Assembly: GCF_030247195.1 (NCBI RefSeq)
Contig: NC_080670.1
Span: 213,330,546 to 213,394,545, forward strand
Length of the DNA: 64,000 nt
Source: Topomyia yanbarensis
Taxonomy: Eukaryota > Arthropoda > Insecta > Diptera > Culicidae
Reading direction: 5' to 3'
Below are positions 1 through 64,000 of the stretch, one piece after another (position 1 is the stretch's first letter; every line of letters starts with the position of its first letter). Made by a program: the position numbers and the translations under genes. Below the pieces are notes generated by a model. It worked only from the letters and a program-made list of their open reading frames with translations, was not told the origin of the DNA and ran no database searches.

Positions 1-54
1 AATCATAACTATCTACACACCGAACCAGAGAAGACGTGTTTCCGTATCCCTACA
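1..54 (+). repeat. 5' LTR, 3'-terminal 54 bp only
   Basis: Bases 1-54 are identical to 4797-4850 and end in CTACA, the terminal sequence of the 3' LTR. The rest of the 5' LTR lies upstream of the window. Confidence 0.9.
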
Positions 55-56
55 TT

Positions 57-69
57 TGGCGACGAGGAT
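57..69 (+). other. putative tRNA primer-binding site of the LTR element
   Basis: TGGCGACGAGGAT starts two bases after the end of the 5' LTR, where a minus-strand primer-binding site is expected. The TGG start pairs with a tRNA CCA end. Which tRNA is used was not determined. Confidence 0.6.
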
Positions 70-159
70 AAAATAGTGGAGCTGAAAAGAGATGGCTTGG
101 CCGATGGTTTGTATTATTGAATATAAAGTCCCAAATCCAAAGGTTTACCGTAAAAGAAA

Positions 160-410
160 AGATATTGCGGGACCTGACGAATTAAACTTTGCAGGCTGAC
201 TCCCACAAAAAAAAGAAAAAGAAATATGAAAATTGTGGAACCTGGCAATATTTGCGGGCTGATTTCCATAGTTATGGAACCTGGCAATATTTGCAGGCTG
301 ATTTCCATAGCAACGGAAAATTATGGAACCTGCAAAGTTTGCAGACTGATTTCCATTTCTGAGAAATTACGAAACCTGGCAAAGCTTGCAGGCTGATTTC
401 CATAACTAGA
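160..410 (+). repeat. degenerate tandem repeat in the LTR-element leader
   Basis: About five imperfect units of roughly 38-50 bp follow each other. Each contains a form of GCAGGCTGATTTCCAT preceded by AACCTGGCAA. They lie between the primer-binding site and gag, so they are part of the 5' untranslated leader of the element. No protein-coding meaning is visible. Confidence 0.75.
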
Positions 411-500
411 ACTACTTACAGGCTATAAATTGTGTGCGAAGCCTGAATACTAACATAATGATTCTCGCGAAGTTAATCATTATCATTTTAATCTGTATAG

Positions 501-1755
501 GTAAACCCGTTTGTACCTCCTTTCATCGAAGATGCAGAAGGCTCTATTCCATTACGCTGGGAAAAATGGAGAGAGCATTTCGATGCATACCTAGCGTGGA
601 AAGATATTGATGATCACGAGGAAAAGTATAAAACATTAATGTTGTTTGGCGGTCCAGATGTTCGGAAAATTGCTGGCAAGGTACAACAAGATGAAGAACA
701 TCCCTTGGAGAATAGATACCACGCAGCCATACAACTATTAAATGAATATTTCATACCAAGCGTATCAAAAGCATACGAGCGACAGAAGTTTAGGCAAATG
801 TCACCAGGTCCACACGAGAAGCTTGACGCTTTTGTTATCAAATTAAAAAAGTAAGTGGCCAATTGTGACTATGGCAATCAAGTTGATAGCATCATAGTGG
901 ACCAAATCATTATGACAACTAAGGACATGAGCCTGAAAAGGAAATGTTTGGAACGAGATCATAGTCTAGAAGAGGTATTGGCTATCGGGCGAGCCCACGA
1001 GTCTGTAGATTTCCAACTAAGCGGATGGAACAACATCGATGCAGAAAAGCCTATTAAAAACTCAACAGAAACCGAGCAGAAGTCCTGTGAAGACAACATC
1101 TTGAAAGTGAACGCAAGAAATAAAATTATAAAATATTCCAGATGTCATCGATGCGATGGGCGTCATGATCCTAACACGTGCACAGCTAAATCGCTCAAAT
1201 GTAATAGCTGCAATCGGATCGGTCATTTTGCGCGTTGTTGTTTCTTGAAACGCAAGAAATTCGACAATCTGACGAAACATCAGCCAAATGAGTATCAACA
1301 AAAGCGGAAGCGATTTGTACGAGAAATTCAAGATGTCAGCGAATCAAATAAGGACAACGAAAAAGAAGTGTTTGATCTATTTCATCTTGGTGCCAAGAAG
1401 CGGTCCGTAAAGGCAAGTGTAGGAGGAGTGTCTATACTGCTAATCATCGATACTGGAGCAGATGAGGACGTTCTAAGTGAGGCGGATTGGAAGTTATTAA
1501 AACAAATAGGATTTGAAGCGTACTCGACGAAAAAAGGCAGCAATAAAGTTTTTAACGCCTATGGATCTAATAAGCCGCTACATGTACTAGGAGAGGTCGA
1601 AACGGAGGTTTCATTCAACAACAAGTGTGCAGATACCACGTTCTATGTTATACAAGGCGGAAAATGTTCTCTACTATCTGGGGATACTGCGATAAAATTG
1701 GGGCTAGTTCAATTTGTGCAAACTCTGAACAATGAGATTTTCCCCTGTATCAGTG
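501..1755 (+). pseudogene. gag: gag-protease exon of the LTR retrotransposon (one in-frame stop)
   Basis: One reading frame runs from 501 to 1755, interrupted only by TAA at 852-854. The front half is capsid-like. Two zinc knuckles follow near 1139-1235, the first CX2CX3HX4C and the second CX2CX4HX4C. A retropepsin domain follows with the catalytic IDTGAD near 1447 and the LLSGDTA flap-side motif near 1670. No ATG opens the frame before 639, although capsid-like codons begin right after a splice-acceptor-like TATAG at 500; gag may therefore start from a leader exon. The unspliced frame stops at 1764-1766, just after a donor-like GGTAAGG. Capsid and protease assignments come from motif order and are secure; whether the stop is bypassed is unknown. 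Confidence 0.88.
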
Positions 1756-1853
1756 GTAAGGATTAGTGCTGCTTAGTCAATCTGATTACTATTTCAATTT
1801 ACTTCAATATAATATTTATTCTGAGATTAAATGCTGATGTTTTATTCATACAG
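1756..1853 (+). other. apparent 98-bp intron between protease and reverse transcriptase
   Basis: The segment starts with GTAAGG and ends with a T-rich stretch and CATACAG. Removing it fuses the protease frame directly to the polymerase frame at a point that reads as the normal start of a Ty3/gypsy RT region. Both flanking frames have stops inside the segment and do not overlap, so ribosomal frameshifting cannot join them. Confidence 0.75.
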
Positions 1854-4389
1854 GGATTGAGGCAAACATAAAAATTGATAAAAGTATCCCCCCAGTTCGC
1901 CAAAGTTTGAGACGCATCCCATTTCCCCTTGAAGAGTTGACATTGAAAAAACTGAAAGAGCTTGAGCAGCAAGATATCATTGAGCGCGTAAATGAAGCAT
2001 CTGAGTGGGTGTCACCAATGCTAGTAAAACGAAAGAGCTTAGATGAGGTTAGAATTATTATTGACTTGCGGGAAGCAAACAAAGCTGTTATTCGAGAAGT
2101 TTCCACTATTCCACTTCCTACATTAGAGCAAATGATACAGAAAATTGGTGGAAACAATATATTCACAAAACTAGACATTAGACAAGCTTTTCATCAAGTT
2201 TTGTTGAAAAAGGAATGTCGGTATATTACCACCTTCATATCTCCGCTGGGCTTGATGCGCTACAAACGACTCATGTTTGGCCTCTCAGCAGCTCCAGAAC
2301 TTTTTCAGAAAGTGATGGAGACGATTTTCGCCGAGTTCCCGTGGCTCATTATATTCATTGACGATATTCTGATTTGCGCCAAAGACGAAAATGAGCTTGC
2401 TCATAAAACTAACATGATATACAAGCGATTGCAAGAATACAACGTGCTTATAAATTTTGAAAAAGTCGAGAAAAACATTAAGGAAATTGATTTTGTTGGA
2501 TATCATATCTCCAGTAAAGGAATATCCGTATCTCGTGAAAAATTGGCAGCAATTGAACGTTTAGAACCTCCCAGGTCATCGGAAGAAGTAAGAAGTTTCC
2601 TGGGATTAGTCAATTTTGTACATCGACATATACCTGACATGGCTACAATAACACATTCTCTCAACTTACTGACTCGTAAAGGAACACCATTCATTTGGAA
2701 ACCAATCCATCAAGAAGCCTTCAATCAAATCAAATCTATTTTACTAGAACGGAAAACTCTTGGGTTTTATCATCCGAATGATGAAACATTCGTGATAGCA
2801 GATGGGAGCCCAGTAGGTTTAGGCGCTATTTTAATTCAACGAGGAAAAGATAAACAAAATCGAATTATTTGCTACGCTTCGAAGACTTTAACACAAATCG
2901 AACAAAAATATGCACAAACCGAACGTGAAGCATTAGCCTTGGTGTGGGCCTGTGAAAAATTCTATTACTACCTTTATGGAAAATTTTTCTGGTTAATAAC
3001 TGATCACAAACCCTTAGTCGTTATATTCGGCGAACGATTGAAACCTTCTCCCCGTATAGAGCGCTGGAAATTACGGTTAATGTCTTATGATTTTAAAATT
3101 ATCTACCGACCAGGGAAAGGAAATATTGCAGATCCCCTTTCACGCTTGTGTCAATCCATTCCTGACCACGGCACAAGTTTTGACGAGGAAGTTGAAAGAA
3201 TTGTTAGAATGGTAGCTGTTGATGTGTGTCCAATAGCAATATCTTTAGATGAAATAATAACTGCTACTAAAGAGGATGATGAATTGCAAGAGCTTATCCG
3301 TTGGTTACCCTACAGTCCACGACGCTGGCCGAAAACATTAATCAGATACAAGAAGTTGGCTGAAAGCCTCACGAGTGATGAAACAGTAGTCATGAAAGCA
3401 CAACGAATCATCATACCTAGATCGATACAGAAACGTACTTTACATCTAGCACATGATCCTCACCTTGGAATATCTTCAATGAAACGTCGACTAAGAGCGA
3501 AAGTATGGTGGACAGGAATGGACCAGATGATAGAAGAATTCGTCCAGTGCTGTTCAGGTTGCATTCTGGTGTCTGAACCCAACATCCAACCAATTTCCAG
3601 AATTGAAATGCCAAACAAACCTTGGAAAAAGATCGCGATAGACTTCACAGAAGTTCCAGGAGGTCACCATCTATTAGTAATTACCGACTATTTCTCAAGA
3701 TACATTGAAGTTGTAATCATGGCTTCAATGACAGCCAAGATCACGATTGTAAAATTAAGAGAAATCTTTGCACGATTTGGCTACCCAACAGAAATAGTGT
3801 GCGACAATGGTCAACCATTCTCTTCAGAAGATTTGTTTTTCAAATGGAATAACTATTAAACACACAGTTCCATACGCTCCTTTTCAAAATGGACTAGTGG
3901 AAAGGCAAAATCGTACAATACTTAAAACAATAAAAATAAGTGTAACAATGGGACGTGATTGGAAGACGGACCTTCAAGACTTTTTACACGCGTATCGGGC
4001 AACACCACATACAACTACGAATTATTCGCCTTCCGAGCTTATGTTTGGATGGAACATTCGGGACAAACTACCTGAAATAAAGCGAACGGTAGATATAAAG
4101 AAAGCAAAAGAAAATGACGAGCGTTCAAAGGAAAAAGGAAGAAAATATACAAACATGAAAAAAGGAGCGAAACCGTGTAACACTGATATAGGAGATCACG
4201 TTATTGTAAAGAACTTAATAAAAAAGAACAAGCTAACTACCACATTCAATCCAGAAGAACACGTTGTTATACAACGAGAAGGGACAAGATTATACCTCAA
4301 GAACTTAGAAACTGGTGTTATTACAAATCGTCACGTTAATCATACGAAGTGGGTTGTTAACAATAACCCATTAATAAATACTGCACATG
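1854..4389 (+). pseudogene. pol: pol exon: reverse transcriptase, RNase H, integrase (one frameshift)
   Basis: The first frame covers 1854-3859 and encodes RT with the FIDD catalytic box near 2353. RNase H follows with IADGS near 2796, a TEREALA box near 2920 and TDHKPL near 3000. The integrase HHCC zinc domain lies near 3440-3560. The integrase core starts with Asp in AIDFTEV near 3640 and the second Asp in VCDNGQPF near 3800. A 1-bp insertion or 2-bp deletion in the T-rich stretch 3825-3845 shifts the frame. The third catalytic residue, Glu in GLVERQN, is read in the next frame (3807-4418) near 3900. The exon probably ends at 4389 before GTATCA. All expected catalytic boxes are present, so the element was active recently. 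Confidence 0.9.
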
Positions 4390-4463
4390 GTATCATTTTA
4401 AATATTTTAATCACTTAAAACAAATAAATTCCACATCGAATTAACTTACATTAATTCTTCCAG
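4390..4463 (+). other. apparent second intron (74 bp) in pol
   Basis: The segment begins GTATCA and ends in CTTCCAG. The codon is split G/AA and the frame continues open for about 70 further codons after the acceptor. Without splicing, translation ends at 4416-4418. Confidence 0.55.
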
Positions 4464-4678
4464 AAAAAGTTTCAAACCCTGAAAACAATCATAAGGCAGA
4501 AATGGTACGCGAACCATTAAATATCGAAAAATTTAACGAATCAAGATTACCAGAAACTAGTGAAAAAAATTACAATCTGGATCAAGCCAGAAACGACCAC
4601 ACCCGTTCAGCGAAAGAAGAAGCAAGCGAAAAATTTGCATCCCTTCATATCTTAATAATTATCATTTTAATTAAATAG
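4464..4678 (+). CDS. C-terminal pol exon of the LTR retrotransposon (predicted)
   Basis: After the acceptor at 4463 the frame is open to TAG at 4676-4678. The translation is Glu-, Asn- and Lys-rich with no recognisable domain, as is usual for integrase tails. It is included only because the splice phase fits the integrase frame. The end of this exon resembles the sequence just before gag: ATTATCATTTTAAT, then ATAGGTAAA, is found near 478-504 and again near 4661-4683. Confidence 0.45.
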
Positions 4679-4723
4679 GTAAAAGAAATAATTAAATTAG
4701 AAATTAGTGAATCATATACTATT

Positions 4724-4739
4724 AAAAGATGGGAGAGAT
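4724..4739 (+). other. polypurine tract of the LTR element
   Basis: AAAAGATGGGAGAGA lies immediately upstream of the TGTAG start of the 3' LTR, the normal place for plus-strand priming. Confidence 0.7.
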
Positions 4740-4850
4740 TGTAGTAATCTAGTAGACTATGAAATGTATTGAGGTGAGATTGACATAATAAAACTGAATC
4801 ATAACTATCTACACACCGAACCAGAGAAGACGTGTTTCCGTATCCCTACA
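4740..4850 (+). repeat. 3' LTR (111 bp)
   Basis: The LTR starts TGTAG and ends CTACA, giving inverted terminal dinucleotides TG/CA. An AATAAAA signal lies near 4788. LTRs this short are unusual for most Ty3/gypsy elements and typical of Mag-type elements. Confidence 0.88.
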
Positions 4851-5088
4851 CAAACATAAAACAAAAATTACTACACCTATCTGATTACACAAAACCGTTC
4901 ACAAACGCAAAACTATATAAAAATTTACAAACTAAATGTGAACGGTATCGAACAGCGGTGAGCATAACTTTAACGTAAACAATACACTCTACGGAGTGTA
5001 TACGTAAAAAAGGGTATATTTCCACCCAGTGCTAAATTGTTACCCTGACGGGTTACAAACTGCAAGGTACCCTGAAATGAAAATGAGG

Positions 5089-5565
5089 TTATGATTTAAT
5101 GAGAAAATCAAATAGTTTTCCGTGTATTGTATTCACCGTGGTTTCTTCCTGTTCCTGTACCGGTGTCTGTAATGTCACACTCTGAAGATCATGCGCTGCA
5201 GGTATAAACTCGTTAAAATTTTTCGGCGTATGTGTTTTTGCACTCGAATTTGGAGTGAAATCTTTACGGGGTTTCTTCGCAGGAATAATAAGAGGAGCAA
5301 TTGACCGTTCATCTGCTTCGGTATCAGAGAGTGCCTCCATCTTTTGGAGCTCAGTTTCTGCTTCCGTCAGTGTGCGGTACTGGCGCTTCACGACGCACTG
5401 AATCCGTTGCCAGTTAGAGGCAGGAAGAGAATTCTCGTCTCGCATCAATTTTGCTGCACTCGTAGTCTTTGGCCACCAGAGGATTCCACTTTTTTCCCAG
5501 CCGGAAGGAACGATACTGAGGCACTGCTCTCCATCCTCAATGGTTTGCAGTACTTTAAACGGCAT
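5089..5565 (-). CDS. exon of a multicopy insect hypothetical gene (DUF4806-associated N-terminus?)
   Basis: A 158-codon minus-strand frame opens with MPFKVLQTIEDG and contains SGWEKSGILWWPK. This FKV...W...WPK block resembles the N-terminal region of many repetitive arthropod proteins that carry a C-terminal DUF4806 domain; that domain is not present here. The rest is charged and contains a Lys/Pro-rich stretch that could be a nuclear localisation signal. The ATG is preceded on the minus strand by TTTATTTTCTAG/G, so this is probably an exon that begins at a splice acceptor. The natural 5' flank has been displaced by an insertion (5587-7510). The family link is from memory of the motif and is only moderately secure. 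Confidence 0.45.
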   Translation of the reverse strand: MPFKVLQTIEDGEQCLSIVPSGWEKSGILWWPKTTSAAKLMRDENSLPASNWQRIQCVVKRQYRTLTEAETELQKMEALSDTEADERSIAPLIIPAKKPRKDFTPNSSAKTHTPKNFNEFIPAAHDLQSVTLQTPVQEQEETTVNTIHGKLFDFLIKS

Positions 5566-5586
5566 CCTAGAAAATAAATATTTGTA
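5562..5586 (+). repeat. left 25-bp target-site duplication
   Basis: Identical to 7511-7535 and containing the sequence around the exon start of the 5089-5565 gene. It marks the left side of a 1.9-kb insertion. Confidence 0.75.
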
Positions 5587-7510
5587 AGCCGTGTGGTGTC
5601 CGGCGGGCTGAAATCTTTTTGCACTATTTCAACCAAGAATAGAACCTCTGGGAACTGCTCCCATGTCGTAAGAGGCGACTAACAACATGCTAGGAGTTCC
5701 TAGGCCGACGTTTTGCTCCGTACCGAAGACTTAATCTGGACGGACCTTAAGGTTTTCCATATTACCCTCTTTCCAGTCTGTATTTAGTGAATCACTGACA
5801 TATACTGCTCCTTTTCTGATTCGCCTTTCTTGATTGTGTACCAACGTTTTAAGTTTCTTCTGGCGGTTGTATATTAGCCGTAAATGACGAAATCTAATTC
5901 TACACTAAGTAACAGAATATATTAATATACCGGCACTTCCACGCCAAGGTTTAACTTCCAAAGCTTTGGTTTAAAAACCGTTTTTAAAAAATGGAAACTT
6001 TCATGTAGGAAATTTATTGAATTGGCCTAAGATGGAGCTGTCGAATTTCACAAAAAGCTTTTTATGTTGCAAGTGATCTGTAGTTGTGTTAAATTAGGTA
6101 TTTTTCTATTATATTTGGAACCGTCTACCAACAAATCTACATTTACGAATACCTCCAAAAGTGACTCCTTGAGGTCTCATGAAGGCCTGACACTAGCTTT
6201 ATGATACTTTTGCTTTTCTAAACAGTAATAAAAATCTCAACATTCAAGAACTTCACTTTGTCAGAAAATGTAGGGCCATCGGAAGCTAAAACTTCGTAAA
6301 ATCGCACTCCTGGTCCTTTTTTCAGTGCAGTACTCTACGTCACTCGTTCAAATTTGCACCGCTCTTATGGTAGTCGGTATTTGCTAGTATTACTGTTCTC
6401 CCATCCATTCTGGTAGTCAAACGGTGGGATAGCAAAATTCTTACAAGTTTCCTATCTCATGCCTCCACGCGAGTCTAAGTCTATTGATGACATTTGGTCC
6501 TTAGACCGCAGAATGAGAGGGTGCGAACAGAATGAGAGGGTGCGAACAGATCTAGTCTAGAAAACATTGCCGTAAAAATGAATAGTTGATCGGAAATTAG
6601 CCCCAATACGACTAATCTGACTAGTATCTATGAACACGGGTCAATACGTATTGAAAATTCGCCGCGTCTGTTTTTATGAACCTAATTTAAAGCTCCGTTA
6701 TTGCTAACAAGCCCGTGCATCAGGTTAACAATCCTTTATATTTCCCTTCAGTGTTCGGTATTATCGCTCGTATACTTGTATTCCACAAACAATCCGATAT
6801 GGAAAATAAGAAATACTTTCCTTGATTTATAACATCTCTCGCTATTTTTGCCTGTATAATGTGTTATCACTCGGTAGTTTTCAAGCCAATAAATATATCG
6901 TAGAGAAGAAGTAGCGAATTCTGTCCAAATACTGTTGCAATAAATAGTGATCCGGCCCATTACGCGGATAAGATTAGCTTTTATAGGCAATACTCCCACG
7001 GTCGGCCGTGTGGAGTTCAAATTGCTTTTGTTTAGGGAACATAGTATACTCTCGGTAGCCGGCTGCCCAGAGCTTAAAAATAACCAAAAACTAAACAAGA
7101 TCATCTCTTTTTCGAGTGATCGTGCACTCGAAGACTAACTAAACAACTACCTAATAAAACATGCTTTACAGGTCGCATCGTTTGCTTGGAGCGAATCCTA
7201 GACCTGATACCCTTCCAAACCACCAACTCCGCGACACCTATGGAAGAGTCTGATGAATCGTCGTCCTTCCGTTAAGTAGGTGGAGCATCAACACTTCCCG
7301 TCTACCTTATCCTTTATCCTTCCCCGTGAACGATGGAGATGGGGGCGGCCGGCAATGATGGCTATCATGCTGTTGAGGTTTTAATATGGGTCGGATTGGT
7401 ATGAATTCCTACTTACCACTTCCTAAGCAACTCTTATTAGATAATCAGCAGTCAAACATGATGAAGTCAGTGTGCAATCCGCCAAAATCATCGTCACAAC
7501 GCAACGCAAC
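5587..7510 (+). mobile_element. LINE-like insertion with 25-bp target duplications
   Basis: The 1,924-bp block lies between two identical 25-bp direct repeats. It ends in a short CAACG-type tandem tail just before the right repeat, a common 3' end for non-LTR elements, so the orientation is plus. No long frame or RT motif is visible; short open stretches (for example 6748-7104 on the minus strand) are not convincing. Segments near 5640-5750 and 7170-7440 look like untranslated LINE sequence. A local duplication of CAGAATGAGAGGGTGCGAA occurs at 6510-6550. The family is unknown to me. Confidence 0.6.
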
Positions 7511-7535
7511 GCATCCTAGAAAATAAATATTTGTA
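7511..7535 (+). repeat. right 25-bp target-site duplication
   Basis: Identical to 5562-5586; the pre-insertion chromosome continues from 7536. Confidence 0.75.
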
Positions 7536-8152
7536 TATACTGATCTAACACTGTATTAAATACAATATTTACTTGATTTAAATTTAGCTCAACTGGCTGC
7601 CTGTCAACGGTAGTTTGTTTAATTTTCTGTGGTAATTACCAAGATGATGCATATAGGTGGGCTTAGGCTTTTTTATTTACTGATGCGGTTGTCAAACTTG
7701 AGAAGCGAAATAATAAAACCGATTACATAATATCTTTCATTTTGATATATGATAAAATACAAAATTAACTATTTAGTGGATAAATTTTATGGTGTCTATT
7801 GAGATTGCGGTTTATCATTGCATATAGTAAAATTTACTCAAAACCAACGAGCATAGATTCAGACAAAAAGCGCAAATCAGAAGTGTAAATCTCAAACAAA
7901 ATGGTTTTCAACACTTGAGATAATCTTCAAGCATTGTGAATAACGTTTTGTATTTTGCTAGGTTTATTAGATAGCATACGATAACAGAAATCGACACTTA
8001 ACGATGGTTAATCTAAATTTGTGATTGGTTGTTTTGGTTTCCATGGCAGTGATGCTGACAACACAAAGATGTCATCTGTGACAGGGTATGGTAGCCGCTG
8101 CTTGATAGAACCGACTTCATTTCAGGTTGTTCCTATTAAAATACTATTAGGC

Positions 8153-8294
8153 TGTGCACGCTAACAAGGTCGACATCAATTTGACTTTTACTGTGAGCCG
8201 TGTTTACCAACATTGCTTCATAGCTAAATGGTAGTGTTGGTAAACACGGCTGACAGTAAAAGTCAAAGTTATGTCGACTTTGTCAGCGTGCACA
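8153..8294. repeat. 142-bp foldback hairpin
   Basis: About 60 bases from TGTGCACGCT to CCAACA are repeated almost perfectly in inverted orientation around a loop of roughly 18 bases. It is nested in the 7638-8939 TIR element. It could be an independent foldback insertion or a structured part of that element. Confidence 0.8.
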
Positions 8295-8643
8295 AACTAC
8301 TGCCCTTGTTTGTGATATAGTTGCACGGGATTTTCTCACACATACAGATGCCGTTTTTGCTTGACCTCCAAACTGAGTCAGGCTGCAACCCCAACCACTG
8401 TCAGTTCATACGGTTTGACAGCACGGCATGAGATTTTGCTTTTGCAGCTGTCACATTCAAACTGTTTTGCAATCCACGTTTTAGAAGCTTCTCTAGAGTC
8501 AACAGAAGCCAAGAACTCGCTTCTGTTTACTTCGGCTTGCTACCAAAAGAAGACAATAATCGAAGAATCGAATACAAAAACGGCTGTGAAGTATTTTCTC
8601 CCTGTTTAAGCAGTCGGGATTCTGGCTGACTTCCGCCAATTTA

Positions 8644-8684
8644 AATGACACAACCAATTTTGACTTGGAATCGGTTGTGTCATT
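8644..8684. repeat. 12-bp-arm hairpin in the TIR element
   Basis: AATGACACAACC at 8644-8655 pairs perfectly with GGTTGTGTCATT at 8673-8684. It is flanked on both sides by similar CTGACTTCCGSC sequences in direct orientation. Confidence 0.7.
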
Positions 8685-8939
8685 CTAGTCTGACTTCCGG
8701 CGGAATTCATTGCGAGTTCTAGCTCAAATTGCAGACGAGTCTCACTGGGCTATTTCTTCTATTACTGGAACAAACCTACCATGTTAGAATAAAGCAGTTA
8801 CAGATTTAAAAGTATTCTGTAGAAAAAAAGTCAGAAAATTATCGAAAAAACATCAGCATTATTTTCTATTTTACTAGTCAAATTTGACAACCGCATCGCT
8901 ACCTAGTAATGATACCCACCTTTCATGTATCATCTTGGT

Positions 8940-9960
8940 TGAAGTCGCTGTCAAAATAATTAAAACCTGCAAGCAGTGATTGATCCCAACATATAACTTC
9001 TCGATCTTAACATTGACCTGAAAGTGCTATGACAAACCTAATAGTTATATAATTTTCTTCGTTATTACCAACTCAGAAACGCGTGTCCTATGGAAGTAAT
9101 TTTGGAGTGTAGTGAGTTTTATTGAAAAAATATGTCGTCTAGAATTGAAAATGACAAGACGCTAGGAAAAATTTCACAAATATGTACTTTTTCGTTCGAT
9201 TGAGCGATGGTGTTCAACGTTTCGAGACATTTTATTAATAAATAAGTTCACTTTTTAACCAATCAAAGAATTTCTAATAAGAATTGAATTACGTGTAATT
9301 TTAATTTTCGTCGAAATTTTTTCACAAAATATTCATTTTCAGCCGAATTCATGGGGCGCAATTATTTTGAGCTTCTTTTTCGTGATATTTCACCATAAAA
9401 ATTAAATGGCATACCTTCAAACAAGCGTATATGTAACATAAATATCTATAAAGCACTTGGTTATTTGATTTTGGGGAATCAGACATAACTAACAATCTGA
9501 CATTTAATTTGATCATGGAAATTTAGCACTGTTGTTGAATAAAACCTAGATAAATTTTATTGAATACATTAACCCGTGGAGAAAATTCTGGTTAAAACTG
9601 AAAGTTATAACATAGTAAGCATAAGAAGCTTTTAGGAATGTTTCATTTAAGCTGTAGGTAGTTTTATTATGATTTTATAGCGCACAAATAAAGGTTCTCT
9701 AAACTGTTGGGAGAGGGTTTTATGTTGAAGATATAAAATGGCGTTTTAAAGGTTAGATAAAACTATAACAAAACGTTTACTCCTAAAATAGCTCGCATAT
9801 CATGTTGTACTGATTACCATACAACTGGGCCAACTTGTTATAATATGGGATTATAGCAGCTCGTAAGAAGATGTTAAAACCATGGGGTAGGCATGGGTGG
9901 TTTTAAAGATTAGTTTTATCAAACGCTATAAAACTACAATATAACCAATATTGTTACTTG
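8940..9960. other. AT-rich stretch without recognised genes
   Basis: No open frame, repeat or RNA structure that could be named was seen. The sequence is AT-rich, like mosquito intergenic DNA. Confidence 0.6.
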
Positions 9961-9999
9961 GGGCAAGCACCCCAACCAAGCCAAGCCATAGAGCAATCC

Positions 10000-10370
10000 T
10001 GTGACCCGTTAACTACCATATGCTGGGTACCCGGGCACTGCGGAATCCGTGGTAATGAGGATGCTGGCCGCGAAAATTTTTGAGCACTTTATCACACTCA
10101 CTGGAGGACTCTTTGAGGCTACCCTCAGAAGATAAAGGGAGACCTCGAAAACCGAATAGAACAAAGAGTGCTTTCCCGCCTCCGCGAGGATCATACGAGC
10201 ATCACCCGCGTCAACCTTCCAGTATGCACAACTTGCGGCACAAGATTCACAGTGGAGCTCACTCAAAAACTGCCGGTAGTTCGAAAACCTGCGACGACAT
10301 CACAACTTGCCCTCCTCGTTTCGGGAAACACTAGCAAACGACCCAGCATACGAAAAGGCTTGCTTTCTTG
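10000..10370 (+). pseudogene. 3' fragment of a non-LTR retrotransposon (RNase H end)
   Basis: The stretch 10015-10075 translates to a CWVPGHCGIRGNEDAG box, the hallmark of the RNase H domain in I-, LOA- and R1-type LINEs. About 80 bases later a shifted frame gives VLSRLREDHTSITR followed by a CTTCGT pair (10168-10260), the usual post-RNase-H region ahead of a Cys-rich tail. Frames are shifted and stops intervene, so this is a dead copy. Confidence 0.8.
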
Positions 10371-10559
10371 AAAGATGCCAATCTTTTCAAATCCATCTAA
10401 GGCAGACCGTGAACGGGCTGACTTCACACCTTCCACCCACCATCACTACTCAGCGGGCCCTCCGCCACATTCGAACCGGGTGCTAAGGAGCTTCCTCCGT
10501 TGCCCCTCTACAAACCGCAAATTCCTAAGTCACCCACCACCATCGTTCAGCGGGTCCAC

Positions 10560-11534
10560 CGACACACGCTGAGAAACTGAAAATTATCGTGGAGGGTCTT
10601 TTCCTGAAGCACGACCCAACCGCATGGCCGCTTACACCGTGCGTTGACGCAGACGGTGGTAATGCTGGTGACAATCGAGTCTCCAACCACCAGCTCCTTA
10701 TAGTGGTGAAAGGGTAGAAAGCGAATAAATCTCCCGGTCCGGACGGTATCCCCAACGTGGCACTGAAGACCGCGATCCTGGCGTTTCCGGACATGTTAAG
10801 GATAGTTCTACAGAAATCCCTAGACGGAGGCTACTTACCGGATGGATGGAAAATCCAGAAGCTGGAGTTACTGCCAAACCCCGGGAAACCACCGGGAGAT
10901 TCAGCATTATACCGGCATATAAAGCCTGCTGGATACTCTTGGTAAACTTCTGGAAAGGGTTATCCTCAACAGGCTGACGAACTACGTTGAAAGTGACAAC
11001 GGACTATCGCACATGCAGTTCAGATTCCAGAGAGGGATATCGACGGGGAACGCCATCCGTACAGTCATTGCAAGCGCGGAGAAAGCATTGAAGTAAAGGA
11101 GAAGGGTTGATCGCTACTGCACCGTGGTTACGATCGACGTGAAGAACGCATTCCACAGCGCCAGCTGGGCGGCGTGCAAAGTTCTGAAAAGTTACGAAAC
11201 GAACATGGGGCACAGGTCGATTAGGGTCACGACGGGAGTACTTCAGGGTTCCATATCTGGTCCAACGCTCTGGAATATAATGTACAACGGACGTGTTAAC
11301 ACTGGAACTGCTCAGAGGAGCTGAGATCGTCGGCTTTGCAGATGATGTTGTCCTGATGATACCCCGCGAGATCCTTGACTCGTTGGCTAAGTTACAGCAA
11401 AAGTGGGACAGCGCAAAAAAAAGGAAGGTGGACACACCGACTCATCCCAAATGTATCTGCCTGGGTAAGTAGGAAGCATGGAGAGATGAACTTCTATTTG
11501 ACGCAGTTTTTGTTCGTGTACGGATACTTCCGCA
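10560..11534 (+). pseudogene. non-LTR retrotransposon reverse transcriptase, broken, runs into gap
   Basis: Successive frames give NKSPGPDGIPN near 10723, GKLLERVILNRL near 10945, TIDVKNAFHSASW near 11134, VLQGSISGPTLWN near 11239 and the catalytic FADDVVLMI near 11335. At 11485-11534 a thumb-like FYLTQF..GYFR motif is cut by the N gap. The VP(N)GPDG and FADD boxes place it in the LINE RT family; the motif style suggests the R1/LOA/Jockey side of the tree. At least one frameshift (near 10920) and one stop (near 11095) are present. It directly follows the RNase H end of another copy, so this is two fragments in tandem rather than one element. Confidence 0.85.
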
Positions 11535-12034
11535 NNNNNNNNNNNNNNNNNNNNNNNNNNNNNNNNNNNNNNNNNNNNNNNNNNNNNNNNNNNNNNNNNN
11601 NNNNNNNNNNNNNNNNNNNNNNNNNNNNNNNNNNNNNNNNNNNNNNNNNNNNNNNNNNNNNNNNNNNNNNNNNNNNNNNNNNNNNNNNNNNNNNNNNNNN
11701 NNNNNNNNNNNNNNNNNNNNNNNNNNNNNNNNNNNNNNNNNNNNNNNNNNNNNNNNNNNNNNNNNNNNNNNNNNNNNNNNNNNNNNNNNNNNNNNNNNNN
11801 NNNNNNNNNNNNNNNNNNNNNNNNNNNNNNNNNNNNNNNNNNNNNNNNNNNNNNNNNNNNNNNNNNNNNNNNNNNNNNNNNNNNNNNNNNNNNNNNNNNN
11901 NNNNNNNNNNNNNNNNNNNNNNNNNNNNNNNNNNNNNNNNNNNNNNNNNNNNNNNNNNNNNNNNNNNNNNNNNNNNNNNNNNNNNNNNNNNNNNNNNNNN
12001 NNNNNNNNNNNNNNNNNNNNNNNNNNNNNNNNNN
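11535..12034. other. assembly gap of 500 N
   Basis: Exactly 500 N, the same length as the gap at 37035-37534. This suggests a placeholder of unknown true size rather than a measured distance. Confidence 0.98.
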
Positions 12035-12555
12035 AGTTTAAACATTCAATTCCCACCTCCGTGTAGGTGGTGGGCAGTGTTTAGAAAGGTGAACGTAAAT
12101 ATTATGCCAACAGTGGTGGTTTGGGGTCAGAAACTCAGAAATTCAACCCTAATAAAAACGATCAAAATGTTTGCATCACAGCAAGCGAACGGGGGTGAAT
12201 TTCGGTGTGAACAGCAGTATACTTAGTCTTTTTTCACTGGGCGGGTCCAAGGATGCTCTGAATTAATTACAGTTCGATTGTTATGTAAATTTTTCGGCAT
12301 TTATATCCTCAGTCCACATTCTAGTGTATTATTTACATGGTTCTAGATAATATGAAGGCAGCATTTCCACATTATTCGAAGGCTTGGGTTCACGGAATTT
12401 TATACCGTAATACTTATCGAGTAGATAGAAAACAGAAACCGAATCAATTTTAAGGCACCTCACTGGGAAACTATTTACTTAAAAGGTTAGTAAATTGTGA
12501 CTTTTGCGAGATTCGATTAAAATCTAGCAGAAGTTTTCTTTTAACAAACATGAAG
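12035..12555 (-). repeat. dispersed repeat, half copy cut by the gap
   Basis: The reverse complement is homologous to 21320-21775. Shared blocks include AACTTCTGCTAGATTT, the AAATTCCGTGAACCCAAG block and TTTTGATCGTTTTTATTAGG. The copy stops at the gap at the point matching 21774; the matching remainder is found at 37535-37725. Confidence 0.8.
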
Positions 12556-13055
12556 CGATTCAGGTGCCTCATAATAGCACACTGGGATCGAAAAGCGTTG
12601 CCAGTTTTACGGAGGAATACGGTAGAAACATTTGATTTTTTGGTGAGGTTTAATGAGATGACCCTTTTGTATGGAACTCTGGTGTATTTAATTTGTGTTT
12701 TTGGTGCTAATCACCCTTTGAAACCCAAGTGCCAATTGCTTGCCAAATCGAAACTTTTAAGATTGATATTTGCCTTCAACTTTTCATATTTCCTGGTGCC
12801 TAAAGGGCGAACGCGAAATTATTGCGACACCGAAAATGTCATGCCAATTTTCTTATAATGTTTTTTCAAACCAAAATTTTAGGGTAGTTTTATACATATT
12901 TTTACTTCAAAAATCAAAAGAAAAGTTCATCGATGGAGCCTTGAGGGTTAAATTGAACGCATTTTCGCTTGATGCCCTCCATCAAAGTCTTTACAGTGTA
13001 GTGGAAACGGACCCAAAATAGGAGCATAGACGGTAATATAAACCGTAAAGTGAAA
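12556..13055. other. unassigned AT-rich stretch with a repeat fragment
   Basis: The segment near 12652-12705 (ATGACCCTTTTGTATGG...GTATTTAATTTGT) recurs near 52040-52087, inside the right end of the 48402-52312 element. Open stretches of up to 102 codons show no recognisable domain. Confidence 0.5.
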
Positions 13056-13181
13056 GATCAGCGATATGCGCCATCACGCCACTCTGGCGACGAATGCATA
13101 TCGTTTAGAAAAACATAGGATCAGCAATATGCGCGAGCACTCCACCCGGGCGGTGAACGCATATTGCTTAGGAAAGCAAAA
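13056..13181. repeat. two-unit tandem repeat, 63-bp period
   Basis: Units 13056-13118 and 13119-13181 both start GATCAGC(G/A)ATATGCGC and end in a CATAT-containing inverted copy of that start. Each unit can therefore form its own stem. Confidence 0.7.
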
Positions 13182-13329
13182 AAGGTCACGTAGCCACTGG
13201 AGCAATCCAGCCCATAGCTTAGGTTTAAGGAAAATAAAATTCATTCTAGAGCGAACCTCCGTGTGATATAAGTATGATATATCACAACAGTCCCAAATGA
13301 AAAAGAAATGAAAAGAATGATCTTTTCAA

Positions 13330-14090
13330 TCCGGTACCAGTTTCTCAGTTTTTTTTTTCAATTTTCTTAACATGTCCTTCTCGTGTTTGACTGTCTTCTT
13401 ACTCTTCCGAAGTTCCCGCTTCATCATTGCCCAGTACTGCTCCACCGGGCGCAGCTCCGGACAGTTTGGCGGATTCATGTCCTTTGGAACAAAATGGACA
13501 GAATTGGCCTCTCATACCACTCCAGGACACTTTTAGAATAGTGGCATGATGCCAAATCTGGCCAAAATAGCGGAGCTTCGTCGTGCTGCTGCAAGAACGG
13601 CAAAAGGCGCTTCTCGAGGCACTCAGATTTGTAGATCTCGCCATTTACTGTGCCCTTTGTCACGAAAGGCTCACTCCTCAGTCCGCACAGGCAGATGGCC
13701 TGCCAAATGAGATATTTGGAGGCGAACTTCGACATTTTCTTCTTCTTAAATTTGTCGTCCACATAGAACTTGCTCTTGCCGGTGAAAAACTCCAACCCCG
13801 GAATTTGCTTAAAATCGGCTTTTATATACGTGTTTCGTCGTCCATCACACAGCAGCCATATTTTGTCAGCATCTTCTCGTAGAGCTTCCGTGCTCGAGTT
13901 TTAGCCGTCGATTGTTGCCGCTCATCGCGGTTTGGGAAGTTCTGTACCTTGTATGTATGTAGTCCAGCTCTCTTCTTTGCATTCTAGACGTAGCTCTGCG
14001 ACATGCCGATCTTTTTAGCCAAGTCACGGTTTGAGACGTTGGGATTTGCTTTAATCATCCGCTTCACCTTTCCCTCCGTGTTTTTGTTCT
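13330..14090 (-). pseudogene. ITmD37E (mariner-like) transposase, broken
   Basis: Reading the minus strand, a helix-turn-helix region (VSNRDLAKKIGMSQSYV) near 14045-13990 is followed by the first catalytic Asp in CVMDDET near 13840. The second Asp is in FWPDLASCHYS near 13560 and the Glu in RPVEQYWAMMK near 13440. There are exactly 37 residues between the second Asp and the Glu once a small frameshift near 13510 is bridged, which is the D37E signature of a mosquito mariner-type family. There is a TAG in the HTH region and another frame break just after the MDDET box. No TIRs were identified; the 5' side is fused to LINE sequence. Confidence 0.88.
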
Positions 14091-14094
14091 CCGG

Positions 14095-15740
14095 TCCCGG
14101 TTTTCCCGGACTTCCTGAAGATCGTGCCACTCGTGTCTATCCCCGCTCTCCTTATTACTCCTTCTAACGCAACGTTGAACAGCAGGCACGAAAGACCGTC
14201 ATCTTGCCGTAACACTCTTCGAGATTCAAAGGGACGCGAGTGTCCCTGATACTCGAACAACGCACATCACCCGAACCATCGTCGCTTTGACTAATCGTGT
14301 TAGCTTATCCGGAGAACCGTTCTCGTGCATTATCTTCCATAGCTGATCTCGATCGATTGTGTCATACACCGATTTGAAATCGATGAACAAATGATGTGTG
14401 GGTACGTTGTATTCGCGGCACTTCAGCAGCACCTGCCGAATCGCGAATATTTGGTCCGTGGTGGCGTGGGAACCCATGAATCCCGCTTGGTAGTGCCCCA
14501 CGAACTCGCTTGCAAATGGTGACAATCGGCGGCAAAGAATATGGGAGAGGACCTTGCAGGCGGCGCTAAGTAATGTGATCGCGCGGTAGTTACTGCAATC
14601 CAATCTTTTACTCTTTTTGTAGATTGGACAAACGACACCCTCCATCCACTGCTCCTCCTCCCAAATTTTGGCGATTATTATCCTCGTAGCCACTGAACCA
14701 TTTAACGACAGATGGACAATACCGGCGTTTCCCTTTCAGTGAAGTTCCCTGCTTACCGCATCTCTGACGGATCTTGGGGATATCTTCGCGACGAAATCTT
14801 CCCATGATCGCTGCATGGCGTAGTGAAGTGACTTCCTAGCTGCCGCCTGCGATTCTTGGAAGCTTTTGAGTAGAACAGCTTTTCATGGTCCTCCGCTGAA
14901 ATGCGTTTGATATTTCGACACTCGATCGTACCGCACCGGCAGTCTATTATGGGTGTCCGGGAGTGTTCGCCAATTAACTTTCGAGGCCACAGTTTCAGAA
15001 CAGATCGAGTGGTCAATAGCTGAAATGACATCGGTAGCTCAATCAATCAGGGTATGCGATCCGTTGTTGAGAATGTGTAATCTTTCTGATAACATTTTCT
15101 CACCGGTGAAGTGATCTAATGCGTTAGATTTCGTGGAACCCCAGCAAATATAAGGTCTCCCAGTACAAGCACCAAACGTGGAAGCTGTTTCAGGAAATCA
15201 CCCAGCTGCTCTTGGCACTGTTGAGTACTGGTATTTGGACAGCGCTTGTTTCAATATTACCACCGACATCAATTCCCTCGAACACTGGAATGTTGCCAGA
15301 ATTGACAACTCCCAGTCTCAACTAGTAGAGTGTAGTTCACTGAAACCACTCGGTTGTCCAACTTTGTTTCTTGAAGCACTATCAGCCGTGGTTTGTACTT
15401 AGCGATCAGCTGCTTAAGCGCACTGAGATTGGAACTCGTGTTATCTCGTGTTGAAGTTGGGAAATCAGCACTGTCAAACTGCTGTTGTCATTGCGATTTG
15501 TCTTACCCGGAGGAAAGCCGGGAGTAGAATTACGAGAGCTGTATATCCGGGAGGTAGGCACAGCTCCCTCGCCCCGGTCGATCTCTTCATTGTGCGATCT
15601 CTTCTTCGTCCCCGAACCTGCTACTCGTACGATGCGTGCTGGTCACATCTCTGTAACGGGGGAAGCCACAACAGAATCCGCTCGAAGAAGAGACAATATG
15701 GGACTGACCTGTGGGACGTCTAACCCCACAGTGGAAACCG
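14095..15740 (-). pseudogene. decayed non-LTR retrotransposon with APE endonuclease and RT
   Basis: On the minus strand the order is: a Ser/Thr-rich linker (15740-15430), an endonuclease start with IVLQETKL near 15380, then a pre-RT region (15046-14750). RT boxes follow: VVCPIYKKSKRLDCSNYRAI near 14640, GFMGSHATTDQIFAIRQ near 14470, HHLFIDFKSVYD near 14390 and GLSCLLFNVALEG near 14190. Many frameshifts and stops separate them. The copy ends at about 14100 where transposase sequence begins, before the FADD box is reached, so either the transposon inserted here or both were joined by deletion. The clade is not assigned. Confidence 0.82.
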
Positions 15741-15744
15741 CTGT

Positions 15745-17338
15745 CGAAACCAAATACAAATTAAATACGCCAAGGTCCCATACAAAAGGGTCATCATTTT
15801 ATGACTCGCAGAAAACTAGATTTAAAGAACCCAATGCTGCATATCTGCTTGACAAGTTGCAATTATTGAAAAATAATTATCAATGGCAACGCGTTTTAAT
15901 AGACTCGGTCAAAGCATGCCGTTCTAGATATTAATTTTTGACAATATTTTTGCATCCTTTTTTCAGACAAGTTATACAAATTAAATTGATACAAATTTTA
16001 CTAAGTAGTTCTGACTTTACACAGGTAATGTACTCAATTCAATATGTTCATACTTTAACGATCTATTCGCTTTCGTTTTACACCCGCAAACTATTTAGAT
16101 TTACCTCAATCATAATAATGCAGTAATGAAGTATCAACGGTAAAAATTTTAATGCGATACCAAAAATGATGCTACTACAATGATATAACAATGAGTTTCT
16201 TCCTCCTCTAACGTGCCACTAAAGTGTTATTCGGCTGCTAAAATCAGGAAGTATACAGAAATGCATTTATCTTTCCATTTATATTTCAACCGATTATTAT
16301 AATGCACTAATATTTTTTCAAGGTTAGTGTTCTCATTGTTGGAATTTCCGATTTTCTTTTATGAAGATGCCTGGATGGCAATAAAACCTGTGACACATAC
16401 GCCTCATCCCCTTACGTAGCATCAAAATAGTAGATGAGTGGTGAAGCGAAGATTCCTCAACTGAACATTTGATATTTCTGCACAACCCCTGAACCAATGT
16501 GGGGATAAACGAATTAACAAAATTGGATTTTTAAACATGAGTTTGAACAACGAAAAGATGCTGAATTATTCGATGTTTTATATCTCTGTAAAACTAACCC
16601 CGTAAAGAAGGTTTATAGTAAAAGATACTGTTCCAATTCAGGCGATACGGAAATTCCGGTTAAATAAAGGATCCTAATCCTGTATAATTCAACTTCAATA
16701 GAATCATGGTTTGGCCCCTTAATTTTGAAACTCACCCTTTCTCAAATAATGTTCACGTGTTGAGAATCTGTTGTATGCCAACGCTATTTTACATGTAAAC
16801 GAAGGGCTACACCAAAATCGAATTGTACCTGTAGGGTTTTGAAGGATATTAAATTTTCAAAAATTTAAAGAAGAGGGGATGACACATAATTGTAGATACA
16901 ACTGAGAGGCAATATGTTAGGTACAAAATATTTGATGAGATAGTGCACCTTATCATACAGAAGAAACGGTACACCATCATTGCCGTTTAATTTAGTACTT
17001 AATGCTTGGCTTCTTGGATGGAGCCTTTTAAATTGCGATTATAAAGAATTAAATATTACTATGTTGAGATGAATAATTGGGGAATTAGATATATCGAGTC
17101 ATATCGAAGAATGACATTTCTTTTGATTTCTATTTTTCCCATATCGAGTTGTTAAAAATTAATTTTATTTATTCAAATACTCTTTCTGGAGGAAAGGAAA
17201 CAAAGAATGAACATTGCAGCGAAATATTAAATGAGTTCGAATACAACTTTTCAACTTTAATTATCCCAACTTTTATGATTCATAAATAAACTGTGTTCTG
17301 CAGAAACCTTTAACCGCTATTAACACTCAAATTTCTCA
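15745..17338. other. AT-rich non-coding stretch
   Basis: No gene, TIR pair or tandem repeat was recognised. Short open frames (such as 15938-16126) have no family features. Confidence 0.6.
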
Positions 17339-18115
17339 TCACCCTTTGAGCAACCCGGCGATTATCATATTCACGACACCCAGACGATTCGATCGTCGCA
17401 GCATGTTCAGGTAACCTTTTTCACCGCATATTGGCAATCAACCAGTACGGTAGCCCTTGTTAGCCGATGATCCGAAGTGTCTGCTTTCCAACCTGTTTCC
17501 TCACAACGTGTGTATACACACAACTCCGGTACAGGAACAAATCTACACAGTAAAACCCGCCTCCACTGATGTTATAATCTAAACCTGAATCATATGCTCG
17601 TCGTTAGAATTTTGTAGGCGCCACGGCCGAACAATTGTTTCGATTAATATCTGCCATCGAATCCGTGTACACAATGATGCGAACACCTTGGAGTTTCTTC
17701 CTTGTGGCAGTTTTTGAACGGAGTATCGCAGAGTGTAAATGGGTAGGGTTTGTACCAACCCGTACTATTGTAGAGTGCTCCACTCACCAGCCCAACATTC
17801 ACTCAGTATTGAAACGAAGACCCATCTAGAAAGCCTCCATTGCAACCATTTCTACAATCTTTACAGTATGACATCAGATCCTCCGTGGCTACGCCCACAT
17901 CCAATCTTCCCTTCGAATGAATGCACAACCAATAGGACATCACGCTGATAGCAGCCATGGCCCAGCATGATCCGCATGTTTCTTGATTACGAATCGCTAC
18001 AATCAATCTATGGCAACTTTCGGAATGTGCACTTTTTCGATTGTTAGGTGTTTTTTTGTCCAGCTGGCTCCCCAATCAAAAGCATGGAACGTTCAAAGAT
18101 AAATACTGCCGACAA
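17339..18115 (-). pseudogene. cathepsin B-like cysteine protease pseudogene
   Basis: The minus strand keeps the order of papain-family cathepsin B: IRNQETCGSCWAM with the nucleophile Cys near 17975, an occluding-loop-side block with CIHSKG and CNGGF near 17830, then VGLVSGALYNS near 17780 after a stop that replaces an expected Trp. The C-terminal half is recognisable as CVYTHV, then LRIIG near 17465, PYWLIAN near 17440 and AGLLKG before a final stop at 17339. The catalytic His position before LRIIG reads Gln, and the conserved NSW after PYWLIA is lost. No intron is apparent across about 770 bp, so a processed copy is likely, though a single-exon fragment is possible. It is non-functional. Confidence 0.85.
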
Positions 18116-18329
18116 GCAATGGGCGACATATTTTCCAGGTTGTAGAACAGGATATTCTCAATTCTTCACAATCCGGATGATTTCTTGTACAAGACAGTGT
18201 TTTTAGCTGAAAATATTACCAAATTAATGAACAGTAAAAAATTTAAAACAAATTCGATTCTTGGGCACTTTTTTCTCTTGAAAATAAACAATAACTATAG
18301 TAACGGTGATGTTTTATTTTCATTGGTTA

Positions 18330-18475
18330 TCAGCGCTGCTAGTTTTATAGAAAAATCAATGAAGTACACTGTCACTTTGACACTGTACCTTTCCAGGTAC
18401 AGGGTAGCGTAAAACGCGTCCTCGAAAAATCATCAGAGCATTCCGTATTAACATATTTGTATTTGGTCGAAACTT
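18330..18475 (+). repeat. dispersed repeat shared with 48622-48755
   Basis: A block containing CTGTCACTTTGACACTGTACC, GGTAGCGTAAAACGCGTCC and CGGAATGC-type sequence is present in inverted orientation at 48622-48755 with few differences. A small perfect stem GTACCTTTCCAGGTAC lies inside. Confidence 0.8.
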
Positions 18476-18484
18476 TTATATGAT

Positions 18485-18990
18485 TGCTTCCAGAGCTACC
18501 GACAACGGCCGGCCACTGGGGATAGACTTTGTGTCAGTTATCGTTGTTGACTACTCCGAAGCTGAAGTTGTAGTGGTGGTTGTACTGTGTCGATACGTGT
18601 ACAGGAGTAGGCCTTCTCGGAGCAAAGGCAGACGTGGTGCCAGGAATACATTGAATGCGATTGTCTGTCATGATTTTTACCGGAAAATCGGAGGAAAGCC
18701 AGAACAATTATACAAGCTACTTTCTTCTCTTCGTCCCCAAACCGGTTACTCGTTGAATTAGGACTGATGACATCTGAAATAGGAAAATCCGCAAGAGTGT
18801 CAATTTTACAATACGGTAATATGGAACTGACCTGTGCGACGTCCAGTCCCATTGTAGCCGCCGCTGTACGATTACTTCCAGAATTACTAGGAGGCAATCG
18901 GCACTGGGGAAAGATTTGGTGCAGCTCTGCTCTTCAGTTTGCTGCTGGGGTTCTTCTGATTCGCAAGTTGTGATGGAATCGATGATCCTA
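18485..18990 (-). pseudogene. 5' fragment of the non-LTR family also seen at 15430-15740
   Basis: The minus strand encodes MGLDVAQVSSILPYCKIDT near 18855; the minus strand near 15720 encodes a closely similar VGLDVPQVSPILS. Both lie in the linker ahead of the endonuclease. Nothing downstream of the linker is present here. Confidence 0.6.
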
Positions 18991-19359
18991 TCAGCCACAG
19001 AGGTGAATTTGCCGTCAACAGATATAGCGGTTGGAAGTATACGAAGTAGGATTAATGTTGTCTCGAAATTGATGTGATGAGATGAATGTTCGCAGCGGAG
19101 CAGAAACAGTATTATCCGTACTCAGTCACGAATATTATCCTTTGTTGGTACAGCCTGATCGTCGTTTGCCGGAAAGTATCGACAAGCTCAGTTTTCGCCG
19201 TCGAGAATCCGATATCCAACCGAAGAGCCCAAGTAAACAAATTGTCCAAGATATTTTGCAGATCCACAGCTTCGCGCCTTGCAACAGAGGCCGTCTCATC
19301 TTTTAGATGTTGCCAGGCGCAAGTTCAAAAGATGGCCACTGACATTAATATTTATTATA

Positions 19360-19736
19360 CTCAGTTGTTTTCGGCTTCGCCTCATCAGAAACCGACACTA
19401 ACTTATTGTCGGAATAGATTAGCACCGGCTTTACTAAAATCTTGACGCAAATCCCTTTAAACTAAAACACACTTTGTGTTTCAATCGAACGACTGATGTC
19501 CCGTTCGAGCAGAAGTTCTGTTTATGCCGATGAGACACAGTGAAGCCGAATCTTGTTTTGGCTTAGCAGGCCTATGCGAAAGCACTATGCTATATTTCAC
19601 CCTAAGGAGGAAAATTTGGTAAAAACCAAAATTTCTCACTAGGGTGAAAATTTGTTGGTAAAACCAATCTTTGTACAGGAGGGCACAAATCCTTATTTCA
19701 TACTCAGTTGCGTTTCGGCTTCGCCTCATCAGAAAC
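19360..19736 (-). mobile_element. 0.4-kb repeat bounded by short direct repeats, copy 1
   Basis: The unit begins and ends with TTTCGGCTTCGCCTCATCAGAAACC. Homology to 26405-26809 runs along the whole length. It contains a stem-loop, TTTCACCCTA...TTTGGTAAAAACCAAA...TAGGGTGAAA, at 19598-19655. It has no coding frame. It could be a small retroelement with mini terminal repeats or a degenerate SINE-like unit. Strand is arbitrary. Confidence 0.6.
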
Positions 19737-19739
19737 CAT

Positions 19740-21315
19740 AATATAGCATTGCTGCAAACAGGAGCAAAAAAACGTGTAGCGAATAAAGGAACAATTTTCT
19801 ACCCTGTCGCTCCGGAGTAATCTCAGTTTGTCCTGGAATTAAAAAAAAATATTAAAATTTACAAGAAACCCGTGAAAAGTTCACCGAAGCAATGGAAGTC
19901 TAACCTGCATATCCGATTCCATTTCAGCGTAGGCAAAACGTTGCGAAAAAAATCTGACAGAAATCGCTTCTACACTACGAGCAGGCCTACTTTGTGAATT
20001 AACGTGCTGGCTAGCAGCACAGCTGATAATAAAAACAACACTATTGCCGCCACGTGGCGAGCTGCCAATGCAAATAACGAAAAAGTGTCATCCAAGCTGA
20101 CCTGGTTTATTACAGGAAGACCTAACTTACCCAATAAAAAAGCTTTTATAGCTGATGAACAAGTTTTTGATGGACCCATCCGGCACAAGTAAGTTAGTTA
20201 ATCGTATGCTTAAAACATCTGTTAAGTGAATAATGAATTAAATCATTTAATCCGACAGCTTTAATCTAAAAAAAATAACGGAAAATTAATTTATTGAAAG
20301 TGAAGATTATCAGTTGACACATCCGTGTTTAAAAACCTCCTTCAAACACAGTTTCTCGGATGCGTAAATCTTCTTCGTGGAACGTAAATTGAATGCAGCG
20401 GAAACACCTTTCTTTTCCTCCCCTTCACCAAGTAGTCGTCCTTTCTAAAGTCAACCTAGAAGCGCAACAGTCAAAAGTTAAACCCCAGCAATTCGTAAAA
20501 CTGTGTCTAACAAAAAAGAGCTAGGATAACAGAATGGGAGGAGGGCGGAGACTTTTTCATTGCTAGACGAGAAATGCCCCGTCGTATACCATACCGAAAG
20601 TAAAGCAAACGAACGTTTAGCCAAATCGACTTGCCTCCTCCACCGACTGGTAGACAGCCGCAAGCCATAGGTCCTCTTCGGGTGAATAAATTTATTACGG
20701 TAATTTGCCAAATTTATAGACAGTAGCAAATGGCAGGCGAGCAAGTGGAACGACGAACAGGGAATACTGTCGGCGGACCATCCGGTCTAACCACCGCGCG
20801 TGTTGGACTGCGCGAAAGAAGGAAATTGGATTCATTTGCAAACTTTTCCTACTGCCCCCGGGGGCTGCGAAAAATTTGGGGTAGTGCAAAGTGGCTACCG
20901 GATAAAGAGTTAATAACCTAGAAAAAGGCATTAGAGCCGGTGGTGTGGTTTGGGAAGTACGGTAGCCGTTTAGAGTCGAGTTGAGCCGAGCCGACCGGGA
21001 CGCGAGTTAGGAGCAGGACCAAAAGTCATTCGGCCTTAACCTCACATTTTTGCATGGCGGAAGATAAGTTATGGGACACCGTCCGGAGGCGAGTGAATTT
21101 CCGGGGAAACCAGAACGGAAGAGGACCCGTTTTTATTGGCCATGATTAAAAACGAGCAGCAGGCTTCGCGTTAAGTAAATCCCCCATCATAAATTATCGG
21201 CAGAAGGCTTGTGTTTTGATTTAGATTGTGTTACCTGGGGACTAGCGATGGTCGAGGAGGATTGCTTCAAAAGTGGAAGGCAATTAATTTTTGTTCGTGA
21301 AAAAGACTTTTGAAC
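19740..21315. other. no recognised gene; GC-richer patch at 20930-21060
   Basis: Open stretches on both strands (20004-20192, 20478-20744, 20695-20931) carry no known motifs. A GC-richer segment near 20930-21060 could be an untranslated exon or promoter region, but no core promoter signal is convincing. Confidence 0.45.
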
Positions 21316-21319
21316 AATT

Positions 21320-21940
21320 TAATTTTTGTTAAAGAAAAACTTCTGCTAGATTTAAAAAAAAATGCTGTTATACTCACGAAAACTGTTTCCCATTTAGATG
21401 CTTTAAAAACTCTTTGTTTTGTGTTCTAAACCTACTTGAATCTTGATACGTATTACGGGATGAAATTCCGTGAACCCAAGTTCGTGGATAATGCGGTAAT
21501 ATATTACCTAGAACAATGTAAATAATAAATTAGACGGAGGATAGAAATGTCAAAAAATTTACATACGAATTGAACTGTAATTAATTCAAAGCATCCTTGG
21601 ATCCGCCCAGTGGAAAAAGTCTTGAAGCAAACTGCGGTACGCTCTGAAATTCACCCCCCGTTCGCTTGCTCTGATGCAAATATTTTGATCGTTTTTATTA
21701 GGGTTGACATACAGTACTTTCCAAACGTTGCGTTCCATCTATAGGGAGATGGAAATTGAATGTTGAAACTGTTTTTTGGGTACCATAAACCCTGTTATTT
21801 GATGTGTTCTGTCATGGAATCGAGAAGTTTGTAATTTGCCTACACAAAACGGACGGTTGAATCTGTCGAAAGTAGTCAATTTTCAACCACTGGTATAAAT
21901 GTCTAAAATGGTAGTTTTAGTGTGACGTTTACAATCGGTC
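21320..21940 (+). repeat. dispersed repeat, intact reference copy
   Basis: The left three quarters match the reverse complement of 12035-12555. The right quarter (TGTTCTGTCATGGAATCGAG, GGACGGTTGAATCTRYCGAAAG, CACTGGTATAAATG) matches 37535-37725. It is therefore a full copy of a family whose other copy in this window is split over two contig ends. It has no coding capacity. Confidence 0.8.
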
Positions 21941-21944
21941 GACC

Positions 21945-23385
21945 ATGATCCATTTATGGAAAATTTGTGGTAGAGACTAGCCAACGCTGCAGATGATTTT
22001 TTTTGATTAACAGACAACCGTCTCGAGGAAATTCACCAGATTGTATAGTTATAAAAGAAACTTCGCCAATTAATAGAAAGAGATTTAGTTTTTATGTACC
22101 ATCTACTATTCGTTAACGAACAATGAAAAAATAAGCAATTAGCTACTCACTTTCGAGATGAGCTTCGCCAGAAGCAGCGAGCTGTTTCGAATAAAGGAAA
22201 CGGGAAAAGATAGCAGAAAATGTTACCATTTTTTGTTTCAGCAAAGCAAGTGGTGGTATGATAGAAGATCCCTTATTCATCTCAATAATCGGATTGGCAT
22301 ACTGTTTTATTGATTGCTTGGAACACAATCTCTGTAACGGTGGAGCACAGTTGTATGGAAAAATGTAAACTTGCCCGCATCAAGTTGGCAGAAATCTTTC
22401 CATTTAGGGTCCCAAAAACTATGGAAAATTTCGGGGTTGATAGGTTAGGATCCGGCGTAGCGCTTTGCGTTTGAAATTTGTATGGGAATTTGTATGGGAC
22501 AACAGCCTTTTTTACATTTTCATTTCTAGAGATTTACCTGAAGAATAAAACCTGAAGTATGGTGCTAAAATGTTCCTGAAAAATTCTATAGCTCTTCGAA
22601 GTCCGATGATTCGAATTGAATACAAAATCTCAGGTTTTTTGACAACACTGCCAGTGTATCAATGATAGGTAGATTTCATAGTGAAATAACACCGTAGGAT
22701 TTTTTGTTTTATTTAATTTGTACGTTCAAATTATTTAAAAACATTTTATTGTTTTTTTTTTTCTATTGGACATCAGAGATTGAGCAAATGTGTTTCAGTA
22801 ATTCATCTGGACACACCAACTCGACAATACTTCAGTCATTTCAGTTCGAAACTCTTCTCCTGCGACCACTCTCCCTGCACCTTTTAATGTAGAATACATT
22901 TCAATATAGGGGTCCCATTTCAAAATCTCGGCTGTAACCGCCGCGTCAGATTTTGAACGTTAATAACTTCCATTATACTTAACAGAATTATTTATTCTTT
23001 GGACCATTTTGTCGAAAATATGTTCAGCAATGTTGTATTAAAATTTGGAGTATGTATAACATGCATCAATAACGAAAAAAATGTTTTGGAAAATCGTTCA
23101 AAAGCTACTCGGAAATGGCGAAAATTTTCAGCGCACCTCGGTGAGAGCCGTCAATATGGTACACCAACCGACAACACTTAAACGCTGAAAAGTTTTAAAT
23201 ATAGCTTCGCTTCAGATTTGTTTCTATTATCATTTACATTTAGCTGGTTGGTGCGAACAGAGGGCTGTACAATACCGAGAAGGAAATATTTGTGAGTCGT
23301 ACATAGCTAGTGGATGCTTCAGTTTGGGTCGTTGCGTATTACTTGCATAGGCTATCATTTTCATTTCCGATAGGTGGAAGGTAGG
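21945..23385. other. AT-rich stretch without recognised features
   Basis: Only short open frames and homopolymer runs were seen; no repeat partner was found within the window. Confidence 0.55.
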
Positions 23386-23387
23386 AT

Positions 23388-24150
23388 ACACGCACGAAAA
23401 AAACCGATTTTAAATTATCTGATCGAAGCTCGTTCGTGATTGGTTCCCGCTAATTTCATGCACCGAGCAAATCTTGGACGGTTTTTGTTCGAAGCTCCTT
23501 TTTCTCGATAGATATGAACTGATTTCATTCGATGGCCGAATCGTAATTTCAGTCGGTTTCAGCAAGACTTGTCAGATGTCCGAAGACTGTCTGTCAACAC
23601 CAGGAGGGAAGGTGATTAATTAGGATTCATCTTCGTGAATGGATTTGTGCCGCTCCGTGCTAGTAACCAGGACCACATGGAACAAAAATTTCCCACCCGA
23701 AGAATATTTTCTTTGGCAATTTTAAAACATCCGACCGAAGCTCGTTCGTGATTGGTTCCCGTTAATTTCATGTACCGAACTGCCAATCTTCGGGAAGTAT
23801 TGATTAGAATGGTCGGTTTCTATTAGTTAACCTTGTTGAATGGACTACTTTTTTAATATCGGGAAAGGTGATTATTAAGATTCAGCCCGCTCCGTGAACT
23901 AACTGTAACAATTAGTTTGTGCTAGTAACGACGGCCAATTGGAACAAAAATCTCCCACCCAGAGAACCGACGTGTCGAAATTAGCATACACACGCAGAAA
24001 AATCCGATTTTTAATCATCTGACTGAAGCTATTCCTTATTGGTTACATGCACCGAGCCGCAAATCTTAAACAGTTTTTACTCGAAGCTCCTCGTCTTTCT
24101 CGATGGAAGTGAACTGATTTCATTCGATGGCCTGCCCATTTGGCTTCGAA
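23388..24150. repeat. three-unit degenerate tandem repeat, period about 300 bp
   Basis: Units start near 23388, 23710 and 23988. Each begins with an ACGCA(C/G)-(A)n-CCGATTTTWAAT-type head followed by CATCTGAYYGAAGCTCGTTC, TGATTGGTTCCCG and TTTCATGCACCGA. Later shared blocks include GAACTGATTTCATTCGATGGCC in units 1 and 3, and GGAACAAAAATYTCCCACCC in units 1 and 2. Confidence 0.75.
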
Positions 24151-24254
24151 CGCAAACTGAACCGTTTTCGAATAATTTATCAGAACATACCAATTCAGTA
24201 AAAGCAAAAAAAAGTTATTTCAGTTTTATGATAACTACAACCAGGTTGAGAGTC

Positions 24255-25010
24255 AGACGGAGCAGTTAAATCTTCAGTATCATCAAGAATATCGAATGAA
24301 TTTTCTGTTGTAATTATTGATGTAGAAGATTTCAATAATTCACCATATGAATATTTACTTCTATTTAATGTTTTTTGGTAAAGTTTAGTTTTGCAATCTT
24401 TATATGAACGACATTCATTTAGCTTAGTATGTTTATCGTGACAATAAATACAATTTGCTGTGATTTTTTTAGATGAAACTGTACTATGGTCAGCACTACA
24501 ATTACCACATTTGATTTTGGAATAAAATTTTGATTAATATCGTTTGCTTTTTATATAGACGTTCGCCATGAAATATTTGAACAGTAGAATTTTTGTTGTT
24601 TTGAACACTCCTGAACCAAAATTAATGATAGCATTACAATCAATAGTTTCATCAAAAATTACTCCATCAATCTCAACGAGATCGCATGGAATATAAACAC
24701 GGTATATATTAGCAAAAAGTTTTGATGTGACTAATAAATCATCACATGAAAAAATAATTCTTAATTTGTTGAGAGATTTTTTTAATTTCTTTTACTGATT
24801 TAAATTGTTTATAAATTTCAGCAGAAATAAAGAGAACATCAATTGGTTTCTTCTTTTTCCTGATATAAACAGTAAAAGGACCTTTAGCTGACAAAGGATA
24901 TTTTCTAATTCTAGATTCTAAATGTTGACCATTCGGTATAGAAAATTGTGTATCATTTTCAATAATGGAAAAATCAGAAGGATTTTCTGAATCACCATCT
25001 ACTTTAAATA
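24255..25010 (-). pseudogene. very AT-rich LINE ORF1 (gag-like) with Cys-rich knuckles
   Basis: The minus strand translates to a gag-like region ending in CGNCSADHST, then CIYCHDKHTKLNEC (24520-24410), which is the CCHC layout of LINE ORF1 proteins (C-x2-C-x4-H, then C-x2-C-x3-H). Upstream, YIPCDLVEIDGVIFDET and RIIFSCDDLL (24770-24640) fit the RRM-like part of such proteins. One frame break occurs near 24770 and one stop near 24535. Third-codon positions are almost all A or T, unlike neighbouring LINE pieces. It lies downstream of, and is separate from, the LINE at 25138-27350. Confidence 0.7.
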
Positions 25011-25137
25011 AATTAAAATAACAAAATTAATACACCAAGCATAGGTTTAGAAATAATGAGAAAATACTTATAGTTTTTTTCTGATGGTCTTCGTATAAAT
25101 TCCAAAAAAGGTTCTCGTTTCGTTCTGAGTTATCGCT

Positions 25138-27350
25138 TTAAATCCTGCTTTGTATCCAAATCAAGTTGGCAAGCTTTTCTGCTTCCCTAAGGAGGGGAAC
25201 GGTCCAGGCACCACTCCTAGTGGCTCTCGTAATCTCCCTGTTTCGTCTTTTTCCTCTTAGTAGCTTCTTCTTGTCCTGATGAGGAAACCCAATCTTCGGA
25301 TTGCTTATTTTTCTTCCGAGGGATCCTCTTAGGACGGCTCTCTGAAAATAGTTCAAAAATACGTCCCTTCCTTTCCAAAGATTACTGCAATATGAAGTGC
25401 TGCACCATTGCAATTTGCTTTATTCACTTGCCCGAGGCCGTTTTGTGTGATGCTTTGAAAAGGCTTTTTGAAGGCGAGCTACCTCTGATAAATTTCCAAT
25501 ATTTTCGCAGAACTCGTGAATCGATAGTTTTTGTTGCTTTTCTAAACTCTGTGTTGTATTTAGCAAGAGCGGCCCTGTTATCTGACCAGTTACCAGTAAT
25601 CTTTGCTTTATTGAACAGGCCTCCAATTTCCTTCCAAGTGTTGCCACCTCTTCGTTCACCATCGCGACATACATACATTTTTATTAGAGGGCAACTGTCA
25701 AGGTAGGCAGTTATGATCCTCGTCTGTAGGTCGTATTCTCCAGATCATTTTGAGAATGGATCTTTCCCCCGTTCTCTTTTACTGTTTCAGTTGTGGGCGG
25801 AAAGTACACCAGTTTGTATTACTTATTTTCCTGTTTTTGTACTGTCGGTATTTTGGTTGAAATGGCGAATATTATGTGTCTGTGATCCGACAGACTAGGT
25901 ACGTCAGAAACGTGCCAGTCAATTATCTTTTCAGTCATTTGAGCGCTACATACTCTAAAGTCCAGCATTTCGCTCCTAACAGCGTTCATAAATGTAGGTT
26001 CATTGGTTCATTGTTGCATACATGGACATCAAAAGACGAAAGGTACTCAAGAAGATACTCACCTCTGTTATTTACGTCTGTGGTGCCCCATATTATATGA
26101 TGTGCATTAGTTCGGAGAGATATGCTGTATCCGTATCGTCAGGGAAGTAGACCGATGCGATCACCACCTCCTGCTTGCCCCTAGCCGTCGGGACTTCAAC
26201 CGTCATTGCAACGACACCTCGTTGAGTCAATCCTGTAATTGTAAACAATTTCATAATTCGGATTTTGTGTTTGTTGGCTTACAGCTCCTGTATTAGAGAG
26301 ATGTCTAGACGCTCTTTCGGGTATCTTCGGACAGAGATGCTTGTGGCACCCTTTGCGTGATGCTGGTTCACTTGTATGCAGTAAAATCTGCACATTTCGA
26401 TTTTTTACTTGGATGCGTTTCGACTTCGTCTCATCAGAAACCGACACTAACTTTTTGTCGGAATAGATTAGCGCCGGCTTGACGCAAATCCCTAAAACTA
26501 AAACACACCCTTTGTGTTTCAGTCGAACGACTGGTCAAACGTGATGTCCCGTCTGAGCAGAGGTTTTGTTTATCCCGATAAGACACAGTGAAACCGAAAC
26601 TTGTCTTGGCTAGCAGGTCTATGCTATATTTCACCCTAAGGAGAAAAATTGGGTAAACACCAAAATTTCTCACCAGGGGGGAATTTTTTTGGTAAAACAA
26701 GTATTTGCACTTTAAGGGCACAAATCCTTACTTATTACTTGGGTGCGTTTCGACTTCGTTTCATCAGAAAGCGCCACTAACTTTTTGTCGGAATAGATTA
26801 GCGCCGGCGATGTTTGTTTTGAAGCCACATCTTCGACCCCTTCATTTTGCAAACGATTGATCGCAGCCTGTATGCTGCTCGACGTTCCAGTGGTCCTCGT
26901 TTCGGTATTTGGCTGTTCGCAATGATGACTGTCGAGCACGATTTTATCATTTCGTAGTAGGTTGCACGCTGTTCATCTTTTTGTGGCATTCCCGGGCAAT
27001 GCACCTTCGTTTTTTCAGTTTTCTTCCTACAGCCACTCTTGTTCAGCGGCTCGATATTCGTTGAGCGCTGTCGCTTGGCTTGTTCCTGTCCATGCGGGGA
27101 TTTTGACCAGCTCTAGTGCGGCGGGTTTGTGACCATTTCGCATTAACCACGCATAGCGTTTCCTCGCAGCTCCGCTTAATTGTCGAGTTTCATGTGTCGC
27201 TCTCTGCCTCGTCAGGCTCCTCCTTGGTCACTTTTCGATTACTCTTCTCTTCTTCAGCTGGAGAGTTGAGGATGGATGAAGTGCAGAACTACTATTCTTC
27301 AATGACCCACAATGCAGCTTTCCGTTCTGTTCCCACAAATAGATAAGGGA
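25138..27350 (-). pseudogene. decayed non-LTR retrotransposon: ORF1, endonuclease, pre-RT
   Basis: On the minus strand, ORF1 begins with an LSGAARKRYAWLMRNGHKP motif near 27175. The endonuclease follows at 26200-25900 with VIASVYFPDDTD and NNRGEYLLEYL. The pre-RT region, with CENIGNLSEVARLQKAFSK split over two frames, lies at 25560-25440. The order is correct for one element on the minus strand. The ORF1/endonuclease junction is interrupted by the repeat unit at 26405-26809. Multiple stops and shifts make it dead. Confidence 0.72.
26405..26809 (-). mobile_element. 0.4-kb repeat bounded by direct repeats, copy 2
   Basis: It is homologous to 19360-19736. Here the terminal direct repeat is longer, about 68 bp: 26412-26477 and 26740-26809 both run from TGCGTTTCGACTTCGT to GATTAGCGCCGGC. 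The internal stem-loop is retained at 26630-26690. It lies inside a LINE ORF1, so it is a later insertion. Confidence 0.62.
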
Positions 27351-27518
27351 AAAGAAGTTAGAGCCCCGCTAGACGCGGCAAGGTCAGAAACACCATGTAC
27401 GGCTAGGTATTCATAACTCAAATCCCATCGCTCGAAGTGTTGAGGCCCTCTACCATTAATTCCTCGGCATGGGTCGCATCATGTGAATAATGATGGGGAG
27501 CAATCGGAAAATGTACAA

Positions 27519-27556
27519 GATCTAAATTAACGAAAATGTGACATAGACGAGTCGTT
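27519..27556 (+). repeat. 38-bp direct repeat, left copy
   Basis: GATCTAAATTAACGAAAATG... is repeated with two mismatches at 28334-28371. Confidence 0.7.
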
Positions 27557-28333
27557 GTCATTGTCATTTCTCAGCCCACACCCTGGCAGACGTTCATCCG
27601 CCCATCTAGACTCTGTCAAGATGACGACCTACAAAGCCTAACTGTTCATATGTGCTAGTCCGTATAGCACACCAATTTCTTCCACACGCAGGCGCCGGCT
27701 GTTAACCAGTTCCACAAATTTCAGATACATTACATAGAGGATAGTCGGAGGCAGTAAATGAAGAGATAGTAGAGAGATTTTGGTTTGCTGAAACGATACA
27801 AGAAAAGCAAAATAATTGTAGTTATAATAAACAAGTAAACGATTTCTCATCTGTTGTTTGTTTCCTTGTTCGTAGTCCTCCTTCCTGTTCCTGATTTGTT
27901 TGGGCTATTGGCTTTCTGTTTCCTTGGCCGTCACGTTCTCTTGCATCGAGTTGCATATATTGTAGCAAGAGAAACAAATGAAAAAATAAAACAAAAATAA
28001 AAATAAATGCGAAATGCTCTCCTTCCAGACCCCGAACATAACCCTTACTTTCCCTTTGCTTATCATTTTGGTACCATCCGAGGAGCACTTGGCCTTGTAC
28101 CCACTGCTCTTCCACCATCCTCGTGGTTTTCTCCATTTATCACTGGCGTCACATGTGATATTTGGGTACGGAAAATTATTTTCTGAGCAGACAATCAAAT
28201 AAAAGAAGATTGCCAGGTAATTAGTGCACTTTCTGCACCAGGTATCATATCGCATTTGTTGATACACATATTAAGTGTATCTACTATACGATATGATGGC
28301 CGGAAGGATAGATAAGCAACCCAAGCTCCCCTA
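27557..28333. other. interval between 38-bp direct repeats, no assigned gene
   Basis: Overlapping minus-strand frames at 27905-28267 and 27822-28136 have a hydrophobic stretch and several Cys but no known domain. They may be chance or fragments of a host exon. A coding call is not supported. Confidence 0.4.
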
Positions 28334-28371
28334 GATCTAAATGAACGAAAATGTGACACAGACGAGTCGTT
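28334..28371 (+). repeat. 38-bp direct repeat, right copy
   Basis: See 27519-27556. The repeats lie 815 bp apart. Confidence 0.7.
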
Positions 28372-28839
28372 ATACCGTTGGAGAATAGTACTTCGTTTCA
28401 CGGTTTCAGCGTGGATGAAGAGGCCAAGACATTGCGAAAAGTTGTGAGCCGAAATGATCTTGATGAATAGAATCAGGCGATGAAGGATAAGATACAATCG
28501 CATGCTGGTAATTGGGGAAAAGCATCTACGGATTTAAATAAGTCATTCTGTACTCATTCGGTTTGTTCAGAGTAAAGTGAGCTTGTATTCTGGTTGCAGT
28601 TGAAAACTGGAAAATCCAACCAGCGACAATTGTATTTTCTCTTGTTTTAAGCAAGGGAAGGACGGCGGCGGTAGTGCACATTATATTCGCACAACGATGC
28701 GCTATAATGCGAACTACTTTCGACGTGATGGATTAACACTAAACAAGCGAAAAAACGATTGGTTAGGTTTTTCAGTTTTCCACTATAACGATAATAACTA
28801 CACTAAAGTAGTAAAAAGAAAACGCGCCTATTACCTAAT

Positions 28840-29960
28840 CTATGTTGAAGATGTGTAAGTGGAATGTGCAGGTAAAGCACGAATTCAATTCGTCTATAAA
28901 AGCTTGGTACAATAGTTTGAAATTTAACAACTTCTTAACACTAGAGATCAGCAAATTAGACGGAATGAAAGAATTGCCGAACGATTTGGACTGAATGACG
29001 CAAAAGGCACTATTGAGGTATCTGACGTTTAAAATACGCACACTGAGATCTCGCATTTTTATACTACCGCCCTCCCCTCAAGCCCACAAGCGGTTTGTTT
29101 TCCTCCCAATTCGCAGTGCAAATGATTTGTTTTCCTCCCAATTTAAACGTCAAAACGGCACAATACCAACGCAGCTGGATAAGTCTATGGGCGAAGGCTA
29201 TACTAAAACATCGACCGAAAGACGCACCCTTCGTTGATATTACTAACTACCGAAGCTTAGTAGGATCTCTTCTTTATATAGCGGTATGTGCGGGACCAGA
29301 TATTTCTTTTAACGCCGTTTTATACTAGTGCGGAGTGTCTGTACAGCATCATAAGCAGAAAGGGGTAGGAAGTAGCGAAATGCGTTGTACGTTACCTTCT
29401 TGCCACGAAGAGCTATCGTTTGGAATACTCCAATGTCGATGGAACTTTGGGCGGTTATTCAGCCGCAGATTAGAGGCAGGAGATCGAAAAACTTGCAAGT
29501 CTACAACTGGACTAGCATTAAATAGAATTTCTTCTTCGCGAGGATCCAATTTCCTGGGCAAGCAGATTGCAACGTAGCGTTAGTCTTCCGTCCATGGTGG
29601 ATGAGTACGTGGTTCAAAGCAAAACCTGTCAAGAATCTGAGTGGCTGTTTAGCTTAGTTTCCGTGACCTTGGAGAGTTTCAAACTGTACCGCTGGTCACG
29701 CTGAAAAACAGTCAGAGCTGCATTAAATCTGCTGAAACTTAAAATGTAAACCTTCGCACAAAACTTACCCAGACCAGCCAGTGTTACGCGAAGGAGTTGT
29801 ACAATCAAAATGTGTTGCAATTGACATACCGCCCTACTCACATCTACTCACAAAACTGCCCGGTTCAGTTAAAATCCGAAAGTTCACGGGTTTTTATCGA
29901 TGTCCGTCATCAGCAAGAACAGAAAATACATCGGTAACCCTGGAGACCATTCGCGATCGA
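28840..29960 (+). pseudogene. Ty1/copia polymerase remnant (RT end and RNase H)
   Basis: A YVEDV RT box lies near 28842. YRSLVGSLLYIAVCAGPDISF follows at 29250-29310, a classic copia post-RT block, then AGDRKTCKSTTG near 29480 and MVDEYVVQSKTCQESEWLF near 29595. The frame breaks several times. RT sequence before YVEDV is missing, and no LTR was recognised. Confidence 0.85.
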
Positions 29961-30758
29961 CTGTCAACTTTTTTCTCTGCGAGTCAAGCAGAGCTTGCTT
30001 CGATATTTTTTTTTCAAGCTGTTAACTATTGTACACTCCGGAAAAAAATATAGTGAATTTCATGAGAATATCGTATATTCGTATATTTTTCAATCACAAG
30101 TGGTACTATATAAATCATAAGATTATGTTCTGGAACGGATTTTTTTTGTCAAGACAATATGGCAATAATTTCGTTGACAAATTTTCTCCTACCGTAAGTC
30201 ACACTTACGGCTTCCATATAGAATACTTGTGACGCGAAGTCATACCGTAGTTTCGGCCAACCTTGTTGGCTTCATCTGACTTTATACACTGCTTTATACT
30301 TTTTAACAACATTCAATTAGCTAGAGCTGCCTTATCGAATAAATCAATTGAATAAACAAAATTCAGTAGGGAAAGTATAGAACCATACTTGTGGAACCTT
30401 TCAAATTTTCGAAAAAAAACCGTGAGAAAGTGAACACCGATAACTCCGGCTTTACTAGCCAAAATTATATAAATTTTGCACAATTTTTTCGAAAACAATG
30501 TGAATAATCTTGTTTCAAATTTCCAAGTATTCACGACTACAACAAATTAACGGAAAGTTGATTTTTAACGCTAGAACTATTCACTGCTGATCACAATCAG
30601 TATTAGCAAATAAGATGTAATACATTTCTTAGCGTTTTACAAAATTTTGAGACCTTTTGTGGGGAAAATAAAAGTAATAATCTTTTAACACATGGTTCCC
30701 GATTAATCAAAGGTTGAAATTTAGACGTACAGCTAAATATTTTCTTTATTCTCAACAG
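29961..30758. other. AT-rich interval, possible Tc1-like end at 30033
   Basis: TACACTCCGGAAAAAAATATAGTG near 30033 resembles a Tc1/mariner inverted terminal sequence, but no partner end was found. The remainder is presumably intron of the lectin gene. Confidence 0.35.
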
Positions 30759-30919
30759 CAACGCAAAATCCCTAGACCCCTCGAGCGGATACTGGGCCGA
30801 ATCTCTCCCAGCCATGGAAACCCCACTGTGCGCGGTCGTAGACCCAGCACGAGATTTCCGCTGGCATGCCCTTCGTTGTGGCGGCCCGGAAACGGCTGCC
30901 TTTCTGTGCGAACTACCCG
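30759..30919 (+). CDS. C-type lectin/mucin-like gene, CTLD C-terminal exon
   Basis: The exon starts after CTCAACAG and its first base completes a codon, so it needs an upstream exon ending in phase 2. It encodes the second half of a C-type lectin fold: GYWAESLPA, a Cys in PLCAVVD, the FRWHALRC core and the FLCELP end. This spacing (Cys...W...Cys...FxCE) is diagnostic of a CTLD. The Ca-binding WND motif is not present in canonical form, so sugar binding is doubtful. The preceding exon expected from phase and domain order is not on this strand nearby; a matching one is at 46511-46397 on the minus strand. The donor at 30920 is GTTTGA, a weak site. Confidence 0.85.
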
Positions 30920-30986
30920 GTTTGATAACTCCTCCCTTAACCTTAAAGAAAATCTTTCCACTAATTAAAACCACCTTTACTTTTAG

Positions 30987-32722
30987 TCCCGAACTGGGCA
31001 GCGGATTGTACCGTCACCTCAATGCCATCACTAACCGTGCAGTACATGTCGGACAGCGGAGCGGTTCAACTATCCCGAGATTGCGGTGAACAAGGAACCC
31101 GGCACATGTCCTGCCAAGGTAAGCTCGACAGGGATTCGATTATGCAGCAGCTTCAGTGTGGCGATCAAGAGGAAGATGCGGCTGCCGGTACAGCAACGGA
31201 ATCCACGGAAAATAATCAACTGTCGGGGGTTGATGATGTGGCGACACCTCAGCAAACGTCACTTCTGACGAGAAAACGACAGCCACCGGAGATTCTTGAG
31301 CACGACATACTGACGGTGGTGTCGAACAACGAGGAGGATAACAATATCGACGTCAACCCGAATCAGATCGAGGACACGGTCAAGAATGTGATCAATAAGT
31401 TTAATTTGGTAGATTTGATGCAAGGGGATCAATCGTTGCACAGCGGTGAAGATGGTGATCAGGACAAGGAAGGTAAGAAAGCTGGGGGTAAGAAGTATTC
31501 ACCCTTGTTTGAGAAAAAAGAGAAGTTCGATAAAAAGGGGGAGAAAAAAATGGATGAAGAGGATGAGATGATGATGGGTGATCAACCGGATGAAACGGAG
31601 ACGCAGCCGATCGATATCGTGCAGCAAGCGGTGAAACCTACCGAAGGGGACTCGGACGAGGGTGCGACCGCGGTAGTAGTAGTCGGAGGTTCGACGGAAA
31701 CAGTAGCGGTTTCCAGCGAGGTAACACCAACGGAGAGTACTACAATGGATTCAAGGTTGCGAAGGTCGACCGATGGAGAAGCGTACTCCGACAGTACGCT
31801 GGCTTCTTCGACTGAAGTGGTGACTACGGAAGCTTCGACTACAACCATGGAACCGACTACGAGTAGTACGGCCAGCCATATTCTTCCGACTACCCCAAAG
31901 AAAGAGTTGGCTTCCATTGGAGATCACTTCATCCCTCCGATGTTGATGGTTAAAGCTCACTTCTCTCCAACGCGAGCTCACGTGGATACGACTACCACTG
32001 AACTGCTGACGGAGACTCCGCCGACTACCGCAGCTCCGCCAACAACTTCGCAAGTACCATCAACGACAACGGAGGAGCTATCAACCACCAGCCAACCGGA
32101 AGCCATTTTTAGTAAGGAGATCTCTTCTACGGAGGCATCGTCCGTCATGGAAACTGACGCAACAACCTCTCATCAGATTGTTGAGATTACCTTCGATGAC
32201 GAAGAATTATCCTCTAAAATCGGTACCCTGAGTATAACGACCCGTCAATTCACCACTGACGATACGAAGCTAACGACGGGTGCGAACACTGAAATAACGT
32301 CCGATGCCAACATCAGCACAGTTTACAATGCAACTTCTACATCGGAAGATCACCCCTCTTCCACAACAATACAGCTAACTAGCACTACTGTAGCTGCCAG
32401 TTCATCAACGACTACCACAGTAGCTTCCACAACTACAGCGCCAACTACCAAGCTCCCGTCGACCACTCGATCCACCAGCACTACCACCACCACAACCCCT
32501 GCTCCGGTTGTCAATGTCCAGGATCACGAACTGCACGACATTTTGGAGGACAATGATGATCACGATTCTTCTGCGGAAGAACAAGAACACCACGAGGAAC
32601 TGCATAACAGTTTCTCCAACATTGAAAACTACCAACCGTACAAGCCGAACCGACGTCGAACACTCACCAAACCCGAGGTGCACAACAATCGTGGTAATTA
32701 TATTAAAAAGATTCTCGGTTGA
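30987..32722 (+). CDS. C-type lectin/mucin-like gene, last exon with Thr/Ser-rich tail
   Basis: This exon continues the lectin gene after a 67-bp intron (30920-30986); the codon split G/TC keeps the frame. It begins with a Cys-containing stretch (VPNWAADC), then acidic and Lys-rich segments (31450-31620), and then about 300 residues dominated by TTT/STT/TTE runs (31680-32500), which read as a heavily O-glycosylated mucin-like stalk. The last 60 residues are His/Asp/Glu-rich and end NYIKKILG. No transmembrane helix or GPI signal is visible, so a secreted or matrix-bound protein is inferred. Several AATAAA signals follow (from about 33245). Function is unknown; the lectin-plus-mucin layout suggests an extracellular adhesion, cuticle or immune-surface protein. 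Confidence 0.85.
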
Positions 32723-33724
32723 GGGCAGACTCGAGGCTAATTTTCATCGGCGAAGCTTCTCGATTTTATTTTCACATGCCCCAAAGAAAGGCTACGATTG
32801 GTAGCTCTGCTTTCGGGGTTCCGTTCGTCCATCGAAACTTTCTTTTCTTGTTCCATTCACATATTGACCTCTTAGCAGCAGTAGGAATACAGACACGCAT
32901 TTTGCCCTAATCTTCCCCTTTCAACTCAGAAATATTACATTATAGAGTACGAAAATGTAGAACCCCGTAGAAAAAACAATTTTTCGCATTGACTCGCTTG
33001 AGCAAATACGAATAGAATTTTCTCTTAGGCGGCCAGTCTCCTTCTGACTTAGAGAACCGGTTCTGTTTAACAACGTTCAAATTCCTGTGATCTTGTTTGC
33101 CAAATCATCCATCGAGCACAAAAAAAAAATCAAACAGAAAAAAACAATTTAACGCGTATATAGCTATAAAATAGTTGCAGAGTTTCTGATTTAACTTAAT
33201 TGACTACATACTGTATTGTTAGCGTCAATTGACAACTTTACTGGAATAAATAGTTTTAACCGCAGGTTTTAAGCAAAACCCAGTTTTTAGAAACGATCAA
33301 GAATAATTCTTTCCGTGCGAGTTAGTTGAATATTAGCGCGCTGGTAGGCAAACAAAACAAACATACGTTGCCAAGAAACATATGACATTCATAGGCGCAG
33401 TAAGCACATCAGAACATCCCAGCAGGCGCTGAGTTTAGTAGAATTAAAAAATCAAGAAAAAGCTGCAGCAGAATAATAAAACAAAAAACAAACAGCATAA
33501 ATTGAGTAAAAGCAAACATGAATAAAAAATAAACTTTTTTCGCACACGCGCAACCCATTTGCGGCTAGATGATAAGGATTTACTGTTTTAAGAAGATGGT
33601 TTTAATACAAATAAGTGAATTACGCGGGTGGGCTGTGAACCATTAATCCGAAGTTCCTGTCGCGAATGTGATATATCACAAATCCGAACTACAACGACGG
33701 CTTGAACTTGAAACCCCTTTTATT

Positions 33725-34442
33725 TCACAGCGCCTTACACTGCTTCACCACAATCTCCCGATAGAAATCAAATACCTTCTCCACCGCGGTCGTACCCATC
33801 CTCAGCGCCCGGTGGTACTGTTCCGGTGTAAACTTTCCGTGCGTATAAATAGAAACCGTATTCCTGCGGACGCTTTCAAACACAAACGTAAACTTTGCCC
33901 GTGCATCCTTGGACTGTAACTCATCCGGATCCAACGTAATTTCACCATCCTCTCCAAGCACGCTGTGCACCGCCGCTACCAGATATTTCATCTCGATGCC
34001 GCTGTTGACCAGCGCCAAACAGACGGCATTAATGGCACAAGCTACAAGTCCGCCGAGATTTTGCATTTCTTGGATCTGAACGGAGATTGCCGTTCGTGGG
34101 TGGAGTCCCGTCAGGATGGCCGATTCGTAGGTGTTTCTAATTAGACTTTCCAGCAGGCGATCGTTGACGCTTCCCAGACCGGATCGGGGTCGAAAGTGAA
34201 TTTCAACGTGGGCTTTTTCCACGTTCATATGTTGCATTTTGACTTCCGCCGGTCCGTGGACACTGGCTATGACGGCTGTTTCTCCTGGAAGGGGTGTTCG
34301 ATTGAATTTGCCTGAGCTATAATGTATTACAGTTTAGTCACATACCTTGTGTCAGCAGAGCAGATCCATCCGATCGTGTGAGAACGTTCAGCTCGCAATA
34401 CATCGGCCGCAGTGCGTTTTTTGTTTCGTCGTCGGTGGTCAT
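33725..34442 (-). CDS. Rrp46: exosome complex subunit Rrp46/EXOSC5 (two exons)
   Basis: CDS is 34442-34346 joined to 34284-33725 on the minus strand, 218 residues, with a 61-bp GTATG...CCAG intron at 34345-34285. The start MTTDDETKNALRPMYCEL and exon 2 GETAVIASVHGPAEV form the N-terminal strands of an RNase-PH fold. Later RPRSGLGSVNDRLLE and LNLGGLV-like blocks (QNLGGLVACAINAVCLAL) match the PH-domain helices of Rrp46. The protein belongs to the six-subunit ring of the RNA exosome, acting in nuclear and cytoplasmic 3'-5' RNA processing; animal ring subunits are structural, not catalytic. Length agrees with the family (about 215-235). The frame is intact with no damage. It is tail-to-tail with the lectin/mucin gene. 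Confidence 0.93.
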
Positions 34443-35417
34443 TTTGGGCTTTTATCACTGATAAACTATACTGATTTATATAAAATAAACGTGAAAGTCG
34501 TATTTTGCTATTCAGATAAAACTAGCGCTAAACACCGGTTTGTTTTATTTTAACTCGCAGGATTCCTAAAATCAATTTAATTTTGACGTTTTATATTTTT
34601 GACAATGTCTTAAGCGAGGGGTACTTTTTCTTAAATAAATTGTGACCCGCCCTCTGGATGTCAAGTCACAAACATCAAGATGGCATACACTCCCCACTGA
34701 ACGAAGAGGCGGCTAGACAGGTTAAATTAAATGCTGGCGATCGGTAGGCCAATGCAATTTTGTCCTAGGTTACCCACCGTAGCTTACCGTTTACTGTATG
34801 TGTGAGCAGCTTTGGGACGAGAATACCCCCTAAGGATGGTTGGTTTCAAAATCAAATCTCGACTAACATATGATTAGGGCCGTAAAGCCAAATTCATGTT
34901 TTTCGTTTTATTGTATAAATTGCATCCTTATTATTCATTCTTTACGCTATTGTGAGTTTATATTCGAAAAACATTATCAAAATTATGTTATTATAGTTCA
35001 CAGTAAACGGCGCACAATCCATATTAAACGAATGGTTTTCACGCCCTTTGCTTCAGTTTACGGCTTAGCTGCATTAAGCGCTTGAATTGGCATTCCGGAC
35101 CTTTACTTTTTGTCCTTATATAATCTTGTGAGTTATTTTAGGAGGATTTTATTATTGTATAGGCTTTATTGACTTTATTGATGTCGATTTCCAACCAAAG
35201 AGTTATCGTATCAAATGTAAAAAATTTAATATTAATATTTAATATGTCAAATTTGTGGTTGGTCGTTTTTTCCAATTTTTGTAAATAATTGTTATTGCCT
35301 GATTCTTCAAACAATAATGGACTTCTTGCATCACTATTTTCTTTGTAAATAACCTGTGCAACATTGCTAACAAAAACAGTAAAACCAAGTAAAACTTTGT
35401 TATAATATTATATATTA
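34443..35417. other. AT-rich interval with a foldback-family end at 34857
   Basis: TCTCGACTAACATATGATTA followed by GGGCCGTAAAGCCAA at 34857-34892 resembles the arm of the foldback element at 41127-41364. No second arm was found. The rest shows nothing recognisable. Confidence 0.4.
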
Positions 35418-35684
35418 AAAGACTCAAACATGCTTACGTTATATTTGAATGTCAGTGAAGGACTCAAATTAACGGCTGCAAAACCAACACAAAGCAAACA
35501 TGTTGAGGTAAACGGCGCAAAGCAAAGGACTTGAAAGCCAAATAATAAAAATGATTTGATTTGGCTTTCAAGTCCTTTGCTTTGCGCCGTTAACTTCACA
35601 TGTTTGTTTTGTTTTGGCTTTTCAGCCTTTATCTTGAGTCCTTGACTGACTTTCAAATACAACGTAAGCGTTTTTGAGCCCTTT
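35418..35684. mobile_element. 267-bp foldback element
   Basis: The left arm starts near GACTCAAACATGCTTACG and runs through GAAGGACTCAAATTAACGG, AACATGTTGA and GGCGCAAAGCAAAGGACTTG. The right arm is its inverted copy, ending CGTAAGCGTTTTTGAGCCC. Arms are about 115-130 bp with a short AT-rich centre at 35540-35560. Related ends in direct orientation occur at 35755 and 36988. Confidence 0.8.
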
Positions 35685-35888
35685 AGTTCAAACCACCTAT
35701 TAGTAGATCCCAGTGACAAAGCTTTTTTAAATAGCTTTTTTTTTTACAATTTAACAGTAAACGCTTACGCTATATTCAAAATTCATTCAACGGCTCAACA
35801 ACTGTACGAAAACAAACATAAACAAACAGAGTGAACGGCAAAAAAGCAAACCTCCCGAATACTACTGATCGATTTACGATTTGTAATA

Positions 35889-36504
35889 ATGTTCTCGTCA
35901 ACAGGATTCGACTTACTTCTTCGTAAGTATTACCTCAACTTACTGTTTTGTCTATACACAAAGCAATGTACTATTTTCTTTTTCAGTGGCCGCTGGTATT
36001 TCTGACCCTCCAGTTGGGGAAGAGGTGGCAAGTATAGTTGCTGATACTCCCACGGTTGCAAATTTCGAGGAAGTAGAATTTGTAAACAAAACTCCAAACA
36101 ACACTTTCCTCGAAGGTGTTTCGATGATTATATCGTCAACGCCGATAAGAAGAAGCGGAGTCATAACATTCACTGATCCCCGACAAACACTTCCACTAGA
36201 TCTGTCAGTATCAATGATTGAGAACGAGCAACCTTTAAATTTAACGATCCACACTAGCGATGTTCCATTAGATCTGGCTATGCCGAAAAGTAATACTCCG
36301 AAGAAGTTAGCAACGGAAAAGACGATAAATTTGTGTGGCGATACCCGAACAGAATCAAAGCTTAACCATATCATCTCTTCCGTCCACTCATCAAGGGATT
36401 CTTCCCGAATCTGTCGAATATCTGGAAAAATCTTCAAACGCTCGGTTTACTTTGCCGGTGAATATTCAAAAAGCCTTCTCCTGATAGTGATGGTAATGGT
36501 TTAA
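35889..36504 (+). CDS. hypothetical two-exon protein with PLDLS-like motifs
   Basis: Exon 1 is 35889-35922 (MFSSTGFDLLL plus one base) and exon 2 is 35987-36504. The intron starts GTAAGT, ends TTTTTCAG, and the split codon C/TG keeps the frame, giving 183 residues. Three related short motifs follow each other: LPLDLSV, QPLNLTI and VPLDLAM (36195-36290). PLDLS is the known docking motif for the CtBP co-repressor. No other domain is recognised. Related ends of a foldback family lie on both sides (35755 and 36988), so this may be the cargo of a multicopy DNA element rather than a host gene. A further coding-like stretch continues at 36530-36790 with one TGA. No function is assigned. Confidence 0.5.
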
Positions 36505-36529
36505 GATTTCAAAAAATTATGTGCTTCAG

Positions 36530-36790
36530 GTACCAAACGACACTTCCCGGATGTATTGAGCTCAAATACGATATATCAAATCCAACCTGGTCACAGTTCA
36601 TATTTGGGAGTGCTAATATAAGAACTGTTGTTTGACCGGATCCAATTAACAGAAAGCCAATCGCTTTGCCACAAGCTAAGTTGGATGATTTGAGGAAGCA
36701 ATTAAAATATATTAAAAACAAACCATACTACGAAACGTTCCTCAAAGAAATAGTTCCCAAAAAGAGGTCGGAAATCGAGCGGAAATAGTG
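36530..36790 (+). pseudogene. coding-like continuation after the PLDLS protein, one stop
   Basis: Reading from 36532, YQTTLPGCIELKYD, then a basic stretch with LRKQLKYIKNKPYYETF and KKRSEIERK, is open except for a TGA near 36632. It follows an AG and could be the next exon of the gene at 35889 with a nonsense mutation. No family is recognised. Confidence 0.4.
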
Positions 36791-36987
36791 AATAAGCTCC
36801 CGATAACTTCGATATGGATATGGACATGGAACTTCATGAAGAAGAAATTGATGTAACCCTTTGTTTAGCGAGTGTGATCCTCTCATATGATTGTTTGTGT
36901 ATATGCTGACAATAAAAATAAAAATGCAACGTTTATTATTTTACATAAAATACAACAGTATTATATATATTTCAACGGTAAAAGGCT

Positions 36988-37034
36988 TAAACGTGCTTAC
37001 GTTGTATTTGAAAGTCAGTCAAGGACTCAAATTA
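36988..37034 (+). repeat. end of the foldback family, truncated by the gap
   Basis: CGTGCTTACGTTGTATTTGA and the following AGTCAGTCAAGGACTCAAATTA match the left arm at 35427-35475. The copy is cut by the N gap. Confidence 0.75.
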
Positions 37035-37534
37035 NNNNNNNNNNNNNNNNNNNNNNNNNNNNNNNNNNNNNNNNNNNNNNNNNNNNNNNNNNNNNNNNNN
37101 NNNNNNNNNNNNNNNNNNNNNNNNNNNNNNNNNNNNNNNNNNNNNNNNNNNNNNNNNNNNNNNNNNNNNNNNNNNNNNNNNNNNNNNNNNNNNNNNNNNN
37201 NNNNNNNNNNNNNNNNNNNNNNNNNNNNNNNNNNNNNNNNNNNNNNNNNNNNNNNNNNNNNNNNNNNNNNNNNNNNNNNNNNNNNNNNNNNNNNNNNNNN
37301 NNNNNNNNNNNNNNNNNNNNNNNNNNNNNNNNNNNNNNNNNNNNNNNNNNNNNNNNNNNNNNNNNNNNNNNNNNNNNNNNNNNNNNNNNNNNNNNNNNNN
37401 NNNNNNNNNNNNNNNNNNNNNNNNNNNNNNNNNNNNNNNNNNNNNNNNNNNNNNNNNNNNNNNNNNNNNNNNNNNNNNNNNNNNNNNNNNNNNNNNNNNN
37501 NNNNNNNNNNNNNNNNNNNNNNNNNNNNNNNNNN
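37035..37534. other. assembly gap of 500 N
   Basis: Exactly 500 N, as at 11535-12034; probably a placeholder. Confidence 0.98.
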
Positions 37535-37725
37535 TTTGTGTGCTTTCTGGGCTCCACAAACCCGATATGATATGATTTGTTCTGTCATGCATTCGAGACG
37601 TTCGAAATTGGCATACGCCGAACGGATGGTCGGTCGAATCTACCGAAAGCAACTTTTAGCCGCTGGTATGAATGACTAAAATTATTAATTTCAAGTTAGT
37701 TTATAGTGTAGTGATAACACTGGCA
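37535..37725 (+). repeat. dispersed repeat, other half copy cut by the gap
   Basis: The sequence is homologous to 21776-21940 (TTGTTCTGTCATGCATTCGAG, CGGTCGAATCTACCGAAAG, CGCTGGTATGAATG) and begins where the copy at 12035 stops. Together the two make one full copy if contig 2 is turned around. Confidence 0.8.
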
Positions 37726-38357
37726 AGACTGTAGGGCGTGATCCACTTTTATATATTCCTTATAAATTGCATTCGACCGAAAATGACAGATTTAGAACGA
37801 AAAATTGCAACGCTTGCTACGATTCTCTTGAATGTGTTGTTTAAGCTCAAATGGGCCAACAACTGAGCCCATTATCGCGACAATCCCTTTCGCTGTGCAC
37901 AAACATGTGTTATCTGTGCCATCATTTACTCTTCACTTTTGATGACTTGTTAAGTATTTACCCCGTTCCCTTGTCGGCTGAGCCGGTTTGAGGCGAACAC
38001 TTGACTTGACTGGTGGTAATAGAATTTACCGTGCCTCGAGGCTGATCTCATTCAATTGGATTGTCCGGTTGGGAACAAAGCATGTCGTTCAACGTACCGT
38101 CCTCTAACTGTGCGTTGAATTAACACAACCGATCGGACCTACTTCCTTAGTGCACGAACAAAGCCCGGCCAGGGATGAAGCGGTTATCAGCGTTTTTCAT
38201 ACAGATGAGATAGTAAAATAAGCATTTTCAAGAGTTCAACCCTCAATGCGTGACGAATCAGTTGGTAAACACAGTACAATAGATAAGACAGTAATTCCGA
38301 ACAGCTGACAGTCGCATCCACAGTTCCGTTCGAAGCAACAGCCCAGTCCGGTTAGCA
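37726..38357. other. upstream region of the acyl-CoA synthetase gene
   Basis: No coding frame. It probably holds the promoter and 5' UTR of the gene starting at 38358. No TATA box at a convincing position was identified. Confidence 0.4.
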
Positions 38358-40037
38358 ATGTTCCATACATTCAATCCTACGACAAAAGAATGGATATCGC
38401 GTCATCCACCCCCGGCCATCGACCCACAAGCCAACTTGGGTCAGCTAATTCTGAACGTTCTGGATCGCAACCCGTCGAAAGTGCTTCAACTCGATACGGA
38501 CACCTCTCGCCAGCTGATCGCCCAGGAGATGCGCCTTCGTTCGATCCGTGTGGCACAGAATTTAACGGGACTTGGATTCGGTAAAGGTGACATGGCTGCG
38601 TTGGTTTGCTCAAACAGCGAAAACCTAACGTCGATCGCGCTCGGTCTGATGATTGCCGGAGTCCCCTTCATCACGCTTCCCGTCGGATTTAATGCCACCG
38701 ATCTTGGCCATCTGATGGGATTGGTTCAACCGAAGTTGGTGATCTGCGATGAAACGATCCACAAGACGGTGCTGGAAGGAGCTGGACAAACACTTAAAAT
38801 TAAACCCGTTATCTTCGTGATTGAGAGTGAACGGGAAAGTGTGCGGAAGGTTGACGAACTTCTGGGGGACACTGGCAGTGAAGCTGAGTTTGTGTAAGTT
38901 GGAAACTATTTGTCGGAGGCAGGAAAACAAAACAAATGATTATTTACGTTCAGTCCACAGTATCACGGTGACATGCGCAGTTTGATTGGCATCATCCTGT
39001 GTACTTCGGGGACTACGGGACGTCCGAAAGGAGTGTGTGTCTCGCAAGCACACATCGCCATTATACTTAGTCGACCAGCAACCGCTTACGGAAACACCGA
39101 TCTAATCTTCAACTTTAGTCCACTTTACTGGGGAACAGGTTTGTTCGCCCTTCTGAACTCCATCTCCATGGGAACGACTCGAGCCATCAGCCGAAGTCTA
39201 TTCAATGAAGACGTCTTCTTCGATGTACTAGAACGTCATAAACCAACGCATTTCTTTAGCCCTCCATCGCACGCTGTTCTACTGTTGAGTCACCCCCGTG
39301 CGGAAAATGCCGATTTTAGTTCCGTGCGAAGTTGGAGTCTGAGCGGCAGTCATGCCTCACCGCAACTAAGACAGGCTATACAAGGGAAACTTTCGAATGG
39401 ACGAACCTACAATAGCTATGCTTCTTCCGAGATTGGATTGATTGCGATGGATATGATGAAGGGTAAGGAGGGTACGGTGGGTCAATTGATGCCTCATCTG
39501 GATGCGAAGGTTGTCGATGAGGGCGGAATTGCAGTAGGCGTCGGTGAGCAGGGTGAAATTTTGATTCGAACAAAGATTCCGTTCATGGGTTACTACGGTG
39601 ATGAGGCAGCTAATCGTGAGCTCATAGACTCGGATGGATGGATTCGAACTGGTGACATTGGCTACTTTGATGAGGAAGGTTTTCTCACGCTAGTCGATCG
39701 GGTGAAGGATGTTATCAAGTATCGGGGCTATCAAATGTCACCGGTCGATTTGGAGGCGGTGATAGGGCGGATTGACGGTGTGCGGCAGGTTTGTGTGGTG
39801 GGGATTTCGGAGATGAGTGGTTCATCGGATTTGCCTGCGGCGGTGATTGTTAGACAGCGGGGAAGTGAGCTGACGGAGCGGCAGGTTTTGGAGACGGTCG
39901 ACCGTGAAGTGTCCGATCACAAGCGGTTGCGGGGTGGAGTTTTCTTTTGGCCGGAACTGCCACTGACGGGGACCGGGAAGGTGCTGCGGAGGGTAGTTCA
40001 GCAGCGATTGCAGGAGATTGTTGGTCGGGAAGTTTAA
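38358..40037 (+). CDS. acyl-CoA synthetase / luciferase-like AMP-dependent ligase
   Basis: Exons 38358-38893 and 38954-40037 join through a 60-bp intron (GTAAGT...CAG) to give 539 residues, the usual length for insect luciferase-like 4-coumarate-CoA-ligase-family enzymes. The P-loop SGTTGRPKG is at residues 197-205. The YxxxE adenine-site motif reads YASSE at 334-338. TGD at 411-413 is followed by the hinge region VDRVKDVIKYRGYQ. The catalytic C-terminal Lys lies in PLTGTGK (Lys521). These residues support a working adenylation and thioesterification of a fatty or aromatic acid. The C-terminus is GREV rather than a peroxisomal SKL signal, so the location is uncertain. The reading frame is undamaged and the ATG is the first in frame. 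The substrate cannot be inferred. Confidence 0.92.
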
Positions 40038-41119
40038 CGATTGGGTACTTTTATTTCGCCGTTTCAATCGGTAATTGTTGCATATATTATTTTTAATTTT
40101 AATAAAGCAGTCCGCTGGGCACAGTTTGATATCACGAACCAACTATCCACGTCCTCCGTTAATCACATTAACAATTACACTCGGTTGCTGCATACATGAT
40201 ATACACGTAGCATTTTTAGCGGTATGGGTGTCGCCCACTTTTTGCGCGAAAAAAGTCAATTTTAAAGGGAGAGATAAAGTTAATGAGATCATCACATCGG
40301 TATTATTAATAAAACACACATAAAAATCGATTCAACCTGGATGGCGTAAGCGAAAAGGTAAACATAATATTATCGCTGTACGAATGGTTCTCTGATGGAA
40401 TGGAACTCATCTGGTCCAAATGGAATCCGGAAGGGAGTTGCAACGAATGCGCGGAAGCGACACACGGCAAATATTGTCCTGTTTAGCAGATGAAACTTTT
40501 TCGGACGGAAACAGGTGCCAACATAAGCTTATTTAATGGATCAACAGGAACTTGTTTTGTGCTCAATTACTGTTTTACTATTGATCTGTCAGTGTCATTT
40601 GAATCGAACACGGAACCTCTGACCTAATGTAACATTTTGGGGTAAAACAGATTACAACATTTCGTGCTGAATTTCTCTTCAACCTCTTGGATTTTTTTTT
40701 GGAAATAGAATTGGAAGGGTGGGAAAAATGACAGCACAAAAACAAAAATAAAACAATAGGTAAGTTAAAGTCACAAGTAGTAGTTCAACTTGCCTGCGAA
40801 TAAGCCTAAAGCGCTTTATCACATTGGATAAGAAACTTTAGTATGTCTCTGAGTTTTAGTCGTCCAAACGTGGTTTCGTCTATTGTAGCGTTTATGCATT
40901 GTTGTTAACATTAAGTCAATGATGCGCCAAACAGAATCATCAATATTATACATCAAGAACATTTTGGCAACACTGTACGGCAAATCACCATTTCCTCGTC
41001 GCACGCATCAGTTGCTGCATATGTGGACACCTAATAATACTGCATCTTGGATAACTTCCACCGGATGTCATCAGCAGCAGAAGCAAAATCACGGTATCGC
41101 ACAAACACAAAGACACAGA
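40038..41119. other. intergenic stretch
   Basis: An AATAAAG signal at about 40100 may end the synthetase transcript. No other feature was recognised. Confidence 0.5.
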
Positions 41120-41126
41120 AAGTTGA

Positions 41127-41364
41127 AGTCTCGACAAATATATGATTACGGCTTAAAAGCCAACTGTCAAAATTCTCTTTGAATGGAAATTCCGGACAAA
41201 CCGTTACTCACCAACCGCAGGTATTGGTAGTAAACAAAAGAGAAAAGTTTTCTATTTCATTAACTGCTATGAACTGTATTTAGCCAGCCACGGTTTGTCC
41301 GGAATTTCCTTTTGAAGAGAATTTTGACAGTTGGCTTTTAAGCCGTTATCATATATTTGTCGAG
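41127..41364. mobile_element. 238-bp foldback element with 7-bp duplication
   Basis: Arms 41130-41207 and 41288-41364 are near-perfect inverted copies (CTCGACAAATATATGATTAC, then GGCTTAAAAGCCAACTGTC). AAGTTGA at 41120-41126 recurs at 41365-41371 and may be the target duplication. No coding capacity. Confidence 0.8.
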
Positions 41365-41371
41365 AAGTTGA

Positions 41372-42183
41372 TCGTCCATCGCGGTAGCAAGCACTTTGCT
41401 CGCGGCGACAGGTTACCGGTGATATAGCACCACAAAATCGGTTTTTCGAGCCGGATAAATTTGTCCGTCGGCACAATCAATTGGCAAATTTGCTGACGTC
41501 GTCGGAGAAAGGCTAGTGAGTCCAAAAATAAATAAGTACTGTTCGTCGAGTGAAAACGTGCCGCGTCGCGAGTGCAAAGCATCACGAAGGTAATTGCGCT
41601 CTGCCACGGAGAGCAGCTTCGAGAAAAAGATCCGGCTAACAGACGTAATCCAGAAGAGGAACGAGGTTACAAATCAGATCGCCTGCTGATTCCCGACGCC
41701 GTTAGTTAGTGGAGACGACATAAGTAAGGTAATCAACCACGTTTTACCACCATGCACAGTCTTAACCTGAATTGGTTTTAGCTCTCTTCATCCGATTGTC
41801 GATCGCAGCAGTGTTCATCGTGAACGAACGATTACACGAGGCAGTCAGATCGGCATCCAAAAGAGCCGTTGACTTCTCGAAGACGAGTAAGGTAACATAC
41901 CCTGTTTTGACATCAAGCCCAAGATTAACGTACATTGATTTCAGTACGGTTCGGAAAAGTTTCACGAACATACTCTGGCATTCGGTCTAGTGCAACAACG
42001 AACCCCGGAAAGGGTAGGCAACATTATACATGATGTGCACAAAACGGAAAATTGCATATGTGCTGTTTCAGGGTTTTTATTTGGATCCTTATATCTGGAC
42101 CTTTATTTCTGGAATTCACCTTTTGGAATCTTCACTTGGGAATTTTCCATTGGATTTCCGATTTGGAGCATCCATCTTGGACG
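41372..42183. other. stretch of unknown nature, continues after 43369
   Basis: This was contiguous with 43370-43735 before an insertion at 42198-43355. It looks like mixed-complexity transcribed-type sequence with several G-T-A-A-G-G sites, but no domain was recognised in any frame. A LINE 5' untranslated region is possible. Confidence 0.35.
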
Positions 42184-42197
42184 ATAGCGGGACCTTT

Positions 42198-43355
42198 TTT
42201 TTATTTCGTTTATTTGACACGGCTCATAGCGGTAGCTTAACGGAGCCGTGGATCTTTCATGTGTTTACAACATGTAAATATAAAAATAACAAATATTATT
42301 GATTATTCGATGGATCTCGTGCGCGCAACTTTTTATTGCGAGCGGAGACCTTCTTTCGCGGCTCGCCTACTGCGTCATGGGGATCATTTAATTCTCTCCT
42401 GTCCTTCACATCAAGGTCATCATCCTTTGTCCTTTCCTGCTTCTTGCACCTACGGGTGACCAATGTGAATCCGTCGTCTTCTTCACCGATGTTGCTTACA
42501 GTGGGTTTTGGGGTGCTGGATGCTGTTTTTTCTGTTGTCAATATGGACTGAACAGCTGCCACAAATTTGGCAACCGTTTGTGGTTCAGGTGTTGGTATTG
42601 ACAACTTTTTTTTGGGTTGGTTTGCCGTGGATACGTTGGCAATCGGTAGAGATGTATTCTTCTCTGTATCTTCCGCGTCCGTGGTGCGCTGTCTGATTAC
42701 AATACTTGCATGTAGGAGCTTGCCCCTCATGAGTGCATAACGTAGTTTGGTTAATAGTAGCTTCGTGGGTTTTGAGTTTTATAGTCAAGTGGGAGGGGAT
42801 AGGTCTTTCGATCCGCATCCTCACCACAAAAAAACCGTTAGGTGTACCTGGGAAGAAATTTCTCCACGTATCACGTGTAACGGATTCTACTTCTCCGTAT
42901 TGCGACATGTATTTTGCAATTAGATCAGGAGGGGTACGTGGTGATAGGTCATGTAGCTTTACATTAACGTAGTCTTTTTATATATACACGGGAATCTTAA
43001 TTCCAACTGTATCACTTTCAGCCACGTGCTTCAAGTTGTTCTGCAAAACGAAACGTTCGGCTTGGGCTAATGATGTTGAAGATACATAACCTCCTTAAGC
43101 CTAAGCTGCATCATCACCTTCAGCAGGTATTCCACTTCACGAAAACTCAATCGTATAGAACAAAATTTAAAGTCAACGACCGCTGTGTTGGGTCAGAGCA
43201 GAGTTTTATTGTCAATTTTACTCATGATGGCAAGAATAAATAAAAGCTTTCCTTTGTTCTCCAGACAATGCACACTAGATCGAGAGATTGCTAGTTGTCG
43301 TTCACTTGGTTCAATTGTACGTCTGACTTGGGCAGAAGTAGAAAGTAGACTCATA
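42198..43355 (-). mobile_element. ORF1-only LINE insertion with 14-bp target duplication
   Basis: ATAGCGGGACCTTT is found at 42184-42197 and again at 43356-43369, exactly flanking the block. The block is on the minus strand: an A-rich tail lies at its 42198 end (TTTTTTTATTTCG on the plus strand) behind a 3' UTR that includes a GGCTCCGTTAAGC...GAGCC hairpin. The single ORF1 reading region (about 43190-42296) has an RRM-like part with YGEVESVTRDTWRNFFPG near 42890 and a zinc knuckle CTHEGQAPTCKYCNQTAHHG near 42740. It ends immediately ahead of the 3' UTR. There is no endonuclease or RT. A stop lies near 42978. Confidence 0.8.
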
Positions 43356-43369
43356 TAGCGGGACCTTTG

Positions 43370-43735
43370 TTGCCGTACCGAGTGTTTGCTGTTTCGATGC
43401 GATCCTGCTCAAGACGGTCATTTCGCATCAAGAGTCGATTCAGCAGCATCGAATTGCCACGACGACTTTGCACGGCCACGGTATATTGCAAAGATCATTT
43501 CGATTCCATCGGAGGCAGCATTCGCCAACCGAGAGCAAACGGATTCAACAAGGGTGGCAAGATACGGTTCCTGGGTAGAGCGGTGAGCGGAATCCGTGTT
43601 AGTTTGATTGCGCAGGCCGTTGAATGGAAGAGTCACGGAAGATTCGACAGTCACCACCAGGGAGTTGGCTTGGTGCTTACAGAAGATCGACGGGAATGTT
43701 GCCGACAGGGAAGTAAAACCGCGGGCCCGTGAGTA
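43370..43735. other. right part of the pre-insertion sequence
   Basis: See 41372-42183. A 121-codon plus frame at 43367-43732 is open but has no recognisable domain and starts inside the duplicated target site, so it is not called. Confidence 0.35.
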
Positions 43736-43739
43736 ATAA

Positions 43740-45470
43740 ATAAGTTGTGTATTCAAGATAAATAGATGTAAGAGACATAGATTAGGAGTGAGAAGATATG
43801 GGATTCTGCTGTGGTTATGATTTGTTGGTGCGTATTTGTGCATGCTAGTCGGTGCAATCACGGTATTTATTCTCCGTGAGGTCAAAAGGCTACACTATAT
43901 AAGGACGGCTGAAGACTCGAAATCGCAATTGCGCTACCGCTGGACAGTTGCATATCAGATGATATGAGGTTCCGTAGTCGGATTCACAAAGATCACATGA
44001 AAAAGACTCAGCGCGCTGAATAGTTGCCATGTGATAGTTGAGTTTGCAGTGGCCGGTTAAATCCCTGGTCAGCATGCCGTAGTGGAGCTTCGAAAAATGT
44101 AGGAGATTTTTCGAAATCACTGGGCACGGTTGTTCTAGAAACGCCTTTGTTTGGCGACACGTTTGCAGATTTCTCCAATAATTGCGGTGCTCGGACGAAG
44201 CCCAGGACCGTATTTTTCCCTTATCCAATTTGTCGAAGTCAATCGCTGAACCTGCCCTGACCAATTCGTCAGCCCATTCATTTCCAGTAATACCGCAATG
44301 TCCGGGTACCCAGACAAGGTAGATAGTGTTGACAATGCTTAGTTCTTCGATTTGGCTTCGGCACGCGATCACTAGTTTGGACCGGGATTTGTCTGAGCTA
44401 AGGGCCTTGATTGCAGCCTGACTATCGGAACAGAAGTTTATAACTCTGCCGGACAAACTCAGTTGAAGGGCCGATTGTACCCCACACATAATCGCAAAGA
44501 TTTCTGCTTGGAATACAGTACAGTATCTACCTAGTGAGGGAGATTGTTCCAATCTCATTTCACGACAGTAGACACCAGCATCAGCACGTCCCTCCATCAG
44601 AGAACCGTCAGTGTAACAGACCACTTGCGTTTGTTGTTGTCTTTCCATAAAGCCAGACAACCACTCCTCTCGAGAGGGAATCTTCACATGGAATGTCCTG
44701 TAAGGAAAACTACAAGTGAGTGTAATATCGCTGGGAGCAAGAATATCTTCACCCCATGTAACCTTTTATAGCAAGATCGACATGGTTACTGTTCCAAAGC
44801 CCAGTAACCTGCAGTCTGTATGCACATGATAGTGCTTCTTGTTTTAAGTGTATGTGTAATGGTTTGATATTTAGAAGTGCCTCAAGAGCAGCAGTCGGAG
44901 TCGTGGTGAAAGCACCAGTCAACGTCATGAGCGCCATTCTTTGCAGATGGTTTAGCTTTAACTGGACTGTCACCACCTCTCCACTCTGCCCCCACACAAG
45001 GTATCCATATGACAGTATTGGACGTACAATTGTCGTGTAAATCCAATAGATGTATTTAGGTTTGATACCCCAGATCTTTCCAAAAGTTCGTCTGCACTGC
45101 CCGAAGGCCAAGCACGCTTTCTTGACTCTGAACTCAATGTGAGCAGACAATTCAGTTTGGAATCCAATATGACTCCAACGTATTTGACTGGATCTGCACA
45201 CAGTAGCTCAGAATCAAAGAACTGCAAGGGACGAACCCCGGTTGTTGTTCGCTTCTTCGTGAAGAGAACCATTGAAGTTTTGCTTGGGTTAACTGATAGT
45301 TTAACTTGTCGACACCACTGTTCGACAGCTCTTAATGCCTGTTGCATTAAGTCAAAGATTGTTCCGATGCAAAATCCAGTAATTAGTATTTGCTAATCGT
45401 CAGCAAACCCGTAGGTTGGAAATCCAAGCTCATTGAGTTTCTTCAACAAGCCGTCAGCTACTAAGTTCCA
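43740..45470 (-). pseudogene. 5'-truncated non-LTR retrotransposon: RT C-terminus and RNase H
   Basis: On the minus strand an RT FADD box near 45400 (followed by a stop) is followed by SVNPSKTSMVLFTKK near 45290, YVGVILDSKL near 45180 and a thumb region with RPILSYGYLVW near 45020. A well-preserved RNase H (265-codon frame 44687-43890) shows YTDGS near 44615, AEIFAI near 44505, SDSQAAIKAL near 44430 and VWVPGHCGITGNEWAD near 44290, so DEDD-type residues are retained. A Cys/His tail (CDLCESDYGTSYHLICNC) closes the protein. Presence of RNase H places it among I/LOA/R1-type LINEs. Frameshifts separate RT from RNase H. Confidence 0.88.
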
Positions 45471-45479
45471 TAATTTTGA

Positions 45480-46390
45480 AATATTTTTATGTTAGATTTA
45501 AGATGATTTTTTTTGCAGCTATCGTTGAACTAGGAGTACAGTTCTCTTTAGAAGCGAAAAAAAAATATTTTTATTAAAAGAAAGTAAGGGAGTCATCAAA
45601 AGCAGGGCCGTGTTAAAGCCACTCGGGGCCCCTGGGCACTACTGAACGAAGGGGCCATCATAGCTGAACAGAATTCTTCGTACTTCATTATGCGGTTAAG
45701 GCTATTTTCGTAAACAATGCGCTCGGCTATGTATAACTGCGTGAATATTACAACTTCTGTTATATATTGTAGCCGTCGCTGCCCGATCTTTCGAAGCGCA
45801 TAGTTTTAGCGCCACTCCTTTCGGAAAGCAAAGAAACGGGTGCAAATTCGAACACAGTTAACGGTGTTTGACCGCTTATTGTACCGTCCGGACTAACAAT
45901 AGCCATCATGTTGCACATTTAGCAGGCGAGCAACGAATGATTCAAACGGACACGCGGCACCACTATTTGTAACTTTACGTATTTGATTGAGTCCCTCAGG
46001 TGCTCCATTCCTCATATTGATGGTCGGTCAAATAGTACGGACCAATCGTGAGGCAGATAATTACTGCTTTCACTAAATCCATTATTTCCGATATTTTCAC
46101 TAATTGTACATTCTACGGAATTAGTTACAAAATTTTGAAGCGTGGCCCCTGTATTGGAAGGTTAGAAGCATTCTACCGCAAACTATCGTTTCGAAAACAG
46201 TAGTTCATTCTTATGAAAAATGAAGGTTCCTGAAGGAAGAGAATGGGGTTAGAACTTTTCCGCAGAGCCCTAAGCCCAAACAAATTTTTAGCAAGATCGC
46301 ATTTTTTTTCCAAATTTTGACACAGTATGGCGTCTAATTTTCGTCCTGAAGGGTGATCAAACCATGGTTCCGAGTAGTTGTGATTAAGGT
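45480..46390. other. AT-rich stretch without assigned genes
   Basis: CAGGGCCGTGTTAAAGCCAC at 45604, followed by GGGGCCCCTGGGC, looks like a hAT-type terminal sequence, but no matching second end with an 8-bp duplication was found. Confidence 0.4.
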
Positions 46391-46396
46391 ACTTAC

Positions 46397-46511
46397 GTCC
46401 AGGTGAACCGTGCCGAGTTTTCCGGCCGCATAAGCCCGATCCACACCGGATTGATCACGTCCAGCTCCTTGAGGAAGGCTCGGGCCGCATCAAACTGGAC
46501 GCCGTTGTCCA
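46397..46511 (-). CDS. C-type lectin domain exon (N-terminal half of a CTLD)
   Basis: A 115-bp exon lies between CTCTTTCAG (acceptor) and GTAAGT (donor). It encodes GVQFDAARAFLKELD and then PVWIGLMRPENSARFTW, the helix 2 and WIGL...FxW core of a C-type lectin fold. The exon ends after two bases of a codon. The lectin exon at 30759 on the plus strand starts with exactly the one base needed and with the next part of the same domain. They therefore fit as consecutive exons of one gene, although they lie on opposite strands here. No other lectin exon is visible on the minus strand below 46397 in this contig. Confidence 0.85.
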
Positions 46512-46640
46512 CTGAAAGAGAAGAAAAAACATTGCTAAGATAAATATTAAATTTTTAGCATAAAAGAATGTTTTTATTTGCTCGAAATGAAATGTGGGGA
46601 ACGTGTTTACAGATTTTGTTTACCGAAAGTGACAGTCGCA

Positions 46641-46870
46641 AATTAGGCAATCCATGAGACGTTTCTGATCAGCTGATTATTTCTTCTTTACTTATTCTGA
46701 CGTTACTACGAGGGGTGCGACGTCCGACAATATCGTTGATTCGATCCAACATCAAACGAATCGGACTAACAAAGTTGTTTGTCGGACGAGTTTTTCTGTT
46801 CGCAGGAGTATACTTGTTGACAGAACCCACCGCTGAATTGTCAAACAAACGTCTAATGGATTGCCTAATT
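46641..46870. mobile_element. 230-bp MITE with 24-bp TIRs
   Basis: AATTAGGCAATCCATGAGAC at 46641 continues GTTT; the reverse complement of 46847-46870 is the same with one mismatch. It lies in the presumed lectin intron upstream of the exon at 46511. No target duplication was recognised. Confidence 0.75.
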
Positions 46871-46874
46871 CTAC

Positions 46875-48398
46875 CTCATCGACCCAACGGACTACTCTGA
46901 TCGATGCACTGTCAGTGAAACTAGAGAAGATTGTGGAGATTTCGAAGTTCAGCTAGGTAATTTTTTTTTTCACAAAGAAGTACGTAAACGAAAAAGTCCT
47001 TCAAAACTACATTTATTAAAATCTCTTTAGTTAGACCTGTCTTGCCGAAGAATAAGGACAGAATCACAAATACGCCTATTTGATAGCGTTTATGCTTTTC
47101 GTTCTAAGAGGCGTTTACTTAGTGGAAACTAAATACATTCCGACAAACTGGATGAGAGGGCGGAATATGAAAGCATCGCCATTTCATCTCACAGAACACC
47201 GCACTGACAAGTGCAGAAAGCGGCTTGCAGCTGAGTTGGATGTTGGATTGATGAAGGGAAAGAAAAGCCCCATCCCCATCTCCTCTCTGTTAAAGAAACC
47301 TTATACACTGTACCACCCATTCATTCGAATATATGTAGGTACATATAATTCGATTGATGCTCGGGCAGAGAAGCTCTTCCATATAACTACTCAAGAAGTG
47401 AATTGAATAAATTTTCCTATAGGGTTGCAATTTCACTCCGGGAATGATTGTTCTCGGATGTCTCCGATTCGCATCCCATTCTTTCGTTCCCCCCTCCACC
47501 TTCTCTCTCCTTTCTGATGGGTCGCAGCAATGATTTAACATGAAACCCTCCGACTCTCAACTTTTGCCACTTGTGTTATTACATGAAGTTGGCTGGTTGG
47601 TTATCAGAATGGCGAAACGCAATTTGCATGAACACAAGAGTTCTGTTTCCAGCAGTCCCAGACAAAGCTCATTCTTCGAATGCGGGGTAGGGGGCTAGAG
47701 AAAGTAATTTATTTGAACAGCACTCAAATTATGCATGAAGATGTATGGGGCCCACGACTGTGAGTGGGTTCACAGTTCGAAGTTATTATCGTTTTGACAT
47801 CAATAATCGTGAGCTTTGTGGGGCGTTGTGATAGTTGCTTGCGTTTGATGTAGAAAATTTCGTAGAACATTTCCAATTAAATTTTAAATTCTTATTTGAT
47901 TTTTTCATCTGTGCATTGAAATCTTAGCAGGCGGGTGCACATCAGAGCTGAAAGAATTGATAAAGTTCTGCAAGTATGTATTTACAAGCCTGGAACAAGT
48001 AGGCCGAGAAACGTATTTGCACAAATGCTTCGTAGCAGCGAAACTGATATGATTACCTTCGTTTGTTATCGGAGGAAGCTCGGGTGGTCTGGCAACGTGT
48101 TGTCCTCCCGAGGATTATTTATTTGTGTACGGTTTTCTTTGTCAAGTCGTGATGTATGTGTACTGATGCTACAGTCTGTTAGTCTTTCTGGTATCGGCAG
48201 TGTATCTGTGTGTGTGTGTAAGTGAAACAAACAGAAGCATATCTTTGCATGCCGATCATCGTTTTATGTTTGTCGTTCTGTGTCATCTTGATTGGGATCC
48301 TACTACTTGTGACATTATTTTGCAATCGAGGAGACGTGTAGGGAATGACATCCCGGAGAAAACCTACATTGCTTTAAGACGATCATTTTAATATACAC
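46875..48398. other. stretch without recognised genes
   Basis: Open frames at 47080-47406 and 47290-47541 overlap on opposite strands and show no domain. A short TG microsatellite lies near 48205. Confidence 0.45.
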
Positions 48399-48621
48399 TT
48401 AGGCTGTGAACCACTCGGCGATTTTTTTAACTTTTAGTTAAAATTGACAGTTTGAAAGTTTTTTTTCCTCCGAATGGAAAAATTTAACCGAGAGAGCGAA
48501 CCATTTCAAAAGTTGACATATGGATAGTTATTTAGAATTGACAGCTGCGATGACCACAAGTTAGTAGAGGTGTGAACATTTGTCGATATTTCAAAATTAG
48601 TTTTTTTCTTATTACATTAAG

Positions 48622-48755
48622 TATGACCAAATACAAATATGTTAATACGGAATGCTCTGGTAATTTTTCGAGGACGCGTTTTACGCTACCCTGTACCTGG
48701 AAAGGTACAGTGTCAAAGTGACAGTGTACTTTGATGAAATAATGCTAAAACTGGC
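48622..48755 (-). repeat. dispersed repeat shared with 18330-18475
   Basis: Inverted copy of the repeat at 18330-18475, lying 220 bp inside the left TIR of the 48402-52312 element. Confidence 0.8.
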
Positions 48756-48974
48756 TGCACTGACGAACTTGTTGTGGATTTTCTGACGTTTGCACATGTT
48801 TTAGTTTGTTTCTAAAGAAAAACCGGCGACGTTACAAATTTCAGACTAAAGTTGCAAAATTTTGCTGCCCGTGGACTGAGGAGGTCAAATACTGTGTGAG
48901 GCAAGTTACACACGTGTATTTATTCTATTCAAACACAAGTGTAATAGTTAACAAGTCATGTAGGGAGTCGATAA

Positions 48975-49290
48975 GTGACGATGCGGAAATATCGAGTGTT
49001 TCTCAAACGACCAGTTTTTAGCGATATGGTCATCTGCAAAAGCTTTGTAACCACCGAACTTCTGCAAAATGGGATGCAATTAAACCGACATACAAATGTG
49101 CGTTTGGTGCAAAGCTTGGAAGATGGTCTACTATTTCACGGTTGTAATCCGCAAACAGGAGAACAAATCAGCTATTCCGTCTTATTCTGTATTACGATGG
49201 ATCAGATTTTCGAACGAATGTGGTTCCGACAGCTGTTTGCCGAAGCGGAGGTCGAGTTTGCGTCCAACAATTGTGGTACTGGTAGGTTGA
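48975..49290 (+). CDS. unidentified open frame, possible exon
   Basis: The frame holds a mixed-composition sequence with KRPVFSDMVICKSFVTTELL and SYSVLFCITMDQIF. It runs to a donor-like GGTAGGTTG at 49284. Composition is protein-like but I do not recognise a family. It lies inside the TIR element 48402-52312. Confidence 0.3.
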
Positions 49291-50023
49291 TTTTTGTTAT
49301 CTGTGCTAGAGGTATCAAACTAACTCTTGTAGTCATTGGTCGTCCTCTTTATGGTCACCTTCATGGCTAAGTCGAGATGTTACCATTTGCCATAAAAGAT
49401 GACAAAAGCAAAAATTATAATTATCGTTACGCTTTAGACAGTGATAAAACACACCACCGTAAACCAGAAGTACAGGTGTGAATCGCTGGAATCTACAAAA
49501 TAATCTGTATGATTGAAATAGTACTTTATTGTGTGAATAGCACGCAGTGCTTGCGATGTTATGTGACAAGCATTGAAGAAACGCGTTCACGACTTTTATT
49601 ACGAGGATGATCTCCCGTACCCTCGATTGCAGGGATTAAACTGAGGGGAAGCGGTTAAATTGAAGGGATTGTTGGCATTCATTAGCAGATGATCGATCAG
49701 ACATTCGCTTTCAGCCAGGAGTCGACGCAGATCACTGTTCTTTTAACTCTCGAAGCGTCGATAGCATGAGATTATAAATATCACTGCTATATATAGTTGT
49801 TCTGCCAAACGAAGAATAAAGACATGTTCCTTGTTGTTCAGAAACATTGGATCGCTCACGTAGTTTTGGCCAGCCTCCAGCCACTGTGCGTCCCTATGCT
49901 CTTTCGTTCATCAGACTTGTGTAAGATGTTGTTCTCTACTTTTAACATTACTGAATAAACTCGACTTACTTATTGGTACATCGCTTACATTCTTATCGAC
50001 CCGCAGCCCATCATGAATCTTAA

Positions 50024-50400
50024 TTAATTTAATTTCGCTGGTTGATTCATTGCTACCAGCGTAAGCTTCTTATCAGCACCTGCATCCATTTCATTGTTAT
50101 CCTTATTTTCCTGCTCCAAGATGATACTGATTTCCCGCCAAAACTCCTCAATCATTCCAACGATTGATATTAATAAATCCTTTGAAATGGTTGATATGCG
50201 CTTGTGCAAACAGGAGGACGAAGTGCGAATATCGAAAGTGTTGAAACTTCCGCATCCGAATAGACTGCCTCAAGATTCCATTTCGCCATCGTGGTGGTAA
50301 CGCAACTTACCGTAGTTTACTCTCCGGATGCCAGAGCTGAACGGTTACCTTCGACGCATTTTTGGGTGTCGCTGTACTTCCGGTAGCATTGCCTCACTGC
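50024..50400 (-). pseudogene. unidentified coding-like stretch
   Basis: The minus strand gives a continuous translation from about 50310 to 50027. It includes KDLLISIVGMIEEFWREIS and a Glu/Asn-rich end. No family is recognised. It could be part of the same captured gene as 51222-51745, being on the same strand downstream of it. Confidence 0.3.
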
Positions 50401-51221
50401 AACTAACAGTAATATTCTTGGCGAGTGTGTTTCATATACTGGTATTAGCGCCATCTTATACTTTCCTGGTGAATTCTCCACAAAATAATATTTGAGTTTC
50501 TGATCGACGAACCTCTCACCTAGGTATCTGATACATATTCCACTCTCTCCTTAATACTATAGTCGGCTTATGAATATAAAGGAACTGTGTATAATCCGCT
50601 TTTTTGCCTTTGACCTATAGTCGATACAGCGCCGCAGCGACATGACGAATTGGCTTAGAAAAAGTTGACTATTGCATGGGAAATATACAAGAAGCAGAAA
50701 GTTGATAAACTCGTGATAACTGCTTAGATACTACTTTTCTTTCTGTATTATACTGCTATAATAATACTAAGTAAATTAAATTAATTAAATAAGGATTCAC
50801 ATTTTATTAACGTTCTCCAAAAAATTTCCGATCCTCCCTATCCATTACATATGACTACTGATAGTACCAGTAAAGATTACCATATAGTAGTTAGTAGCAT
50901 GGCCTTCATTTATACAATTTGATTTGTGGAATTTCACTTTCTTCTGGTTCTCGAGCGTTCAACGCTTGTCCCATGATTGTCCGGAACAAGGTGAAAATTT
51001 GCCACTATCTGCATGAATGCGCTTGTTCTCAACATACTTGTTCGACTTCTTCAAGTTTCAAGAAATCAACTCGCCGCTAATGCTTACACTAAAGCTGAAT
51101 TATTCAAATACGATTCATAGGATATGTCAGGCTACCGGTACAACACGTCAACATTAACATCAACGGCAAGGAGCGTTTTGACGTACTGAAAGCGTGAAAG
51201 AGTACACGAGAAATGCACTTC

Positions 51222-51745
51222 TTATCTTGACGGAACGGTAACGTGACGTTCTCTGCCGTCGACGGAAGCTGATCTACCGTCCGAATCGAGCTTTAGACTC
51301 CAGTCCGCGTTATTGAGCGAATATTTGTTACCCTCAACCATCACGTCAGTTTTTGCTCCACTTAGTACAAGTGCATTATTCTGGATTTCTTGGAATAAAG
51401 CACCTTGTCCGCCTCGTCTGGGTACTACTTCTGCCGACACGACGAAAAAGGTTGAATCCATTGAATAATTCTCCTTGAGTTCCCACAAGATACACCTGTG
51501 ATCATCCCTACAAGATGCCACGTATTTACCATCCCATCTGACCTCATTTAAGTAGCTGCGATGACTCTGCTGCATTTCAACCGTATTATCAATTTAGATC
51601 ACTGTTGAATATACGCAAGTTAGAATCAGCACCTGCCGTACAAATAACTGCAACTTTGAGTAGAACTACTACCGATGTCTCCGGTGGAAATTCTATCTCA
51701 TAATAGCGGCTTTCGTGGTTGACCTCCCTCAGCTGATTCTCCGGA
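51222..51745 (-). pseudogene. nucleoporin Nup37-like beta-propeller fragment
   Basis: On the minus strand, FPPETS, then VICTAGADSNLRIFNSDLN (51700-51600), precedes SHRSYLNEVRWDGKYVASCR and DDHRCILWEL (51560-51480), then NNADWSLKL near 51300. This order matches the middle WD repeats of Nup37 (a CTAAAD..R.FTSDL block, then GH..YIN...DG.YVAS..DDH...W.L, then SADW). Nup37 is a scaffold subunit of the nuclear-pore Y complex. A one-base insertion at about 51594 breaks the frame, and the N- and C-terminal repeats are missing, so this is a dead fragment. The identification rests on motif memory, not on a search. Confidence 0.6.
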
Positions 51746-52809
51746 AGTTATGATGAAATTCTGCTGAAGTTACGATGAACAAGATTTTAATTTTATTTTA
51801 ATCAGTTGTAAATAAAAAAAAATGTTACCGTTAAGTCCCCAGTGAAGTAATGTTGCCTTGGCGAGTCCACAAAAAAGAGCGACGAAAACAAAAAAAAAAC
51901 AGAAAAAACAAAAGCACGACATGCTTGGATCTGTTCTAACAAAACGCGTTGCCATTTCTTATTATTTTTCAGACTTTATTACTTGTCAAAAAAACTCATG
52001 CATAGGGTTCTTTAAATCTAGTTTTCGGTGAGTCAAAAAATGATGACCCTTTTGTATGGGACCTTGGCGTATTTAATTTGTATTTGGTATGACAGTCATA
52101 GTCTCGAAAAGTAAACATCCACATCATGAAATAACCCAAACAAATCTTAACACAACACGTTATCGTTTCAATCTTTATCTCATAATTTTGTATTGAAAAA
52201 CTATCGCTCTGTCAATTTTAACCATGCTCCAGAGTAGGGCTATTTTGCAAATAACTTTCGAAGTGTCAGATTTTAACTAAAAGTTAAAAATTTCACCAAA
52301 TGGTTCACAGCCTTAGAAAGCATTACACGAGAAGCAGTGTGCCCTTGAGAACAATGTGCATTTTAATGTGGAGAATTTTGAGGATTTTAATAATTGTTTT
52401 CTATTCTATTGTGTTGTGAAATTGAAAAAAATATCTGTACTTTTTCGCACAAAAAACAGAGTTCAAATCTGTAGTATTATGGATGCATAATGATTTTTAT
52501 TCGTTTGGTCAAAATATTGTCTGCTTCAAGAAAAAGAAAAAAAATACTGACAGTGAAAATATTCTAGGAACACTGTTGGTTTTTGACAACAGACACCGAG
52601 TAAAAAATTTGGGGTCCGATTTTAAAATGTCCTTTCGTCTGATAAACATGCTCCGCGAAAATGAAAATTTTGTGCATGATAGAATATTAACTTTACATTT
52701 GCATGGAGGTGCCATCACGGAATATGGCCTAGCACTACAATGTATTTGCGGAAGTCGGACCTTTCGTTTCAATGGATATCGTCCTTGACCTTTATCATAT
52801 AGTACAATA

Positions 52810-52874
52810 ATTCCTAGAGCGATCTGGCCCTAGGCTGGAATTATTCCAGGTTAGGGGCAGATAGCTCTAGGAAT
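52810..52874. repeat. 65-nt imperfect hairpin, pre-miRNA-like
   Basis: ATTCCTAGAGC pairs with GCTCTAGGAAT, then GATCTG with CAGAT, CCCTA with TAGGG and CTGGAA with TTCCAG around a two-base centre. The stem has only small bulges. Confidence 0.65.
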
Positions 52875-53169
52875 GTATAACAAATTTGCATCAAATTACA
52901 TTTCATTTCTATTTTTGCATCTAACTTTGCATTCCTCGTAGCAAAAGGTCACTTTGTTTGACGTTTTATTTGGATGTAGAGTTAATTTCCCGCAGGACTT
53001 TGAGGCTTTACAGGCAACCCAAATTACATTTAAAAAATGCAACACAAGTTCTCTGTCCCTAAATTCCAGGGCAATTTCTATGATTCTTCTGATTCATAGA
53101 ATCCTACCTGGTCGGGGCTCGAAACTATTCCGACTGAGTTACTATTTCTAAATTCTTCGCAGCCGATTC

Positions 53170-54776
53170 TAGCTTGCCATACAATTCAGTCTAAAGTGCT
53201 GATGTCCTGTTCTGTCCCAAGAAGTTCTATCTCGATCGCTCCAACTACTACTAACTCGAAAGTTTCGCAGAACTCCTTCAACGTGGTCAATCTGCTTTCT
53301 ACTCCGCGTATTAATTTTTTGGAGAATCATTGTCCACTTTGCCAGCTGCTGCTGGCCTCCCTCGCTCATGTTGGCGTCCATGTCGTCGTCACTAGAGCAG
53401 CTTTGGTTTTCATCGTTAGATGTGTGGAGATTTTCTTGTATTTTCGAGTGACTTTGGTATAGCCGTCTTTATTTTTGTTTAATAATTCACTAGGTATGCT
53501 AACTATAGGTGTATTGCCAGATGTCGAAAACCGTTTGTTAGTGTTGGTGTAGTAGATACATTTTCTGAACCAGTTTTGGCGCATGGCTTACCATAGTGTG
53601 CCATCTAGTTACGGAACTGACACGTGGGCGTCTGCACAGGATATATGCATAGTTTTCTTTAGATGTAGTTAATACCTTGAGATGATCTGCCCTCGAAAGT
53701 CAAGTAAGAAGGAAAAAGTTGGTTAAGCCGCATTCGCACTACCCGAACACCGTTGAGAATGCCAGGAAAAGAGTTTCTCCAAGTGTCATTTGTAACGGAT
53801 TCTACTTCTCGATACTTCGATACGTATCTTTTAATGTAGTCTGTCCCAGTGCGCGGTGCCACATCGTGTAGGCGAATTTCTATCAAATCATTGTTCATAT
53901 ACACGGGGATCTTGGTTTTGACGTTTTCATATTCGACGTACGTCGTATACTCGTATTGCACGTGGTTCTTCACCACGAGTTTTCTACTTCGGCTAAAGAA
54001 TTAAAAGTTATCGGAACTACATTCCTTGTATGATGTAGTTGTATGTGTTACCCTTTCGCATTTCTAAATTAACCTTTTCTGTAAAAATACATTATTTTAT
54101 TAGTAGTTCATTGACTCATGTTGTCAATAAGATCATTGCATGTCCTACTTTTCAATTCACGAGCATTTTCGCAATTCGGTGAGATAACCCCGGGGGTACC
54201 TAGCGTCCAAAAGGGGATAACCCATAATTCACACGTTCTTTCCTGATCTTTCGTTTTAGAGTTATGGTGTCTTTGGACAAAGACACCATGGTATCTAGCG
54301 CTTTATTTGACAATTTCATATCAGTTCGGAATTCAGTCGATAGGGAGGCGCTGTTATCAACTTTAAATCGCGGGTGTAGGTTTGCGTGAATGATTGCATG
54401 TTCGTGTTTGTCACCAGAGTTGTATTATCGCGCAGAGCTCGAGCGATCGTATGTTAACAGGTTTGATCGCGAGGGTGTGTATTCGCCGGGTGTATGTAAC
54501 TTCGCGTGTATAAATTCGTTTGTATTATCGTATATTCTCTTGCATATTCGTGTGGATTTTCTATAACCGATTAGCCGTTTGCCTATTCGCTTTTAAATGT
54601 ACGCTCATTATATCTGCACATGGAGCACACATCCAAAAAATGTTTCGATGTTTTATTAGTGCCTCCGGAACGGTTAGTGCAACACATTCTGCATGGTACT
54701 GATCAAAACAAAAACCTTCGCAAACGACAATAATCTCTCCTGGAGCAAACAAACCAGCACACTTATTACAACTCAT
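53170..54776 (-). pseudogene. LINE ORF1 with PHD finger, same family as 42198-43355
   Basis: On the minus strand an ORF begins MSCNKCAGLF at 54776 and shows a PHD-type Cys/His pattern: CNKC, then VVCEGFC, YHAEC and WMCAPC (54770-54610). Further down, KIPVYMNNDLIEIRLHD and YREVESVTNDTWRNSFPG (53910-53760) match the RRM-like block of the ORF1 element at 42198. Broken frames (53584-53169) continue the ORF1 tail with YTKVTRKYKK. The region between is not open, so the copy is dead. A PHD finger ahead of an RRM-like gag is known for some LINE ORF1 proteins. Confidence 0.7.
54264..54289. repeat. 26-bp near-perfect palindrome
   Basis: ATGGTGTCTTTG and CAAAGACACCAT are perfect inverted copies around GA. 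Confidence 0.85.
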
Positions 54777-54779
54777 TTT

Positions 54780-55716
54780 TTCAGTCTCCTAGCAGCTAGC
54801 ACTGTCTATCGTATTATTTGCTTCTTCTTGCCACAGCGCTCGTTCTTTTGTTGATGAGTTTTAAAAGGTTTCTTGGCTTTCGATGGCGGGTAACAAAAAT
54901 AACAATTTAACGACTACTTTCAACAAAACTACAGTCAGCCGGTTAATAATCGAATTGTAGTGCAAATAATACGACATTTAGAGAGTTCCACTTCACTAGA
55001 AACAACGCTGGCACGGCGAATTTCACGATATTTCACCCGGCAACTTTTACGAAATAATACGATGCATGCTTGAAAATATTGGTCCTTTGCTAGGTTGGTA
55101 TAGTTCTATTTCGTTGAAAGTCGCAGCAACGCGCGACGTGTATTAGCTAGTAATTTATATGCGAAATATGCCGAGAAATCATGCGGAGATTTTTCATGAT
55201 TCCGCATTTTTACACCGTGCTTTGTTTCTACAATACGTAGCTGTAGGCCTAATTGTTTGCCACAACGACAGTTCATGCCACTGGGTACAAAAATGCGAAC
55301 AGACGTTCATAAGTACAGTTCGGAAGAGCAGTTCCGGTCAGAGCCTCGAAATGAGGCTGATGGAAAATAAGTTGTTTTCTTTTATTGTCTTTCTTATTGC
55401 TTGCAAACCAGAATTTTCGCTGACTGAAGCAAAGCTAACTCCATACTTCGCAATTAAGCCCCCTGTCGGAGACTACACCATAAATCTCTACTTCCCGGGT
55501 GGGTACGTAGACGAGATACTTATTCGTACACGAGTGTCGTATTATCGCCCATCATCCATCCATTTTGCCACACATGAATTTTTGGCTTTTCATCAATAAC
55601 ATTTCAACAATATTCCCAAAACATCTATGTATGTGCAAAAGATGGCAATTCGTTTTATCAGAAATCAATAAAATTTTAACATGATTTCCGCCGAATACCA
55701 TGTAGAAATGGTTTGC
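54780..55716. other. interval with an unassigned 146-codon frame
   Basis: A plus-strand frame at 55159-55599 is open but shows no domain; a hydrophobic FSFIVFLIAC stretch near 55380 is its only feature. It is not called as a gene. Confidence 0.35.
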
Positions 55717-56601
55717 CCAAGTAACCATAAGCCATTGCACTATATTGGCTATACATTTGCACTAATGTTGCATTGAAACTCCATTACAGCATTAACAATG
55801 CAATAAAGCCGTATATTAGCATCAACAATGCATAGCTGTACAGCCGACATATAGCATTATCGCTTGTTCTATATGCGTATATAAAGCTGATATAACGCGT
55901 ACATGCTTCAAGGATCTTTAAAGCATGTAAGCTTTGCATATGCATTTAGTGCCATTATAGAGCAAATAGAAAGCGGATATAATGCTATTACGATGCTGCG
56001 TGTTTATTCGTTATGCAACTCTTCTTGAAGATTATATTCGGCATATTTCATTTCAATCGAACATATGCAATATAGTCCAGGCAGCAAACGCAGCGCACTT
56101 GCCGTGAAGGACGAGGTAAGGTATTTCAGTTCGCGACTTACTAAAGATAATTTTAGTAAAACATTCATATCATGTGAGAACGAAAACCCATTAAGGATAT
56201 TCATTACACAATGTATTAGAAGAGAGTCCATTGCGGTTTTAAACAGAACGTATTATTGGATTATTATTTTTTTTCTTTTTGCTTATCATACCGAAAGGAA
56301 ACGTGAGAAATGGTTTTAAAACCATGGCGGACAATGACAGCCACCTGAAGCTTTTTAATAGCATTAGTAGTGCCAATATAAGGCTTTCAAATTTGACATT
56401 TGTGCGCTTTTGCTATATAATAGCATTAGTACTGCAGAAACGAGCTGTCAATCTCTGCACAGTAATAGCACTATATTTCGCCTTTTCTGGCATAATACCA
56501 GCATTATATCAGTATTTAGGGCTTCACGGCTTTTAAGACAGCTTTATATGTGGATCTAAAGCAGATATTAGGCTACGTTATAATGCTTATTGGTTACTTG
56601 G
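55717..56601. mobile_element. 885-bp TIR element, AT-rich
   Basis: The left end CCAAGTAACCATAAGC and the reverse complement of the right end CCAAGTAACCAATAAGC are inverted terminal repeats; TATAGCATTA-type motifs recur along the interior. No transposase is present. No target duplication is evident. Confidence 0.65.
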
Positions 56602-56604
56602 TCG

Positions 56605-58225
56605 TAAATTTATTCAACCCTTAAAGGCGCAAACTGATTTTTTTTGAATGTGAAAATTGTCTCATAGCTTCAATAGGTAACTGTGACAATTTTGAGATGA
56701 AATTTTTAAAACAACATTGCGCATTTAAGAGTTTGAAAAAATCGGTATTCAAGTGCCACAGAAGCCAATATATCGTACCATATAGACGGGTGTACAGAAG
56801 ATCTTCATAAATAATTTATGAAGATTTCATTCGAATACAATTCCTTTATCCGAAAAATCCCGTTGAGTTCCTACATATTGCTTGTGGCACAAAAAACTGG
56901 ATTCTAACCGCACTGCGCACTTACTATTCTTCTATTAAATTCTTCTCATAGACTGGTTAGTTCGACTGGTCTGTCTATGAAGACACCTATCACTTGAAAT
57001 ACATGCGTTTCGACAGCTCGCTGCTTTCGGTTGCAGTTTGATCACTCGCACTTTGAAAATGCGGAGTCCAGGTTGGTGGGAAGTGCGCAATATTCAAATA
57101 AATAATACTAAGTGCATTCTACTTCACTTCGCTTATATCTCGGACATTACCCCGCCGTCTTTTTCGGAGGAATTTCCTCATAGTGTTATGTAGGTAAAGA
57201 CCCACTTCAAATTGTTCTGCAAACAAAATATTGGCTAAATTTTCCAAGACTGTATTCAGGAAAGCTACAAAAGGTACTGTAAATATTCATGTTAACTACT
57301 CAACATTGTGCTTTAGTAGAATTTGAAAAAAACCCTTCTAAAGCATTTCTTTATTTTCCACCGTAACGATTTCCCAAAATTTACATAGGCCCTTTTTAGT
57401 TTGCTTGCTAGATATAGGGCTTGATGACGCCAATGGAAGTCAAGTCATTTTTATCAACAAACAAGCGACTCCAGAGCTAGCAGGCCATGAAATTTGATTT
57501 TACGCAAGATGTTTTCACACTGTAAAAAACGATCGAAAACGAATGGTCAATTATGTATACATTATTTTCATTACGTAGAAATAGTAGAACGAAGAAAGTT
57601 AGTAGAAAGTGTCTAAGGTTGGATTGAAGACGATTTACTCGAGTGAACGAAGTTGCATTACAATATTTGTACACTAGAAAGTAATTTACAAACAATCAAA
57701 ATTTCAGTTTCGTATTGTTGGTTTGGAAAGGTGTAACGAGGAGGAAAAAATGGGAAAGTGAAAGGGAAACAAACAATTGTAAGCTACAAATTAAAAGACA
57801 ATATGTTAGTTTGTGAATCAAAATTAGATTGGAATCCAGCTTTGATCCACTGAACATAAGGCTGATTTCAAAGGGTTTGTTTCACTGTTAGTTCCGAGCA
57901 AATTGTTTCCGGGCGGAACTTAGCAAAATGGCTTCCAAATCACCCGGAGACAATGTTTGCCGTCAGCTGTTTGATCAGTAGCGGGTCGTCGAGCGAAGAT
58001 TCCCACATGGTGGAGTGCGGAAGGTGTATGCTGTGGGCACATTTTAACCAACGACACGACCTGAAACTTCATGAAATCTTTTGAAGAGAAAGTGTGCGAG
58101 TAATTTACCGCCAGTTACCAGTTCATTGAGTCGCCCCTCGATACGACCAAAAAATATTTTTTTCAGCAACACTTTTTGTTTATTTTATTTTCTGTTGCTG
58201 TATAGCAACCATTTTATGTTTACAG
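56605..58225. other. upstream or intronic region of SSRP1, no exon recognised
   Basis: No frame matching the N-terminal PH-like domain of SSRP1 was found here. The ATG-opened frame at 58081-58225 runs directly into the SSRP1 exon, but the FFSNTFCLFYFLLL stretch it encodes is intron-like and ends at a TTTACAG acceptor. Confidence 0.5.
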
Positions 58226-60904
58226 GTAGCGTTCTTTCGTTCGATGTGGAAGGAAAGACAAGCTTTGAAATCCCGCTGAATCATGTTTCCCAGTGTAATG
58301 CCGGAAAGAACGAAGTTACAGTCGAATTTCACTGGAACGATGAAGCTCCGGTGAATTTGATGGAAATGCGGTTCCACATTCCAACAGCGGAATCGGCTGA
58401 AATTGACCCTGTCGAAGCATTCCAGGAGCAGGTGATGAGACAGGATTCCGTAATTTCTGCGTCTGGTGACGCCGGTGACGCAATTGCTATATTCCGAGAG
58501 ATACATTGCCTGACACCGCGCGGTCGCTACGACATTAAAGTATTCCAGAGCTTTTTCCAGCTACACGGTAAGACGTATGATTTTAAGATTCCGGCGTCGT
58601 CGGTGCTGCGGTTGTTCCTGCTGCCGCATAAGGACAGTCGGCAAATGTTTTTCGTCATTTCGTTGGATCCGCCGACAAAGCAGGGTCAAACTCGTTACCA
58701 CTTTCTGGTGACGCTGTTCCAGATGGACGAGGAAACAAACATCGAATTACCCTTCACCGAGGAGGAATTGAAGGAAAAGTATGAGGATAAACTTACTAAA
58801 GAGCTCGCTGGACCGGTGTACGAAGTACTCGGAAAGATTATGAAAGTCATCATAAACCGAAAGCTGACCGGACTGGGAACTTTTATCGGGTGAGCTTTTC
58901 TTTATTTGAATCCCAATCCCTAACGGCTTAAGTCGGGCTAATTTAATTTAAATATATTTTGCCTCGTTTTCAGTCATTCCGGAACTCCTGCAATAGGATG
59001 TTCTTTCCAGGCAGCTGCAGGTTATCTCTACCCACTGGAACGAGGATTCATCTACGTCCACAAGCCACCGGTTCACATTCGTTTCGAGGAAATCGCATCG
59101 GTAAACTTTGCTCGTAGTGGTGGCTCCACTCGAAGTTTTGATTTTGAAATCGAGCTAAAAGCAGGCAACATCTACACGTTCAGCAGTATCGAGAAGGAAG
59201 AGTACGGGAAACTGTTCGATTTCATCTCGTCCAAGAAATTGCACGTGAAGAACACTGGAAAGGATGGCAAAAGCAACTACAAGGAGGACTTTGCCGATTC
59301 GGATAATGAGGCTGAACCGGATGCCTATCTGGCGAGGGTAAAGGCCGAAGCAAAGGAGCGAGATGATGACGATGACGATGATGATTCGGAAGAATCGACC
59401 GATGAGGACTTCAACCCGAACCAGGCAGAATCGGATGTGGCGGACGAGTTTGATTCAAATGTGGAATCTACCTCCGATGACGACTCGGATGATGCTGGTA
59501 GCGACCGGCTACGGCCTTTATGATGTGGTTGAACGCAAGTCGGGAGAAGATAAAGAAGGACAATCCGGGAATCTCCGTCGCCGAAATTGCCAAAAAGGGT
59601 GGTGAGATGTGGAAGGATTTGAAGGACAAGCATGAATGGGAACAGAAAGCAGCCAAGGCAAAGGAGGAGTATGCAGAAGCATTGAAAGCCTACAAGGAAG
59701 CAGGAGGCGATGGTGGCGGCGGAGCAAGCGAAGATGATGGTGGAAAAGCGACCAAGAAGCGCAAGAAGGAAGCAAGTTCCCCCAAGAAACCTGCTTCGGC
59801 TACGGCAATGAAGGGAAGCGGCTTCAAGAGTAAGGAGTACATCTCCGGCGATGATTCCAGTAGCAGCGGTGACGATGACAATAAGGACACTAATAAAGCG
59901 AAAAAATCCGGATCAGGGTCAGATCTGGACAAATCAGACACTAAAGATGATAAGAAGAAGGGTGGTAAGAAAGACGATAAGAAAAAGGAAGTGAAGAAGG
60001 TATGTTATCTACACCGAGATAAAATAACTATCGAAATTCATAAGAACTACTTATGACTTTGCGCCACAAGTTTCCCATATGGAAATCATAAGTTTTACTT
60101 ATGACTGAAAGGAAAAGTGGCCATTCAGTCCCTATCGAATTTCATAAGTGGTACTTATGAATTTTTTAAGACATTCTTAAGAGGTTTATACGATATACCC
60201 ACGTAAATCATTGAAATGCTTTATGAATTTTATATAGGAATTTCTTTGATGTTCATAGGTGTACTATATGCATTTGGATCGTAAAAAGAAATGAATACTA
60301 CTTATATTTGTTTTTTTTTTCTAAGAACAAAATATTGTTAGCTAAGCTTACATTGAGTTATTTTGCTGGGTGAGTTTGAAGAAACCTGATATTTCCAAAG
60401 AAGCTCACAATCGCCTAAGTACTAGTTATGCTTCTGTTATGTCAATATTTATTTTCTGCAAAATAAACAAAATTTTATGAAGCAAAAAGTATAAAAAATG
60501 CAGATAACCATAGTTACATTGATTCCACCAACTTGAAACAGAGTGCCAGAATAAGTCCGTTTCCAACAATAGTTTTTTGTTTTTCATTTTCACTATGCTG
60601 AAATGAAATTTTCACAATAACAATGTTAAGATAAACATAAAACCCGCAAACGAATTTCATTAGCCATACTTATGAAATACATAATCGTCTAATGGAATCA
60701 ATATTGTGCAGGTTCATAAGTCCTGACTTAAGAAATTCTTAAGCCTTTTTTCATCAGTGTAGTGTAACTGTGCTCGAAATGTTTTATGCGATTATTTTTA
60801 TTCAACAGAAATCTGAAAAATCCGACTCGGAACCTGAATCAGAAGCGTCGGCAAGTGAATCCGCCGAGGAAGAGGAGGAAGCGGATGAAGCAAACAGCGA
60901 CTAA
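58226..60904 (+). CDS. SSRP1: FACT complex subunit SSRP1, 5'-partial with internal deletion
   Basis: Exons 58226-58889, 58974-59999 and 60809-60904 (introns GTGAGC...CAG and GTATGT...CAG). Exon 1 here starts at GSVLSFDVEGK, roughly residue 155 of SSRP1; the N-terminal domain is not in the recognised sequence. The middle PH-like domain is intact (FREIHCLTPRGRYD, RLFLLPHKDSRQMFF, GPVYEVLGKIMKVI). An acidic stretch with a run of eight Asp follows. At about 59490-59503 the frame shifts: the acidic frame ends at 59521-59523, while the HMG box (FMMWLNASREKI, then KKGGEMWKDLKDK) continues in another frame from 59502. The Lys-rich linker expected ahead of the box is missing. The tail is Lys/Ser/Asp-rich and ends EANSD. 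SSRP1 with Spt16 handles H2A-H2B during transcription and replication. Confidence 0.9.
60008..60763. mobile_element. MITE-like insertion in SSRP1 intron
   Basis: The left end CTACACCGAGATAAAA and the reverse complement of the right end CTACACTGATGAAAAAA are related TIR-like ends. The left part carries three hairpins of the form CATAAG-N5-CTTATG (60036, 60088, 60146). It fills almost the whole 809-bp intron. Confidence 0.55.
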
Positions 60905-61044
60905 AGTAAACTATCGGGAGCGAAAAATGGATTCTCTTTGACCTAAATATTCTCACGTTTGCACAGTTGGATAATACATAAGTGCGTAATAGACACCAAG
61001 ACAATTCAATGTAAAAGCGCAGTTTTATTTACGTTTCCGCACTT

Positions 61045-62091
61045 TTAGTCGCACTTATTATGTGCGCAATGCGCTATAACAACTTTAAAGTTAAACTTAA
61101 ATGTTTCTGTAACGGAATTTTCGGCATGCTTTCCCTCGCGTAACTTTTCCAGTACGTCTACTAAAGATATGCTGGCTTCACTGATGGCATTAAGATGTTT
61201 CGCATCCGACATGTCAGTGACTTTATTCCAAACACTCTTAACATACTCTGGTGTAACATCATCATCGATTGATGTACGGAGAATTGATCCTTTTCCCCTA
61301 ACAAAATGGACCTATGTGGCCCAACCAGCTTCACTTTCAATTATTGCCCCCGTATTCTGACAGGATTGATGACACAGATAAGCAACGACCGGAGCAATCA
61401 GTTTAGGTTCTGAAAATCAAAGAAAAAATGAATTTACTTCGCCAGTTTTAAATCAATGAAACTCACTAAGCTCATTGAACAAAACCTCTGGAAGTATTCC
61501 CTCGGTCATCCTTGACGCAGCCGTTGGAACGATTACATTGCATTGAATGTTATTTTTAGCTCTCTCGATTGCGATTGTGTTGGCTAACCCGACCAATCCT
61601 AGTTTGGCGGCACTATAATTGGCTTGGCCGAAATTTCCATAGACACCGGAGTTGCTGGATGTCATAATTATTCGACCATAGTTCTGTTTTTTCATAGTTT
61701 CATTTCAACTACCTTTCAAGTGCACATCATGAATAAGATTCCAGTCCTCATCGGAAATGCGAGCAAGACTCTTGTCTCGCAAAATTCCAGCATTGTTAAT
61801 CAAAACATCAACACGGCCAAATGCTTCCATTGCAGTCTGAATAATTTTATCCCCATCCACTACGGAGTTGTAATCTGGAACCGCGGTTCCGCCAGCCGCT
61901 CGGATTTCCTGTACCACATTATCGGCTGCATTCGATTTGCCCTGACCGTGAAAATTGCCACCCAAATCATTCACCACAACCTTTGCACCGCGGGAACCGA
62001 ACAGCAAGGCATATTCGCGACCTAGACCGGCACCGGTAACGACCACCACTCGGCCATCGTAGCGCAGTTGATTCTCGTTAGCTGATACCAT
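61045..62091 (-). pseudogene. peroxisomal multifunctional enzyme type 2, dehydrogenase part, broken
   Basis: The coding parts are 62091-61467 and 61409-61045, with a normal 57-bp intron (61466-61410). It encodes a short-chain dehydrogenase of the MFE-2/HSD17B4 type: NAG in [10 protein letters not shown], catalytic Ser in IIMTSSNSG near 61665 and YxxxK in YSAAK near 61610. Three faults occur. The NAD loop reads TGAGLG where TGAGGGLG is expected. After HLKGS about 18 bases are replaced and a TGA is present near 61703. A TAG lies in GWAT*VHF at 61314. The hydratase and SCP2-like domains are absent; the frame ends AHNKCD. The intron shows it is a DNA duplication, not a processed copy. It is convergent with SSRP1, 140 bp apart. 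Confidence 0.82.
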
Positions 62092-62410
62092 TTTCTCTCC
62101 GCACCCAAGCTGATTGACCTCTGGAATGAGCAAATTCGGCGCCGGGAAGCTTATTTGTTCACCAATAATCATAAAATTAATTTTAAAGAATTGAAGATTC
62201 CAACCAGTTTATTTATAGTCACAATATTGTAACCATGGGTTACTGTTATTAGAAAAAAAATATAGCAACAGATTCGTCAGAGCTGCTAGTTTCATGAATA
62301 TTTTAAGCAAACATCAAATTTGACATTTCCAGTTACCTGAGTCACTGAGGGGTAGTCAGATTTGAGATACAGTTTCGGAATGCAAGTGTCTAGTCGTGTC
62401 GTTGTTTTAA

Positions 62411-62526
62411 CCCTCCGGAAGTCGCGCTTATGGCCCACTGAACGAGCAGCCGCTGGTGCCCTAAGATGATTTCGGTAGATTTTCAGAGCAGCGTGCACTC
62501 AGTGCACTAGCGCGACTGCCGGAAGG
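62411..62526. mobile_element. 116-bp TTAA-flanked MITE (piggyBac-like)
   Basis: CCCTCCGGAAGTCGCGCT at the left end and the reverse complement CCTTCCGGCAGTCGCGCT at the right end match at 16 of 18 positions. TTAA lies directly outside both ends (62407-62410 and 62527-62530). CCC-type ends with a TTAA target are the piggyBac signature. Confidence 0.75.
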
Positions 62527-62530
62527 TTAA

Positions 62531-64000
62531 GTGCACTCAGCAGTTGCGCGTGCCAAAGCCGAAGAAGATAACGAAGAAACCGAAAAGCGACGGAGGATCT
62601 GTTCCGGGTGCTACGGTATCGGATGTGATTCGGCAACAGCTTAAGGGAAGAAAGGATGATGAAGGAGAAAACGCTAGTCGAGCAGATGCAGCTACGGGCT
62701 ATGCGGCTCAAGATGGAGATGGCGTGGAATGAGAAGCAGTTAAAAGCAGAGAAGGAGATGCGCGAGAAGCGGCTTGCTAATGAAAGAGAAATGCAGGAGC
62801 AGGAACTGCTGTAGCGTCAGCTGGCAACCGAGCAAGAATTTCTGGAGAAGCAGGAACGCATTCTTGGGCAGGTGAACGACAGCAAGATGAGAATGCTAGT
62901 CGACAATAGTAGCCAAGGACCAGACGGTGCAGGATTGGCTGTGCGAGCAGAAATCAGCCAGCAATTCGATATCTGGGGATAAACGAGGAGGCGTATGGCG
63001 AAAGACAAGAATCCATTGACGAGTGCGAAGGTTGGTCTAGATCAGATCAAGACGCCTCTGACTAGATCGAAGTCGATACCGAATGTGTCAGAAGAGGAAC
63101 CGGATACCGAGGAGAGCAACAATAGCGACCATGAAGAAAGGGGAAGCAAAATCTCGGCTGTTCCGTTTGGCGGTAATTCACTGGCAGGTCGATCTCGAGA
63201 CGGGTCGTGGCATCCATTTCGAAGGGTGACAGAGGATGAGCTTGTAGCACGGCAAGCGATGTCGAAACAGCTGCCGACTTTAAAGGGTGAGCCGGAAGTA
63301 TGGCCACTATTTATCAGTAGTTTCGAGTACATTAGTGCGGCCTGCGGTTTCACCAACCTGGACAATGTGAAGAGATTGCTGGACTCTCTGAAAGGTGGTT
63401 CGAAGTCACCTTGTGCTTCCGTATTCAGTACCGGACGGAGAACGCAAACCGGAGAAGCTGTGCAGGCTCCGCGAGCTGACCGACTGGAGACCTTTATTCA
63501 CTTCGGAATCACCGTGAAGCATGAACAACCCGATGCTAGTGCAGGAGCTGGTCGAGAAATTACCACCCAATTGCAAGCTAGATTGGGTCAGGTTCAAGCG
63601 TGGGAAGGTCGAGACTCCGCTGAGAATGTTTATCGATTTTTATCTATGGCCGATGGATATCAGCATGTTCTTCAGCGCTTCCATGGCCTTGGTGATCACA
63701 GTTACTTCCCCGTTTTGTCCACGAAATTATTTGAGTAGCTCTTCCGTTTGATGCTCGCACAAAAAGCTGGGGCCATGCTTCCATTTGACGTTCTCGCTTC
63801 AGAAGAAGAAAGGAGATGTTCTTAATGCCGGATCGGCTGCATCCGGCGGACACGAAATCCAACTTTTTCGTTCCGAGGTGAAGCTTGCTGGTACTATGAA
63901 AGCATCGGTCGCAGTTGCTTGATGCAAATCAAGCTGTCAAAAAACCCTGTATTCAACAGGATTGCTACGATTGGTGGATTCACCACCAGGTGGCGGGGAT
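62531..64000 (+). pseudogene. BEL/Pao LTR retrotransposon gag, decayed, runs off the window
   Basis: A coiled, Glu/Arg/Lys-rich region (62650-62990, with an internal TAG and TAA) is followed by a 247-codon frame from 62995. That frame contains LPTLKGEPEVWPLF and FEYISAACGFTN (63270-63355), the conserved core of the BEL/Pao gag (DUF1759 type). After a deletion or shift near 63400, PRADRLETFIHFG is still readable, and a second frame gives LVQELVEKLPPNCKLDW (63535-63590). The rest is scrambled. Protease and pol, if present, lie beyond 64000. Confidence 0.82.

What the first reader, a model, noticed from the sequence alone, without database searches (positions are those of the whole stretch)
30759..46511. 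One C-type lectin gene has its exons on opposite strands
The exon at 46511-46397 (minus) encodes the first half of a CTLD and ends after two bases of a codon. The exon at 30759-30919 (plus) encodes the second half and begins with the single base that completes that codon. Splice sites at both junctions are proper GT/AG and the joined fold has the usual WIGL...FxW...Cys...Cys spacing. Exons of one gene cannot lie on opposite strands. The gap at 37035-37534 lies between them, so an inverted contig, or a real inversion breaking the gene, is implied.
Basis: partly seen in the sequence, partly recalled or inferred. Interest (0 to 1): 0.88.

Follow-up and report, generated by a model that had tools for sequence, protein, structure and literature searches.

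The report
Lectin gene scrambled by assembly error
The two lectin exons do belong to one ordinary mosquito gene, and they lie on opposite strands most likely because the genome assembly was cut at 25,000-base steps and the pieces were put back in the wrong order and direction.

Summary
Exons at 46511-46397 (-) and 30759-30919 (+) are two parts of one C-type-lectin-like domain, with matching phase and splice sites. Of 72 relatives, the 43 in which both exons were recognised all carry them end to end. The own-genome search gave one match per exon. The cause is an assembly artefact. Distances between eight successive 500-N gaps are exactly 25, 50, 25, 50, 25, 25 and 175 kb. I tested all 120 pairings of the 16 cut ends for repeats running across the joint: six hit, none conflicts with another, and none is an assembled joint. 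One re-joins the left end of 12035-37034 to the left end of 37535-87534. In the implied order the four exons found (A at C1:213640604, then B, C, D) follow each other on one strand, with introns of 69,869 and 27,586 bp. The flipped piece is the 50-kb one at 37535, holding exon B; the 25-kb piece is displaced but not flipped. The genome is Topomyia yanbarensis. A real inversion, trans-splicing or a second gene is very unlikely. Two of eight joints rest on elimination plus the gene's direction; reads were not available.

The parts
46397..46511 (-). Lectin exon B: middle of the CTLD (DNGVQFDAARAFLKELDVINPVWIGLMRPENSARFTWT)
   Evidence: one match in the own genome
30759..30919 (+). Lectin exon C: C-terminal part of the CTLD (NAKSLDP...FLCELP)
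   Evidence: one match in the own genome
30987..32722 (+). Lectin exon D: Cys-containing stretch followed by a Ser/Thr-rich mucin-like tail, to the stop codon
   Evidence: T. yanbarensis protein P0009, which starts inside exon C, is 100% identical over the part compared
11535..12034 (.). 500-N scaffolding gap (false joint 11534|12035)
37035..37534 (.). 500-N scaffolding gap (false joint 37034|37535)
12035..37034 (+). Assembly piece P2, exactly 25,000 bp: displaced, not flipped in the implied order; holds exons C and D
37535..64000 (-). The part inside the window of assembly piece P3 (exactly 50,000 bp, 37535-87534): flipped in the implied order; holds exon B
21442..21909 (+). Uncut repeat copy that aligns across the re-joined ends rc(12035...)|37535...
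   Evidence: 71% identity, E 3e-79
12035..12421 (-). One half of the repeat cut between P2 and P3
37535..37682 (+). Other half of the same repeat
11360..11534 (+). End of a non-LTR-retrotransposon-like reverse-transcriptase frame cut at 11534; it reads on in frame at C1:213418580 (window coordinate 88035), not at 12035
   Evidence: family named from recall
36979..37034 (+). Start of a repeat cut at 37034; it continues at C1:213645080
   Evidence: uncut copy at 35416-35761

Best explanation
One gene for a CTLD/mucin-like protein was cut apart by scaffold editing. A contiguous source sequence on chromosome C1 was cut at multiples of exactly 25,000 bp, and the pieces were re-laid in the wrong order with two of seven flipped, joined by 500 N. 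The implied true order is X, P-1 (flipped), P0, P4, PA, P5, P3 (flipped), P2, Y; in it exons A, B, C and D lie in sequence on one strand. Shown: the grid, one match per exon, contiguity of the protein in relatives, and six of eight joints supported by repeat alignments (one also by a reading frame, one by terminal inverted repeats). Inferred: the two remaining joints (X|P-1 and P5|P3), and that the cutting was done by a Hi-C misjoin-correction step of the 3D-DNA type.
For: Seven of seven distances between eight successive 500-N gaps are exact multiples of 25,000 bp; five of these pieces were read through, the interiors of the outermost 25-kb piece and of the 175-kb piece only in part. Of 20 probes at grid positions, 2 hit a gap, at 213266080 and 213644580. 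Of all 120 pairings of 16 cut ends, 6 show a repeat alignment reaching at least 30 bp past the joint on both sides (5 reach 40 bp); the six are mutually compatible, and 0 of the 8 assembled joints do so. Among random joints of held sequence at least 2 kb apart, 25 of 3000 pass at 15 bp, 8 at 20 bp, 1 at 30 bp and 0 at 40 bp. The reverse-transcriptase frame cut at 11534 runs on as FR|KYPHRFGHASSPLCPECVNVRETPEHVVFECSRF. P4|PA brings together terminal inverted repeats that match. Exons A-D splice in phase into 713 aa without an internal stop, 66-69% identical to P0001, P0002, P0003 and P0007 over the A-D length. B and C are adjacent in 43 of 43 relatives in which both were recognised. [quoted passage not shown]
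Against: Joints X|P-1 and P5|P3 have no bridging repeat in held sequence. A 400-bp P5|P3 query matched only its own two halves in the genome; the search for X|P-1 and the genome-wide search for more copies bridging P2|P3 did not complete. The bridging test used only the roughly 184 kb of neighbouring sequence plus a few small loci. A repeat copy makes a joint likely; only reads would prove it. The P2|P3 alignment has a 7-bp difference at the cut. A random-joint run that did not exclude close neighbours had 2 of 1000 passing at 40 bp, one of them between distant points. The signal-peptide exon upstream of exon A was not found in the 8 kb searched. Eighteen of 20 grid probes hit no gap. Which scaffolder made this assembly was not seen.
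Confidence: 0.97

Rival explanations
1. A real chromosomal inversion in T. yanbarensis broke the lectin gene between exons B and C.
For: The strand change is in the assembled sequence.
Against: Gaps of 500 N on a 25-kb grid lie between the exons; a repeat bridges the P2-left/P3-left joint; exon A is dislocated too, on a third piece; all four exons are open and conserved, unlike a gene long broken.
Confidence: 0.01
2. Exons on opposite strands are joined in trans at the RNA level, as in Drosophila mod(mdg4).
For: Phases and splice sites match across the strands; trans-splicing of opposite-strand exons is known in flies (recalled).
Against: The strand difference disappears in the re-paired order; relatives carry A, B and C as one protein, several of them assigned to a single chromosome-length contig. 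Alternative 3' exon sets were not looked for.
Confidence: 0.01
3. Two separate lectin genes, each with its own complementary half nearby.
For: The genome has many other CTLDs (23 PF00059 matches, a lower bound).
Against: The orthologue query gave one match per exon in 1.17 Gb and no second copy of B or C (4 matches from 6 candidates scored).
Confidence: 0.01

Closest known systems
Mosquito CTLD/mucin-like gene AAEL006825 (Aedes aegypti, P0022) / AGAP000940 (Anopheles; P0035 is named AGAP000940-PA-like)
   Same: Close homologue, probably the orthologue (no reciprocal test): 80% identity for P0022 over 82% of the region searched; B and C adjacent in the 43 relatives in which both were recognised.
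   Different: Placement: in the T. yanbarensis assembly the exons are split over three pieces, and the public protein P0009 (LOC131691843) is a truncated model starting at METPLC in exon C.
Order and orientation errors of Hi-C scaffolders after misjoin correction (for example 3D-DNA; PMC6719893, passages seen)
   Same: Input sheared into pieces and re-laid in wrong order and direction.
   Different: Here most cuts can be re-joined from sequence alone in one stretch of about 379 kb. The tool behind this assembly is not verified; a 25-kb default and 500-N gaps are recalled. PMC10336049 (one passage) raises the editor resolution option 'so as to avoid unnecessary fragmentation'; PMC8389630 (passages) sets it to 100,000.

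Membership tests
C-type-lectin-like domain (Pfam Lectin_C, PF00059) | Profile match over the curated cut-off | tested here: met
   Joined B+C+start of D 24.5 bits against 22.6; each half alone none
C-type-lectin-like domain (Pfam Lectin_C, PF00059) | Four framework cysteines across exons A and C | tested here: met
   Read from the A-D translation: AVCQF, PLCAV, LRCGG, FLCEL; their assignment to the family's framework Cys is recalled
Calcium-dependent sugar-binding C-type lectin | EPN/QPD and WND motifs (recalled) | tested here: not met
   The stretch reads ...METPLCAVVDPARDFRWHALRC; no EPN, QPD or WND in exons A-C (read by eye)
Scaffolding order/orientation artefact | Breaks coincide with artificial fixed-size gaps on a fixed grid | tested here: met
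   8 gaps of exactly 500 N; 7 of 7 distances between them are multiples of 25,000 bp
Scaffolding order/orientation artefact | Cut ends re-pair in another order | tested here: met
   6 of 8 joints bridged by repeat alignments; 0 of 8 assembled joints
Scaffolding order/orientation artefact | Raw reads contradict the assembled joints | not testable with these tools
   No reads or Hi-C map available
mod(mdg4)-type trans-spliced gene | Exons really on opposite strands in the chromosome | tested here: not met
   Opposite strands vanish in the re-paired order

The most novel reading that the evidence does not exclude
A polymorphic real rearrangement exists in the sequenced colony, so that some chromosomes carry the lectin gene intact and others broken, and the editing step cut the contig because Hi-C signal from both forms conflicted.
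Probability: 0.01. Interest if true: 0.5.

Novelty: not a real feature. Interest (0 to 1): 0.12.

Why it matters
It matters for data quality. A chromosome-scale mosquito assembly holds a stretch of about 379 kb, C1:213266080 to 213645079, in which two of seven pieces appear flipped and five out of order, and the protein model P0009 derived from it lacks the first part of its lectin domain. Synteny, inversion or structural-variant studies that use this stretch would be misled. The check used here (exact-multiple piece lengths plus repeats bridging re-paired cut ends) needs no reads and could be run on other assemblies.

Tried and rejected
First idea: the 25-kb piece 12035-37034 is simply flipped in place. 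It repairs B-C, but it is rejected because it leaves 11534 joined to rc(37034), where no held repeat bridges, the reverse-transcriptase frame stops after two residues, and exon A stays unexplained. Of the ways to pair the four left-over ends, X.R-P3.R with P-1.R-P5.R would close a circle, and X.R-P5.R with P-1.R-P3.R would put exon A pointing away from exon B; both rejected by reasoning. Exon A was not found in the window nor in 40 kb to its left and 80 kb to its right before the genome search found it. Paper searches: AAEL006825 or AGAP000940 gave 0 papers; a five-term search on 25-kb 3D-DNA fragmentation gave 0 papers with at least 4 terms; 'Topomyia yanbarensis' gave 4 papers seen only as a listing, none by title about its genome; some searches were seen as listings, apart from the three papers of which I saw passages. 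A signal-peptide exon in the 8 kb before exon A gave no convincing hit. Grid probes without a gap: 4 of 4 on the right and 3 of 4 on the left, and 11 of 12. How widespread such cuts are in the rest of the genome was not measured.
Full report
What is there. Exon B (46511-46397, minus) ends after two bases of a codon at GTAAGT; exon C (30759-30919, plus) begins after CAACAG with one base; joined they read ...ARFTWT|NAKSLDP... without a stop. Exon D (30987-32722, plus) follows exon C in phase and ends at a stop. The joined 669-aa protein, searched with residues 1-260, found 72 relatives; the best eight match at 80-84% identity over 95-100% of that region. A BLASTP check of all 72 against exons A, B and C (E up to 0.001) recognised at least one exon in 58: A+B+C in 35, B+C in 8, C only in 15; 14 gave no match. 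In all 43 with B and C the two are directly adjacent. So the two exons belong to one gene. A protein of Topomyia yanbarensis (P0009, LOC131691843) is 100% identical over 78% of the searched region and begins at METPLC in exon C; it lies on a contig of 217,786,545 bases, the length of C1 here, so the window is from that mosquito (taxonomy).

One gene, three places. A 193-aa query made from an orthologue gave four matches in the own genome, one per exon: A at C1:213640604 (+), B at 213377063-213376935 (-), C at 213361302 (+) and D at 213361525 (+) (the tool scores only its best candidates, here 6 of 6). The gene is thus broken in two places, not one: exon A lies 263 kb to the right of exon B and on the other strand. 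Exon A ends in phase with exon B (CTCGTCACAG|gtgagt, then tg|GACAAC), and A-D translate to 713 aa with no internal stop, 66-69% identical to four relatives along their length.

Why the strands differ. I fetched 120 kb of neighbouring sequence and found further 500-N gaps, then made 20 probes at grid positions, of which 2 hit a gap. The eight gaps start at C1 213266080, 213291580, 213342080, 213367580, 213418080, 213443580, 213469080 and 213644580; the distances between them are exactly 25,000, 50,000, 25,000, 50,000, 25,000, 25,000 and 175,000 bases. Five of the seven pieces were read through; the interiors of the first and the last were read only in part, so a gap off the grid inside them is not excluded. 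Exon A and everything from it to the end of its piece was read (loci). Natural contig ends would not be expected on such a grid; an editing program does this (inference). If the cuts were made in continuous sequence, each cut end must fit one other cut end.

Finding the partners. For all 120 pairs of the 16 ends I joined 400 bp from each side and looked for repeat copies that align across the joint, in the roughly 184 kb of neighbouring sequence plus some small loci. Six pairs were hit, each by an alignment reaching at least 30 bp on both sides; five of the six reach at least 40 bp. None uses an end twice and none of the eight assembled joints is among them. Random joints at least 2 kb apart pass the 15-bp limit in 25 of 3000 cases, the 30-bp limit in 1 and the 40-bp limit in 0; an earlier run that did not exclude close neighbours had 2 of 1000 at 40 bp, one of them between distant points. 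In uncut control segments 133 of 1000 had a bridging copy, so the lack of one at two joints is not surprising; that six of eight cuts lie in repeats suggests that the cuts fell preferentially in repeats (inference). The joints are: P-1.left to P0.left; P0.right to P4.left (a reverse-transcriptase frame reads on...FLFVYGYFR|KYPHRFGHASSPLCPECVNV..., while at the assembled joint it stops after ten residues); P2.left to P3.left (a repeat copy at 21442-21909, 535 query bases, 71% identity, with a 7-bp difference at the cut); P2.right to Y.left (up to 88% identity); P4.right to PA.left (weakest alignment, 37 bp on one side, but it brings together matching terminal inverted repeats); and P5.left to PA.right.

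The order. These six leave four ends. One pairing would close a circle; of the two others, only X-P-1 with P5-P3 lets exon A run towards exon B. The order is then X, P-1 flipped, P0, P4, PA, P5, P3 flipped, P2, Y. In it exons A, B, C, D follow one another on one strand with introns of 69,869 and 27,586 bp. The piece between the window's two gaps is therefore displaced but correctly oriented, and the flipped piece is the next one. The P5-P3 joint was searched in the whole genome and matched only its own two halves, so it lies in sequence without a detected repeat and cannot be tested this way; the search for X-P-1 did not complete, nor were three tries at a genome-wide search for further copies bridging P2-P3.

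How the error arose (inference). Misjoin correction by a Hi-C scaffolder of the 3D-DNA type cuts input contigs at a set resolution; that its default is 25 kb and that it writes 500-N gaps is recalled. [quoted passage not shown] PMC10336049 (one passage) describes raising the editor resolution to avoid unnecessary fragmentation. I did not see how this assembly was made.

What the gene is. The domain has four cysteines placed as in a CTLD but reads FRWHALRC where calcium-dependent lectins have WND, and has no EPN or QPD (motifs recalled), so calcium-dependent sugar binding is unlikely; the tail is Ser/Thr-rich like a mucin. Relatives' N-termini look like signal peptides by eye, so secretion is likely; that exon was not found here. 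The named relatives are flies and midges as well as mosquitoes. Nothing about the gene itself is unusual.

Verdict.

Noticed in passing
C1:213266080-213645079 (window -64465 to 314534): Seven assembly pieces whose lengths are exact 25-kb multiples, in scrambled order; other genes in this stretch may be broken in the same way, and the rest of the genome was not checked.
   Followed up: partly
P0009 (LOC131691843, T. yanbarensis), window 30759-32722: The public protein model starts inside exon C and lacks the first part of the lectin domain, as expected from the mis-scaffolding.
   Followed up: yes
P0017, P0021, P0022 and others (C only in 15 of 58 relatives, P0009 included): Models in several relatives also lack exons A and B, perhaps because long introns hide them from gene prediction.
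   Followed up: partly
P0003 (Sabethes cyaneus, LOC128732456): The model has retroelement-like residues (Pfam PF05380 listed) fused in front of the lectin, probably a chimeric prediction.
   Followed up: no
window 33725-34333 (-), 38295-40037 (+), 58075-58893 (+), 61705-62208 (-): Ordinary neighbour genes by Pfam: an RNase PH-type protein, an AMP-binding enzyme in two frames, SSRP1, and a short-chain dehydrogenase.
   Followed up: no
window 35416-35761 and 36979-37034: A repeat with inverted copies, uncut at 35416-35761 and cut at 37034 with its continuation at C1:213645080.
   Followed up: partly
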